From the NCBI RefSeq assembly GCF_018320785.1, contig NC_054866.1, forward strand, positions 35,317,000 to 35,380,999: 64,000 bases of DNA. The letters are read 5' to 3'. The notes under the pieces are model-generated. The model saw nothing but the letters and a program-made list of their open reading frames with translations, made no database searches and was not told the DNA's origin. Below, piece by piece: positions 1-64,000 of this stretch. Positions within the stretch are counted from its first letter, which is position 1, and each line of letters opens with the position of its first letter. The DNA comes from Cheilinus undulatus (lineage: Eukaryota > Chordata > Actinopteri > Labriformes > Labridae). The position numbers and the translations under genes were made by a program.

Positions 1-59
1 TGTCTGATGATGACAGTGCTGATGAAATTGAGGACGACTTCAAGCTGAAGAGCAGTAAT
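1..59 (+). CDS. plch1: plch1 exon, end of acidic X-Y linker (partial)
   Basis: The frame reads [19 protein letters not shown] and then meets the donor gtaagg at 60. The Asp/Glu-rich stretch is the autoinhibitory X-Y linker type of sequence found in PLC enzymes. The exon starts before the window. Its last codon is complete, matching the phase-0 start of the next exon at 7166. Confidence 0.85.
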
Positions 60-3000
60 GTAAGGAGTAATGTTATAGAAAACATGCAACCAATCAACCA
101 ATCAAATGAACAGATCGTTTATGAATCCCTTTACGGGAAATCAATAAAGAACAGCTTGTTGAAACAAAGCACCATGCATGAAACGTGTAACCTGTACAAG
201 ACAGCTGCAACATGAATTAATTTTGATATGATAAATAGACTAACGAACAAACCCAACTGATAAAAAAAAAAAAATGCTTTCACTGACAGAAAAGGAGGAG
301 CATGACAGAAGGAGAAAAGCTTCTGCTCACTTAATAACCTGATTGCGGAGAGCATAAATGATTCATTTTAGCAGTTAGTTTTACAAGAAGGTTCAACATT
401 ACCATGACCTATTTGTGACAGAAAAAATCCTCTAAGAGAAAATGTCTCAGAGAAGTAAGAAAACCCTGTTTTCTGGAGGATTTACTCCTTTTTGTAGGGC
501 TTTTGCCTTGAGTCAGACAATTCAAGTATCTGTAACAAGTATTAAGCCCCTTTTATTGATTTTATAAATAATCATGGTCAATATAATAATATAATATGAC
601 TTTTTGGGAAAAAAAACCTATTTAATGTCAAAATTAAAATAGATTTCTACAAAGTAATGCCATTTAAATAAAACTACTTAATGTAAAGTAAGTGACTGCA
701 TAAATATTCACCCCCTCCAAGTCAGTATTTAGCAAATGCACCTTTGGCTGCATTCTGTGCGAATAGGTCTTACGCAGACTTGCACATCTGGACACTGTGA
801 TTTTACTCCATTCTTCTTCAACAGTTGTTGTATGCAGAGTCCCTCCCGTCTCACCTGCTGAAGCTTTTAATTCCATCAGAGGTGTCATGGTGACTTCTCT
901 CACTAATCTCCTTCTCACATGGTCACTCAGTTTGTGAAGACGGCCTGATCTAAGCAGATTTACAAATTCGCCATATCCTTTCCAACTCTTCATGATGGAT
1001 TTAACTGAACTCGGAGATGTTCAATGCCTTTAATTTTTTTGTATCCATCCCCTTGCTTATACTTTTAAATCAGCTTTCTCTACGTTTCTTGGAGTGTTCT
1101 CTTATCTTCGTCATGTAATGGTAGCCAGGAGTGCAGATTAACCAGTGACAAGACCCTTCAGACACAGGTGTCTTTATACTGCAATCAGTTGAGAAACATT
1201 CACTGCACTCAGGAGCTCTACATTTCACTCACTATGAGACTACTAGCACTGAACTGGACTGAACCTCTGTTGAATTTGGTCAGTCACTTTAAAGAGGAGT
1301 TAATATATGCAGTAACTTTACATATTATTATTTTGTTGACATTAAAGAGGTATTTTTGTATTTTTTTGTTAAAAAACCAAATTATATTGACCATGACTGA
1401 TTTAAAAAAAATAAAATAAAAGGGTAAAACATGCACTGTATCTGAGTCAGTAAGTGTGTGGAGAGAAGGTGGGATGATATTCACCAAAAAAACTTCAGGA
1501 CCAGGAGTCGAACCTACAAACATTGCTACAAGGATTGCAGCCTCTGCACACAAACCTCTTGCCTTACTGACTGAAGTGTAGAGTCACTTGAGGAAGATTT
1601 TCTGGATACAAAGGTATCAGTGTTCCTGTAGACATCTTCTAACAGATACAATCAATTCTCTCGACAGTGTGTCTTTTACTGAGATTGGGTATGAAACCAA
1701 AAAATGACAGGACGCTCTCAATAAAAGATTGATTTATAAAAGGACTGACAGAAAACACACTTTGTTTCTGTAGACTCTGATAAGCTTTTGTCCCCATTTC
1801 AAAATTGTCACAAATATAAATGAAGCTACTACCTTAAAATAGACAATTTTAGTCCATGCATCCATCATCTACACTGCAATGAAAAACACCACACACTCAA
1901 AGCTTATACACTGAGCCTGATGGGTTATTTTTCTAATTGTGAAAATTCACAGTACCAGGCAAAATGGTCTCAGACTGAAAAGAAAAACGCAGTGAAGTTT
2001 ATACTTTCTTTTTCAGTCCTTGAAAAAGAAAAAGAGGACACTAGGTTCATCCACTCCCAACAAAGACTTTTATACGGGTCTTGGCACAAGTTTGTATGTC
2101 ACAGAGCAAATCCTGGTAGGAGAGACACGAGACTTGTCAGTTCAGTTCAGAATTATGCGGTTCAAATTACACGGGCATAGATTGGTGTTTTAAGTAAAGT
2201 GTTAAGAAAGTAAAGTGTTACTACAAAAGAAAAAGAGTACTCAAACACCAGTTTTGGGTTGCATGATTTTTTAAAGTGACCTGTTAAGTCACCGCATCAC
2301 ATGATGAGAAAAGTAATGCATTAAGTACATTTGTGTGCCAAACATTTAACTCTTTAACTATTTTCTCCACATATCTGTTGAAAAAATGGCACACAGTCGA
2401 CTGTTCATCTGTGTTTTAATGTGTGGCCTCTACAGTCATTCTACAGCCACAGTGATGGAAAAACTATCTGTAACTCACCATTCTAATCACTGAATAGCAT
2501 CAAGATAACATTTACAGCTGTGTGGCACGTGCTGAATCAGCTGTGTTTACCCTCTGTCAGCATGCAAATACATAGGCAGGAGAGAAACAGAAACAGTGCA
2601 CATGCTTCAAGGTTTTTATTGTTTTTGTTCCTTTTTTCAATCAAATTTTTATTTTTGATGCTGAAAGGTAAAGAGAAACAGGACAGGTTTTTTTTTTATT
2701 CTGTAACACATTGCTTTTATGAAAAAGTATCTTAAAATAGATTATTTGAGATGCAAAGCTAATGTTACTTAACTTGATCTGAGTACTCTAACAAGATATT
2801 TTGTAACATCATAACCCCAACACTACCAAACTGCTCATTACCAGTGTTGGGGTAGGTACTCAAAAAAGTAATCCATTGCAGAGTTACATTACTTCATTAC
2901 TCACAGCTAAAAGTAACTTGCTCTACTAGTGACATTGCTTTTGCATTACTTCTGGTCTCCTGGAGTTTCTGGAAATTAAAAATTACATTGCTAAACCTTA

Positions 3001-6000
3001 CATATTCCCACATCAGTGTTATATAATGTAATGGCACTGTTTCATGCAGTTATAGGCTTACATGAGCGATGTCGACATAAAAAGTTACATGACAGGACTT
3101 GGTGCATGTGTGCTCGAGAATTAGTCAGCATTTGAGTATGTCCGTCATATGTTATTCTTAGTCATCTCATGTTGATAACGTCAACAAAAGATGATCGCTG
3201 CCTCCTGATAATTTCGCATGACACTACAATTAGCACAAATCCTTATTCTAATGGTGAGCCGCTGCATCTGAAGCCTGAAAAGCATGCATTGTTGGCCAGT
3301 TCAGTTTGATGAGTACACTCCCATCTCACACTCAAAGATTAAGGTCTCGTCTAGGCAGCGTCACAGCTTGATTTTCATTTGCATGCTTCAGAAGTTCACA
3401 AGTCAGGTCATTCAGGCTGGCTACTCTGTCTCCTGTGCACCTGATGCATGCATCTCATATGCAGAAAATGTAGATGCTAGATTTAGAACATGAAATCAAA
3501 CAGGTGGCCCTCCATAGCGCTCACTATCCTTCTGGTAGTCCTCAGGCTCAAAAAGGCTGATGATCCCTGATCAAGAGAATAGAAGGCTCGCCTGTTTTTT
3601 TTTGCCAGCCACATGCTTCTCCAAAACAGACAGTAAAATGTTACATAGAGAGCCATGTTTACCTTATTTTAACGATTATGTATCTGGTAATGTCCACATC
3701 AGTGGAATATTTTTTTGCAATTTGTTTCCTGACAACCGTGATGAATGCCACAAGCCAAAATGGGCAAGCCTATCAAAATTGTTCTCTAAACCTCAACTTT
3801 TGCTAGAGGTCTCCATTGGTAGAATATGCCTCAGGAAGATGAACAAGTATGACTATACTTTTGGTTGGTAGTTTCCAAAGTAAAATCCCAGTTTAGCATT
3901 TTTGAGGAGTAACTCACCTTGTTTACAAAGAATGCTTTAATCCTGAATTCTTCCAAGCTCAGTTGTGCTATAGAATGAATCAGGTTGCAGGGAGATGCTA
4001 TGAAAGTAAAAAGGTAAAAAATGTAAATTTTGCAAATATTCTATACAAGCTGCCATCATAGTAAATCAGTTAGGTGTGATAAAGAGCTTACAAGTGACTC
4101 AAGTAGATCTTTTTTCCCTCAGATCAGTTCAAAATATGGGAAACATGCAAGTTAGTCAGCAGAGACATGGCCCTTCTTCTCCACATATAGAATGAAACTT
4201 GATTGGTTATGATTATTCCAAGGGTTCTCCCAGAGACAATATTTTGCTAGAGCTAAAAAATATTTCAGGAAAATGGTGGTCTCAGACTGGCAGGAATTCA
4301 CATTGGAGAATCAAATCTCTTACTTTGCATACAGACACACCATGCAGAGGTTGTATAATGGGCTCTTAATGACATTGTTGTGCCCAGAGTAATGATGCCA
4401 CTAATTTAAGGGTAATGTTGCTGCTTGTAAACTTTTACTGATCATCGTGGCAGGACTGTTTAGGAACAATCAATGCTTAATGGTGCAGATATAAATATGA
4501 CATCAATCCCAATCTCTGCTGAACTTTCTTCGTGACATCTTTAAAGTCATTTTTAATCCTGTTTATTTATATGCCAGGGTCCTTCTCGCCACATTTGAAG
4601 CAGGGAGACACTGCGTTATTTTCCAGATGGTTCAGTTGTGTAACCGAATATGGCATTATTCTCTCACATCTAGCTGGAGGCAGGGAGCCGCAGATGCCAC
4701 TTTGGATGATCATTTCTGTTTTAAAACGGGTGGTGGCAGGTTTCCACTGATGAGAGGTTTTGTTTTGAGCTCATTAAAGCAGTGGGCTTTCACAGCAGTC
4801 AACACTGACTATGCTTTGATAGTGTGATGTAAGTCTTAGTATGTAAAGTCAAATACATATCCATATTTTCCCTTTCCTCATTTAGTAAGAAATACACTTT
4901 AAAGTATGATGATTTCATTAGCTGGTTTAAAATATATACCTTTGAGAATGAAACGTCTATGTTATAAAAAATATTATAGGCTAGTTATTGTAAGTTAATG
5001 TGGGGCAGCTGGGGCTAAATAGAGCTGATTGTCCAGAAGGTTGGGGGTTTGATCCCCTACCTCTGTAGTCGCAAGACACTGAACCCCAAATGTCTCCAGC
5101 TAAATAGCCGTATGATTGGATGCACTCTTAAAACTCAAATCTAAAAATGTGTCAAATCTTAAGTCAAAGATATGTCATTACTAAAAGTTTGGATGGTTTC
5201 ACATTAGCAACCCAGATCTGAATGAACTTGACCCCAGAGTCCACTTCATTTGATTAGAGTGAACACAAGGGTACTGTACTCAGGCACAATACCCAAATCT
5301 GAAAAACAAAAAATAATACTTCAGTTGTTAGCAGTGAGTAATGTCTGCCTATGTAGTGTACCAACTTTTCTTGTTGAGTGTCTTGAAATAAGATGGACTT
5401 CATAAATTTTAAAAGTAAATTTAGTTTCAAGACACTCAACACATACATTTGGCTTGTCCCAAGGTCAGTTTTGTTTATTTACTTAAAATACAGGCCACAT
5501 TTGTCTTTCAATATCCTGAAATGGGATGTTTATCTGAAAGTGTTTGGTTAATATGACTTCAAAGAAGTGTATTGAGATATTTTTGATTTTGAAATGACAC
5601 CTGAATGTGGATTTTTCCAGCATCAGTAAGATGGTTCTAATGGCCAGTTTGGCACTTACCATGACAATGGCCGCCATATTTACCTCCGCCAAAGAGGTTA
5701 TGTGATCGGCAGGGTTTGTTAGTTAGTTAGTTAGTCAGTTTGTCCATAACTCAAAAAGTTATGGACGGATTTTGATGAAATGTTCAGGAAATGTCAGAAA
5801 TGGCATAAGGAAGAAACTGATTAGATTTTGGGAGTGATCCGGATCACCGTCTGGATCCTGGAATTTTTTAAAAGATTCTGTACAATTGGGAGATAGGGCT
5901 TATGGCGGAGGTCTGCGCTCTCCTAGTGCTTTTCTAGTTTATTTATTCATTCATTTGGATCCGAATTAGCCAACACCAAACTAGCAACTCTTCTTCCTGA

Positions 6001-9000
6001 GGTCCACACATACAAACACAGAAAATCAGCACAAATTAGAGTATTAAGATTCAAAGACAAAAAGGAGAAAGATAATAATAAGAGTCATGATTAAAACAAC
6101 AGTAGTGACAACAGTTAAAAATAGAAACCAGTCAGGCTAAGATGAACCCACAGACAATCATAATCTCTCATGTGCCCATAGAAAAACTCAACAAAAATAG
6201 AGTTTGAAACACATCTGAAAAGTATTGTTTCCTCTTAAAGCAATGACTACAGTGACTCGTGATGATCTCAGTGGACACAAATGTGTTTAAGCCAATATGA
6301 ATTTAATTTTCTTGAAAGAGAAAATTGTTCTTTAGCTGGATGCATTAATCTATAAGCAGACAAACCTTCTACTGAATGTCACCAGAGAAAGAAAACACAG
6401 TGAGGAGCAAAGAGCAGATTTATGCTCCTCTGTTACTTAAGGGGACAATACATTGGCTTCTTAAATCCTGATATTAAATATTTGATTTGTTGAGAGCACT
6501 GACTGACAGCAGACACTAATCCTCATAACGTTAAGTAACATCAACTAGTTAATTTTAGCTGATTAGCAGCACTCACCTATGCTTTTATGATAAAGAATTT
6601 CTTGTTCTTTATTTCCTAAATGCAGCATTATTTTTTTAAGCTAAAATGGGCAGTGCTAACCATGGTGCTAACTTAGTAGTCAGTGGCGGAAATCAAGTGA
6701 CAGACAAATGTTTCCACAACTTACCAGGTGATCTGACCCCCTCACTCACTTTTCTGCCGTACAAGCTCCTTTTTATTCCTGCGCCGGTAGAACAGGCACA
6801 TTATGTTGTATAGCTTGGGGAAGCTAATTCATGTGATTCGCACCATCCAAGATGAACTTGCATCTACTCGCATCTTTTCATTAACTCTCATGTAATTAAT
6901 TTGCATGAATGATATTACTCATGTCTGTTGTGAACACAACAGTGGGTTTTAGATGTTTTCCATGTATCTCTTAAACTCTCTTCTACATTAATGGGCAAAT
7001 ATTGAACCATTGTACCCAGCTGGGGAGGAAGGTGTCAAAACTGCAGCATCATTTATTTCCCCAGCCTCTCCATCTCTTACCCAATATGCCGTTGAAGCCT
7101 TTATTTAAACTGCCTCCTTGCGTCTCTTCCTCCCTCACTTTCTAAATGACTCTTCTCTCATACAGGGCAACGGTAATCCCCAGGTGGAGTCTCACATCAG
7201 AAAGAAACTTGACTCCCTGCTGAAGGAGTCTCGGATCGGAGACAAAGAAGACACGGATAGTTTCAGCATCCGGGCTCTGCTCCGGGCGACGCACCAGGGC
7301 CTTCAAAAGAACCTGCGGCAGGTAGCGTCTTGAGGGAGTGTGTAGAGAGCTGTTCAGGGAGCTGAGTAATACTCTCAACAGATGGAGATAAAAGGGGGGA
7401 ATAAAAGTAGGCCATGGTATTAGTCACAGAAGGAAAAGGAGGACATAGAGGAGTCGACTACACTGCAGCACCGGCAGGTGAATCACCCCCACATTAATGC
7501 ACAGTCAACCAACACCTCCTCAGGCAACTCTGAGGGGACTGTAACATTCCCAGCAAGGTGTTGTTTCATGGAAAGCATGTCAAAACAGACAGAAAGAGAT
7601 AAGAAACAAAAGTCTGCAGTGTTACTTAATATTTTATTCCCCTGCATTCCTCTCGTGCTATTAATAGAAGCTTCACTTTCCTGACAGGCTATTTAATGGA
7701 GTGGGCGTTTTTCAACAGGGTTTCCCGTTCCCTTTTTTTGTTCTCCAGCTTTTTCTGATCTCTCTGACTTCTTTCTGTAATTTGCCTTTTTCAATTTCCT
7801 CTTTTTTTTGTAAAACACAGCCTCTCTCTTTTAAGCTGTGATGTGCTTTACAGGCTAGCGTTTGCTGCAGCCCTCCTGGCTACTGAGCTGTAGGGTTTAA
7901 GTGTCTTGCTGGTTACTAATGTGGTTATAAAATACACGCCACACATATAAATGAACATAAACACTTTTATAAAGAATCTCTGAAGGTTTTGTCCTTGCTT
8001 CTAGAGCTCCAAAGGAGTTTTGAAGAAATCCCAGAGCAGATCCTTCATCACAACGCTCAAACAGAAGGTGAGTAGCATAGGAAGAACAACTTTATACCAC
8101 ATGAACTTATGGAGATAAACTCAAAGAGGTTCACCACAAGAAATGTAAGAAAATGTCTGTCCTTTTTACCTGACACTTTGACTGATCTGTTTGGGCTTTG
8201 ATAACTACAAACTCAGCCTAAAGAGAAAATAGATGACTCACACTGAATAGAAAAATCATTAACTTTGTCAGCTGAAATGGAGCGTATTCTCTCATCATGC
8301 TCTTAGATGAATTGCAACTGCGGGAGCAAACACAAGCTAATGGTGCTGGAAACATAAAAATCAGCAACTGTCAACACTGGCATCCAAGTAATGCCCCTTT
8401 ACTTTGTCTAGTGATGTAAAACCACAATCAAATAGTTAGAGCTGTTATTTTTTAGGCCAATAAGTGAGAAATGACCTCCAGAACTCAGGGGCTGTTTTAA
8501 TAGTTTTAAGGCCCCAGGCAAAGAGGAATATGAGGTCTTTTTGCATAAAGCAGTCATAGCTAGAGAAGAGAAGTACTTTGAGGTATCCCTTTTCAATAAA
8601 CAACACCCCAAAACTACATAACTAAAGAATATTATCAAATGTACACGGGCAGTACTTGATCATCACCTCTAGTGTGTTAGCTATTTTGTTGTGTGGTAGC
8701 AAAGTATCGACAGAAATTTTTTACCATGTTTTAAGCCATTTGAATAACCTTTTTCCTGCCCATTATGGCCACTTCAAATACATTTTTCCCACTTCCGTTT
8801 TTCATCTTTAAACCCATTTTAAAATCTTTAAATCATTTTCAAAAATTTTGCCATTTTAAAATTGGTTTTATAATTTGTTATCTCATTTTTGCTGCTTTTA
8901 ATCTGATTTCACAGGCTTTTTTGACATTTCATGCCATTTTGCCACTTTTTAAACTCTCTTTGTCCCTTTTTCTGCCCATTTTGCACTTTGAGCCCACTTT

Positions 9001-12000
9001 TCACTTGCAGTTGCTTTTGCTAACTGTTAACCACGTTTTACTAAATTTTATGACCGTTTTTGGCATTTAAACTGAATTAAGCTATTTGTTACAACCATAT
9101 TTGTCACTTTTTAACCATTTTTGCCACTTTTTGATCCTTTTTATAGCATTTTCTGTCCATTTTTGCTGTTTTTACCCATTTTTACTGCTTTTGAATCCAT
9201 GAATTTTAAAATGCACTGGTTTACAAAAAACCTGAAAAAATAGTAAAGCAAATTAATATTTCTTGATTAATATGTCAAATTATAGTTATTTACTTGCATT
9301 CCTGAACAGAAAAACGAGTTTTAGTGGTTGAATGTTATGCTTGATTCATATCTGACTTCTCAGAGAAGCCCAGTGAGCCGGCTCAAATTTGGGTGAATTC
9401 AGTTTGAAATCCTTCATTCCTGTTCAAAATGGTAAAACGTGGAGAGCTCACTGAAAATGAAAGAGTCCGCATTAAAGCGCTTCATGATGCTGGATGGTCT
9501 TTGAGGCAAATATGACAGGTGGTCTAATAAATTTGTTAAGCACTGTATGTATATTTGTATATATATATATATCTTCTTTAAGAGTGGTTATTATTCAGGT
9601 AAAATAACTAAACTTTGGTTACCAGAGCTCATCATGGCCCGTGATTTACCATGGGTTCCCAGTTAAGCTGGACCCCAGAAAGCTCACCTCTTCTGCCCAC
9701 CTTATGGACAGCCTTGCAACTGGTTCATAAATACACCTAAAAAAGCACTGCACTTCAGTTCAACTACACTTCAAAATCAAAGTCTCCTAGTATCAGTCAA
9801 ACACTGAAATTCCTTACAGGAGTAGTTGAAAACTGAAATATTCCACATCTCAATAGTGAGTCAAACAAGTCAGATCTCTAAAAGAGCTTATATCCCAAAC
9901 TTTGACTGAGGCTGAACAGACATAATAGGCTCTTTAAGTTGGGAGGGTTGCTCTTTAATGTGTGATGGTACGTATTATGCTTACACAGCGATTCAAATCC
10001 AGATGAGGGAATCCCAGAACTACTCTTTATGCAGTTTGAACCATTGAACTGTTTTCTGTATGCACTAAGGTGTGCCCATACAAAGCAATCAGGATGCTCA
10101 TATGCACATGCCCAAACAGTTATAAATCCATGTTAAAACATTTAATAAATGCACAAATGTTTATTTTTCAACATAAAGAACGGACAGTACATAACGACTT
10201 GTAGTCTTATTGCTAGTCTGTCCTCTATCTTATAAATGCAAGGATCCTCTCTTAATGCATTTCCCAATATTGTGAATTATTTATTCTCTCTCCACCTGAA
10301 TTACTCTCAGGGTAATGCAGCTTTTAAGTTCTGCTGAAAATCTAAATGTTGCAAAAGCGCACCAGAAGCATCAACTTTTCCGTAGGGGTACAATTAAACC
10401 GTCCACTGAGTGTGTTATTTAAACATATCTTGTCTGTGTCATGTGCCACTTTTCCAATTAGCATCACTTTAGGAGGCAGAAAAGACGCTTCCTCCCTGCT
10501 CTCTATAGATAAATCTTTCATGAAGTGACACATTGAAAATGCATTGAAAAGGAGCCTTTGTAGTTTCCTTTAGCTTGTGGTGGGTCGCAGAATCATAATT
10601 AAGACTGCAACGCTTATCTTCTAATTGTATAGGGAGATCAGTGAATGTATGCATTATGAATATCGCTAAATTACACATGCTGATCTTGATTTTGGTATGA
10701 GTTTGTCCTTCGGAGAGCTGCTAATGGTTTTAGCTGTTCTTGTGACAGGATTATATATAAGTCTGGGCATCAGTGTTGCATGTATATGGTCGTTTCAGGT
10801 TCCAACATTATCTCCCTCTTTCAATTTCTTCCTCTATCCACAAGCTCCTTTTTAACTCCCTCTAACCTCCTCTCGGTTTACCCACTCACATCTTTTCTAC
10901 TTTCTTTTATGCATCCCTTTTGCATATTGTGCAACCTCCCACATGTGTGTTGTGTGTGCCTGTGTGTATAGTATATGCCTGTATGCATGGGTGCATTTAA
11001 TCTGTTGGCAAGCAGTCTAAAGCCTGTAATTACTGTGACCCTCATCCCCTTTGTAACTCCACTTTAGCACCGATAAAGATGTTGGGGGGAAAAAAGCAAC
11101 ACTAAATATAATTACATATGTGACAGCTAGAACACCCACCAACATGCACAAACACAGACACAAACAGCTTCTATGATAACAGCACTGTTTCTAAGCCACA
11201 CAGAAACACCTACAGTTTGCTTCAGAGACATCATGAACAACCCCTGCCCTCTAAAGATCTCATACACTGTGAGTCTGTGTAGGTGGCATCATGTATGATG
11301 TGTATTTATAACCAAAGACAAAAACATAGGCCACATACTCTTCTGCTTTACCACCAGTATCAAATCTTTGTTGTGGTGTAACTTGTGCTTTTCTTTCATT
11401 TCTTTGTTTTCCCAGAGGCACTCCAAATCCAGGCTGACATGCCAAAGCGTTGAGAAGGAAGAGGACAGTCAGGAGAAGTCAGGAAGGGAGGCCGGAGGAC
11501 AGTTTAACAGGTGACCTTTTACCCCCTGTATCACAACACTGACTGACCGAGGGGCTTGATAGGGTTTGACCAAAAGAGTATGAAGCAGGCCAATAGAGGA
11601 GAAAGAAGACAAAACCCTCAAGTTGGTAAACAAAGGCTGCCAGTGGAACGATTAGCTCAGATGTAACTTAAAGACACGGTATGTAAGATTCCACCACCAA
11701 GGGACTATTGACCAAAACATTAACACAGTGTGATGAGTACAGACAGTGCTGCTGTTCTGCATTGAGGACTCTACATAAAAACAGCACTCAGTATGGTATA
11801 TTTACTCGACTAAAATTAGATGTGACATAGGAATTGTCATTTTTTAGAATTAATATAGACATTTCAGATATTTCACTCTAAACCAAGTTTGACATAACCT
11901 GACACGCCACATGAATGCGTTTCACACATCCATCTGGTAAACCTTCCACAGACAGCGTTTGGGAAAGGGCAGAGCCTTTGAAAAAAACTTGGAGGGTGAT

Positions 12001-15000
12001 TGGTGAAACATTCTGTCTGTCACATCTTCACAGGCAAATCAGAGCAACAAAACACGTGACATCGTAGCCCCAAACCAAGGTGCGCCTCTACCAAGTAAAC
12101 TCCATAGAGAACTGCATAAACGCGAACCATGGTGACTGTAGACATGTCAATACACAACTTTTGTCATTTTTGAAAAGAACACAACTCAATGCTGTTCTTT
12201 GTTCTTCTTTTTACGAAGAAATGCCGTTAAGTTCTGATAAAATTGAAGCTTTAGCAGCATCCATGCTAATCTCTTTTGCCATAATTGCACCTGCCACTGC
12301 TCGCTGCTTGCACATGTCACGGCTCCGCCGCGCCCAAAAGTACTGCACCTCAGGCTTATTTCAAGTGGACTGATGTTGTTTTTGATGTTAGAGACATTGG
12401 CACCATGAGTGGAGTAATCCACTGAGTTAGAGTTCCTGCCTGTGACCTTAGGTGTTCTTAAAGGATGCATAGAGTGTATTCTTTATCAGTGTGCATTGCC
12501 TTGCTTTGAGGTTGACTTACTGCTTTGTTCTTGCCACACACCCTCCTTGCCTCAGAACTTAAAGGAAACTTTTAATTAAATACTTTTGACTTGTACTTGA
12601 GTAGCTTTATAGACCAGTACTTTCACTTTTATTTTGTATATTTTGAGCAGGGTAACTGTATTTTGACTTGAGTACAGAAGTTGTGTTCTCTAGTATAACA
12701 TAGAACTGAGCAGTAAAGATACACCTAGACAACTGACCCAGTGGAATCAATACCTGATCTAGTCATTCGAGTCAGGCTTGCGTTGGTGCCGTCCTAGACG
12801 GGATCCAAATGTAGTGGACAGAAAAAAGAGCTAGTTGCTCATGGTGGAGTGTAAATCAAAAGAAAGATATATACATGTCAAGTACTTTGTGTTTATTCTC
12901 ACTGCAGACTACTTCACTAAATGTTTCTTTCCCAATATCTGTCACTTGAGCTTTTTATTTGAGTTTATTTGAACTGCATAAAAATACACCTCTGTGTCCA
13001 TTTATTGCCAGCCTCCTCCGCTGTGGTTGATATCATGGAGTCATGGGCAACTATTGCATTAGATTAACATAATAACCAAATGACATCTCATAACAAATAG
13101 AAATAAATCCCGCTGCAAATCAGAATTCAATACTCTTTTCCCCATTCATACTTTTATTATGAACTTGATCTGATTCACCAATGAAGAAGAACAAAATCTA
13201 ATTGAATCCATTTTCCTCAGCTGCATGAATATACCCCTGTTGTCTTTCACACATTCATTGTCCACCTTTGCTTCATTTCTGCTCTTTCTTTGTGTGAGAG
13301 CACTGGGCAAGACATTTGGAAATTCAGCTGTTTTCCTCCTTCAGTCGCTCCCTGTGCATTAGACCTTTGTCTGCTTTTGTCCTCATTTCTGGTTTTATAT
13401 TCATGAATGCATGTCCTCAGGAAGTGTCACAGTGCAGATTCCTATGGGCAGGCAGATCTTAGTGACTGTGTGCAAAAATGCATGCATGGCTTTGTAACTC
13501 TTCATAGCTGCACATGCTCATGTTTATGTTGAGCTCTTCCTGTGGTTTCCCTCACTGATGGGCATCCCTCTTTTGGTGTTATTTAACACTGTAAATTTTT
13601 AAAAGATAGATTGTGAGATTTTTCTTCATTCTCTACACGTCTTATATATCCTTAAAAAAATCTCACCCACTCTCCTCTGCTTATCTCTTTTGCTTTTGTT
13701 GTCTGGCTTTTATTTTAGGGGTGGACGAAAGAGAAAGACAATGAAGCTGAGTCGAGATCTGTCAAATCTAGTGGTGTTCACCAACTCTGTTGCCTCACAG
13801 GAGTGTCTGAATGAAGGTAATACACAAAAGCTCACACGCCCTGATCCAAATAGTCACATCGCTACCTTTGTGACATTTTTTATCCCTAACCTTACGTTTG
13901 TCTTCAGGTACTCCAGGTGATGTTTTGTCATTCAGTGAGACCAGAGCACAATCCCTGGTCAATCACAAAACAGAACAGTTCCTGGCTTTTAACCAGAGGC
14001 AACTGTCACGGATTTATCCCTCAGCCTATCGCATCGACTCGTCCAATTTCAACCCCCAGTTCTATTGGAACGTGGGCTGTCAGCTGGGTAAGGCGGCTGT
14101 CTGTCACTCTGAGCCTTTGACATGCATGGAGATTGTCCATTAATGAAAACACCAGGTGCCTTGCCTTTAGCCAGATAACTGCCACTGCAAATTAATGACA
14201 GAGTGTTCCACATGTGTGCAAATAAATGCAGCAATTTCTGCACAGTTCATTCATGCATAACGCTTCATGTAGTTTGCTTGTGGTAATGTGTGCAGAGGCA
14301 AGATTGTATATTGTATAAAAATTGGCTGGAAATAGTAAGGATCACTGACACAATAATGTTTAAATAAGTTAAATAATTGAAAAAGAGCAAGGCTTTATCT
14401 AACGTAGAAAATAACTGCCAGATAACCCAAGATCCCCCAAACTCCGGCCTCTGCTTTCATGTAATGTGCCGTATTGTTTTCTGAAATTACTGTTAGAAGA
14501 AAGTTTTAAATACCCCACAGAATAGTAACTAAAGGAAAAAGAAGCATACACAACAAATGCCAATTTCTGCACTTGTTTTCTTTGAAGCAGCTCAATAATT
14601 TACTCCCTCTGATCTATTTACTTGCTGCCTTGTTCATCTTTTTCCTAATGAAGGTTTCAAGGTAGCACAGGCGCATGGGCTTAATGAATAAATGAATGAC
14701 TAGATTAAAGGGGATATTTTCTGAATGAAAAATCAATGAGAAATACAGACACAAAGATGCCACTCTAAATTGCTTTGGGGTTTTCAATTTTTTTTGTCAA
14801 AGACTATTAATCATTCCTTATGATGCCACACAGTTTGTAGCTGTTGGGAAAGGTTTGGAGAGGTGCTAGAATATCTGATCTGTACTGTTCTACTTTTTGC
14901 ACCCTTCTGCTGGAGTACTATCTGACCCTTAAGAGTAGAGCTAGACCCACTGCAGTCCATTAACTGATCAAAAGTATCTCTGCTTTCTGTGTGACAGGGA

Positions 15001-18000
15001 TCATTCGTCAAAAACATACTTATAAAGGAAACTATAATACATTTGTTTGCAAAAACCTATGTTAGGTACTGGATTGAAATAATAATTTACTTGAATACAA
15101 TAAGTCAAGAACCATAGTGATGTGTCATTCACAAATGAGCCAGATCTAAGAGCCTCCTCTAATATGTGAACAACAGGAGCTGACTCCTTTGAGAATTGTT
15201 TTCCTTTTTACCCACGCCGATGAAATCAGCAGAGGGTTATGTAAAGGGTTCCGTATCTTTGTTTGTGTCTTTGTTTGTATGTGTACAAGATAACTTGAGA
15301 ACGGAAAGTCAGATCTTCACCAAACTTTCAGGGAATATTGGGATAGTGACAGGGAAGAATCGATTAGATTTTGGTGATGATCCACGCACCCATTCGTTTT
15401 TTCTCAGACTTTGAAATTTTAAACACCATAGTAATCAATGGGAGCGTAAGTTCCCAGGTGGCGCTGCTTAGGCGTGGGTCTGCTGCCTCAGACAGCCATT
15501 CTAGTTTCCTGATGTCAAGAGCTTAATCATGTTAACAAGGAATTGTGTGGGGGTAAGTGGGTAAGCTGTGGTAGCAGAAGCAAGATCAGAGTTTCTTGTA
15601 TCAAACTGTGCCAGACTGTACTGAACCAAACCAGACTGCTTGGTGGAAATTCACCTTTATGTTTATATTACACCAAACATCAATACAAGATAGATAAGAA
15701 AATAAATGTTGAATATAGATAGAGATTCTGCAATACTTGGCAACCGAATAAATGTTATGTATTTTTTCTCTTTTAGTTGCTCTGAATTACCAGACAGAGG
15801 GCCGGATGATGCAGCTCAACAGAGCCAAATTTATGGTGAATGGAGGGATTGGCTACGTCCTCAAGCCTCCTCCCATGTGTAAAGGTACTGGAACAAATAG
15901 ATAGCACACACACAAACAGAAACAAATACAAGGATTCAAATCTGTGTTTGTTACCATAAATAAAAGCTGATGGTCCTGTGAGGAGAGTTTTCCGGATTTA
16001 ATAGTGGGTAAAGGAATTCTGATGTCTCTTTATGACAAGAAAGGAAAACCACACCATCTGTGAGAAGATTGATTATTTCCATATAAATTAATTTTTAATG
16101 CCTGAAAGTGCTGCCAAAGGCGAGTTTCAGACGGTTATTTACTTCAACTTGTTGAAACAGCTGTTTTTAAACATCTATTAAGACAAAGATTTGATGAGAT
16201 TTGGATGATTTTGACTGTTAAAAGAACAGGGAAAATACTTTTTTGATAAAAACACCTATGGTATTTCATTATATTTATTGAGTTTGGCTGACTTTTACCT
16301 GGGAATAAAAGGCCTGGTTTATGGTTCTCTGTATACTTCTGAACATAAATTAGATAGCAGAGGATGTTATGTAAGTGACCATCAGTTTTAACAAATCCCA
16401 TTCATACACATTACACACCAGTTATGCCTCCATTGTAATTCAGTGGAGGACAATTTGACCTCTGCACATCTTGACTCCAAAATGACCTCTTTTTCATCAT
16501 CTCTTGGACATAAATATGCCCTGAAAGACTGTGGATGCTACCGCTAAGCCAGTGCTTCTCAAACTTTTTTTTTATTGAACAAGGGGGAATTTTCAAGCCC
16601 CACCTGGCTCAATCACCCCAACAAAAATCCTGACAAATTACACATTTTTAAATTTATTGAACTAACACCAAGTAATGTAGGAGACCATTTGTGCCTGACA
16701 GGTAACTGATGTTACCTTTACCATGCGTAGTTCCTGCTGTCGATACTCAGTGACTTTTCTTTTAAAGAAATCCAGTGGCTTGGTGATGTGACTGGGGTGT
16801 GTTGTCTCCAGGTGTCTCCTCAATTTGTTGGGCCTCATGCTGTCTGCTGCTAACGGTTTCAGACACAGAACACACACGGGTCTCTCCTCTGCCCCCACCA
16901 CTGCTACCGTGAATCCAAACCCTAGATAACTATCATCATCATTTCTTTTTGGTTGGCTTTTTTGTTGACTTGCCCATCTGTCTTGTGTGAGTGCGATGCC
17001 GCTGGCTCGCCAACCTTGGTGGTCTGTGTCACAAATCTATCCATATTGCTCAGAGTAGCCTGCTGCCTTGTTGTGTGAAAGTTTGTTTTGTTGCGCTGCA
17101 GTTAACATGCCGATGTCAATCATTAGTTTTTCACTTTAGTTCCAGGTTAGATTTTTCTCCCAGTTGCCTACCTTATGCTGTTTAATAATTTATTGTTCTT
17201 TTAATTTCAGCTAAATGTAGGCTATTGTGTGTGGGCGTTTTGTTTCGAGTGAATGATCTTTATTGTCAAGAAAGAAAGACGCATTAAATTGAATATTTCC
17301 TCCCATGTGTCGCGCCCCACCTGTCATGTCTCCATTCCCCACCAGTGGGTCACGCCCCACACTTTGAGAATCACTGCGCTAAGCCAACAATTGTAGCCAA
17401 CCATATAAGTATACAGTATTACCCCATCATTTAAGAAATGGGTGTATTTTTCCAGTCCTTTAAATCTGAAAAATATCCAGAACATATTGAGCATTTAGAA
17501 AAGATTGGATTACAGGATTGAGTGATGACATAAATGACAGTTCTTGCTCTGCTGTCTTTCATTCCCTCCAGGCTCGTTCAACCCATTCAGTGATGACCCG
17601 CTTCCAGCTTACCCCAAGAAGCAGCTCATTCTCAAGATCATTAGCGGACAACAGCTGCCCAAACCACCAGACTCCATGCTGGGGGATCGAGGAGAGGTAC
17701 CCAAAACATTCTCCGTCTGTCCCTCTGTCTGTCATGCATGTAAACAAACAGACTCGCACTCGACCTCTCTGAGATTTTCAGCTGTCTTTAGCAGAAACAT
17801 ATGCAACTCATAAAAATGAAATGTGATTTTTTTTTTTTTTTATCTTTCCCCTCTGTCAGATTATCGATCCATTTGTTGAAGTGGAGATCATCGGCCTGCC
17901 AGTTGATTGCTGCAAGGAACAGACGCGAGTTGTTGATGACAACGGTCAGACACACACAAATCTATCTGAGCACATCGCAATGCAGTGCAGTCACTCACCA

Positions 18001-21000
18001 GCTGAGGAAGATTGCTCAGAATGACTGTGATCAATATAATGATAATCATGCATCAAATTACAACAAGAAAGGGCCAGTATGTAGTGATGAACCGAGGGAA
18101 AACTATCATTAAACATGCAGCTTTCCTTTCTGGAGCTTTGTACATGTTTCAGCTCCATATTCAGTTCTCCAGCCAGCAAGTTAACAATTTTGGTTCACTC
18201 TCACCGCACTAAAAAACTCAATATGTGAAAGCAGGAGGCATCTGCTGTAAGTGACGCATTGTTCACTGCCAGCTAAAGAGCTGAGCAGTGCACTCAGAAA
18301 CTTGCCAGGACCTAAAACAAAGCAAAAAATAGCATGATTGTTGGACTTCTGTCGACTAAGCGGCCAAAAAATATCACTCCTAATGTCAGCAATGTGTAGT
18401 CTCGGCCCATAGGTTGTCTCTGCTGCCTCCAAGTGGATGGATGAAAGTGATCAGGGGTCCAATCTGTGATTTTAAGTTCACTGACTAAAGGTGTACTGCT
18501 GTTTCAGAGTCTTTTGCAAAACTTATTCTACTTTTGTGTTATACACCACAGCATGTAGTCATATTCCTCCAGTTCCTCAGCTGATTCCAACCAGGATTCA
18601 AACACAACTCTGATTTAAAAATCAATAATTGCACGTTCAAAAGATACTATATTAATAATAATTGTTAAATGTTTTAATGTTAATAATGGTTGCTGATATT
18701 CACCTTCTTGTATGTTACCCTTTTATTGGTTTTATAAATACAAATATGATCAATATAATTTGGCTTTTTTGACGAAACAACAACAAAAAACATATTTAAT
18801 GTCAAGTGAAAACAGATCTCTACAAAGTAATGTCAAATAAACAAATATATGTGACTGCATAAATATTCACCACCTTCAAGTCAGTATTTGGTGGATGCAC
18901 CTTTGGCTGCAATCATAACAATGAGTCTGTGAGGATATGTCTCAATCAGGCTTGCACCTGTGGATAGTGCAATTTTACTCATTCTTCTTTGCAAAACTGT
19001 TCGAGCTGTGGGAATCAGGCGTGAACAGCCCTTTTCAAGTCCAGCCACAAATTCTCTATTAGACTGAGGTCTGGGCTTTGACTTGGCCACTCCAGAACAT
19101 CCACCTTGTTGTCTATAAACCATTTCTGTGTAGCTTTTGCTTTACGCTATCTTAAGCAGTAGTTCCCTTGCAGACTGAATAACATTATCCTCCAGGATTT
19201 TCCAATACTTTGCCATACTCATTTTAACTTTACAAGCCTTTCACAGCCAGCTGCCAGGAAAGCATCCCAACAGCATGATGCTGCCACCAACGCTTCACAG
19301 TGGTGTGTTTGTGATGATGTCCAGTGTTTGGTGTCTGCATCCACCACACATAGCGTCTTGTCTCATGGCCCATTTCAGTCTCATCAGGCAATAGAGCTCT
19401 CTTCCAGTTGACCATGGAGTCTGGCGAACTCTAGTTGAGATTCAATATTAGTTTTCTTCAAAAGTTGCTTTCTCTTTTACACTTTCCCATTAAGCTTTGA
19501 CTGGTGAAGAACCTGGGGAAAAGCTACTGTATGCAGAGTCTCTCCCATCTCAGCTGCTGAAGCTTGTGACTCCTTCAGATTAGTCATAGGGGTCTGGGTG
19601 GCCTCTTTTACTAGTCTCCTTCTTGCACAGTCACTCAGTTTTTGAGGCCGGACTGATCTAGACATATTTACATGTGCCATATTACTTCCATTTCCTAATG
19701 ATGGATTTAACTGAACTCCAGGGGATGTTCAGTGCCTCAGATTTTTTTTTTAATAACCTTTTCTTTCAGTTGCTTGAATTGTTCTTTTGTCTTCATGGTG
19801 TAATGGTAGCCAGGAATACTGATCAACTAGTGACTGGACCTTCCAGTCAGAGGTGTCTTTACGCTGCAATCATTTGACACATCACAACACTAAGGTGATC
19901 CTAATTTCACTAGTTGTGAGACTATTAGCACCAACTGGCTGGACCTCTGCTGAATTAGGTCAGTCACTTTAAAGGGGGGAATATTTATGCAATCACTTAT
20001 TTGACCTTTTTTGTTTAATTGACATTACTTTGTAGAAACCATAATTTATTTTTAAATCAATAAAAGGGTGAAACATCTGAGGGGGTGAATTCTTTTTTTA
20101 GGCACTCTACCACATGCATTTACATTTCCAAAGATTACTGCATACTCTGATAAAATCTGATGAAGTAAACAATAACAGATGCTACTTTCCTTAGGCTGTA
20201 GAGCACTGCAGGGATCAAAAGTCAGATTAATTAATTAGAGGCATAAAAGAAGCAGAATGAAAGGTCTGATTGTGTCACCCCTAACATGTCTCCACAGATG
20301 AGGGCATGCTGCAGGAGGAGGGTAAAAGCTTCCCCTGGGAAAGGTTATTGAGAACTGGGAGCTCAACAGTATTATCAGATTAGTGCGCAGGGCATCGAAC
20401 CATGAAATCCTTCATCTGAAAAATCAACACTTATTTTTTTTCTAGTTTTATTGTAAATACTGTAAATGCATTTACAGACATGAATAAGGCCACTGCAAAA
20501 TACTGTTTCTCTGATTCTACCAATCATAGGTTTGTGCTTTAAAAAAATAAAATCACAAATATTTCTCCTTACTGCCAAATTAAGTATTCCCATTATGGTG
20601 TTCTGTTGTTTGAAATGACTACTGGTAAAGAAAACAATGGTGCTATTTATTATCATACAACTACTTACAAGAATACAAAGTTGCTTTACTGATGTTTTAA
20701 GTAAGGAATCATGATTTGATGTTGCATGCAGGCAATCTGGGCAGTGTGCAAACCACAACACTACTTTCAGGGAGATTTAACTTTGTATGGAATGGTGGGG
20801 GCTACTAATTAATACATAAGAAATAAATAGATGTAGTAACTTGTGTATGTAATGAAATGTTTTTCAGAAAATTTCTTGACTATAACAAAACTGAGGTAAT
20901 ATTTTGTGTTTATATGCACGGTATTGACTCAGTTTGGGCGTTCCCAGTTACAGATAGGTAGGCAAATACAAACATGTTTGCTACCTTAATTAATGGATGT

Positions 21001-21034
21001 GTGGGGGAAAATAAATAAATGAATTAAAAAAAAT

Positions 21035-21098
<64 letters not shown>

Positions 21099-24000
21099 TA
21101 TATATATACACCATACAAAATCTCGACAGCCTACAAACAGTTGTCAAAAAAACAACTATCAGTACAGTAATATCAGTATTTAGCGACTACCCAAACTTTC
21201 ACAAATCCTGCTTTGCTAAAGGGGAGCCAAGCTCTCCTGGCTTGCTAACTGCTCACTCTAAAATACTGGGGGATGTTCTGCCAAATTTGGAACAAAAATG
21301 TAAAACAAAAGTTTTTAAATTCCTGCCTATGATTAACAAATCAATATCTCATGCTTGTTTGATATGCAGTAGAGCTGAAATGGAGGGGCTCTCATGCATG
21401 TGTAAACACTGATTTAACAAAAAATATGAGACCACATCAAAAGGATTCCACCAAACAATGATTTCTGAACTCATTTAACCTAAATAGGATTTTTTTGTTG
21501 CAGTATTTATTCAGAGCCAGAAAAACAGCATTTTTATTTTCTATACCAGTCTTCATTTTCTGCAATTGACACACTAAAATGAGAAGCTGAAAGTTGAACA
21601 GTTTGGGTAAATGCTGTGTACAATAAAATAAAAAAAAATGTTCATTTTAAAACCTTAATATCATACAATAAGAGAAAAACTAATTGTTGTGCATATATTG
21701 TATATATTCAGTATATTCAGTTTTGTTTGAATGCATTTTTAGTTACTCTCACTAATTTGGGACTAGTCTGTTCTGATAAGTTTAAAAGGTCAGCATTGTC
21801 TTTGAAAGGGAATTTGTTTAAATGAAATGTTTTCTGTAAAATTTCCTTTCTATGATCCACACAAATTCCCCAAATTTCGCAAAAAGGATCTAACATTTCT
21901 GTGAATATTCCTAAATATACAGTGCTTAACAAATTTATTAGACCACCACCCAAAGTAAGGTTTATGCCTCAGCTGCATCTGGAAGTGCTTTAATGCAGAC
22001 TCTTTCATTTTCAGTGAGCTCCGCACATTTACCATTTTGAACAGGAATGAGGGATTTCAAACTGAATTCACCTTTTTATACACAAATTCGAGCCGGCTCA
22101 CTGGGCTTCTCTGAGAAGACAGAAATTAATCAAGTATAACATTCAACCACTAAAAATATTTTTTTCTGTTCAGGAATGCAAGTAAATCACTATAATTTGA
22201 CATATTAATCAAGAAATAATAATGTGCTATACTATTTTTTCAGTTTTTTGTAAATCAGTAAATTTGAAAATTCATGGATAACAATAATAATTAGATTTTA
22301 ACATTGAAATATCATTTCATTAAAGAGCTTCTTTGCAGAAACGTAAAAAATGATTTTGGTAATTACCAACTCTGTTAATTTAGGACAGCTGTGGCATAAA
22401 CCTTACTTTGGGTGGTGGTCTAATAAATTTGTTAAGCACTGTATGTTTTTTACATATCCCATAAAAATTACCCCAACATTTTTTTTTCAAATATTCCCCA
22501 AACTTTTTCATAAAGCCTAAACATTCAGAAAAGAACATCCCCAAAAGTTCCATGTAAATTCCGGGAATTTTTCAAGCAAATTTCCCAAAATTCTTCACAA
22601 AATTTTAAGTTCTTTTCCCAAGAGTCTATGAAAATGATAGAAAATTCCTCCAAGCATCCAAACCAATTCCCTGAAATTTCAATGAAAAATCTCGACATCC
22701 CTGCTCTAAATTCCCAATCAAATTTCCAAAAAATACAGATAAATTCACCAAATTTACATAAAAATATGTAAAATTTTCAAAGTAACCCCCCCCCAAAAAA
22801 AATTTAAATAAAATTCCCCAAAACATCATGAAAATGCCTTAAAATTTACAAAATTCCCTTAACATATTACAATTTTCCCAAATTCATATGAAAGTGACAA
22901 AAGTTCTACCAAATTTTCCCCAAAAGTTCCGATGAAACTCTCCAAATATATCCTCGGAATTTTCATTAAAAAATACTTGAAAATTACCAAGTAAAACTCC
23001 CAAAATATACAAGCTAAACCCTAAAATTTCCATAAAAATTCCTGAAAATTTCAGAGCAGATTTTCCCAACATTCCAAGAAAATTAGAACTGCAATGAACA
23101 TTCATTGCAATTATCTCATAAATTATTTCTCTGTTGTAGAAAAACCAACATGTTTTGTCCTCGTATGCACATGCAGGGTCTTAGGAGGTTATTGAACCAT
23201 CATTTTAATAATAAATGTGTTTTGTTTTTATTTTATTGTATTTTATTTTCCAGGTTTTAATCCAGTCTGGGAAGAGACGCTGTCATTTACACTTCATATG
23301 GCTGAAGTAGCACTGGTGCGTTTCCTGGTCTGGGACCACGACCCAATTGGACGGGACTTCATTGGTCAGCGGACAGTTGCCGTCAGCAGCTTGATGCCTG
23401 GTTTGTGAAGTCTTTCACTTGTTCACATTCATCCACACAAGACAGATGGGAGTCACAATTATAATAAACTAAATCATATGCACCATTATGCTTGTGGCTT
23501 TGGCAGTGCTGTGGCTTTAGGGCACGTAGTTTATGTCCAGTGAACCTGTTTGCTTGATTTGTATACTGTAGCATGTGTAGCTTTTCTGGTTTCTTTCATT
23601 GTTGACATCCATCAGAGTTGGATCTGTACTCCTTGTGCCCTGTCCTCTGGCGACTGATGCACAATCACAAGTCTGAATAAAGCTGCTATCTCTCACTGGC
23701 TCACTCAGTCATTCATTCTGCAACTCAAATGCTTTTTTCTTCACTCCTAACAACAGGTTACAGACATGTGTTCTTGGAGGGGCTGACTGAGGCTTCCATC
23801 TTTGTGCATGTGTCAGTGCATGATGTCTATGGGAAGGTAAGTGCTTTGAAGCTTTTAAAGCTTGGTATTGTTTCATTTTTTTCCAAGTGGGTATCTTTTA
23901 TCAAATGAATTTTATTAGAAGGTAAACGGAGAAAAGATTGTAATTTCTCAATGTGTTAAAGCATCTAAGCTGAGCTCCTTTGACCCTCTGTCTTTCTAGT

Positions 24001-27000
24001 GGAGCCCTCTAGTCCTGAACCCCAGCTTTACCATAATGCACTTTCTAGGAACTAATAAGGTATCCTGTTGGCTCTGTGTGGTGCTGCATGAGAAGCAATG
24101 CATGGTGCAGAAGTGCAGTTTGTGTTATGCTATGAAGCATCTACAGTGAAGTTGTTGTGTGTGAAATTGAAGGAATAAATCACAGATTTGTTTTGCCTGT
24201 CATATTTATTCATTAATTTTCTTTTGACTTTTGCTCTTGTCTCACTTCACTGTTTCACTTCATCAAATAAAGCATAATTTGCTATGTAAGCATGAGTGCA
24301 TAACCCAGAACAACCCCTGGAAGATTGTTCACTATGGAGGAAGCCTAAGTGTGCCATCTATTGGTTAAGCCTGTAAAAGCATGCAGTTGCCACATTAACT
24401 GTAAACTAAGCTCAATACATGGCACTGATTTCCTTCAGACAATTAACCCTTGACTTTAACTTTCATGTGCGAGAATGTTTTTGTTCCATCTCCATCTGAA
24501 TTCTGATCTCTTCCCCTCTTTCTAAAATCCTTTTTCAGCACACTTTAACTTCACATTCTTTTGTCCTGACTCTCAGGGTTCTCAGCTGCGAGGTATCCGG
24601 GGTCTGTTCAACCGTTCTTCCAAGTCCTCTGTGGATACCAACACTGGTGGCCTTCGGAAACGCTCCATCAGTGATCACCTCCTGCGGCGCACGGCCAGTG
24701 CCCCTGCAAAGGGGCGCAAGAAGACGAAGATGGCATTGTCAGAGTCAGTGGCTTCGATATCAGACCAAAAAAATGGCACAGGTGCTGAAGAAGGAGGAGA
24801 GGGCATGTCAGGAAAAGATGAAGGGGAGAAGCGTTCCCAGACCAGAGCCCCCCTCATCCACAGACCTATGTCCATGCCTTTAGACAGGCTTCTTCAAGGG
24901 CAGCTATCCATCTGCTCCCCAGACAAGGAACAGCAGGATATGGGTGCAGACACTGTTGTTGGTGGGTATCTTTCATTTTAACCTTACGAAAGAATGGAGA
25001 GTGTTCTGGCTGCAGACCTCTAATTTCTGATGCCCATTCTCACAAACCAATCATCTGAGATGCCGTGTCTGTCAGAACTGAGGTGTCATAATATGTTGGT
25101 AGGACATATTTCCAGTTTTAGATTTTTTTTTAATTAACCTTTATTTGTAAACAAAGTCTGGCAGTTACATTTATGAAATAACCACACCACAAACATTACA
25201 GACTAAAAAACATTTCATAAATAAAACAGAGAAAAAGGTTGGAGTTCTAATCTGGGATTAAATTGTATATTGACCCATTTTAGAAGTCGATAAGTGAACG
25301 GTAGCTCACTTTTGTTTTGTTCACTTCAGCTAAAGTTAAAATAGCTATGCTAGCTACATAATTTGCATTACTACATAAGCCAATGTAGTCAGTTTTAGCA
25401 ATGTGAGCTTTAGAAAATGTAACTAAAGCTAAAATAGCTACATAGATACATAGCAATACCTACATAGCTTACATAGCTGCTTTGTGAGCTTAGCTTTAGC
25501 TAAATTAGCTACATAGTGCTGTTATCTTAAGCTAAGTTAGCTTCATCAATGTGAGCTTCAGAAAATGTAGCTAAAGCTAATGTACCTACGTAGCAGACAT
25601 AGCTGCTTTGTGAGGTTGGTTTTAGCTACGTTAGCTCTGTTGTCTGTAGCTAGGTTAGCACTAGCAAGATGAACTTTAGCAAATTTAGCTGAAGCTAACT
25701 TAGCTACGCCGATAACAAAGATATGAAGGCCACACAGCTTTTTGAACTTCACTTTAGCTATATAGCTCTGTTATCTACGTAGTTTTGCAGCTACAAAGCT
25801 GCATAACCTGCCCTTGCAGCGTTAGAATGTTTTATAGAGGAAAAGCTTTTTACTGTAAGCAGACTGTTTACTCAGCTCTGTCAAACGGTTTGTAATCAGG
25901 CCTTGCAGGTCAGGTTTTGGATTTTTAACTTTGGGATCCTAACTCTTACACTAATCCTAAACTGAAGTTCAATCCAATTCAATTTCAAAAGTTTTAGCGT
26001 GTATATGCATCCTGACAGAGATAGCATCTTGGATGATCAGAATATGAGAGTGGCTGCCAGAAATTTATGGTCTCTAGCCAGACTGTCTTGAAAGAATTGC
26101 ATTAATATTCTAATATGCAGAAAAATATCCATTCTAGTTTCACTGACATTACATGTTTAAAGATTAATTTAGGAATACTAACACATGCCAACCTCCAACA
26201 TTATTAGGGCATTAACAACTGTCGCAATTGCTATGTTGTTCTATGTTGTATTGTTCAAGTAATGTAACTGAAACATATGGCAGTACTGCTACTTTCTGTA
26301 ATAAAATATATTGTGTAATGTCATATGTTAAATTCTTCTCTGTCTTACTTACCCTGCTTCAGTTATCTAAAACTCGTGTACAGTAATGTTACCATGTGAA
26401 CCAAGAGACTACAGCCTACTCACCACGTTACCTTAACATGCCTTTTCTGTCCCATCTTCATCTGTTGTGCTTCTCTATAGTAGAGAACTGACTAGGATGT
26501 ACCCACAGGTAATCCAAAATACCTATTGTCTGAAGGTTGCATCGTTCAAAAACATATCAGTATTGCGTCCACCCAGTGTATTCTGTTATAAAGTGGTCTC
26601 AGAAATATATTTGTGTCATTTGATCCCATTTGACCAAACCAATCCCATTTGACCATCTCTTTCCTAACCTGATGTCCGCAAACATGGATTTTACCTTTAT
26701 TTTAACTTTCACGGCCTCATTTTTCAGCTTTCCCTTCACAGTCGTACTTGGTGATCCATTTGTCTGTGTATTGTTATCGCATTGTATTGGCTGGACCGTT
26801 AATTGTTGTCATTTTATTGTTGGTTGGCTTGGTATTCTACATTAAATGGTATAAGGTTACACTTTATAACGCAGTCTTGACTAATCTTTTTGTCCAATGG
26901 TCTTTTTTCACAGGAGGTTTCCCTTTCAACAGGCCGAGGTCTTCCTCAATGGACCCTTTCATCGAATTGTCTCTGTGTATTGAACCAAGCATGTCTTCCC

Positions 27001-29591
27001 CTTCTAAGACATACTCCAACACAAATAAAGAATTTGGCCCATCAGATGAGACATCATATCTGGTTATTGGTGGAGGAGAAGTGAAAAGGGAAGAGGATTA
27101 TGCTAATTACCAGTCAAAAGGCAATGAAGTCAGCAAATCCATGATCATCTCCACAGGAACAGAGAAAGACTGTTTCATACCACCCATGACGAACAGCCTT
27201 TTGAGATCAGATAAACCAGAAACATCATCTAACAGTACAACCTTCACAGTTGCACCTTCTGTCTCCTCCTCCTCCTCCTCCTCTGCCCCCTCTTCTGTAG
27301 CCCCCTTGTCCCCTGTCAATAGAAGTTTCGATCTAAGGAGTCCCACCTCTTTGCATGAGAGCACTATCTCCAGACTTATAGATGCAGTGTCCTTGGGCAA
27401 TGAGCAAGACACATGCGGCTCTATTTCTGCTCTGATTGGCCAGTTTGAAAGCACAACTGACCAAGATGACCACACAGCTCTATCTCACGTTTCCACCCCT
27501 TTGCCAGAAGATTTAAGATCTCCTCTAAAGACCAACACTGTATCGCCAACCAAGAAACCCTTAACAAGTCCCCGAAAAGTCGTTCAAAAGACAAATCATG
27601 CAACCTATGAGATTGCTTCACCATGTAAGATGTCTCCAGGAAATGCACCTACATCAACCTTGTTTTCCAGCCCTGAAACATCAGAGCTGGAGGAGGTGTA
27701 CACCATACTGGATGAAGAGGTGCTGTTGCCAGTTTCAGTCTATAACCTGAGGAAACAGACCGTGCATGTCCAGGCAGACACTATGGACAGCACTCCGTCA
27801 AGCAGCTTGGGGTCCTCTCCAACAAAGGTTGCCCACCGATCAGATAAAATGCCCAATATCAGTGTGGGCTGGGATGGCCACAGAAGAAGGGACCAATGTG
27901 AAGACATTGAGGAGAGCATTTATGAGGAAGTATATGACCCCCCAGCACAAGACAATTCTAAAAGGTATGCCAACTCTTCCATAAACCAGTTTGTTTATCA
28001 CCCAGCTGGAAATGCTTTTAACGAAGTGGAAATTAATGTTGATGAAGATCCACTGGATACGCTTCTGACCTCCCCAAGACATGGAAGCCAATGGGAAGGG
28101 CCTTTAAGTCCAACAAAACGGCATGCCATTTACCAAAACCACGAGTCCACTCCCAACTACTCCCAGCAACAGCAGCATTCATCATACCATGATCCTAAAC
28201 AACAGTTCCCATTGCACGCATTATCACCATGTCCCTCCCCAATGCATCAACCTTCCTATCAGCAATCCAGCAACCACCAACACCTGAGCCACTCCCATAA
28301 TCCTTCTCCTTTCCACAGAAACATCAACTCCCATCCTTCAAAACCTAGTCCACTGCATCAGAGCAGCTACTCTGCCCCTCAGAGCAATTCTGAGCCAGTG
28401 AACAATAACAGAGACTTCATCAGCTCTTACAGACAACATGGTTGCTACACTGGCAGCCAGAACCTAAGCAGGTCTTTCCAAGATAGGCTTGGATATAAAC
28501 AGATGGAGAGGGAGCAAGAGAGATGCTTCCACAATGGGTTCGCATCTTCTGATAGCCTTCCTCTACAATCTACCGTGTCTACAAATGCCTGTAAGGACAG
28601 AGGCCTGTACTCCCCTTCTACAGACTCTGAAGCAGTATACAGCTTACCAGACTATGAATGCTTTACACCCCCATCAGAGCCTTCAGTTCCTCAAAGCATC
28701 CAGCCACACTGCCAAAGTCCTACCAAATCATACACCCCAACAAAGTCATGGGACAAAAAGACTTCCCTAATCAATAGGCACCAGCCACAGCCTGAATCCA
28801 GAGTTTCCCTGAGCTCAAATTTAGGCCCTTTCTCATTAAAACCCCAGTCTAACACTACAGAATCCACAGCCCCCAGCCCATGCAAGTCCAAGTCCCTGGG
28901 AGACCTAACCTCAGAGGACATATCATGCAACTTCCAGGGCAAATACCACATTATTAGTCGAAGTTTCATAACCCCCAACATGAGGAAGCAAAAGAGATTT
29001 GGCGCAATGGGTGAAGTTACCCTCCAATCCCAGTCTTGTGACCCCCTCACAGAACAGCTCCGTAAACTGGTCAGTCTGGAGGGGGATGACAGTGACAGTA
29101 ACAGGGATAGATCTCAGACCCCTCAGTTGTGCCAGGATGCCAAATTCCCACAGCCAGAGGAAACAAGTATTGCTTCAGTTGTTCCTAGACACATAGATGA
29201 TTCCCCGCCACTCCTCACCCGCCGGCTTTCCTCTCGGAGCCAAAGCCGAGTGCGTCACATCAACAGCCGGGCCCGTGAAAGACAGCAAGAGGCTCTCAAG
29301 CCTCGGGCAGGTGCAATGGTCAACAGCACTACTAGCATAGGTGGGGTGGTATTGAGGAATAAACCAGCCTCACAGAATCCACCAGTTAACAGACACTCTA
29401 CTGGTTCCTACATAGCAGGCTACTTTGGTCAGCTGGAGGATAGGGGACTTCCTGAAGGGGCTTGTACGTCGTTACGTTATGGGAAAGGGGATCAGTATGG
29501 AGATCGCTACTATACTGATGACTCTCTTCCAACTGCTGACTCTAACCCATCTGCATCAGAGCCTGAAGTCTACTTTCTTCTCAGACTTTAG
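1..29591 (+). CDS. plch1: Phospholipase C eta 1 (3' two thirds, 14 exons)
   Basis: Phosphoinositide-specific PLC hydrolyses PIP2 to IP3 and diacylglycerol at the inner plasma membrane; eta isoforms are calcium-sensitive and mainly neuronal (family knowledge). Coding exons: 1-59, 7166-7321, 8005-8067, 11416-11510, 13719-13816, 13908-14087, 15777-15884, 17572-17696, 17860-17944, 23254-23400, 23757-23836, 24000-24059, 24577-24961, 26914-29591. All have GT-AG borders and matching phases, giving 1438 codons plus stop with no frame break. Order: acidic linker end, Y domain, C2, long Ser/Pro-rich tail. Eta 1 rather than eta 2 is supported by the WSPLVLNP exon after C2, the [13 protein letters not shown] block, [16 protein letters not shown] and [12 protein letters not shown] near the end, and the terminal YFLLRL. 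The N-terminal PH, EF-hand and X domains lie before the window. Confidence 0.95.
541..1430 (-). mobile_element. Tc1-like element, internally deleted
   Basis: Inverted termini of roughly 150-200 bp share ccttttattg and atggtcaatataat on the left with their reverse complements near 1380-1430. On the minus strand a 109-codon frame (993-664) joins the helix-turn-helix part of a Tc1 transposase ([20 protein letters not shown]) directly to C-terminal residues ([18 protein letters not shown]). The catalytic middle is gone. Same family as 18713-20085. Confidence 0.8.
1497..1580 (-). repeat. tRNA-like sequence, possible SINE head
   Basis: Read on the minus strand the stretch has an A-box-like tcagtaaggcaagagg and a B-box-like ggttcgactcctgg. 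It cannot fold as a complete modern tRNA by eye, so a SINE or tRNA pseudogene is more likely than a functional tRNA. Confidence 0.35.
2842..3000. repeat. hAT-type terminal sequence
   Basis: cagtgttggggtaggtactc followed by alternating agtaatnnattac words is the usual look of a teleost hAT terminus (from memory). Just upstream at about 2812-2826 an opposite terminus, ccccaacact, is seen, so two ends lie back to back with about 15 bp between them. Internal sequence and the far ends were not identified. Confidence 0.5.
4990..5115 (+). repeat. Teleost tRNA-like interspersed repeat
   Basis: The stretch has aaggttgggggtttgatccc followed by gcaagacactgaacccc. This pair of words is a frequent teleost SINE-like repeat. 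It sits in a plch1 intron. Confidence 0.45.
5688..5940 (+). repeat. Interspersed repeat, copy 1
   Basis: It starts at acctccgccaaagaggtt and ends at ggcggaggtctgcgctctcc followed by tagtgcttttctagt. The inner part (tcaaaaagttatggacggattttgatga..ttgggagtgatccggatcac) has the same layout as a diverged copy at 15195-15510. The class is not determined. Confidence 0.55.
7166..7321 (+). CDS. plch1: plch1 exon, linker to Y domain
   Basis: Acceptor tacag is before 7166 and donor gtagcg is after 7321. The 52 codons start [15 protein letters not shown] and contain the charged [19 protein letters not shown] stretch. This is the helical linker segment that precedes the Y domain in eta-type PLCs. It is phase 0 at both ends. 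Confidence 0.92.
8005..8067 (+). CDS. plch1: plch1 small exon (21 codons)
   Basis: It reads [21 protein letters not shown] between a ctag acceptor and the donor gtgagt. Basic, Ser-rich linker sequence. The length is a multiple of three with phase 0 on both sides, so it could be skipped without breaking the frame. Confidence 0.88.
8690..9190 (-). repeat. Degenerate array of ttttnccacttttt words
   Basis: Dozens of imperfect copies of words such as ccatttttgccactttt and gcccattttg. The same array occurs in opposite orientation at 38950-39310, inside an element ending like a hAT transposon. The long open frame at 8765-9070 is a by-product of the low complexity. Confidence 0.6.
9193..9545 (+). 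mobile_element. Tc1-like fragment, second family
   Basis: The right end is gtggtctaataaatttgttaagcactg followed by TA at 9546-9547. The inner part is the reverse complement of part of 21920-22441. Starting at the ATG near 9429, a short frame encodes [20 protein letters not shown] then AGWSLRQI and a stop. This is the first helix-turn-helix of a Tc1 transposase. The left end is missing. Confidence 0.75.
11416..11510 (+). CDS. plch1: plch1 linker exon
   Basis: It starts [17 protein letters not shown] after a cccag acceptor and ends with two bases of an Arg codon before gtgacc. Basic then acidic linker residues lead into the Y domain. The phase agrees with the exon at 13719. Confidence 0.9.
11511..13718 (+). 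other. plch1 intron with repeat pieces
   Basis: About 11640-12110 contains a repeat shared with 45905-46040 (gggcagagccttt and tgtctgtcac words). About 12560-12710 resembles a hAT terminus family (tacttgagta and gacttgagtac words). No exon is supported. Confidence 0.5.
13719..13816 (+). CDS. plch1: plch1 exon, start of Y domain
   Basis: It encodes [20 protein letters not shown] and then a short stretch ending in CLNE. The [12 protein letters not shown] segment is the first strand region of the PLC Y half-barrel. Acceptor tttag, donor gtaata; one base is carried over at each side. Confidence 0.93.
13908..14087 (+). CDS. plch1: plch1 exon, Y domain core
   Basis: It contains LSFSETRA, the [19 protein letters not shown] signature and FYWNVGCQL. 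These are the conserved Y-domain blocks that line the inositol-phosphate pocket, with the Ser of FSE and the Arg before IDSSN as the expected substrate contacts (family knowledge). Only 91 bp of intron separate it from the exon before. Confidence 0.96.
15195..15510 (+). repeat. Interspersed repeat, copy 2
   Basis: Diverged relative of 5688-5940: acaagataacttgagaacgg, gattagattttggtgatgatcc and a final ctgcctcagacagccattctagttt occupy the same order. It sits in the plch1 intron between exons 13908-14087 and 15777-15884; I see nothing else in that intron. Confidence 0.5.
15777..15884 (+). CDS. plch1: plch1 exon, end of Y domain
   Basis: It encodes [19 protein letters not shown] and [21 protein letters not shown] and NGGxGYVLKP are diagnostic of the end of the PLC barrel. 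Acceptor ttttag, donor gtactg. Confidence 0.96.
16550..17376 (-). mobile_element. Non-autonomous hAT transposon with 8-bp target duplication
   Basis: Left end cagtgcttctcaaac and right end ctttgagaatcactg are imperfect inverted repeats. They are flanked by a perfect 8-bp direct repeat, cgctaagc, at 16542-16549 and 17377-17384, the hallmark of hAT insertion. On the minus strand 16901-16662 encodes a BED-type zinc-finger stretch ([20 protein letters not shown] followed by [20 protein letters not shown]), as in ZBED/SCAND3-like hAT transposases. The catalytic part is missing. Confidence 0.88.
17572..17696 (+). CDS. plch1: plch1 exon, Y-C2 junction
   Basis: It contains [20 protein letters not shown] and [10 protein letters not shown], the first strand of the C2 domain. 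The acceptor follows a ctccag tract just after the hAT insertion of the preceding intron. It ends on a complete GAG codon before gtaccc. Confidence 0.95.
17860..17944 (+). CDS. plch1: plch1 exon, C2 calcium loop region
   Basis: [18 protein letters not shown] is followed by QTRVVDDN, with a strong T-tract before the acceptor. DPFVEVEI supplies one of the acidic calcium-binding loops of the C2 domain. It ends with one base of the next Gly codon, so a multiple-of-three cassette could be inserted downstream. Confidence 0.95.
18713..20085 (-). mobile_element. Tc1-like transposon, broken transposase
   Basis: Inverted termini include acccttttattgg on the left and aataaaagggtga on the right, with further inverted similarity (tgactgcataaatattcacc). 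The minus strand carries a decayed Tc1 transposase: the HTH part near 19680-19480 ([17 protein letters not shown]), the GSIMLLGCF block near 19290, the [18 protein letters not shown] block near 19050 in another frame, and the C-terminal [16 protein letters not shown] at about 18884-18950. Frameshifts and stops show it is dead. Confidence 0.85.
20298..20321 (+). CDS. plch1: Candidate 24-nt plch1 cassette microexon
   Basis: The acceptor ctaacatgtctccacag is followed by 24 nt and then gtaaaa. Between the C2 exons ending 17944 (one base over) and starting 23254 it keeps the frame and would add DEGMLQEE inside the C2 domain, between DDN and GFNPVWEE. No other support is available; it could be chance. 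Confidence 0.3.
21037..21108. repeat. TA dinucleotide microsatellite
   Basis: More than 30 uninterrupted TA units, then a short interrupted tail. Intronic. Confidence 0.95.
21820..23095. repeat. Degenerate AAATTCCCnAAA-type array
   Basis: Imperfect copies of aaattccccaaaattt, ttcccaaaattc and catgaaaat words fill the interval on both sides of the MITE at 21920-22441. Minus-strand open frames here (22626-23105) are composition artefacts. Confidence 0.75.
21920..22441. mobile_element. Tc1-type MITE with 49-bp perfect inverted ends
   Basis: Both ends start cagtgcttaacaaatttatt and stay identical for 49 bp as inverted repeats. TA flanks both sides (21918-21919 and 22442-22443), the Tc1/mariner target duplication. 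Near 21990-22040 it carries, on the minus strand, a trace of the transposase start. It is inserted within the AAATTCCC array. Confidence 0.88.
23254..23400 (+). CDS. plch1: plch1 exon, C2 core
   Basis: It begins [16 protein letters not shown] and contains [18 protein letters not shown], the second acidic loop of the C2 domain. Acceptor ttccag, donor gtttgt. It is the best conserved part of the C2 domain here. Confidence 0.96.
23757..23836 (+). CDS. plch1: plch1 exon, C2 end
   Basis: It encodes [20 protein letters not shown] and then VHDVYGK, the last strands of the C2 domain. It ends on a complete Lys codon before gtaagt. Confidence 0.95.
24000..24059 (+). CDS. plch1: plch1 60-nt exon specific to eta 1
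   Basis: It encodes [20 protein letters not shown], phase 0 at both ends. From memory this segment follows C2 in PLC eta 1 and is absent from eta 2, so it helps choose the paralogue. Confidence 0.9.
24577..24961 (+). CDS. plch1: plch1 exon, start of C-terminal tail
   Basis: It starts [18 protein letters not shown] and contains the basic [18 protein letters not shown] block, a conserved PLC eta feature, then an acidic Gly/Glu stretch and RPMSMPLDR. The donor gtgggt follows one base of a Gly codon. If the intron were retained the frame would stop after a few codons, giving a short-tail protein. Confidence 0.93.
24962..26913 (+). other. plch1 intron before the terminal exon
   Basis: About 24995-26065 is a GCTA-array element. 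The rest (26066-26913) shows no supported exon. The acceptor-like ctctatag near 26480 would lead into an immediate stop and was not accepted. Confidence 0.6.
24995..26065 (+). mobile_element. GCTA-array element, most complete copy
   Basis: Left end tctggctgcagac..catctgagatgccgtgtctgtcag matches in inverse the right end near 25995-26062 (cctgacagagatagcatct..gtggctgccaga). After the left end come aaagtctggcagttacattt and gaccattttagaag-like words, then about 500 bp of imperfect agctaaagctaa / gttagctacatagct units (25300-25800), then gcagactgtttactc. No coding potential is seen. Confidence 0.65.
26914..29591 (+). CDS. plch1: plch1 terminal coding exon, 891-residue tail
   Basis: An open frame runs back to 26748, but the coding start is the acceptor ttcacag before 26914, which joins exon 24577-24961 in phase (..[10 protein letters not shown]). 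The tail looks disordered: a poly-Ser run near 27265, many Pro/Ser/His/Gln residues at 28140-28400, and four SPTK motifs plus one TPTK. The last 250 residues are again family-like: [60 protein letters not shown], and the ending EVYFLLRL, which could bind a class II PDZ domain (inference). Confidence 0.95.
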
Positions 29592-29606
29592 CTATAATAA
29601 CCTAAT

Positions 29607-30663
29607 ATACAAACCAGATTCCAAAAGAGTTGGGACATTGTGAAATGGATTTCTTTTCAACCTATATTTGATTGAATACAGCATGAGAGCAAGTTATTTA
29701 ATGTTCAAACTGATAAACTTCATTTTTTTCTTGGAAGTATACACAAATACTGACTTTGATTCCTGCAACATGCTCCAAAAAAGTTGGGACAGAAGTGTGT
29801 ATCACCTTTTTTTTCTAAACAACACTTAGTAGGCATCCTAGGACTGAAGACACAAACTGTGGAAGTACTGAAAGTGGAATCCTTCCCCATTTGTGCTTGA
29901 TGTACATCCTAAGTTGCTCAACAGTGTTTCTGTTATTGTATTTTGTGCTTCATAATGTGCCCTGCTGTTTCTATAGGAGACAGGTCTGGACTGCTTGCTG
30001 GCAAGCACACACTCTTTTAGGGCAAAGCCATGTCGTTGTAATGTGTGCAGAATGTGGCTTGGCATTGTCTTAGTGAAAGAGATGTCGTTTGGATTAGGGG
30101 CTAGCTGATATTGTTTCTTGAAGGCTGTTACAATACAGATTATAAGTAGTTCATGAGACCTGTAACTATTACTTGGAACTGGTATGCATTTATTATGCTA
30201 TCAAGAATGTTCTTGATGTGGCAGAAGTAAAATAGCATGATCTAAAAATGAAAGAAAATAAACAGTTTAGACCTAGCTCTATCAGCATGAGAAACGGCAC
30301 AGAGCATCACAGTAGAAGCAGGAAAACAGGAATTAATGTCACATGTTCTCTTAGTCAGTGGTACCCAGACTTCAGTGTTGATTGGCTGGTACTTACGTGA
30401 CATCCAGCCAATCAGCCTGCATTTTATACAGCATATTTGGTGAAAATTTGGACAATGAAAATAAAACCTAATCTGGATGGAAGCAGTGAATCAAATCCTT
30501 GATGTACCTGGCAGTATTAACGGTTTCTTCACAGATGTGCAACTTACCCATGCTATGGGCACTAACACACCCCCACACCATCACAGAGGCTGGCTTTTGA
30601 ATTATGCATTGATAACGATCTCTTAAGGGTCCTTGCCCTCTTTAGCCCAGAGGGATCAATAGC

Positions 30664-30696
<33 letters not shown>

Positions 30697-31310
30697 AATT
30701 GGACTCATCACACCACAGTACACTTTTCCACTTTAGATCAGCCAGTCTCAAATAAGCTCAGGCCCAGAAAGGTTGGTGGCACTTCTTGATGTGTTTAGAC
30801 ATGGCTTTCACTTTGTACAATACAATTTGTAGATGCAGTGCCATACTTTGTTAGCTGACAATGGTTTTCCCAAGCCCATGTTGTAATATCCATCACAGAT
30901 CAATGTTTTCAATGCAGTGCCACCTGAGGGCTTGAAATTTGCTTAATCTTTTGATATTATGGACTGTAGGTTCTGAAATCTCTTAATTTCATGCAACTGC
31001 ACATTGAGGAAGATTGTTCGTAAAAACCTATTCAGTCTTTCACAAAGTGGAGAATTTCACACAATCATTGATTGTGAATGATAGAGCCTTTCAGAAGTGC
31101 ACCCTTTATACTCTCTCCCAGTATCTTTATAACCTTGTCCTAACAATTTTAGACATATTGCAAGCATAGAATTCACTATTGGAAAATTCTCAAGAAAACA
31201 ATACATTTTATTAGTCTGAACATTACTCAACATGTTTTTGTATAATACTTAATTGAATATAGGTTGAAAAGAATTTCCAAATCACTATGTTCTGTTTTGT
31301 AGAATTGAGG
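29607..31310 (-). mobile_element. Degraded DNA transposon next to the plch1 stop codon
   Basis: The left end, acaaaccagattccaaaaga followed by gttgggacattg and ttcttttcaacctatatttg, appears inverted at the right (aggttgaaaagaatttcc at about 31260). The middle shows scattered transposase-like residues on the minus strand but no open frame. A 32-base A run lies at 30665-30696. Superfamily not settled. Confidence 0.6.
30665..30696. repeat. Poly-A run
   Basis: 32 consecutive A bases inside the transposon remnant; a length-unstable tract. Confidence 0.95.
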
Positions 31311-32477
31311 TTTGTTAGAGAAATGAAGAAGCAGTGATTCCTGCTGATGTTCAGTAACACCAAAAGCCAGATCAGGTAATTAACGCTTACCATAGTTTGT
31401 TGTCATATCCACAGACCAATGAATTTCCATTATATCAGTGGAATAAATCTTATTCTGGGCTTTGTTTGCAAGAGATGGGCATAGTCTTTAATATGTGAAT
31501 GAATCATCAAATAAATACATGGTTGAAACTGACAGCATGAATTTCCTGTTTGAAATGTCCACGATTCAATAGTGAATGGTCTTTCTAGTCTGGAAGTGTT
31601 TTGTCTATATTCTGCTTAATGTGTAAATGTACCTTGGAACTTTAATTCGTTCATAATGGCTTCCTAGAATGATTGTACAGATTCTTGTTATCTTTGTCCC
31701 TGTGATGTATTGTCTGAACTGCAAACACTGACTATGAAGCAAAAAAAAAAAAAAAAAAAGATCTGGGTTCAGAGTAAAGAGGGAATGTTTTTCTCTGTAG
31801 CATTTGGATGTGCAGAGTATTCCAACAGCTACTTTTAATAGATCTAATTCATCCCTAAAGATCAAATGAAAGTCTTCCTTCTCTTTTCAGTGTTAATTCT
31901 TTTATTTGTGCATCATGTAAATATTTTTTGTCACTGTTCTTATTCTGAGATGGCTCTTTTTTAAGAACCACTTCATGTACATAAATGTTTGTGCATGTTA
32001 CTTGTGAACATGTCAGGCATGACTATGCACCGATTTATACAATAGATGTTGCATTGCCCAAAAACATTTACACAGAACAAAGACGTTGCATTGGATATAA
32101 CAGAGGAGAAAGGCTCATTTACATTGGGTGCATAACAATACATAAACTTCCATGCTTGAACTTGTTACTCTATGATTTGTAGACTTTAAAAACATTATTG
32201 CAAATTTTGAAGATTTGGAGTTTAAAGGTTTTTATTTTTATAATTGCTTTGATACAGACAGAAAAAAAAAAAAGATCTTAAAAGTCTTGTTGGTCATGGT
32301 TATTTTATTTTGTATAACTTAATGGAGTAAAACAATTGTAAACTGTGATTACTAATAAGGGTGAAGCTAAGGAAGGCTAGGTGGTATAGCACCCGTTATT
32401 TTTTTCAGTGTTACACCATCCTTTTTTTAAATGTATTGTTGCTTATCAGAGGACTGTGAGCTTTTTCCTACCAATGC

Positions 32478-32483
32478 AATAAA
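32478..32483 (+). promoter_or_regulatory. Candidate plch1 polyadenylation signal
   Basis: aataaa in the context caatgcaataaaaatttg, followed within 40 bp by T-rich ttgttttattttattg. It is the best placed signal after the stop codon that is not inside the transposon. Confidence 0.4.
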
Positions 32484-33061
32484 AATTTGAAAATTTGATT
32501 TTAAACAAAATCCATTGTTTTATTTTATTGTTCATTATAACGTAAAATTAATTTAGCAGGGCATGCTTAGAATAATTTTAGTGTCATGTTACAAACAGCC
32601 TCATATTTTCTACCTTGTAGATAACAAGATAAAATTGCTCTGAATAATAGCTGACAAATGGAACACCTGTTGGTCTGGGAATTTTATTCCCCATGCAGTT
32701 TCTAACTGACTGTCCTACTTTGTTACGCTTTGAGGATAAATCATAACACAGTATTCCTTTAATATCTAAGACAAAATGGCACATACATGGATTATGGTTC
32801 ACATGTTTGGTCTATTTTTTACATCAAATGTAACAGTGACGTGAAAGTTTGCGCAAAATGTAACTTGAGTAACTATCTGATTTACTGAATTATGAATTTC
32901 ACCGGGAGCATCATGCCAATTCAAACTGGGGCTGGTGGCCTCTCCAGAAATTTTTTTCAGATATTTGGGTTTTTCCCACAAATTTGAATATCATGAGATT
33001 ATTTTATTTTCTGTAGTATGTAGTAATGAGAAATAATACACCTGCTAAAGGCATTTATTAT

Positions 33062-33130
33062 TCATAATTCAGTTGGTTAAGGCGCCTGCCTTGCTCTTGG
33101 GTAACTTGGTTAAACTTCCTGTTTGATACT
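33062..33130 (+). repeat. tRNA-like sequence
   Basis: cagttggttaaggcgcctgc resembles a tRNA A box and D arm; ggttaaacttcc takes the place of a weak B box. More likely a SINE head or pseudogene than a tRNA gene. Confidence 0.35.
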
Positions 33131-33758
33131 AAGCTAGTTCAGAGCTTAGTGAATACTAAAGTCAGTCAGAGGACTAGCAGTTGATTCATCAGCACTAAAT
33201 CAGAAGAAACCATTGTTATGAGATGGTTTCATGTCAGGATCAGTGAAATATCTTCATCTGAAAAATGTCTAAAAGCACCAGGTGCAAAGGTTAAAAACAC
33301 AGCAGGTAGGTTATTTACTTAAAGTAAAAGCCCCGCATTTAAAATTTTACAGATAAAATATTTAATTTTATGATTGAAGTAATATGCTAAGCAGAAGTCA
33401 AATTTCTCATGCAGAATGCTCATACCAGAATAACATGTTTCAAGTATCATATTGTTTGTTTTGTATTAGCCTATTAATGTGAATCTGAAAGGTCAGGCCT
33501 CTGAACATAAGTCAGTGCCTCAAAACTGTTCTTATTACTGTTTAAGTGCGTTTTTTGCTTGCAACAGGTCTTTATCAAGCTTTGATTCATTTGACCATTT
33601 TAGACCAATCAGAGGTGGATGCAATGGTGATGTCATCCAGCAGGTAAATGTGCTGATCAATCAAACATGGAGGCCTAATAATGACAGCATGATGATTGAT
33701 AATGTGGAATCAATAAAGTTTAGCTAGTTCATCCAGGACACCGTAGTCAAACACCCAG

Positions 33759-33789
33759 CTGTGATCAGCTGACAGCCAGCTGATCACAG
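33759..33789. repeat. Perfect 13-bp hairpin
   Basis: ctgtgatcagctg, loop acagc, cagctgatcacag. Thirteen perfect base pairs with a five-base loop in intergenic DNA. It precedes a retroelement-like tail. Confidence 0.85.
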
Positions 33790-33829
33790 TTATCCCCTCC
33801 AGCCAATCACAGCTTTTTGTGCAGCACTC

Positions 33830-34352
33830 AGTGCTGCAAGAAGGCTCTCTGTGGTAAAATGTCTCCATTCTTATGTTTATTTGCACTAATTAAACTATTT
33901 ACTTGTGCTAAAAACTAACTTTACTTAATCCATTAACCATTACAAAACAATAAATAAAAGTAATTTATCTATTCACTGTAACTCAAACAATGTAAGAGAC
34001 ACTCTATAGTAAAATGCCTCATCTCATATGTACATTACACTAATCAACTATAGATTATCTTATCTCCCTCATGCAAATCTGCCCACATCCTTTTTTTTTT
34101 CTTTACTCTGATCATGTCTATGTCATGTCAACATCCTTGCACCCTTTGTCCATCTTGCAACCATACTATCAAACTACTAGAAATAATACCAACAAATGCT
34201 TGTACATATCTAAATCCTAATTTTGATACTTTTGTAAGTGTATTTATTTTTGTACGTAATGTTTAATTCCTGTTCATTGACAGAAAAGCTAGCCTAAGTC
34301 AAATTCCTTGTTGCGTAAGCATAAAGAGCCAATAAAGCTGATTCTGTGTATT
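33830..34352 (+). mobile_element. Possible LINE 3' tail
   Basis: The stretch ends aaattccttgttgcgtaagc followed by gccaataaagctgattctg, a tail commonly seen at the 3' end of teleost non-LTR retroelements (from memory). There is no reverse transcriptase sequence next to it. Confidence 0.4.
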
Positions 34353-37300
34353 TAAATATGATGTACAGTACTTGTCATTCATCCCTGCTGGCATTAATGC
34401 TGATGCACCACACTGCTGCTGCCAGCAAAGCTGGCAAAAGACAAAATCATGCTGCCTCCTCCACCCCAGCCTCCTCCATTATAGCATAGAGCTTGTTGCA
34501 ATCTCATTCAGATTCATGCTACTATGGATTGATTGCTCTTGAATTTATTTTATTGTATTTCATATACATTGTCATACACGCATCCATCCTTATGGGGGTG
34601 TCTCACCATGCACTCCCTAGAAAGTCAAAGTATGCTGCTTGACTAACCCAGGGAGCATCTTTTGAGCAGAGCCTTCACTGCCAAATAAAACTGAATATCC
34701 ATTTTGCAATAATACATAATCGTACAGACCGCAATTAAAGGTGATGTACAGAGTCAGAAACAAGGCATTTAAACAACACATGAAGTTAATAATCTGTACA
34801 AGAAAAGTTATCTCTGACCCAAAGGTGCTTGTTTGTGAGTGCATCGCTGTAAAAATAAAAACAGCAACAATATATATTATAATACAAAAGACACAATGTA
34901 ATACACAATATAAGTTAAACACATAAAGCTGTAGGCAGACGTTCTACTGTAGAGATTAAAATAGTAGAGATTAAAACCTAAATCATCAGTTACATTATTA
35001 GGTAGTGACCTTTCACCAACCTGCTAAACTAACTTGTACAAAAAAGAAACGATCACACAGCACACAGTTAAGACTCCCACACCCAACCCCTTGTTTCCAG
35101 CTTTGAATCATTGTCCTGCTTTAATACAATTTTTTAAAAAAAGATTCAGATCCAGTTATAGAAAACAAGAAATTATGATCATGTTTTATTCCATTGAGAA
35201 GATGCATGTAAGAAGACACATGCATGTACGAGGGCAACCTCCATTAGTCATCATTCAGCTCACATGTTTAACCAAGCAAATCTTGCAATTGACCAAAAAC
35301 TTTTTATCTCTTCTCTTTAAATGCTTCAGTCAAAGTAAAAATGTGTATATATTTAACAGTAATCAATGTCATATTTTTCTCTATTAAAATGCTTATTTTT
35401 ACTTTCAAATAAATGCTCCTGAACTTCTTTTTACAGTAGCTGAGAATAATGTTTAAATCATATCAGTGAGTATATTTAACCCACAGAGGCCATCTTTAGG
35501 CTAAATATTAATGATAGAGAGTGCATTTCTCCAAATATTATGCAGGGAAACTATATTCATTCACCTCTAAAGAAGAAATAACATACTAAAAACAAGGACA
35601 TAATCTATCTTAATAATGTGCATGTACTGAGTAATAACCACTAGATGGAAACATTATACCACTGAATAAAGCTCTCACATCTCACCTGGAAGCTTTTTCT
35701 TAGCTGAACTTCCCACATCTGTCAACAGATTCCTGGCACAGTGGTCCAACATTTTGCTCATTTTAGTATATTCTCTGACAGAATACACATTGAATAATAA
35801 TGCATTGAATAATTTGTCAAAACTAACATATTTGTGATAGATTTTTAACGTTTACACTCACCTTTTATTTCAATGTGAATACCTAAATTATTAGTACTAA
35901 AGTCTGACTAAGAAGGTATTTCTTGAGTTTGCTTTTATAAACATTAACATTAGGTGTTTCCCTTAGGTCTTTAGGTTAGCTGTTCCACAGACAGGGGCTG
36001 TAAAAAAAGGGTACTTCACTGTATGTTTCTAACTTTGAGCACTGTTAACAGGTCACTTCCATCCCTGCCATTCAGACAGATGCAGCATCTCATAGCAGTG
36101 GTCTCTAAGGGGCAGTGTCTCTGTTCATTTCTGATGAATTTTGAAACCCTCATTTGTCATATGTGTTGTCTTTAAATATTATTTCAACCATATGAGGTCT
36201 ATAGTGGCTGACCCTTTCATTTAAAACCAGCAAGCACAAACTACTCAAACATAGTGTCAGGTTGGCAAACAGGGTTGGCAGAGGAGTTCACATCTGTTGC
36301 TTAGATTTAGCAAATTTCTTGCTTCTAACTAAGCTGGGAGACCAGATGTTGTTGACTGGTGAGGCGATGACCTCCTTCCAGTTAAGGCCATCCCAGTCCT
36401 AGGTACAGGTGTAGACCATGAGTGTTTACTTAATTAGCTGTCTTCATAACCATCTGTCAGGTTTTAGCCTGATGAACAGATACTCAGGCAGTATGCCTGC
36501 TGTTGTTCTCTGGAGATTTTGGGATTGATTTGGAAACTAGCTGAGTGATCTTTTGACCTCATTACTAACCTTCTGTAAGACATGTGCTCCTTCCTGCTGT
36601 GGAAGCCCGCTCATTTCAACATGGATCTGGGCCTGATTTGGGAAACTTTGCGAGAGGTGCTCTTAAAGAAGAAATAACTCACATATAAGCATTTTAATTG
36701 ATACTATATGTACTCTAGCAGTCAGGAAATCTCGGCTCTGTATGTGTCCTCATTCAGCTGCTCTCATCACCCGTTCACAAATATCCATTAGCACTTAGTC
36801 GATCATATTGCTGCAGTCTTTAAATATGGCTTTCTCTTCCTCTACTTCAAGCTTCCATCTCCATATCACTGCCAAAGTTTCATAAGTGCTGTCATCATTC
36901 TCAGACAACATCCTAAATCACTTCCTTTAACACTGATTTCTTGACTCAACAATGGCTCTCTATCAATAATTCAAGATCATGTCTATGTTGAATATGAGCT
37001 TTGATATCAGTATCATAGTACATGAGATGGACTGCTGTTTGATTTCCTTTAACATAAGGACTGAATCAGACACAGTTGGGTCTGTAGCTACACTATTAAG
37101 CTTTATCTTTTGACTACTGTACAGACAAGTAAATAGTGGAAAGTCATGGCTATGCTAAATACTGGCTTAGGGCCTTGAAAGTGTACCAACATTTTTGCGC
37201 ATGTCCAAAACAAAAAACAAAAAAAAATAAAAAAAACAGATTATTCACTTGGAACAAGGTTGCACAAAAAACTTTTTTGTATGGATACACTTTGATTCCC

Positions 37301-37950
37301 TGCTTATACACTTGTTTTAAAAAACTTTTTCTCACATTTTATCCTTTTAAAATTATTTTGTCAGTCTCATTATGTTTGATGTTCAAAATGGTGAAATACA
37401 TGCAAGACTAAAGCTTGAGTTTTTAGAAAGCACGTAAACATATTAGTCTAACTAAAAATAATTATAGATCAGATTTTCTGATGTTGGACTTACACACCCA
37501 GATAAAACTGTTGTGGTTTTGTACTTTTGCGTGTAAACACCTCAGTCAGCCTCAAACTTGCATAGGGGTTCTTCATACACTCCACTGTTCACGTTGAGTT
37601 TTGAGGCTGAGGTCAGATAGCATAAAGGCAGAGAAGGAGGCTAGTAAGTAAACAAGACAAAGGTACCAGGAGAGTGACAGCAAAGTATAATTTGGGAAGG
37701 CAAAGAGATGCAGTATGTGTTTTTTTGTACACAATGGTCAGAGCTGTGAATTTGTCTATGTTAACACAATCGACAGCCAGCCTGCTGCTCCTTTGGGCAA
37801 ACCCATTTCCCTGTCATGGATGCAATCAATATCACATAGTCCCTCAAACCCCTTACTACACGTCTAGCCGGATAAAAGGAGATAAGAGTCTAAAAAAAGA
37901 CTTTTGCTGCGCCTGGAGGCGAGGTGCGCCTCTTTTCTCCCTCATTTTGT
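34353..37950. other. Intergenic DNA without a supported gene
   Basis: Open frames up to about 100 codons occur on both strands but none has a recognisable motif or splice partner. 35930-36660 has repeat-like phrases (tgttccacagacaggggctg) that suggest an old retroelement, not classified. Confidence 0.5.
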
Positions 37951-37959
37951 AATAAACAC

Positions 37960-38400
37960 TCCTTTATACAGGCTGTTTATAGGGGAAAAAGCTCATCTTC
38001 CACAAAACATTCTAATGTAGAAAATGTAGCATATGTAGCTCTGTTAGCTGCATAAGATGCAAACACTACGGATAACTGGGCTATGTAGCTTACACAGCTA
38101 TGTTAGTTTAAGCTATGCTTGCTAAAGGTACCGTAACCACATTGGCTTATGCAGTAACATTGACTACGTAGCTGGCATAGCTGTGTTAGCTTTGGCTAAA
38201 GCTAACACAGAAAAGTGTGCCACTGTTCGCCTATCTACCTCTAAAACACATCTGTACATAATTTAACCCCTGGTTAGACCTCAGATTTTTTTCTATTTTG
38301 TTTATGAAATGTTGCTGATGTAGTCTGTTACATTTTAAGTGTGGTTATGTCATGAATGTAACTGCCAGAATTTGATTATGAATAAAATTGAACTTGGAAC
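37960..38400 (-). mobile_element. GCTA-array element copy
   Basis: Reverse orientation: gcta-rich units at 38020-38205, then ccactgttcgcctatctacc, then tttatgaaatgttgctgatg and catgaatgtaactgccaga, which are the reverse complements of the left-end words of 24995-26065. Truncated. Confidence 0.6.
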
Positions 38401-38924
38401 TGAAAATATGTTGTACCAGAAAATTATTGAGGTGTCTCACAACTACATTCTGCGAGAAGGGGTGTCTGAGATCTACGATCTGCTGCCAGACGGTCTTGCA
38501 ACTAGTTGGAATTTTGCCAGGTATTTTAGTGGCATGAAACATACTTATGTCAGTATATTCATTATCTACCAAAGCCTGTATTTTTGGACAAGTCCAGTTC
38601 AGTAGCCTCATCAAGTTATAACAGCATCTTAACTTATTCCTGCATGTAAGCAGCCTGTGACATCCAACATGAAGGTGCCAGAGATCAGGGACCCCCACTG
38701 TCACCTGAGGGTGGTTAAACAGCCATGTCCTTTCAAGAATAGTCATGTGCAGACAAAGCCATCCATCAGAGGGGATAAAGGAGAGAGCTTGCTGGGGCCC
38801 ATGGAGTCAGGAAAATCCTGATCCATTGTAAAGTTAAGCTGTGATAACCAGATTTTATTTAGCTTTTTGCCCTGAACAATAACCACTCTTATCAAAGCAA
38901 CAAATATATTTCTTTTCTCTTGTG

Positions 38925-39426
38925 CTGTAGTATATAGCCCTCTTAAAAATGCAAATCCCCTTTCCTGAGAAACAAGTTAAAGTTGGAAAATGGGCATAAT
39001 AAATAGTAAAATGTGGAAAAATGGGTGTAAAAAAGGCTTAGTAGTGGCAAAAATGGGTCAACAGTGACAACAACAGGCAAAAAGTGGCGAGAATTGGCTT
39101 AGAAGTGGATAAAACAGGCAGAAAAAAACTGATAGAAAGGGTTGAAATTGACAAATGGGTTTAAGGTGGCACAAATGTGTAAAAATTGGGGGAAAAACGA
39201 AGTGGTTGAAAAGGGGTTAAAATGTGGCAAAATTGATGTAAAGTGGGTGAAAAAAAGTGCAAAAATTGGTCCAAATTGTGCAGAAAATGATGAAAAGTGG
39301 CTGGGTGGGTAAAATATACAGTTTATAATGATTTGAAAAATGTCTTTTTTTTAAGGCATGTGGCAATCCCCTCTCAGTGTCTCATGACCCCCAAGGGGGT
39401 CCCAACCCCCACATTGAGAACCGCTG
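38925..39426 (+). mobile_element. hAT-like element carrying a gtggcaaaaatggg array
   Basis: The right end acattgagaaccgctg is hAT-like (reverse of cagcggttctcaatgt). It is preceded by about 350 bp of gtggcaaaaatgggt-type units. Flanks ctcttgtg (38917-38924) and ctcttgtt (39427-39434) agree at 7 of 8 bases and may be the target duplication. The left terminus is degraded. Confidence 0.45.
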
Positions 39427-39549
39427 CTCTTGTTAAGTTTGAAAGTTTTTGGAACAGCCGTTGTTTTCTTTTTCAACCCCCACCTTTGAGAAAGATGATA
39501 TCATGCAGTGTCATCTTGTTTATGATTAATTCACCATGGGCGTAGCTGT

Positions 39550-39555
39550 TATAAA
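39550..39555 (+). promoter_or_regulatory. Candidate TATA box, receptor 1
   Basis: tataaa 289 bp before the ATG of receptor 1. Receptor 2 has the same hexamer 272 bp before its ATG with some similarity around it, so the pair may be the duplicated core promoter. A weak call from spacing alone. Confidence 0.3.
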
Positions 39556-39838
39556 CACCTTGAACAACATCGATGATGTGCAGAGTGGGAGGTGAGGTAT
39601 GCCATTTTTCAGTATCCTCTCAGTTGTTATTGTGTCTGTCCTCAAAATCATTTTGCCTGGCATGTGTCTTCTATCGTTGTAAATATCTTTCTACATAGGC
39701 TGTGGTATTTAGAGGCGGTATTTTCACCTCTTTTCAGAGAACTGCCAACTGTTTATTACACCTCTCACCTCTAATGTTTCTGCCAATATTCTAACAAAGT
39801 ATTCTGTACACATTTCAGTGTCCAGAACAGCTGCATCC

Positions 39839-42234
39839 ATGCCTGGGTTCTCCTTCTTCTTTATTCTGTGGCCCTTCTCGTCTCCATTCCTGCTGCTTGT
39901 GGGGCTCATGGGTCGACAGTTGGGGCTCAGGGTGGGACTGCAGGTTGTTCAAACACTGACTTGTTCTCGGTGGGGTTCACCAAGCGACCAAGGTGTGTTC
40001 CAAGAAGGGGATGTTGTCATTGGTGGCCTTTTTAGTCTCCGCTACAAGCCTCCAACTACTGACCAGGACTTCACTCAGCAGCCATACTACCCAGCCTGCA
40101 CTGGGTAAAATATTGATGTGTGTTTTATGATGGGAAAATAATGTTTTAAATGCTTTTTTTTACCTCTGCAGTTTCTAAATTATGCTGTATACTATTAGTT
40201 TTGTGGGTTTACATGTATCTTCTGAAATCATGTAAATGATTCTAACACTTAAGATTTTTCTTTTTCTTTGTCTCAGTTTGGAAAATCTTCCATTGCAGTA
40301 CATATATGCTATGATCTTTGCTCTGGAGGAGATCAACCAGAGTAAAACCTTGCTTCCAGGGTTGAAACTGGGCTATGATATTCGTGACAGCTGTGCCATA
40401 CACCCATGGGCCACGCAGGCAGCACTGTCACTAGTTGGAGGTGACAGCAGCAGCTGTAACTCTGCAGCCCCAACAAACTATTCTACGGAGAGTGAGGAGG
40501 GGATCAGAGTGAGAAGTGGTAGGAAATCAAGCTTTAATAGATAAAAGAAGCCAATTTCTTCTTAAATATAGCACAATGCTTTTTAAATCTCACTATGTTG
40601 ATAGATGATCCGCCCGTTCCACTGATTATTGGTGGATCCTCATCTGTGGCAGCCAAGATACTCACCAAAATCCTGGAGCCACTCTCTGTTCCTTTAGTGA
40701 GTCCTTACATTTAAAATGTATGCTTTATCACCTGTTTTTCCTCTGCCTTCTACCTCTCAGACATTGCCCTTCTTTGGCAAAACTAACACATCGTCACTGA
40801 CCTACATCCCAGTTGAATTAGTGCAGAAAACATCATTTCTATTGTATTTAAGGATAACGTTTTCAGGACATTGATGTGAGTTTCTTTGTTTTTAAGATGA
40901 GCTACACAGCCAGCTGCCCCTGTTTGAGCGACAGAGCCCAATATCCAAACTTCTTCCGAACTATGCCAAGTGATATTTACCAAGCCAGGGCCATTGCACA
41001 GCTGGCTATTCGCTTCAAGTGGACTTGGATTGGGGCAGTGGTGGCAAACAATGATTATGGACTCATGGCTGTTAAGGTGTGGCAAAAGAAATCTTCTGTC
41101 ATCTTTAAATTAAAAGCTTCATCACATATGAACACTTTGCATTTTGAAACTTTTCACTTTCCTCTTCATATGGCAGGTGTTTCAGGAGGAGACTCAGGGA
41201 AAAGAGGTGTGTCTGGCATTTGTGGAGACTCTCCAAAGGGAGAGAATTGTGAGTGATGCCAGACGTGCAGCACTAACAATTCAGGCCTCCACTGCGAAGG
41301 TCATTCTGGTCTTTTCCTGGTACACAGATGTGAGAGAGCTATTCCTGCAGCTAGCCAAGATAAATGTAAGCAAATGAATGAATCACAGTCCTTTAATTTC
41401 TTAAAACACAAATTAAAATCAGCTTGATGTCGATCTCGTCTTCCATCTGTGGTCAGGTGACTGACAGACAGTTTCTGGCCAGTGAGGCTTGGAGTACCAG
41501 CGCTAATCTCCTCCAAAATCCAGTCAGTTCTGAAGTGGCCAGTGGTGTTCTTGGTGTTGCCATTCGAAGCTCATCTATCCCTGGTTTTGAACATTTTCTC
41601 AGAAGTTTGAACCCATCTCATCGCCCTAATGATAAGTTCTTAAGAGAATTCTGGGAAAAGGAGTTTGGTTGCAGTCCTGAGGCTGCAAACAGGCTGTTAA
41701 AATCCTCTCTTCCACCCTGCAGTGGTGCAGAGTCCCTGGAGAATGTGCAGAATCACTTCACTGACACCACTCAGCTACGGGTGACTTATAACGTCTATCT
41801 GGCTGTTTATGCTGCAGCCCATGCCCTTCACAGCCTCCGCTCGTGCCCCAACAGAGACAGCCCTGCTGAAAACAACATCTCCACCTGCTTCTTTCCTAAA
41901 AACATCACACCCACAGAGGTAAAAAGAAAACAATCATGTCAACATCAACACATCAAAGAGAGGACATATACTATAATACTAGCATTGTAAAAAAGAAGTG
42001 TTTTCACTGTTGATCTGCTTTCAGCTGCTGCAGCAGATGAGCAAAGTGAATTTCACCACACCACAGGGGGAACTGTTGTATTTCCAAGGGGGCGACACTC
42101 CGGCAAAGTACGACATTGTCAACTGGCATAAAACCTCTGAGGGGTCACTCAAAATCGTCCTGATTGGTCATGTTGATGGGTTTGACCTTCACTTTGATGA
42201 ATCAGCAATTCAGTGGAGCACAGGGTCAAAACAG
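39839..42234 (+). CDS. Receptor 1 ligand-binding (Venus-flytrap) exons
   Basis: Seven exons encode the signal peptide and amino-acid-binding lobe. Residues that in the calcium-sensing receptor contact the amino acid main chain have counterparts: Ser in SYTASCPC, Asp in RTMPSDIYQ, Tyr in NNDYG and Glu in LASEAW (alignment by eye). This predicts amino-acid binding. Intron sites VPL|MSY, AVK|VFQ and KIN|VTD interrupt what is one ~0.8-kb exon in most family members. Confidence 0.85.
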
Positions 42235-44667
42235 GTGAGTAGAAAAAGGAAGACTCTTGAATCAATATGGTGTGTATTGACTTAAATGCACGGGATGTAA
42301 ATTCCATCACCAGCTCTCAATCCAATGGTTACAAAAGATGATGAGAAGGGACATGGTGCTTGGCTCTGCACTGATTACTTCTTATTTTTAACTGAGGGCT
42401 CTGATGGGGGGAATCTCACAATAAGGTGTAATTAACATTAGTAAACAAGCGTTTTTATTTCACAGTTGAATTCTATAAAAAGGGAGAAAATCTGCTAAAG
42501 TTCCTAGCATTTCTGAGTAATGCAAAGACTTTTCCCAGAGATTAGAAAATGGAATGAGCTGTGGGAAAAGAGCCATATGTCGGACTTGAATCTGGGCCAC
42601 CCATGTACAGTATGTGGGCCACAACCTTTCAGCTAGGGCCAAGTCACTCTGAATAGTTTGTCTCTCTCAAAACACTGAGTTATGCTATGAAACAAAAACA
42701 GGGGTTTACTGTTAAGTAAATGCACCTTGTGGAATGCAGATTTTGATGAACAGATTTTGAAGAACAAGAAATAAGCAATGGAGTTTTTTTTCATGTAGTT
42801 TATGGCTATAGGAGAGGATTAGGTCCAGAGGGAAGACAAATTAATGCTGTGTAAATAAAAATGAGGGAAAAATCAAAATGTTGAGAATAAAGTAGACAAA
42901 CAGTTTCAAGATTAAAGTCAAGATTATTCCCAAAATTTTGACTTTTATGTCTTGTCATTTCAGCTCGAATCTTAAAGTGCGCAGCATTATTTTTCCCTTC
43001 ACCTCCAGCCCTAATCCTTTTCTGTAGATTGTAGGGAATAATCCTATTCCATTACAAATAGGAAGCAAATAAACATGAATACAGCAACAGAACAGCAGCT
43101 TGCAGGCTCCAGCACTTCAATTACAGCAATAAACATACTAAAAATTGATTACTTTTATATCCTATATCATTCTGATCTTACTTACATTAACTCAAATATT
43201 TCCATGAAATATCTGCATGAGAATTTTTCATATCGTACCTTTAAATGTTTGCTGTTACCCTTAAACGTTATCATTGTTTGGTTTACTCATTTAGGTCCCT
43301 GTGTCAGTGTGCAGTCTAAGCTGCCCTCCTGGTACCCGAAAGGCCAACAGGAAAGGAGAGCCTCTTTGCTGCTTTGACTGTATCCAGTGTGCTGATGGGG
43401 AGATAACCAATGAAACTGGTGAGGAAATACTTCATCAGATTTTTCCATAAACAGCACAGCTCTCAAACAGCAACCCTGACTATCTACAAAAGTGCTCTTC
43501 TTCTATCATTTAAGTTTCTGCATACATTCGCTTGTGTCTCCTCTTCCAGGTTCTCTTCATTGTGAGCGATGTCCATCAGAGTTTTGGTCTAATGTTGATC
43601 AAACTGCCTGCATCCCTCGTCAGCTGGACTTTCTTTCCTTTAATGAAACACTGGGCATTACTTTGACAACAGTGGCTGCTTCTGGTGTTGTGGTGACAAC
43701 AGCTGTGTTTGTGGTGTTTCTTTATTACCGTCAAACACCCATGGTAAGAATAAAGCATCATGAAATTGATATATATTCCTTCTGCTAGTTTTTCCAAGAA
43801 TATTTTTGACAATTCAGAAGGGAAGTCTGCATATTTTTTACATGCTGATTTTATTATATTTATCAAATTCTCATTTCAAGGTGCGAGCCAACAACTCTGA
43901 GCTGAGCTTCCTACTTCTTGTGTCGCTGAAGCTCTGCTTCCTGTGCTCACTGGTGTTCATTGGCCGTCCCTCAGTCTGGTCCTGTCGGTTCCAGCAGGCA
44001 GCCTTTGGGATCAGCTTTGTGCTTTGTGTTTCCTGCCTCCAAGTCAAGACCATAGTTGTTCTGGCAGCGTTTCGCTCAGCTCGGCCTGGTGCTGAGGCCT
44101 TGATGAAGTGGTTTGGACCTGGTCAACAGAGGGGAAGTGTCTGTGTCTTTACCAGCATTCAGGTGAGTGTCTTAGATGCACTTTAAAATAGAATTAGAGA
44201 TTAGAACTGGATTTTATAAATAATCAGATCTTTTTTCTTTCAAGGTTATTATCTGTATCATTTGGCTATCACTCAGCCCCCCGGTGCCTCAAGCTGACCT
44301 AAACATCCCAGGGTTAACTGTTACACTAAAATGTGCCATGGCCTCTGTGGTGGGCTTTTCTCTGGTCCTCGGCTACATTGGCTTGCTGGCCTGTACCAGT
44401 CTCCTCTTAGCTTTCCTTGCACGGAAACTCCCTGACAACTTCAATGAGGCCAAACTGATCACCTTCAGCATGCTGATATTCTGTGCTGTATGGATTGCGT
44501 TTGTTCCTGCCTATGTCAGCTCTCCTGGAAAATACTCCAATGCTGTAGAGATTTTTGCAATTCTGGCCTCCAGCTATGGTTTACTTTTCTGTATCTTTGC
44601 TCCAAAGTGTTTCATCATTCTTTTGAGGCCTGAGAAAAACACCAAGAAACACCTGATGTCTAGATAA
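39839..44667 (+). CDS. OlfC/V2R-like family C receptor 1, intact, 11 exons
   Basis: A class C GPCR of the fish olfactory OlfC type, expected in the plasma membrane of olfactory neurons. Exons: 39839-40104, 40277-40518, 40605-40696, 40897-41076, 41177-41365, 41457-41918, 42025-42234, 43295-43418, 43550-43743, 43881-44162, 44245-44667. They sum to 2664 nt, 887 aa plus stop, with all phases matching. The start is the ATG after cagctgcatcc, which begins a hydrophobic signal peptide. Order: signal peptide, Venus-flytrap domain, nine-Cys domain, 7TM. Five introns lie at positions where the family usually has none (see findings). An aataaa lies 275 bp after the stop. Other possible name: calcium-sensing-receptor-like; ligand unknown, amino acids likely. 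Confidence 0.93.
42235..43294 (+). other. Receptor 1 intron with tRNA-like SINE
   Basis: On the minus strand about 42650-42545 reads ggccctagctgaaaggttgt and later agattcaagtccgaca, similar to A and B boxes. The rest is AT-rich with no exon. Confidence 0.4.
43295..43418 (+). CDS. Receptor 1 cysteine-rich exon (124 nt)
   Basis: Encodes [20 protein letters not shown] and [11 protein letters not shown]. The 124-nt size and phases are typical of this exon in T1R/V2R/CaSR genes. Together with the next exon it supplies nine cysteines that couple the flytrap lobe to the membrane domain. Confidence 0.92.
43550..44667 (+). CDS. Receptor 1 7TM region in three exons
   Basis: Exons 43550-43743, 43881-44162 and 44245-44667 carry the last cysteines, TM1 ([16 protein letters not shown]), TM2-TM4 and TM5-TM7 ([18 protein letters not shown], then [20 protein letters not shown]) and the ending [15 protein letters not shown]. 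Introns fall at TPM|VRANN and SIQ|VIICI. In the third receptor of this window both sites are uninterrupted. Confidence 0.92.
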
Positions 44668-45049
44668 CATAGGGGATGTAAAGACTGTTCATGCTGACAT
44701 GTAAAATGACATATGAGAACAATTGTAAATATACAGTTTAAATATAACACTGAAAAGTCAGAAGGTCAGAATATTTCTATGTAGTCTTTGTGCTCTTTAT
44801 TTATTAGAATTTATTAAACTGTAAAAAGTGTTGCTTTAAAGTAGTAGCTTTCTTGCTACTCTCTGCTCTAAGCTTTTCTTGTGATGTAATATGTGAATGT
44901 ATTTTGCAGAAACCTGTTTGGTTTATAATTTTAAAAAATACAATAAAGAATGCTCCATTACTCTTTTCAAGCCATCAGTTTTGGAAAAATATCTCTGTTT
45001 TACTTCAACTTTTGCTTTAAGAAAAACTAGCTGCAAATGTAAGCTAGTT
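44668..45049 (+). other. Receptor 1 3' flank with poly(A) signal
   Basis: aataaa at 44942-44947 (tacaataaagaatgctcc) is the likeliest end of the receptor 1 transcript. No other feature is seen before the GCTA element. Confidence 0.5.
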
Positions 45050-45770
45050 TGTGCGTCTGGCTGCACACAGCAGATCTCAGACACCCCCTCTTGAAGACCA
45101 CTATGGTAAGAAGTCGCCTCTGTAAAACCTGAAGGGGTGTACTTCGCCAGTATAACGTTTTAGAATTTTTTTTAAAACTCAACTTTATTCATTAATAAAG
45201 TCTGGCATTTACATTCATTAAAACAACCATACTGCAAACATTACTGACCAAGAAACATTTCACAAATAAAACAGAAAGAAATGAGATGTCTAAGATGGGA
45301 TTAAATTAAGTATAGACCCATTTTAGAAGTAGTAACACCAACAGTGGCTTGCTTTAGCATCATAAGCTTTAGCTAAGACAACAATGCTAGCTAGTAGTTA
45401 ATGTTACAATTTAAGTCAATGTAGCCGTGTTAGCTTTGAGAAAAGCTTATTAGGCTAAAGCGAGCCACCGTTCACATAACTGCTTCTAAAACAGGTATAG
45501 AACAAGCATAATCGCTAACATTGTTGTGTTTGCTTTAGCTTTAGCTACATTAGTCATGTAGCTTTATTACCTATGCAGTTTAAAAAGCTAATGCAGTTTA
45601 TCAGCTTTAGATTTAGCTTATAAATTAATTTACCTACATAGCTTCAATAACTAATGTGTCTTTGTAAGCTTTAGATTTAGCACAATAGCTATGTTAGCTA
45701 TGTAGTTAACATAGCTATTGTGCCAAATCTTCGATGAGGGATCATGAAGGGACAGATACTAAGAATAATA
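45050..45770 (+). mobile_element. GCTA-array element copy
   Basis: Left-end words gtctggctgcacacagcag and aataaagtctggcatttac, then gacccattttagaagtag, then gcta-rich units 45350-45730. Same orientation as 24995-26065. Confidence 0.6.
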
Positions 45771-45904
45771 TTTATCTCTCATGGACAAAAAAAAAAAAAA
45801 AGTGAACATGGTTACCAAATATTACGGGCTGATGATGCAGTATTGAGACTATAGATGTCTGGGCCTCAAACACTGGAAACTAGAACCAGAACTACTGCTA
45901 TATA

Positions 45905-46050
45905 CTACAAAATTTTACATGGGCAACACAGTGTTTAGGAAGGGCAGAGCCTTTTTCTCAAGAAAGAAAAACTGAGAAGGTGAATGGACAGGTTTTGTCT
46001 GTAACATTTATTATGGGCTGATTAGGGGCACAAAACATTTGATGTAGTAG
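45905..46050 (+). repeat. Repeat shared with 11640-12110
   Basis: gggcagagcctttttctcaa, then gagaaggtgaatgg and tgtctgtaacat, parallel gggcagagcctttgaaaaaa, gagggtgattgg and tgtctgtcacat at 11970-12030. It lies between two GCTA elements. Confidence 0.5.
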
Positions 46051-46139
46051 GCGTGCATGCCAGTATAAAAACTAAAAATAGATTACATGAGCTTGACATG
46101 AAAATGAGGACTTATAACTTTGACTTCCAAAATAATTCC

Positions 46140-46830
46140 TGTTCATCCTTGAGTCCGGGTTTGGCTGCAGACTGCAGATCAAAGACGCCCTCTCTCACAG
46201 ACCACTACTGTGAGACACTGCATCTGTCAGAATGTAAATAAATGCTAAAACTTTGAAAATAAAATCCGATTAAACTTTCAGTCAGGTTAGGGTCAGGATA
46301 CCAAAAGTTGAAAGTTAAACACCTGACCCGCAAAACCAAATTACAAAACGTTTAATGAAGCAGAGTAAACAGTCTGCTCACAGGAAAAAAAAATGTCCTC
46401 CATGAAAACATTCCAACATTGCAAACGTATCTTACAAGCTCCATAAGCTACGTAGACGATGTGGCTGGGTAGCTAAATTTAGAGCAAAAAAGCTACAGTA
46501 GATAACATAGCTACCTAACTAACATAGCTAAAGCTAAAACAAAAAAAAGCTAAATTTGTGAAGTAAGATTATGCTACATCTGCTAATGTAGCTACACTGA
46601 CTTAGGTAGTAACGTAGACGATATAGTGAGTGTAGCTTTGTTAGCTTTAGCTAAAACTAACAAAAGGGAAAGCAAGCCACCATTCACATTCTAATACTAA
46701 AACGGGTCTAAACACAATTTTCCCCGGGTTAGACCTCTGAGCTTTCCCTTTGTTTTATTTATGAAATGTTGCTTAGTCTTTAATGTTCACATTTTGTTTA
46801 TTTCATGAGTTTAACCGCACTTGCTGATTC
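46140..46830 (-). mobile_element. GCTA-array element copy
   Basis: Reverse orientation: ctttggctgcagactg-like end near 46150-46170, gtaaacagtctgctcac, gcta-rich units 46440-46665, ttctaatactaaaacgggtc, then tttatgaaatgttgcttag. With 45050-45770 it forms a head-to-head pair. Confidence 0.6.
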
Positions 46831-47701
46831 TAGCTGCATGAAACTTTGAATTACCTGAAAGGATTGTTAAAGTTATGTGCTGCAGGACAGCCTGCAGCGG
46901 CTACATCATGATAAAATGGCATTAAGGATGTCTTTCAAAGAACTGATATTCAAATGTTACAGTAAATAAATATACCTTTTGATACATTTAAATATTTTGT
47001 CATTTCTTAATGTAGTTGTTTATTTATTCATTTGTATATTGTTTTAATATTTTGGTTTTGACAGCCAGTGTTTTCAGTGTAACACTGCACTGAAAGTCTA
47101 TTTAGAACTGAGTTCAGTACCATTTGTCATTAGCACACATAAACTAATGGCTCAGCTTCAAAGGAGGTTTTGTCATTTTTTTCCTGAAACGTGCGTTTGT
47201 CTCATGATGCCTGTTTCACAAGTGACTATTTCAGCCAAGGTTAAGAGGAACTAATTAAAAGATGTGTAACAGAACTTAATGTTTAGAAAGGCTAAATTAA
47301 ATGAAAACGTATTGACCTTCAACTTCACACAGCTGTCACTTCTTGGTCTCAAATCATTTGTGATTATGTTGTTTTGCTCTCACTCTTGAGAGGGGTGATT
47401 TGGGCTTGTGTGTCTGTGCTGCCATCCATTATAAAACTCACATTTACAGTTCAACTGTTCAGAGGAGGAGGGGGCTGTGTAACAGGTTAGACATCCTGCT
47501 GTGTATTATGGATTTGTGGTGTTTGAATATGCCTCCTTTGAATTCTAAATTTCTCTCAACAAGGAAATGTTAACTTTTTGGGAACAGCAGAGAAAGTTTT
47601 TTTTAATGTAATTTGACTTTTTATTACTGAAACATTCTTACATATTTGCTCTGGAAAGCTGTCAAACCTTCACATTTAGAGTATCTGGAGCAGCTGCATC
47701 C
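46831..47701 (+). other. Receptor 2 upstream region
   Basis: AT-rich. Contains a candidate TATA box, tataaa at 47430-47435, 272 bp before the ATG. The last 20 bp before the ATG (gagcagctgcatcc) closely match receptor 1. Confidence 0.35.
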
Positions 47702-50700
47702 ATGTCTTGGTTCTTCTTTTTTTTGCGGCCCTCCTCATTTCCTATCCTGCTGCTTTTGGGACTCTTGGGCAGACAGTGTGGGCCAGGTGTGGGGTTGCAG
47801 GCCACTCAGACACTGACTTGCTCCCGTTTAGGTACACCCAGCAATGAGGGTCTGTCCCAGGATGGAGATGTAGTCATCGGTGGACTCTTTACTCTTCATT
47901 ACCATCCTACAGTGACAGAAGAAGAATTTGCTTTGCCACCACACTACAAGCCTTGCACTGGGTAAAACTGAACTCTGTTACTTCCTTTGATATGATCATA
48001 TATTTGATTTTAAAAATGACTCTTTTATTCGTTCCTTTATCTCAGTTTAGAGCGTGACCTGCTGCAGTATGCTATGGTGTTTGCAGTGGAGGAAATCAAT
48101 AACAGTACAACACTGCTACCAGGTGTGAGGCTGGGGTACCACATTTTTGACAGCTGTGGCAGACCGCCGTGGGCTCTACAGGCAGCACTGTCCCTGGTTG
48201 GAGGAGACGGCAGTAGCTGCATTTCTAGTGATCCTTCGGAGAAATCTGCAACGTTCAAAGAAAGATACAGAAAAGGTAGCTTCTTCACTATTGATTTCTC
48301 TCACTTTTAAATGAAAAGAAAAATTTATACAAAGCTGTTTAAAAAACTACTAATAGATCTGGTTCTCTAAAATAAACCCTTGATTAAACTATTTAATGTT
48401 GTCGGCAGGGGATCATCCTGTTCCCTTGATCGTTGGGGGGGCTTCATCACTGACAGCCCAGACACTCTCCAGAATCCTGGGACCACTCTCTGTACCTTTG
48501 GTGAGGTTTATTTGCTTACGGCTAAAACACTGTGCTGCATCTTGTCTCTGTTTGCTGGTGTTTGGGTTATGACAGTCATATCTTACAGCATGGCAGTATA
48601 TGTTGTTATAATCTCAATGAAAAGATAAAACTCATCCTGTCCTATAGGTAGTCATTTCTGGTGAAAAATGTTTCCTACTGTCTTGAACAGCAGTGGTGGA
48701 TGGTAACAAATTAAATGCTTAAGTGCAGTTCTTCTATACAGTTTTGAGGATCTGTTCTTTACTTGAGTACTATTTTTGGAGAAGATTGTTACTTTTACTC
48801 CACTGCTTCAAAAGATAAATATCCGATTTTTAACTCCACTTCATTTCTGTTAATGCTTTCACTAATCACCTCTTTTCCTCTAAGGTGTTTTGGTGAATTA
48901 TTTTTTCTTGATTATTATTTATTTTGTTTTCATCATTCTTTTTTTTTTTTTGCTTTTGTTTTTTTGTTTTTTTTACATGCTACAGAGAAGTGAAGAAAAA
49001 GCAAATGAGCTTCAGCAGCAGCAGAAATAGAATATTTTCATTAGAACAACTGCATAGTTTAAAAGGCTGCTCACCTGCTGACATGGTTGTTTAAAAAAAC
49101 TGAATGTTTCCCCCACAGCATAACACCTGGTAGACCTTTTCCCTGTTTATTGAACATTTATGGTGCTCCTTCTATTGTTCCTATTATTTTGGAACTGAAA
49201 GTCCGGAAATCTGTAGCTATTAAGCTTAAAAAATGTTAGGAATATTCTCTAAATAAACATTATGTAAGTAGATCCATTCATTCTTGTCAGTACTGCCTTG
49301 TAAAAATACAACATTGTTCTAGGTTTAATTTTCATTTTAATACTTAGATATTTTCAAAAGCAACTTTACCTCAAGTCATTTGATTTCACAGAGCAACCTT
49401 CACTTGTATTTAAATAACATTTTACCAGGAGACTCTATACTTAGACTTAAGTAATGAGTTCTTTACTTTGTTGATCAGATCAGTCATATTAATCATGGTG
49501 AAAATTTGTAGGGAAAAGGGTGATAAAAGCTGTTTCTGTCGGGCTGTTAAAGCTACTGTAAGGACATCTCATCAGCTTTCAGAAGATATTTTCTCATTTT
49601 TCATAGTTACAGTGATGTCGGGTGTTAGTTCTACATTTACCTGGAAGTTAGCTCCAAATTTGCCATGTTTTAAAGAGCCCCCCCCCATCATTGCTCTGGG
49701 CCCCACTTTCAGAACCAGTGGTATAATCCTGCACTGCTCTGTACTGCTTTATCAGACTGTCTGCATACATCTGCTCCTTTAATCTCTTCTACTTATTTCC
49801 ATATTGGACTACTCTGTACAGTGTGGTGTTACATTTTTTTTACTGCTGTGTACATAATGTGTTTTTTGTTATTTTGTCTTTTGTTGCTGCAGTGCCCTCC
49901 AAGGGATCAGAAAAGTCTTCTCTTCTCCACTGTCACCTGGTAGGTGTCAGACAATGAGTTTAATATAAGTAATGTTTTAACTGTTTTACTTTCAGATCAG
50001 CTACTTGGCCAGTTGTCCCTGTCTGAGTGACAGGCTTCAGTTTCCTAACTTCTTCAGAACCATCCCAAGTGATATTTACCAAGCCAGGGCCATTGCACGG
50101 CTGGCTATTCGCTTCAAGTGGACTTGGATTGGGGCAGTGGTGGCAAACAATGATTATGGACTCATGGCTGTTAAGGTGTGGCAAAAGAAATCTTCTGTCA
50201 TCTTTAAATTAAAAGCTTCATCATATATGAACACTTTGCATTTTGAAAATTTCACTCTCCTCTTCATATGGCAGGTGTTTCAGGAGGAGACTCAGGGAAA
50301 AGAGGTGTGTCTGGCATTTGTGGAGACTCTCCAAAGGGACAGAATTGTGAGTGATGCCAGACGTGCAGCATTAACAATTCAGGCCTCCACTGCGAAGGTC
50401 ATTCTGGTCTTTTCCTGGTATACAGATGTGAGAGAGCTATTCCTGCAGCTAGCCAAGATAAATGTGAGAAACTAAAATTAAATTAAGACTTTTAAAGTCC
50501 CTGTAAAGTGAATCCTAAATTTGTGTCTCAACACACTAGATATGTTGGGATAAGGTTGCTGTAAACATGTGAAAACACTGAGATCTATGTGTTAGGAGGG
50601 TTTTCACCTCTTTCTTGGCTAGGTAAAATTTTGGCAGGGTAAATTATAAAATCATGAGCAGTTTATCTTAACAGTCTGTGGCAAGCTGATGTCCATATTT

Positions 50701-51985
50701 CACTTGTCTTAACACCTGGATGATTCAAATAAGCAGACTGTGGCTTTATCTCTCTCATAGCAGCAACAGTTCAGTCCCTCCTGTCTGTTAGTGTTTGATG
50801 CTAAAGATTGGTAAATTATCCAAAGATAGACATGTTCTATTCCTGCTAAGTCTGTCACAGTAAAAGCCCCTGATCCTAATCACCATTACAGAATTTTATT
50901 TTAAAGCACAAAATGAGGAACTGTGTGTTTAGAGCAGCAACTTAATAACACTGACGTCTCATAAACAGGAGAGAGAAACTTTACATACATAACTCTACAT
51001 AATTCATCGAATTTGGCCTGGTAGATTATAACACAGAGGCCTGTCATACAACACACCGAAATTACAGATTTGTATCACTTTACAGGGACTTTAAACTCAT
51101 TTCATATATTTTTTAGAGTATCTAATGAATTGATCTTGTGTTTTCTAATCCCAGGTGACTGACAGACAGTTTCTAGCCAGTGAAGCTTGGAGTACGAGTG
51201 ATGATCTTCTCCATGATCCTGTCACAAAAAAAGTAGCCAGTGGTGTTCTTGGTGTAGCCATTCGAAGTTCATCTATACCAGGATTTCAAAATTACCTCAA
51301 GAGTTTGAACCCAATTACTCGTCCCAGTGATGACTTTTTAAAGGAATTCTGGGAAAAGGAGTTTGGTTGTAGTCCCACAGCCACAAATCAATCAGCAAAC
51401 AAGTTTCCTCTAAAGGCTGCCCTTCCACCCTGCAGTGGTGCAGAGTCCCTGCAGCACCCCTTCACTGACACCACTCAGCTAAGGGTGACTTATAATATCT
51501 ACCTGGCTGTTTATGCTGCAGCCCATGCCCTTCATAGTCTCCTCACATGCCCTCATATGGACAGTTCAATGAAAAACAAAAGAAAGTCCATCTGTTCTTT
51601 AAAGCTCAATCAGCCCATCAAACCAAAGGAGGTAAGAACTAAAATTAATCTCTGTTTAAGGGGGGGATTTATGCTTTAACAATGCTTTTAAAATAACTAT
51701 TAATAGTTGAATAAATAACTCAAAGTGTATTATTTAAAAGGATGTATATTAAGATGTAAATGTTAAACCCACTAGCTTTTGCAGCACCTGAAGGATGTTA
51801 ACTTCACCACACCACAGGGGGAACAATTTTACTTCCAAGGAGGAGATATTCCACCAAAATACGACCTTGTCAACTGGCAGAAAATGCCAGGAGGTTCACA
51901 GAAACTTGTCTTGATTGGTCGTGTTGATGAGTTTAACCTCCATTTTAATGACTCAGCAATTCAATGGAGTACAGGATCCAATCAG
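47702..51985 (+). CDS. Receptor 2 ligand-binding (Venus-flytrap) exons
   Basis: Seven exons. The exon at 51776 uses acceptor cccactag to give [10 protein letters not shown], matching [10 protein letters not shown] of receptor 1; a second acceptor, tttgcag, 9 bp on would remove three residues in frame. Exons 49996-50175 and 50275-50463 are almost identical to receptor 1, unlike their neighbours. Confidence 0.85.
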
Positions 51986-54900
51986 GTAGATGAAATTATT
52001 CTGATTCTGATTTTTTTTTTAAAGTTTGTGTTCATTGATTTGTTTTTTATTGCCATGTTGAGCAAACATCACTTTGGCTTTTGAGAACATTGGTTGTTCT
52101 ATTGTTCAGGTCCCTGTGTCAGTGTGCAGTCCAAGCTGTCTTCCTGGTACCCGAAAGGCCAACAAGAAAGGAGAGCCTCTCTGCTGCTATGACTGTTTCC
52201 AATGTGCTGATGGGGAGATAAGCAATGCAACTGGTGAGGAAATTAAAACATTAAACATTACATTCCCATGTTGACTAGTATTTAACATGCAGTGACCCTT
52301 ATTCCTGAGGGAATCTCTGTAGGACGGAGATACTTGCTATACGCAGATGCATCAGGACTGCCACCGCCCCAAATGTTGGTTTGAAACATCAGCTGTGTGC
52401 AGCCTCAAAGTTAGAACCTGGATCCAAGATTCAGTATCATTTCTGGTGCAGGCAGGTTGGAGGTGGAGAAACTGTGCTGGTCAACACAGCTGCAGAGACA
52501 ACATCAGCTGAAAGTTTTAAAGACAAACTGATAAACCAAGTCTACGGTCCTTTACATCTTTATCATTAACATCCTTTAAAGTGTCCATCAAACTAACTGG
52601 GACAGATCATTCTGTCTTGAAAATTGGTGTTTAAATTTGTAGAAATAATGAAAATCATAATGGTGTTGCAGTTCAAAAAGTGACTGTGCAAAGCGATGAC
52701 TTTCAGTCAAGTGTGTCCATGTCTGCAGTGTGTAATATTTAGCCTTTTAGCACTTAGCCAAACAAAATTGGTAAATACACATAACTAGGCCTATCTAAAG
52801 TAGTGTTTAATCACTTGAATATATCAAATTTTTAAATTTTTTTTATCAACTTCGAACAAGCCTATTTTTCATACATAGGAGTCAACGGGGTCCACCATCT
52901 TGGATTTTTGCATCTTGCATATTTCCACAGGACCATGGAAGGGGCCAAAAAAAACTGAAACCCACTTTTTATATTCCACTGCTGCCATGGTTTCCAGGTT
53001 GCCATCAGAAGTGAATATTGCAATCTAAAGTTGATAGTCTGATAGTCTGGGAGGCTTGGTTCAGAGTTTACATTGCAACATTGTTGCACTTTCATGTGGT
53101 TTAGTTCACATTCACGTTGCAATAGGACAAACAAACCAAACCGTCTGGTTAACGTTAAGCAGTCATACATTGTGGCACTGTCGTCGCAAACAACGAGCAG
53201 GGAATAAGAAACTTAAACAATGAAACAATGCCAAATTTATGCTGCATTAGGATTTCTGCTTGTGTTCTGCTGTCATAGATGACATCAAATAGACCAATAG
53301 ATGAGCCATTACGTTTTCTTACTTTTTCATCTCTATTTTTTGAGACAAAAGCAACACAAATTAATAACTGCTTGATGTTTTCCAGATGGTTTGGTTCATT
53401 TGAACAAGTGTAATCTGAATGCAAACCAAACCACATGAAACTGCAACAATGCCCACTGGACCATCAGGTGTGAAAACGACCTATTCAATGCTGCTAATGC
53501 TTCCCAAGTTTGTACACTGCACCTTTAAATACATGTCTGATGTTGATGTTTTAACATATGAATCAAAAACTAAACAAAGGGGTTTTTGTGAGGATCTTTG
53601 GTTTGGACCACATCTTAGAAGACAGTTGGCTGAAAGTCACCAGTTAATTTGGTCACTAATTAAACCAAAACACCAGGAGTGTTTTATCTGTGAGAGAATG
53701 AAAATTTTGGAAAAGTAAAGTGCAGATGTTTTTTCTTACCATCAGCCATCAGTCTAAATTGATCTGATCTTACTATTTATTGTTGATGTTAGCTCTGATC
53801 TCAGAATGAACATAGCCTGAACTCTCTCAAAGGCCCTCTAGTGGAGACTTACAGTAACACTTGTCACATTTAGGCAAGCATTTGTGTAATTCATGACGCA
53901 GATGGACAGGCATGTGAATGCAAGGTCTAGACTCACCTGTACCATTTCCCTTTTACTGTTGCTTATGTTTTGTCTTCTTTCTCTCCTTTTTCCCTCTTCT
54001 AGATTCTCTTCATTGTGAAAGATGTCCATCAGAGTCTTGGTCCAATGTTGAACGAACCACTTGCATCCCTCTTCAACTGGACTTCCTTTCCTTTAATGAA
54101 ACATTGGGCATTATTCTGATCACAGCAGCTGTGTCTGGTGCTGCAGTGACAACAGCTGTGTTTGTGGTGTTTCTTTATTACCGTCAGACACCCATGGTAG
54201 GAGACTAGAACAATATAGCACAATTAGTCTTCACATTGTCACTCAATCTGAGTTTCTGTGCAAATACTTTTTAAATAGATGTACTGTGAAACATCAGATT
54301 AAGATGTTTTATGATTTTCGGATGAGCATGTGCACAGATATGAACGACTATACAATTCTGGATTAACACCAGGAACAATAACTGAGTATAAAATCATCAT
54401 TCTGAAAATTGGTTAAAGTTACAAATCATTAAGTTGATCTTGCTTTGTAAGACAGCTCTTACCCATGTGGCAGCACCAGGCTAGTAAAAGGCTCTTGCTC
54501 TTATGTTTGGATGCCCTATTTTGTGAGGCTGCACAGTATTTAGTCCCTCACTATGGCATGTTTTCTACAAGGCCTCTCTTGTTACAAGGCCTAATTTGTA
54601 TCTGAATGTTTGATTGTTTGGCTCTTGACTTTTTATGGTTTCTCTTTTGCAGGTGCGAGCCAATAATTCTGAGCTGAGCTTCCTACTTCTTGTGTCGCTG
54701 AAGCTCTGCTTCCTGTGCTCACTGGTGTTCATTGGTCGTCCCTCAGTCTGGTCCTGTCGATTCCAGCAGGCAGCCTTTGGGATCAGCTTTGTACTTTGTG
54801 TATCCTGCCTCCAAGTCAAGACCATAGTTGTTCTGGCAGCGTTTCGCTCAGCTCGGCCTGGTGCTGAAGCCTTGATTAGGTGGTTCGGTGCGGGCCAGCA

Positions 54901-55440
54901 AAGAGGCAGTGTCTGCCTTCTGACTTGTATTCAGGTGATTCGATAAAGCTTGTTTTAAAAATCCTGTTCAGTTATCTGCATTTTCCTGCAATTTAAATAT
55001 ATTCTTTTTATATTTAGATTATCATCTGTGCCACATGGTTGTCCCTCAGCCCTCCGGTTCCTCAACGTGATCTGGATTTCCAAGGATCAAAGGTCACCCT
55101 TGAGTGTGCCATGACCTCTGTGGTGGGCTTCTCTCTGGTCCTCGGCTACATTGGCTTGCTGGCTTGTACCTGCCTCCTTTTGGCCTTTCTTGCTCGAAAA
55201 CTCCCTAACAACTTCAATGAGGCCAAACTGATCACCTTCAGCATGTTGATATTTTGTGCTGTATGGGTAGCATTTGTTCCTGCCTATGTCAGCTCTCCTG
55301 GGAAGTATGCAGTTGCAGTAGAGATTTTTGCAATTCTGGCCTCCAGCTATGGTTTACTTTTGTGTATTTTTACACCAAAGTGTTTCATCATTCTTTTTAG
55401 GCCTGAGAGAAACACTAAGAAAAATCTGATGGCCAGGTAG
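47702..55440 (+). CDS. OlfC/V2R-like family C receptor 2, intact, 11 exons
   Basis: Tandem paralogue of receptor 1 with the same 11-exon layout: 47702-47961, 48046-48275, 48409-48500, 49996-50175, 50275-50463, 51155-51631, 51776-51985, 52110-52233, 54003-54196, 54653-54934, 55018-55440. Total 2661 nt, 886 aa plus stop, no frame break. The start ATG follows cagctgcatcc as in receptor 1 and opens a hydrophobic signal peptide. Binding-site counterparts are kept ([28 protein letters not shown]), nine Cys residues precede TM1, and the ending is [14 protein letters not shown]. It is longer than receptor 1 because of mobile elements in introns. Its own ligand is unknown. Confidence 0.93.
48691..49480 (+). 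mobile_element. hAT-like insertion in receptor 2 intron
   Basis: Left end cagtggtggatggtaac followed by tttacttgagtactattttt and tgttacttttactccactgc is the common teleost hAT terminus. Right-hand words gacttaagtaatgag near 49450 suit the other end. The corresponding receptor 1 intron is only 200 bp against 1495 bp here. Confidence 0.55.
50496..51090. mobile_element. 595-bp MITE flanked by TTAA in receptor 2 intron
   Basis: Ends agtccctgtaaagtga and tcactttacagggact are inverted repeats. TTAA flanks both sides (50492-50495 and 51091-51094), as in piggyBac- or Kolobok-type insertions. Without the MITE and one TTAA the intron would be 92 bp, against 91 bp in receptor 1. Confidence 0.85.
52110..52233 (+). 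CDS. Receptor 2 cysteine-rich exon (124 nt)
   Basis: Encodes [20 protein letters not shown] and [11 protein letters not shown], the same size and phases as in receptor 1. The following intron (52234-54002) holds a MITE. Confidence 0.92.
53070..53460. mobile_element. Palindromic MITE in receptor 2 intron
   Basis: cattgttgcactttcatgtg..ccaaaccgtctgg at 53078-53150 is the approximate reverse complement of ccagatggtttgg..catgaaactgcaacaatg at 53382-53451. Both arms are about 70-90 bp. The intervening minus frames have no motif. Confidence 0.7.
54003..55440 (+). CDS. Receptor 2 7TM region in three exons
   Basis: Exons 54003-54196, 54653-54934 and 55018-55440, with introns at TPM|VRANN and CIQ|IIICA, the same sites as receptor 1. 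The conserved [18 protein letters not shown] and [12 protein letters not shown] blocks are intact. Confidence 0.92.
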
Positions 55441-55974
55441 CATCTCAACCCATCAATCATTACAACATTTACATATTTAAGATAGTCAAACTTAGCGATA
55501 TACTCTGTTCTGCACCTTTTTGTAACATTTAAGAGCCCTTTTCTTGTCAGTTTCCCAGCTCTTACTTTATTTTTCACTTATGAGTTTTAGAAATAATGCA
55601 GACATTTTAATTGAAGAATCAAACGATGAAACATTTCTCTTCAAAAATACAAGAGAGCAATATTTGTAACTTTTAGACATCATTGTGTTTTCTTCCTTTT
55701 TATTTTGAAAGGACACATCAGACTCTCTTCTTTCAAAATTTTACAATACCAATTTGCAGTCATGAAAATTTTATTCTCTTTTAGACACATGGGACAGCTT
55801 TTGCTGCTGATTAGTGAGATGATTCACATGAATAGTGCTGTTGCAGTGTCGTATCAGATTTGTTTTAGCTGCTTTCAATGCACTGGTGTTGTATTACTTC
55901 TGCACTTGAAAAATGACTGTCCACCACATTCAGATGCTCTAGAAGTGAAACAAGCCTACTGTGTAAGTAAGTAC

Positions 55975-56390
55975 ATTTTATTTGTATAGCACCTTTCATA
56001 GAACATTACAAAGTGCTTCACAGCAGTTAAAATGAAAACACAACAAATAAACAACAGCAAAGCATCAAAAATATGAAATACCATGGATAAATTGCACATA
56101 TCCAAATAAATGTTCTAGATGTTCAAAAGCCAATCTGAAAAGATGTGTCTTAAGCTCCTTTTTGAAAGCCTCACCCGAAGCAGATGAATGCAACCACAGA
56201 AAGTGGTGGAGTGGAAGAGAGTGCCACATATTCAAGAGCCAAAAAAATCAGGTGCCTGCCCATAAAGGGCTTTATATACAAAAACAAGGATCCTAAAATG
56301 AATTCAGAAGTTAATTGGGAGCCAATGTAAGGAAAATAAAATTGGAGTGTTGTGAACTGTCCTAGTCGACCTAGTTAGTGCTCATTTAGA
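55975..56390 (-). repeat. Interspersed repeat piece
   Basis: tttgtatagcacctttcata and gtgcttcacagcag, then ggatcctaaaatgaattc and gggagccaatgta, are phrases of a common teleost retroelement 3' region (from memory). It directly adjoins the LINE fragment. Confidence 0.45.
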
Positions 56391-56394
56391 GTCG

Positions 56395-56960
56395 CGGTAA
56401 CTAAAACCAACACCTCAAGCCAAAACCCTGGGTGTTGTTTTGGACTCTGATATGAATTTTAACAGTCATATCAAAATAGTCACAAAATCAGCTTATTATC
56501 ACATCAACAATATTGCAAGAATTAAAGAATTCTTGACTAAACAGGACACAAAAAGACATGCATACCTTTATTTTTAGTAGGCTTGACTACTGCAACAGCG
56601 TCCTCGCAGGCATAAGCAAAAAATCTATGAGACCGTTACAGCTTGCTCAAAATTCTGCCACTGGAGTACTAACTAACACCACATTACACCAGTTCTTAAA
56701 TCTCTGCATTGGCTTCCTGTACTACAAAGGATAGATTTTAACATTTTATTACTTGTTTTTAAATCTCTAAACAGCCTTGAGCATAAATACCTCCTAGACT
56801 TTCTTATACCGTATGAAGCGCCCATAACTCTCAAATTGGGACAGGTCTCCTGACTGTACCCAGGACAAGAACCAAGCAGGCTGTTCCCGCACTGGTTCTG
56901 ATCAGGAATTAATCGACGTCAAACTTCCTTGCGCAGATCAGCTGTTTTAAAATCAGATCG
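56395..56960 (+). pseudogene. LINE reverse-transcriptase C-terminal fragment
   Basis: In shifting frames the + strand encodes NLGVVLDSDMNFNSHIK, TKSAYYHINNIARIKEFLTK, FIFSRLDYCNSVLAGISKKS and LQLAQNSATGVLTNTT. These are the thumb-region blocks of L2-type LINE ORF2. Frameshifts and stops show a dead 5'-truncated copy. Confidence 0.75.
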
Positions 56961-58180
56961 TGGGTGAAAACAAATTAAGACAATGTATATTTTAAGGTGA
57001 TTTAACAAAAGATGATAACACTGAAGCAGAAACATAAAGAGGACGAGAAAGAAGCAAAACAGATGAGCTGCTGTGTTTGTGTGTGTGTGGGAGGGGGGGT
57101 GCAGGAGTGAGTGTAAGTGGGGCAAGATCAGCTGGTTTATATTAGTTTAAACTCCTGTCTGAACCGTTTGGACCCGGTTAGAAAGTGACAGGACCAATCA
57201 GCGATGAGGGGCAGTACTTTCAGGCACGGCCGAGTTGTGAAGTAAGCAAGCAGCAACAAGAGGCCGGTGCAATTATGGCAGAAGAGCTTAGCGTGTATGC
57301 TGCTAAAGCGTCAGTTTTCTTCATTAAAAGAAGAACAAAGATCAGTGGTGAGTTGTTTTCTTTTCAAAAATGACAAAAGTCATGTACTGACATGTCCATA
57401 GTTGCCATGATTCGCATTATTCCTCAGTAGTTGTGCATGCACACATCGGTCGCTGCTACGTCATGTATTTTGATGCTCTGATCCACCCCCGATTTCTGTG
57501 TTTTGTACATAAATGTACGTTATTACCATTAACACATTTAAAAAAAAGGGGTTTATTTTTTTGATGGGGTGGGTCTCCAAAAGAATGACTGACGGATAAG
57601 AAAAAGAGGAAGAAGTCCATCTCCTTCACAAATGTCCGCTCCTACAGACTTCAGGACCTTAAGGGGCTCAAACACAGCCATCTCCTAACAGATAGTCCAG
57701 AAAAGAGAGGGGAAACAGGAAACTTTCTTCATCTGTGTGCAGAGAGGTAAAACCCATTGCATCCCTGCAGAGACGGAGGAGTGGAGGACTTCCTGATCTC
57801 CCAGAGACAATCACAGTCTTTTCCAGATCCACAACAGTCCAGCTCACAGCTCAATTTACTGCATGCATGCCCGTGGGCCCAGAGTGTGGATCTAATAGTC
57901 ATTACCATTATGTACAGTGATGTTCTTCAGCAGACTAAAAAGACAGTTCATACACACTGGTCAAATACATGAGTCTAGTTTCACTCATCTAAAGAATTAA
58001 CTGAGACAAATCACTTCTGGTTTAACTAAAGTCATGTACCCAACGTTATATGTTGAATTTTTCTTAAATCTTTAATGTGGTTTGAAATAAAATGAACAAA
58101 ATCTCAAGTTCTGCTACCTCATTTTTCTCCACTGGGGTTTAGATTAGTTGTATATGTGCAGATTATCTAGCACTGACTGC
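56961..58180. other. Intergenic DNA, nothing firm
   Basis: GC is higher near 57180-57330 and 57600-57900, where short open frames occur (57185-57373, 57735-57972), but I see no domain, splice partner or conserved motif. Fragments of old transposons are possible. Confidence 0.4.
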
Positions 58181-58239
58181 ATCAGTAACAGTGATCGGCG
58201 GTTGGGGGGCCCCAAATCAAACTTTGCTTAGGGCCCCAA

Positions 58240-60240
58240 GTAAGCTTGGGACGGCCCTGGTGGCACATAAACAGCCAATCACATGTGAATGTCTGTGCAG
58301 TGTTCTGTATGTTAGCGGCTAACATCTTAGTACCCAGATTTTTTGGATGGAGACAGTCTCTGCTGAAAATGGACCATCTTTCCCAAAACAAATCAAAGTT
58401 TGGGACATAGGGAACAGCATGCACCTTGCATGTTGACTGCAGCCAGCTGTGTAGGCTGACGAGTCCCATCCTGTGACCGACAGTGGGGATGGGGCCAGAG
58501 ATGAAGACTGACCTCCCACAACAAGCAAGGAACTTAAGGAGATTTTAAAAGTCAGATTCCATCATCTCAAACTGCTGGGGGGTAGTATCGTTCATTCCAA
58601 CATGGACTCTAACTCTTTTAATGGAGGATGAGAGTGATGGCGGTAAATCCTGGAGTTTTTTAAGGATGCAGTTAACCAGCAAAACATTGTGTGACAACAT
58701 TAAAAAATTGCACATTTATAATGATGGAATCAGCGATGAGCAGTGTGGAAGGAGAGAAAAGTGACTGAGGGGCTGCGGGCTGTGCCTTGCTCGGTGACAG
58801 CGCAGCAAAAGGTGGGGAAGTCATTTTTTGAGGAGAGAGCAACTGCCTCAGGACAGCCAGAGGAGCGGGCGACCCACTACCTCTGTGGTGCTGAAGTGAA
58901 GTTCAGCAGGGAACAGCGGGATGTGCAAGCTTTCCACCCTGGTATGGTGGCAGCCGGGAAAGGCAGCGTGTAGTGGAGAAATAAGGATTGGTTCGGTTAG
59001 GACACTGGTTGGATAATATTTCACTGGATTCACTCAGGTGTGTCGGCCAGAACGCCACTTAAAGCCAGAATATTCCAGAGCAGACAATAATGAGCGTTAA
59101 ATTTGGCTGTGGATGTTTATGTCCTTTTCATCACAGTAACATGTACAATCTGCCAACGATCATGCAGTACAACTTTGCATTTGGGTCTGGCTGAGTTCCT
59201 GCTGTGGGTTAGCTGTAGGCTAGCTGTGGTTTTTCTGTGGTTTAGCTGTGGTTTCTATAAGGACATAGTATAACAAACAGAATTATGTGTAAGTATGCAT
59301 CATCTTACTGCTACAGAAATAATAGAGAGTCAAAATAAGGAAGCTATTACAGAGCTTATAAACATAAAGTCACATCATGTTAGCTGAGGAAACATGCCTG
59401 TGCTGCAATGTTAGCTAATTAGCACAGTGCTAATGTCTAAACACAAACTTTACCACACTTTACAGAACAATGTTAGCAAACATAGAATTAACACAGCATA
59501 GCTCTCATTATCACATTTATCACAGCATATCAGCACTTACTCCTTTCATTCACGCACAGCGAACTTATGATAGAGTTAATCCACAGCACACTGACCGCAT
59601 GACACTCTGCACTGCACTGCTTATTTTCCTGATATTATTTGCTAGTAGCCAGCAGGGGGAGCTCTTTCCTCACTAACTTGCTATACTAAGGAACCCTAAC
59701 AGCAATCTCACAATATATTGAACAGCAGAAATAATAACTTTAAGGTAACTTTGGGGCCTTTCCTATACAGTTGGTAGGAGGCGAGTGGGCAGGCTCCCGC
59801 TGTGAGTTACCAGCCAGTGGAGGGAAATTAAAGGTGTCAAACCTGTTCTGCAGCTGGACTGTACAGGAACCCAGGTGATTGAAGGAGATGGTCCTGTTCT
59901 TCTTTTTATGATCGCCACCAGGAACCCATGACTCCTTTTGTGGTGGTGTGGAGCTCACCAGGCCCTAGGTTTACCCCCGAGCTGAAGCCAGCAATCCCTG
60001 GGAGTAGGGCCTGGAGCAGGACCAGCGGGCATGGGAGCAGCAGCAGCAGTGGGAGTAGCAGCCGCCATAGCAGGAGAGGTAGATCCTGAAGTCGCTGCCT
60101 GGAATGACGCCTGATAGGGAGCCGTGTCATCCATTCCATCAGCACTGGCAGTTGTTGAAGCAGGACCAAACAGGATAGTGTCCAAATGCTTTTCTGCCTC
60201 CTGGATTTCAGAGAGATTTGAAATTCTCTGCTCAAACCTT
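58240..60240 (-). pseudogene. LINE ORF1 remnant with SGNH-esterase-like domain
   Basis: Minus strand. Near 58600-58250 pieces read VHVGMNDTTPQQFE, SVFISGPIPTVG, NFDLFWERWSIF and RDCLHPKNLGTKMLAANIQ. These match the GxND and DxxHP blocks of the esterase-like domain in L2/CR1-type LINE ORF1 proteins. Upstream, 60235-59740 gives an Ala/Pro-rich stretch, then WLQLGGKPRA and LQNRFDTF, also ORF1-like. Frame changes, stops and a ggggggcccc-type repeat end near 58200 show decay. Confidence 0.6.
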
Positions 60241-60989
60241 TTGACTGAGGCTAGAACAGTTCAGGCAGCTTGGTGGTGGGGTGAGTAGAGTCATGTTTCT
60301 TAACTCCCAATCCAGTGACTTCATGATTGAAATCACATAAGCAATGAGTAATATACTCCAAAACAGAGTATGAAAAGGTCAGAGTCAAAAGCTTTTTTAC
60401 TCCATTTAAATTGTGCTTTAAAGGCCAGAGTAAGCCAGCGTTTTTGACAGCCTGACACGCCGACATGGAGGAAGGCAGAAATCGGTATGGTTGGAACAAT
60501 AGTTCTGTCAACTCCACAATAGCTTCTCTTGGTATGTTATGTGGCACTAGCTAATACTGCATAGCCAGCAATTGGCATTGTGTTCTTAGAAAACACGAGC
60601 AGCATCTAAGCTAAATTTGTATGTATGCTGACTGCTAACTATGATATGGATGGCAAAGCATTTTGATGTTCAGCCTTTTTGTAAACTAAAAACCATAAAT
60701 GAAACTAAATGAAAAAGCCTCTACTTCTGTCTCTGCTTCTGCCTGTGTGAGCCATGCTTTTCAGCATGGCTTATGGACTTTAAGATGGGAAAATTTATCC
60801 ACAGACAATACATAATTTTAAAAGTGTGGAGAGTACTGCTTAATCATGCCATCCACAGAGGCTACAGCACATAATGACATTCGACATGTTGATGCAGTAC
60901 GTAAACATACTAAATCATGTTAGATGCAGTTGATATTTTCTTGTTTGTCTCATTTCCAAAATCGAAATCCCAGAATAGTGAAAAATTTC

Positions 60990-61400
60990 CAGGACAGTCT
61001 GGCTGCAGACTGTACATTACTAACTGCCACTCTCACAGACCATCTGAGACGCTATCTCTGTCAAAATGGAAGTGCCGTAGCTTGCCAATGTATTGTAGAT
61101 TTAAAAAAAAAGACAAAACAATCAACTTTAGTTATAAACAAAGTCTGACAGTTACATTCATGATATAACCACATTGCAAACATTACAGACTACTAAACAT
61201 TTCACAAATAAAGCACAGTACAAGTTCAGAAGTCTAATCTGGGATTGAATTATATATAGACCTGTTTAAGAAGTAGTTACAGTGGCTCGCTTTAGTATCT
61301 TTAGTGTTAGCTAAAGCTAATATAGCAATGCTAGCTACATAGTTAATGTGACTTAGCCAATATAGCAACACTACCTTTAGCAATGTGAGCCCCCAAAATA
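60990..61400 (+). mobile_element. GCTA-array element copy, short
   Basis: cagtctggctgcagactgta, then cagaccatctgagacgctat, aaagtctgacagttacattc, gacctgtttaagaagtag, then a few gctaa units to 61400. Same orientation as 24995-26065, with its array nearly lost. Confidence 0.6.
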
Positions 61401-61938
61401 AAACAATGTTACACTAACAACCACAAGTCCTTAATGTATGGTGTGCCTGTTGTAGAGTGGGTCAGATATTTTTTTGTAGTCGGGATCTGGATCTCATTGT
61501 TTACATTAAAGAGCTGGCTCTTGTAACTAGAGAATGACACATCACAACTGATTAGGAACAACCCTGACACTCCGTGTATATTGTAAAACAACAAAAATAC
61601 TGGTTTGGACAAACAAACAACTCCAGGAGCACATTTTGATATTGGGTTGGCCCATTCAAAGGAAAATCCTAAAGGTATCATACAGCTGACAATAACAGTT
61701 GCAGTCTTGTTTAATAAAGGATAACTCAAAAAAATAAGAGACCACAATAACATTAACAGATGCTTTTTTTTAATTATTAATGCTTTCAATAACAATGAAA
61801 ATATCTGATGGGAGACTGGAGACATTGGGTGATATACACTGAAAAGATCATTTCACCTCATAAAGTTTAACTTTTATGATTGACGAAGTGTGCATTTATA
61901 AAATACATATTTAAACTGGTAGACAAGAGTATGCTGCT
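61401..61938 (-). other. 3' flank of receptor 3
   Basis: Downstream of the receptor 3 stop on the minus strand. A 138-codon minus frame (61825-61409) has no motif. No clear poly(A) hexamer was found close to the stop. Confidence 0.4.
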
Positions 61939-63382
61939 TTATGAATTGAAAGTTCCTCGGCCCATGATTGCTTTCTTTGTGTTCCTCTCTGGTCTCAGCA
62001 GGATTATGTAACATTTGGGTCCAAACAGTGCCACCAACAGGCCAAAACTGGAGGCCAGGATGGCAAATATCTCGACAGCGTCTGCATACTTCCCTGGTGA
62101 GTTGACATAAGCAGGGACAAAGGCAACCCACACAGCACAGAAGATCAGCATGCTGAAAGTGATGAGTTTGGCCTCATTGAAGTTGTCGGGCAGATTCCTG
62201 GCCAGAAACGCCAACAGGAAGCAGAGGATAGCCAGAAAGCCAATATAACCCAACAAGACAGCAAAACCAATGGTAGACCCGACAACACACTCATAAACTA
62301 TCTTGTCATTGTAGTATTGAGTGTTTTTATGAGGAGAAGGTGAGGAGGAGACGATCCAGACAGTGCAAATTGTTGCCTGAACAGAAGTCAGCACCAGGAC
62401 TGTCCCTCGCTGTTGCATGGCACCAAACCACTTGAGAACAGCTCCCCCTCCTGGCCTTGAGGCCTTGAACACAGCAAGAACCACCATGGTTTTCACCAAA
62501 ATACATGACACACAAAGAACAAAGATGATCCCGAATGCTGCGTGTCTCAGCTGGCATGTCCAAAGACTGGGACGACCAATGAACAGCAGTGAACACAGGA
62601 AGCAGAGTTTTAGTGCCACCAGGAGCAGGAAACTCAACTCTGAGTTGTTCGCTCGGACCATGGGCGTGCTGCGGTGATAGGTGAAGATTCCCAGGACGAC
62701 AGCACAGAGAAATGAGCCCAGTAAGGAGGCAGTTGTGAGGCAGATTCCCAAAGGCTCATGGTAGGAGAGAAACTCTGTTTTCTTTGGAACACAGTGGTCA
62801 CGCTCTGGACTGGACCAGAAGTCTTCTGGACAACTGGTGCACTCTGTGGAGTCTGAGGAAGAGGATGAGGTTTATTTTTATACAGAGAAAATTCTTCTTG
62901 TACGATATGATCAATGTATTTAGCATGATGACAAACCAGATGAAGTGGTGATCTGTCCCTCAGAACAAGGGACACAGTCGAAGCAGCACTCAGGTTGTCC
63001 TTTCCTTCTGGCCATGCGGGTACCTGGAGGACAGCTCTCACTGCACACTGACCGAGGTGGCTGTAGGTAAGAAAACAAATCTGTAAATATACATCACTTT
63101 AAGTTGAAGTGGTTTACAGTCTTTTTACAGTGGGTCCTTATAATTAGAAATTACCCTCTTAGACTTAAAGTTCCAGAAGATTTTGTTTTCATCAATTTTA
63201 AGTTCTTCACCTCTCAAATCAGACCTTTTCACCTCACCCACAGTTTGAATTTTAGTTCTTCCATCAGGGAGCCACAGCCAGCTGATGACATCATAGATCG
63301 GTAGGGCATCACCGTTGTCATCAAATGAAACTTGGTCACCAAACGGTGTGGTGAAGTTGACCTTTTGTAAATAATGAACAAG
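61939..63382 (-). CDS. OlfC/V2R-like family C receptor 3 (3' part, three exons)
   Basis: Exons on the minus strand: 63382-63155, 63060-62937 and 62852-61939, joined in phase to 421 codons plus stop. They encode the end of the flytrap lobe ([20 protein letters not shown]), the 124-nt Cys exon ([28 protein letters not shown]) and the whole 7TM region in a single 914-nt exon. TM and tail blocks [18 protein letters not shown] and [16 protein letters not shown] are intact. The family's usual exon plan is kept, unlike receptors 1 and 2. It faces them tail to tail. The 5' exons are beyond 64000. Confidence 0.93.
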
Positions 63383-64000
63383 CTGCAAATGGAGAATGAA
63401 AACAGATTGTGGGGAAGACACCATGAAAAACCAACTGGTTTTAACCCACTATGCTCTGATTTACAATTAAAATGTGATGTTTTTCTTATTTTGAAATACA
63501 ATGATGCTTCCACTCTTTTTAGTATGCTTTGTCTATCATAAAACATGATAGTAATATTTCTGTGAAATTTATCATATCAAATATATAAACATTTTAAAAC
63601 AACTACACCATACGCATTAGTAAAGCACTAGTAACTCCTTCATTAGTAAATCATCTAGAAAGCATTAGTAATCATTAATATCTCATTTATATACAAAGCT
63701 GTAAATGCTTTGCTGTTGCATTAGTTATGTATTACTTAAGCTTAAGTCATCGCCTAAATGCATTATCAATCCCTACTTTTCATTTACAAACACAGCTATG
63801 AATGGTTTCTAATTGTGTTTGTCATGCATTCATTATGCTTTAGTCAATTCTTAACTCATCATTTAAAAATCATTATTTTTATTTGTTAGGCAATAATTAC
63901 CCTAACTCTACGCTTCTACCTAACCTATCATAAACTAATGTAATCCAACATAACCCAAACCAAGCCAACCTAATCAAGCTTTACACAACTCAACATGAGC
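63383..64000 (-). other. Receptor 3 intron, part
   Basis: No exon is seen. 63600-63860 is rich in imperfect cattagtaa words, and 63890-63990 in taaccta / aacccaa words, both simple degenerate repeats. Confidence 0.5.

Follow-up and report, generated by a model that had tools for sequence, protein, structure and literature searches.

Extra introns in two tandem OlfC receptor genes of Cheilinus undulatus and in neighbouring subfamilies of the same cluster

The OlfC receptor family has been surveyed in the zebrafish, for which the accessible text of the study (PMC1764893) states that every full-length gene is divided into six exons, of strictly conserved phase; as the same text gives alignment to six stereotypical exons as a requirement for inclusion, the statement is not a blind test of gene structure. 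T1R genes are likewise given as six-exon genes in the accessible part of a further report (PMC12294341). Two studies (PMC12357937 and PMC3151243), in their available sections, call intron gain rare among vertebrates and treat the way it happens and the sites it takes as open; the former of them describes five introns added to the transporter gene slc26a1 in the ancestor of Eurypterygii. In the literature searched, as far as its texts were accessible, we found no description of extra introns in OlfC or V2R genes, which does not show that such a description is absent from print.

In contrast to the six exons of the zebrafish genes (the same family, and the plan against which it is measured), two tandem receptors of Cheilinus undulatus do not have exactly six coding exons, but 11 each. 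They lie in the analysed window (the whole stretch of 64,000 nucleotides from contig NC_054866.1, to whose first letter the coordinates below refer), situated at the edge of an OlfC cluster found at 35.36-35.54 Mb of the same contig. The first gene (g1, 39839..44667, plus strand, 887 aa) is composed of exons at 39839-40104, 40277-40518, 40605-40696, 40897-41076, 41177-41365, 41457-41918, 42025-42234, 43295-43418, 43550-43743, 43881-44162 and 44245-44667, and the second (g2, 47702..55440, plus strand, 886 aa) of exons at 47702-47961, 48046-48275, 48409-48500, 49996-50175, 50275-50463, 51155-51631, 51776-51985, 52110-52233, 54003-54196, 54653-54934 and 55018-55440; both have an intact spliced frame and exclusively GT-AG introns. 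Re-modelling from the sequence bore out the first-pass annotation, which had assigned 11 coding exons to each gene with introns matching in position and phase, and all internal exon boundaries of g2 were found again when the g1 protein alone served as query in a spliced alignment to the g2 locus (with a program purpose-written for the analysis). Among public full-length proteins the nearest match to g1 (99% identity) is the Cheilinus undulatus entry P0002 of NCBI, which differs from our model at three exon junctions only (the exon-2 split, VPL^MSY and SIQ^VII, a caret marking the place of the intron); g2 has 77% identity to the same protein, which is the one Cheilinus protein among the 120 matches listed for it. 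Pfam detected PF01094 (ANF_receptor), PF07562 (NCD3G) and PF00003 (7tm_3) in P0002, the NCBI version of g1, so that flytrap, nine-cysteine and 7tm_3 domains are present together in this one protein. With these flytrap, cysteine-rich and 7TM domains, g1 and g2 are predicted to be ordinary class C odorant receptors with an olfactory role, and some close relatives bear the database names 'olfactory receptor CR1' or 'C family, r1'.

The first-pass annotation had named five phase-0 introns as additions to the six-exon plan: VPL^MSY, AVK^VFQ, KIN^VTD, TPM^VRA and SIQ^VII. While the count of five stands, one member of the set was misassigned and another missed. The VPL^MSY intron (40697..40896 in g1; VPL^ISY, 48501..49995 in g2; plus strand) corresponds to intron 2 of the canonical class C plan, since it is found in all 18 modelled genes of the cluster (including the seven six-exon ones) and since an exon of this genome's calcium-sensing receptor begins at the same place, with ISYASS straight after an acceptor AG. 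The covered exons of this receptor (its earlier ones being outside the stretch) are free of extra introns. The prediction errors that 43 of 134 related proteins carry at VPL^MSY had seemed to support its status as an extra intron, a reading rejected on the evidence of the cluster models. The fifth extra intron is instead a split of exon 2 (40519..40604 in g1, exactly where the NCBI model differs, and 48276..48408 in g2; plus strand), which is in phase 1, and the set therefore consists of four phase-0 introns and one phase-1 intron, the claim of a uniform phase 0 being right for the other four. These are X4 (AVK^VFQ; 41077..41176 in g1, 50176..50274 in g2), X5 (KIN^VTD; 41366..41456 and 50464..51154), X9 (TPM^VRA; 43744..43880 and 54197..54652) and X10 (SIQ^VII in g1, 44163..44244; CIQ^III in g2, 54935..55017), all on the plus strand. 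The long X5 of g2 contains an insert with 21-bp inverted ends (50491-50511 and 51075-51095). None of the other 16 cluster genes has the exon-2 split in its final model; alternative models of one of them (gene C) have a weak 63- or 69-bp cut near it.

To compare subfamilies, 18 genes of the cluster were modelled: on the plus strand g1, g2 and A-D, on the minus strand five genes named R3 and seven named M. Five introns are common to all 18, at alignment columns 89-90 (phase 2), 211 (VPL^MSY, phase 0), 507 (phase 0), 585-586 (phase 0) and 627 (phase 1), and the order of phases 2, 0, 0, 0, 1 holds in every gene, with one-column shifts in A and M3. Beyond these, 11 of the 18 genes (g1, g2, A, B, C, D and the five R3) carry extra introns, at 16 sites counted as reliable (11 of them in phase 0), while M1-M7 keep the six-exon plan, to which M7 alone adds a weak cut in the signal-peptide region. 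The comparison across OlfC subfamilies that had been proposed with the first-pass annotation, run here within the cluster, thus revealed that other branches have extra introns of their own, some of them at the same sites. Thirteen sites are confined to one subfamily: 178 (phase 1), 271, 336 and 692 to g1 and g2; 309 (phase 2) and 418 (phase 1) to gene A; 262, 550 (phase 2) and 813 to gene B; 309 (phase 0) to gene C; 277 and 333 (phase 2, a GC-AG intron with four in-frame stops) to gene D; and 403 to the R3 genes. Three are used by more than one: 786 (SIQ^VII) by g1, g2, B, C and D; 240 by D and R3; and 331 by B and R3. As the models of A-D were built from distant protein queries, less conserved boundaries such as 418 and 550 are less certain; the site count excludes the weak first-exon (signal-peptide) cuts of B and M7, and gene B has two gaps, at columns 165 and 434, which were not accepted as introns, being stop-free and multiples of three. 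The third receptor that begins in the window (R3a, in-window part 61954..63382, minus strand: exons 7 and 8 and the 7TM exon at 62852-61954) does have the unbroken 7TM exon ascribed to it earlier; with six more exons past the window end and three extra introns of its own in the flytrap region, it contrasts with g1 and g2 in the 7TM exon only, its flytrap exon being cut three times.

The denser phylogenetic tree (28 rows; R3c, R3d and the lungfish left out) placed the branching of g2 before that of Takifugu, g1 and medaka (99/99 and 100/99). This order, together with junction errors at X4, X5, X9 and X10 in the predicted proteins of spiny-rayed fishes, agrees with the proposal that the five introns predate the g1/g2 duplication. 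The same tree nests eel and catfish in the R3 clade (100/99) and groups Prochilodus with A (100/100), placements which date at least the R3 and A subfamilies to before the zebrafish lineage split off. The partner of the g genes varies by tree (R3 with 98/95, B with an SH-aLRT of 89, and no clear partner in the 28-row tree), and as the deep relationships among g, B, C, D and R3 shift between trees, the number of gains and losses at shared sites is uncertain. Nevertheless, the distributions of sites 786, 240 and 331 among g, B, D, R3 and M are mutually incompatible, so that no tree gives one gain each for the three without loss. The changes needed come to three (constraint-test tree) or two (28-row tree) for 786, and to two each for 240 and 331; constraint tests gave p 0.033 for a grouping of g, B, C and D and p 0.035 for B with R3, p 0.115 for g, R3, B, C and D, and an AU p of 0.077 for D with R3, a grouping that was not rejected. 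The earlier description of five introns gained in one lineage fails for SIQ^VII, which B, C and D also possess, and several subfamilies next to the pair have additional introns as well.

Between g1 and g2 we observed a tract of 98% identity (392 of 400 aligned positions; 40966..41365 in g1, 50065-50463 in g2, plus strand) which spans exon 5, X4 and most of exon 4 and is read as gene conversion; exon 5 has a dS of 0.046 between the two genes, as compared to 0.118-1.509 in the other exons. Because X4 lies inside this tract, its sharing by g1 and g2 alone is weak evidence of age, and the trace it has left in other percomorphs carries more weight. Evidence of this kind was sought in the errors of public protein predictions, which tend to fall at introns; the gene structures of other species are thus read from predicted proteins, and annotation pipelines may copy one another's errors. 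Among 134 relatives of 780-950 aa (from the 141 returned by searches with g1 and g2, seven outside this range having been dropped) and over the conserved stretches of g1 residues 180-389 and 480-879, we counted 130 indel edges, with peaks at VPL^MSY (the 43 proteins mentioned above), SIQ^VII (11) and AVK^VFQ (8), any other indel in the same stretches occurring in at most 3 of the 134. No indel edges fell at KIN^VTD or TPM^VRA in this count; traces of these two introns come from fused predictions, which start with VTDRQ in Epinephelus and Sphaeramia (a start with ITDRQ in Mugilogobius fits too) and with VRANN in two cases from the hake Merluccius polli. A hake copy that runs off past SIQ hints, less strongly, at X10 in this fish. 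Fused predictions of Sphaeramia in which TPM is joined to the next gene were rejected as evidence of X9, because 28 of 47 R3-clade sequences (eel included) are joined at this very place though the wrasse R3 has no intron there; TPM^VRA may hence act as a latent donor. The junction errors at X4, X5, X9 and X10 point to the presence of these four introns outside the g1/g2 pair, in other spiny-rayed fishes, and their positions may be conserved across acanthomorphs.

The R3 introns left comparable traces. In 26 of 47 R3-clade sequences (Myripristis included) positions 199 and 289 are joined and the exon between them is skipped, and once the four sequences from eel, catfish, Prochilodus and lungfish are taken out, an edge at 199, 289 or 355 is found in 39 of the 43 that remain, versus none of these four. 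Takifugu flavidus, Lates, cod and Seriola, four spiny-rayed fishes, have no edge at an R3 extra site. In an indel count on 71 of 119 proteins the peaks at 199 and 289 are weak (3 of 71 each), and that at 355 reaches 9, at a position which adjoins a variable loop.

The extra introns tend to occupy places that resemble splice junctions. At the homologous sites of the seven six-exon genes, the motif MAG^R is present in 17 of 111 cases (background 2.1%), a number reached by none of 5000 random site sets of the same phases; without SIQ^VII the count is 12 of 104 (P 0.0008), and 6 of the 16 sites have at least one fitting six-exon gene (P 0.0018). Where the intron itself sits, 8 of 16 sites fit MAG^R, with X5, X9 and the R3 site 403 among the non-fitting ones. 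The best example is SIQ^VII, which reads CAG^GT in five of the seven six-exon genes, and conserved Gln-Val codons, rather than an insertion preference, could be partly responsible for the enrichment of CAG^G. A search of the introns for shared sequence that might show their origin, as had been suggested, found none linking extra introns at different sites: in an all-against-all BLASTN of 132 introns there was no match between them, although a canonical R3 intron was matched over 42 bp by an intron of gene B, and matches to a canonical R3 intron were also given by the weak M7 signal-peptide cut. When different genes have an intron at one and the same site, BLASTN at E 1e-4 likewise found no similarity between those introns except for X4 of g1 and g2 (introns within the R3 group being left out of this listing). 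The shared sequence among new introns expected of introners or transposons was thus not found. An Rfam look-up and a scan for relatives among viral and bacterial contigs were both unproductive.

In our reading, the ancestor of g1 and g2 was probably a six-exon gene which gained five spliceosomal introns before the duplication, while neighbouring subfamilies gained others, at splice-like sites; the extra introns of the pair are most likely a real and old gain in their receptor clade, within a pattern that extends through the family. DNA would have entered the coding sequence where it already resembled splice junctions and, being spliced out of the transcript, would have been tolerated; as some of these proto-splice sites may be conserved in the family for reasons of protein function, several subfamilies could have taken an intron at the same site independently. 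The broader proposition, that several ancient subfamilies independently gained introns in one fish lineage, some at the same nucleotide, by way of conserved latent splice sites and with the six-exon neighbours as pre-insertion controls, we consider evenly balanced. We infer gain rather than loss, repeated in the lineage leading to spiny-rayed fishes (for which bursts of a similar kind have been published), with the gains falling after the zebrafish lineage had separated and, for X9, before the parting of hake and percomorphs. The opposite view, in which the extra introns were ancestral in fish OlfC genes and were lost repeatedly to leave the six-exon genes and the patchy distributions of X10, 240 and 331, is unlikely, even if the incompatibility of the three shared sites requires loss or recurrence somewhere and just two changes suffice for X10 on the 28-row tree. 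Gain is supported by the seven array genes and the calcium-sensing receptor (in the exons covered), which lack extra introns, and by the six exons of all full-length zebrafish OlfC genes (PMC1764893, accessible text), a literature statement by which the introns would be absent from zebrafish orthologues; moreover, 13 of the 16 sites occur in a single subfamily, and exact losses would be required in each six-exon lineage.

Neither of two further explanations fares better. The shared positions might owe their spread among paralogues to gene conversion, in place of independent gain or common descent, and the tract over X4 and exon 5 is a sign of such conversion in the g1/g2 pair; yet the lack of similarity between same-site introns of different genes (X4 aside, and the R3 group left out), the widely different flanking proteins of B, C, D, R3 and g, and the traces of X4, X5, X9 and X10 in other spiny-rayed fishes make it quite improbable. 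That the 11-exon models are artefactual, some of the cuts being coding inserts rather than introns, is less credible still and can almost be dismissed: 18 of the 20 introns of g1 and g2 contain an in-frame stop on read-through, the two without being the X4 introns, and since X4 has 100 bp in g1 (where it would shift the frame) and 99 bp in g2, retention in frame is possible in g2 X4 alone, which could be read through. Furthermore, relatives aligned at X4, X5, X9 and X10 have no insert beyond 2-6 residues at X10, and the NCBI protein of g1 lacks intron-derived sequence save for two residues at X10. We retain the gain of introns before the g1/g2 duplication as the preferred reading.

With its many candidate gains, its three sites occupied in several subfamilies and its six-exon neighbours, the cluster allows direct tests of site preference and recurrence, and may help to show how vertebrate genes acquire introns. 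In practical terms, the assumption of six exons in OlfC gene finding can mis-splice genes of spiny-rayed fishes, a warning drawn from the public predictions examined, which already err at extra-intron junctions.

Compared to the systems described in the accessible texts of earlier reports, the OlfC gains follow a known pattern, as gains in slc26a1, melanocortin receptors and serpins, together with introns of cichlid odorant receptors, have been published. The five introns of slc26a1 (PMC12357937) are a precedent for five gains in one gene, which tempers the earlier judgement that such a number is unusual; their timing is compatible with the OlfC case, and convergent use of insertion sites is reported there for slc26a1 and slc26a2, although these are single-copy transporters, whereas the OlfC genes form a tandem array in which the gainers stand beside six-exon genes. 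The MC2R/MC5R, P2Y and CHRM3 genes of ray-finned fishes (PMC3151243) resemble ours in being GPCR genes with GT-AG introns at MAG^R (conserved positions and absence from the zebrafish are described for their introns and may hold for those of OlfC), but are not class C receptors, and their gains were tied to genome compaction, the Cheilinus genome measuring 1.17 Gb. The serpins of ray-finned fishes (PMC2746811) also show several gains per family, with a proto-splice motif given as MAG^N, but unlike OlfC are not receptors. Spliced odorant receptors of cichlids (PMC4122780) are, like OlfC, chemoreceptors with coding introns (mostly in phase 0 in one-intron genes), but belong to the OR family, which normally has one coding exon. 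What distinguishes the OlfC array within this pattern is that it contains its own six-exon controls and that some of its sites are shared across subfamilies.

The two tandem OlfC receptor genes of the window (gene 1, 39839-44667, and gene 2, 47702-55440) share 98% identity over a 400-bp tract (40966-41365 in gene 1, 50065-50463 in gene 2), intron included, which we read as gene conversion; a low dS between the two copies (0.118) was also observed at exon 8. Intron X5, the extra intron at KIN|VTD, measures 691 bp in gene 2 (50464-51154) as compared to 91 bp in gene 1, most of the gene 2 length being taken up by an insert bounded by exact 21-bp inverted ends and MITE-like in appearance. Another mobile element may perhaps be represented by the inverted arms (approx. 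116 bp, 75% identity; 53079-53193 and 53336-53451) found in canonical intron 5 of gene 2. As the 120 matches listed for gene 2 include no close protein from Cheilinus undulatus, this intact-looking gene may be absent from the public annotation, or modelled differently there.

Within the clade of the minus-strand Receptor 3 (R3) genes, 28 of the 47 protein sequences considered (from P0142-P0258; the eel prediction P0185 among them) have the TPM| motif of the 7TM exon joined to approximately the VSY of a following copy, although in the wrasse the R3 genes are uninterrupted at TPM|. Either an error common to these annotations or a cryptic donor that is real would fit the sequences.

Elsewhere in the window, an open frame of 947 codons (26748-29591), for which the Pfam search returned no match, may together with 24631-24981 form part of a phospholipase C eta gene, which is said to flank such OlfC clusters and serves as a synteny marker in one paper.
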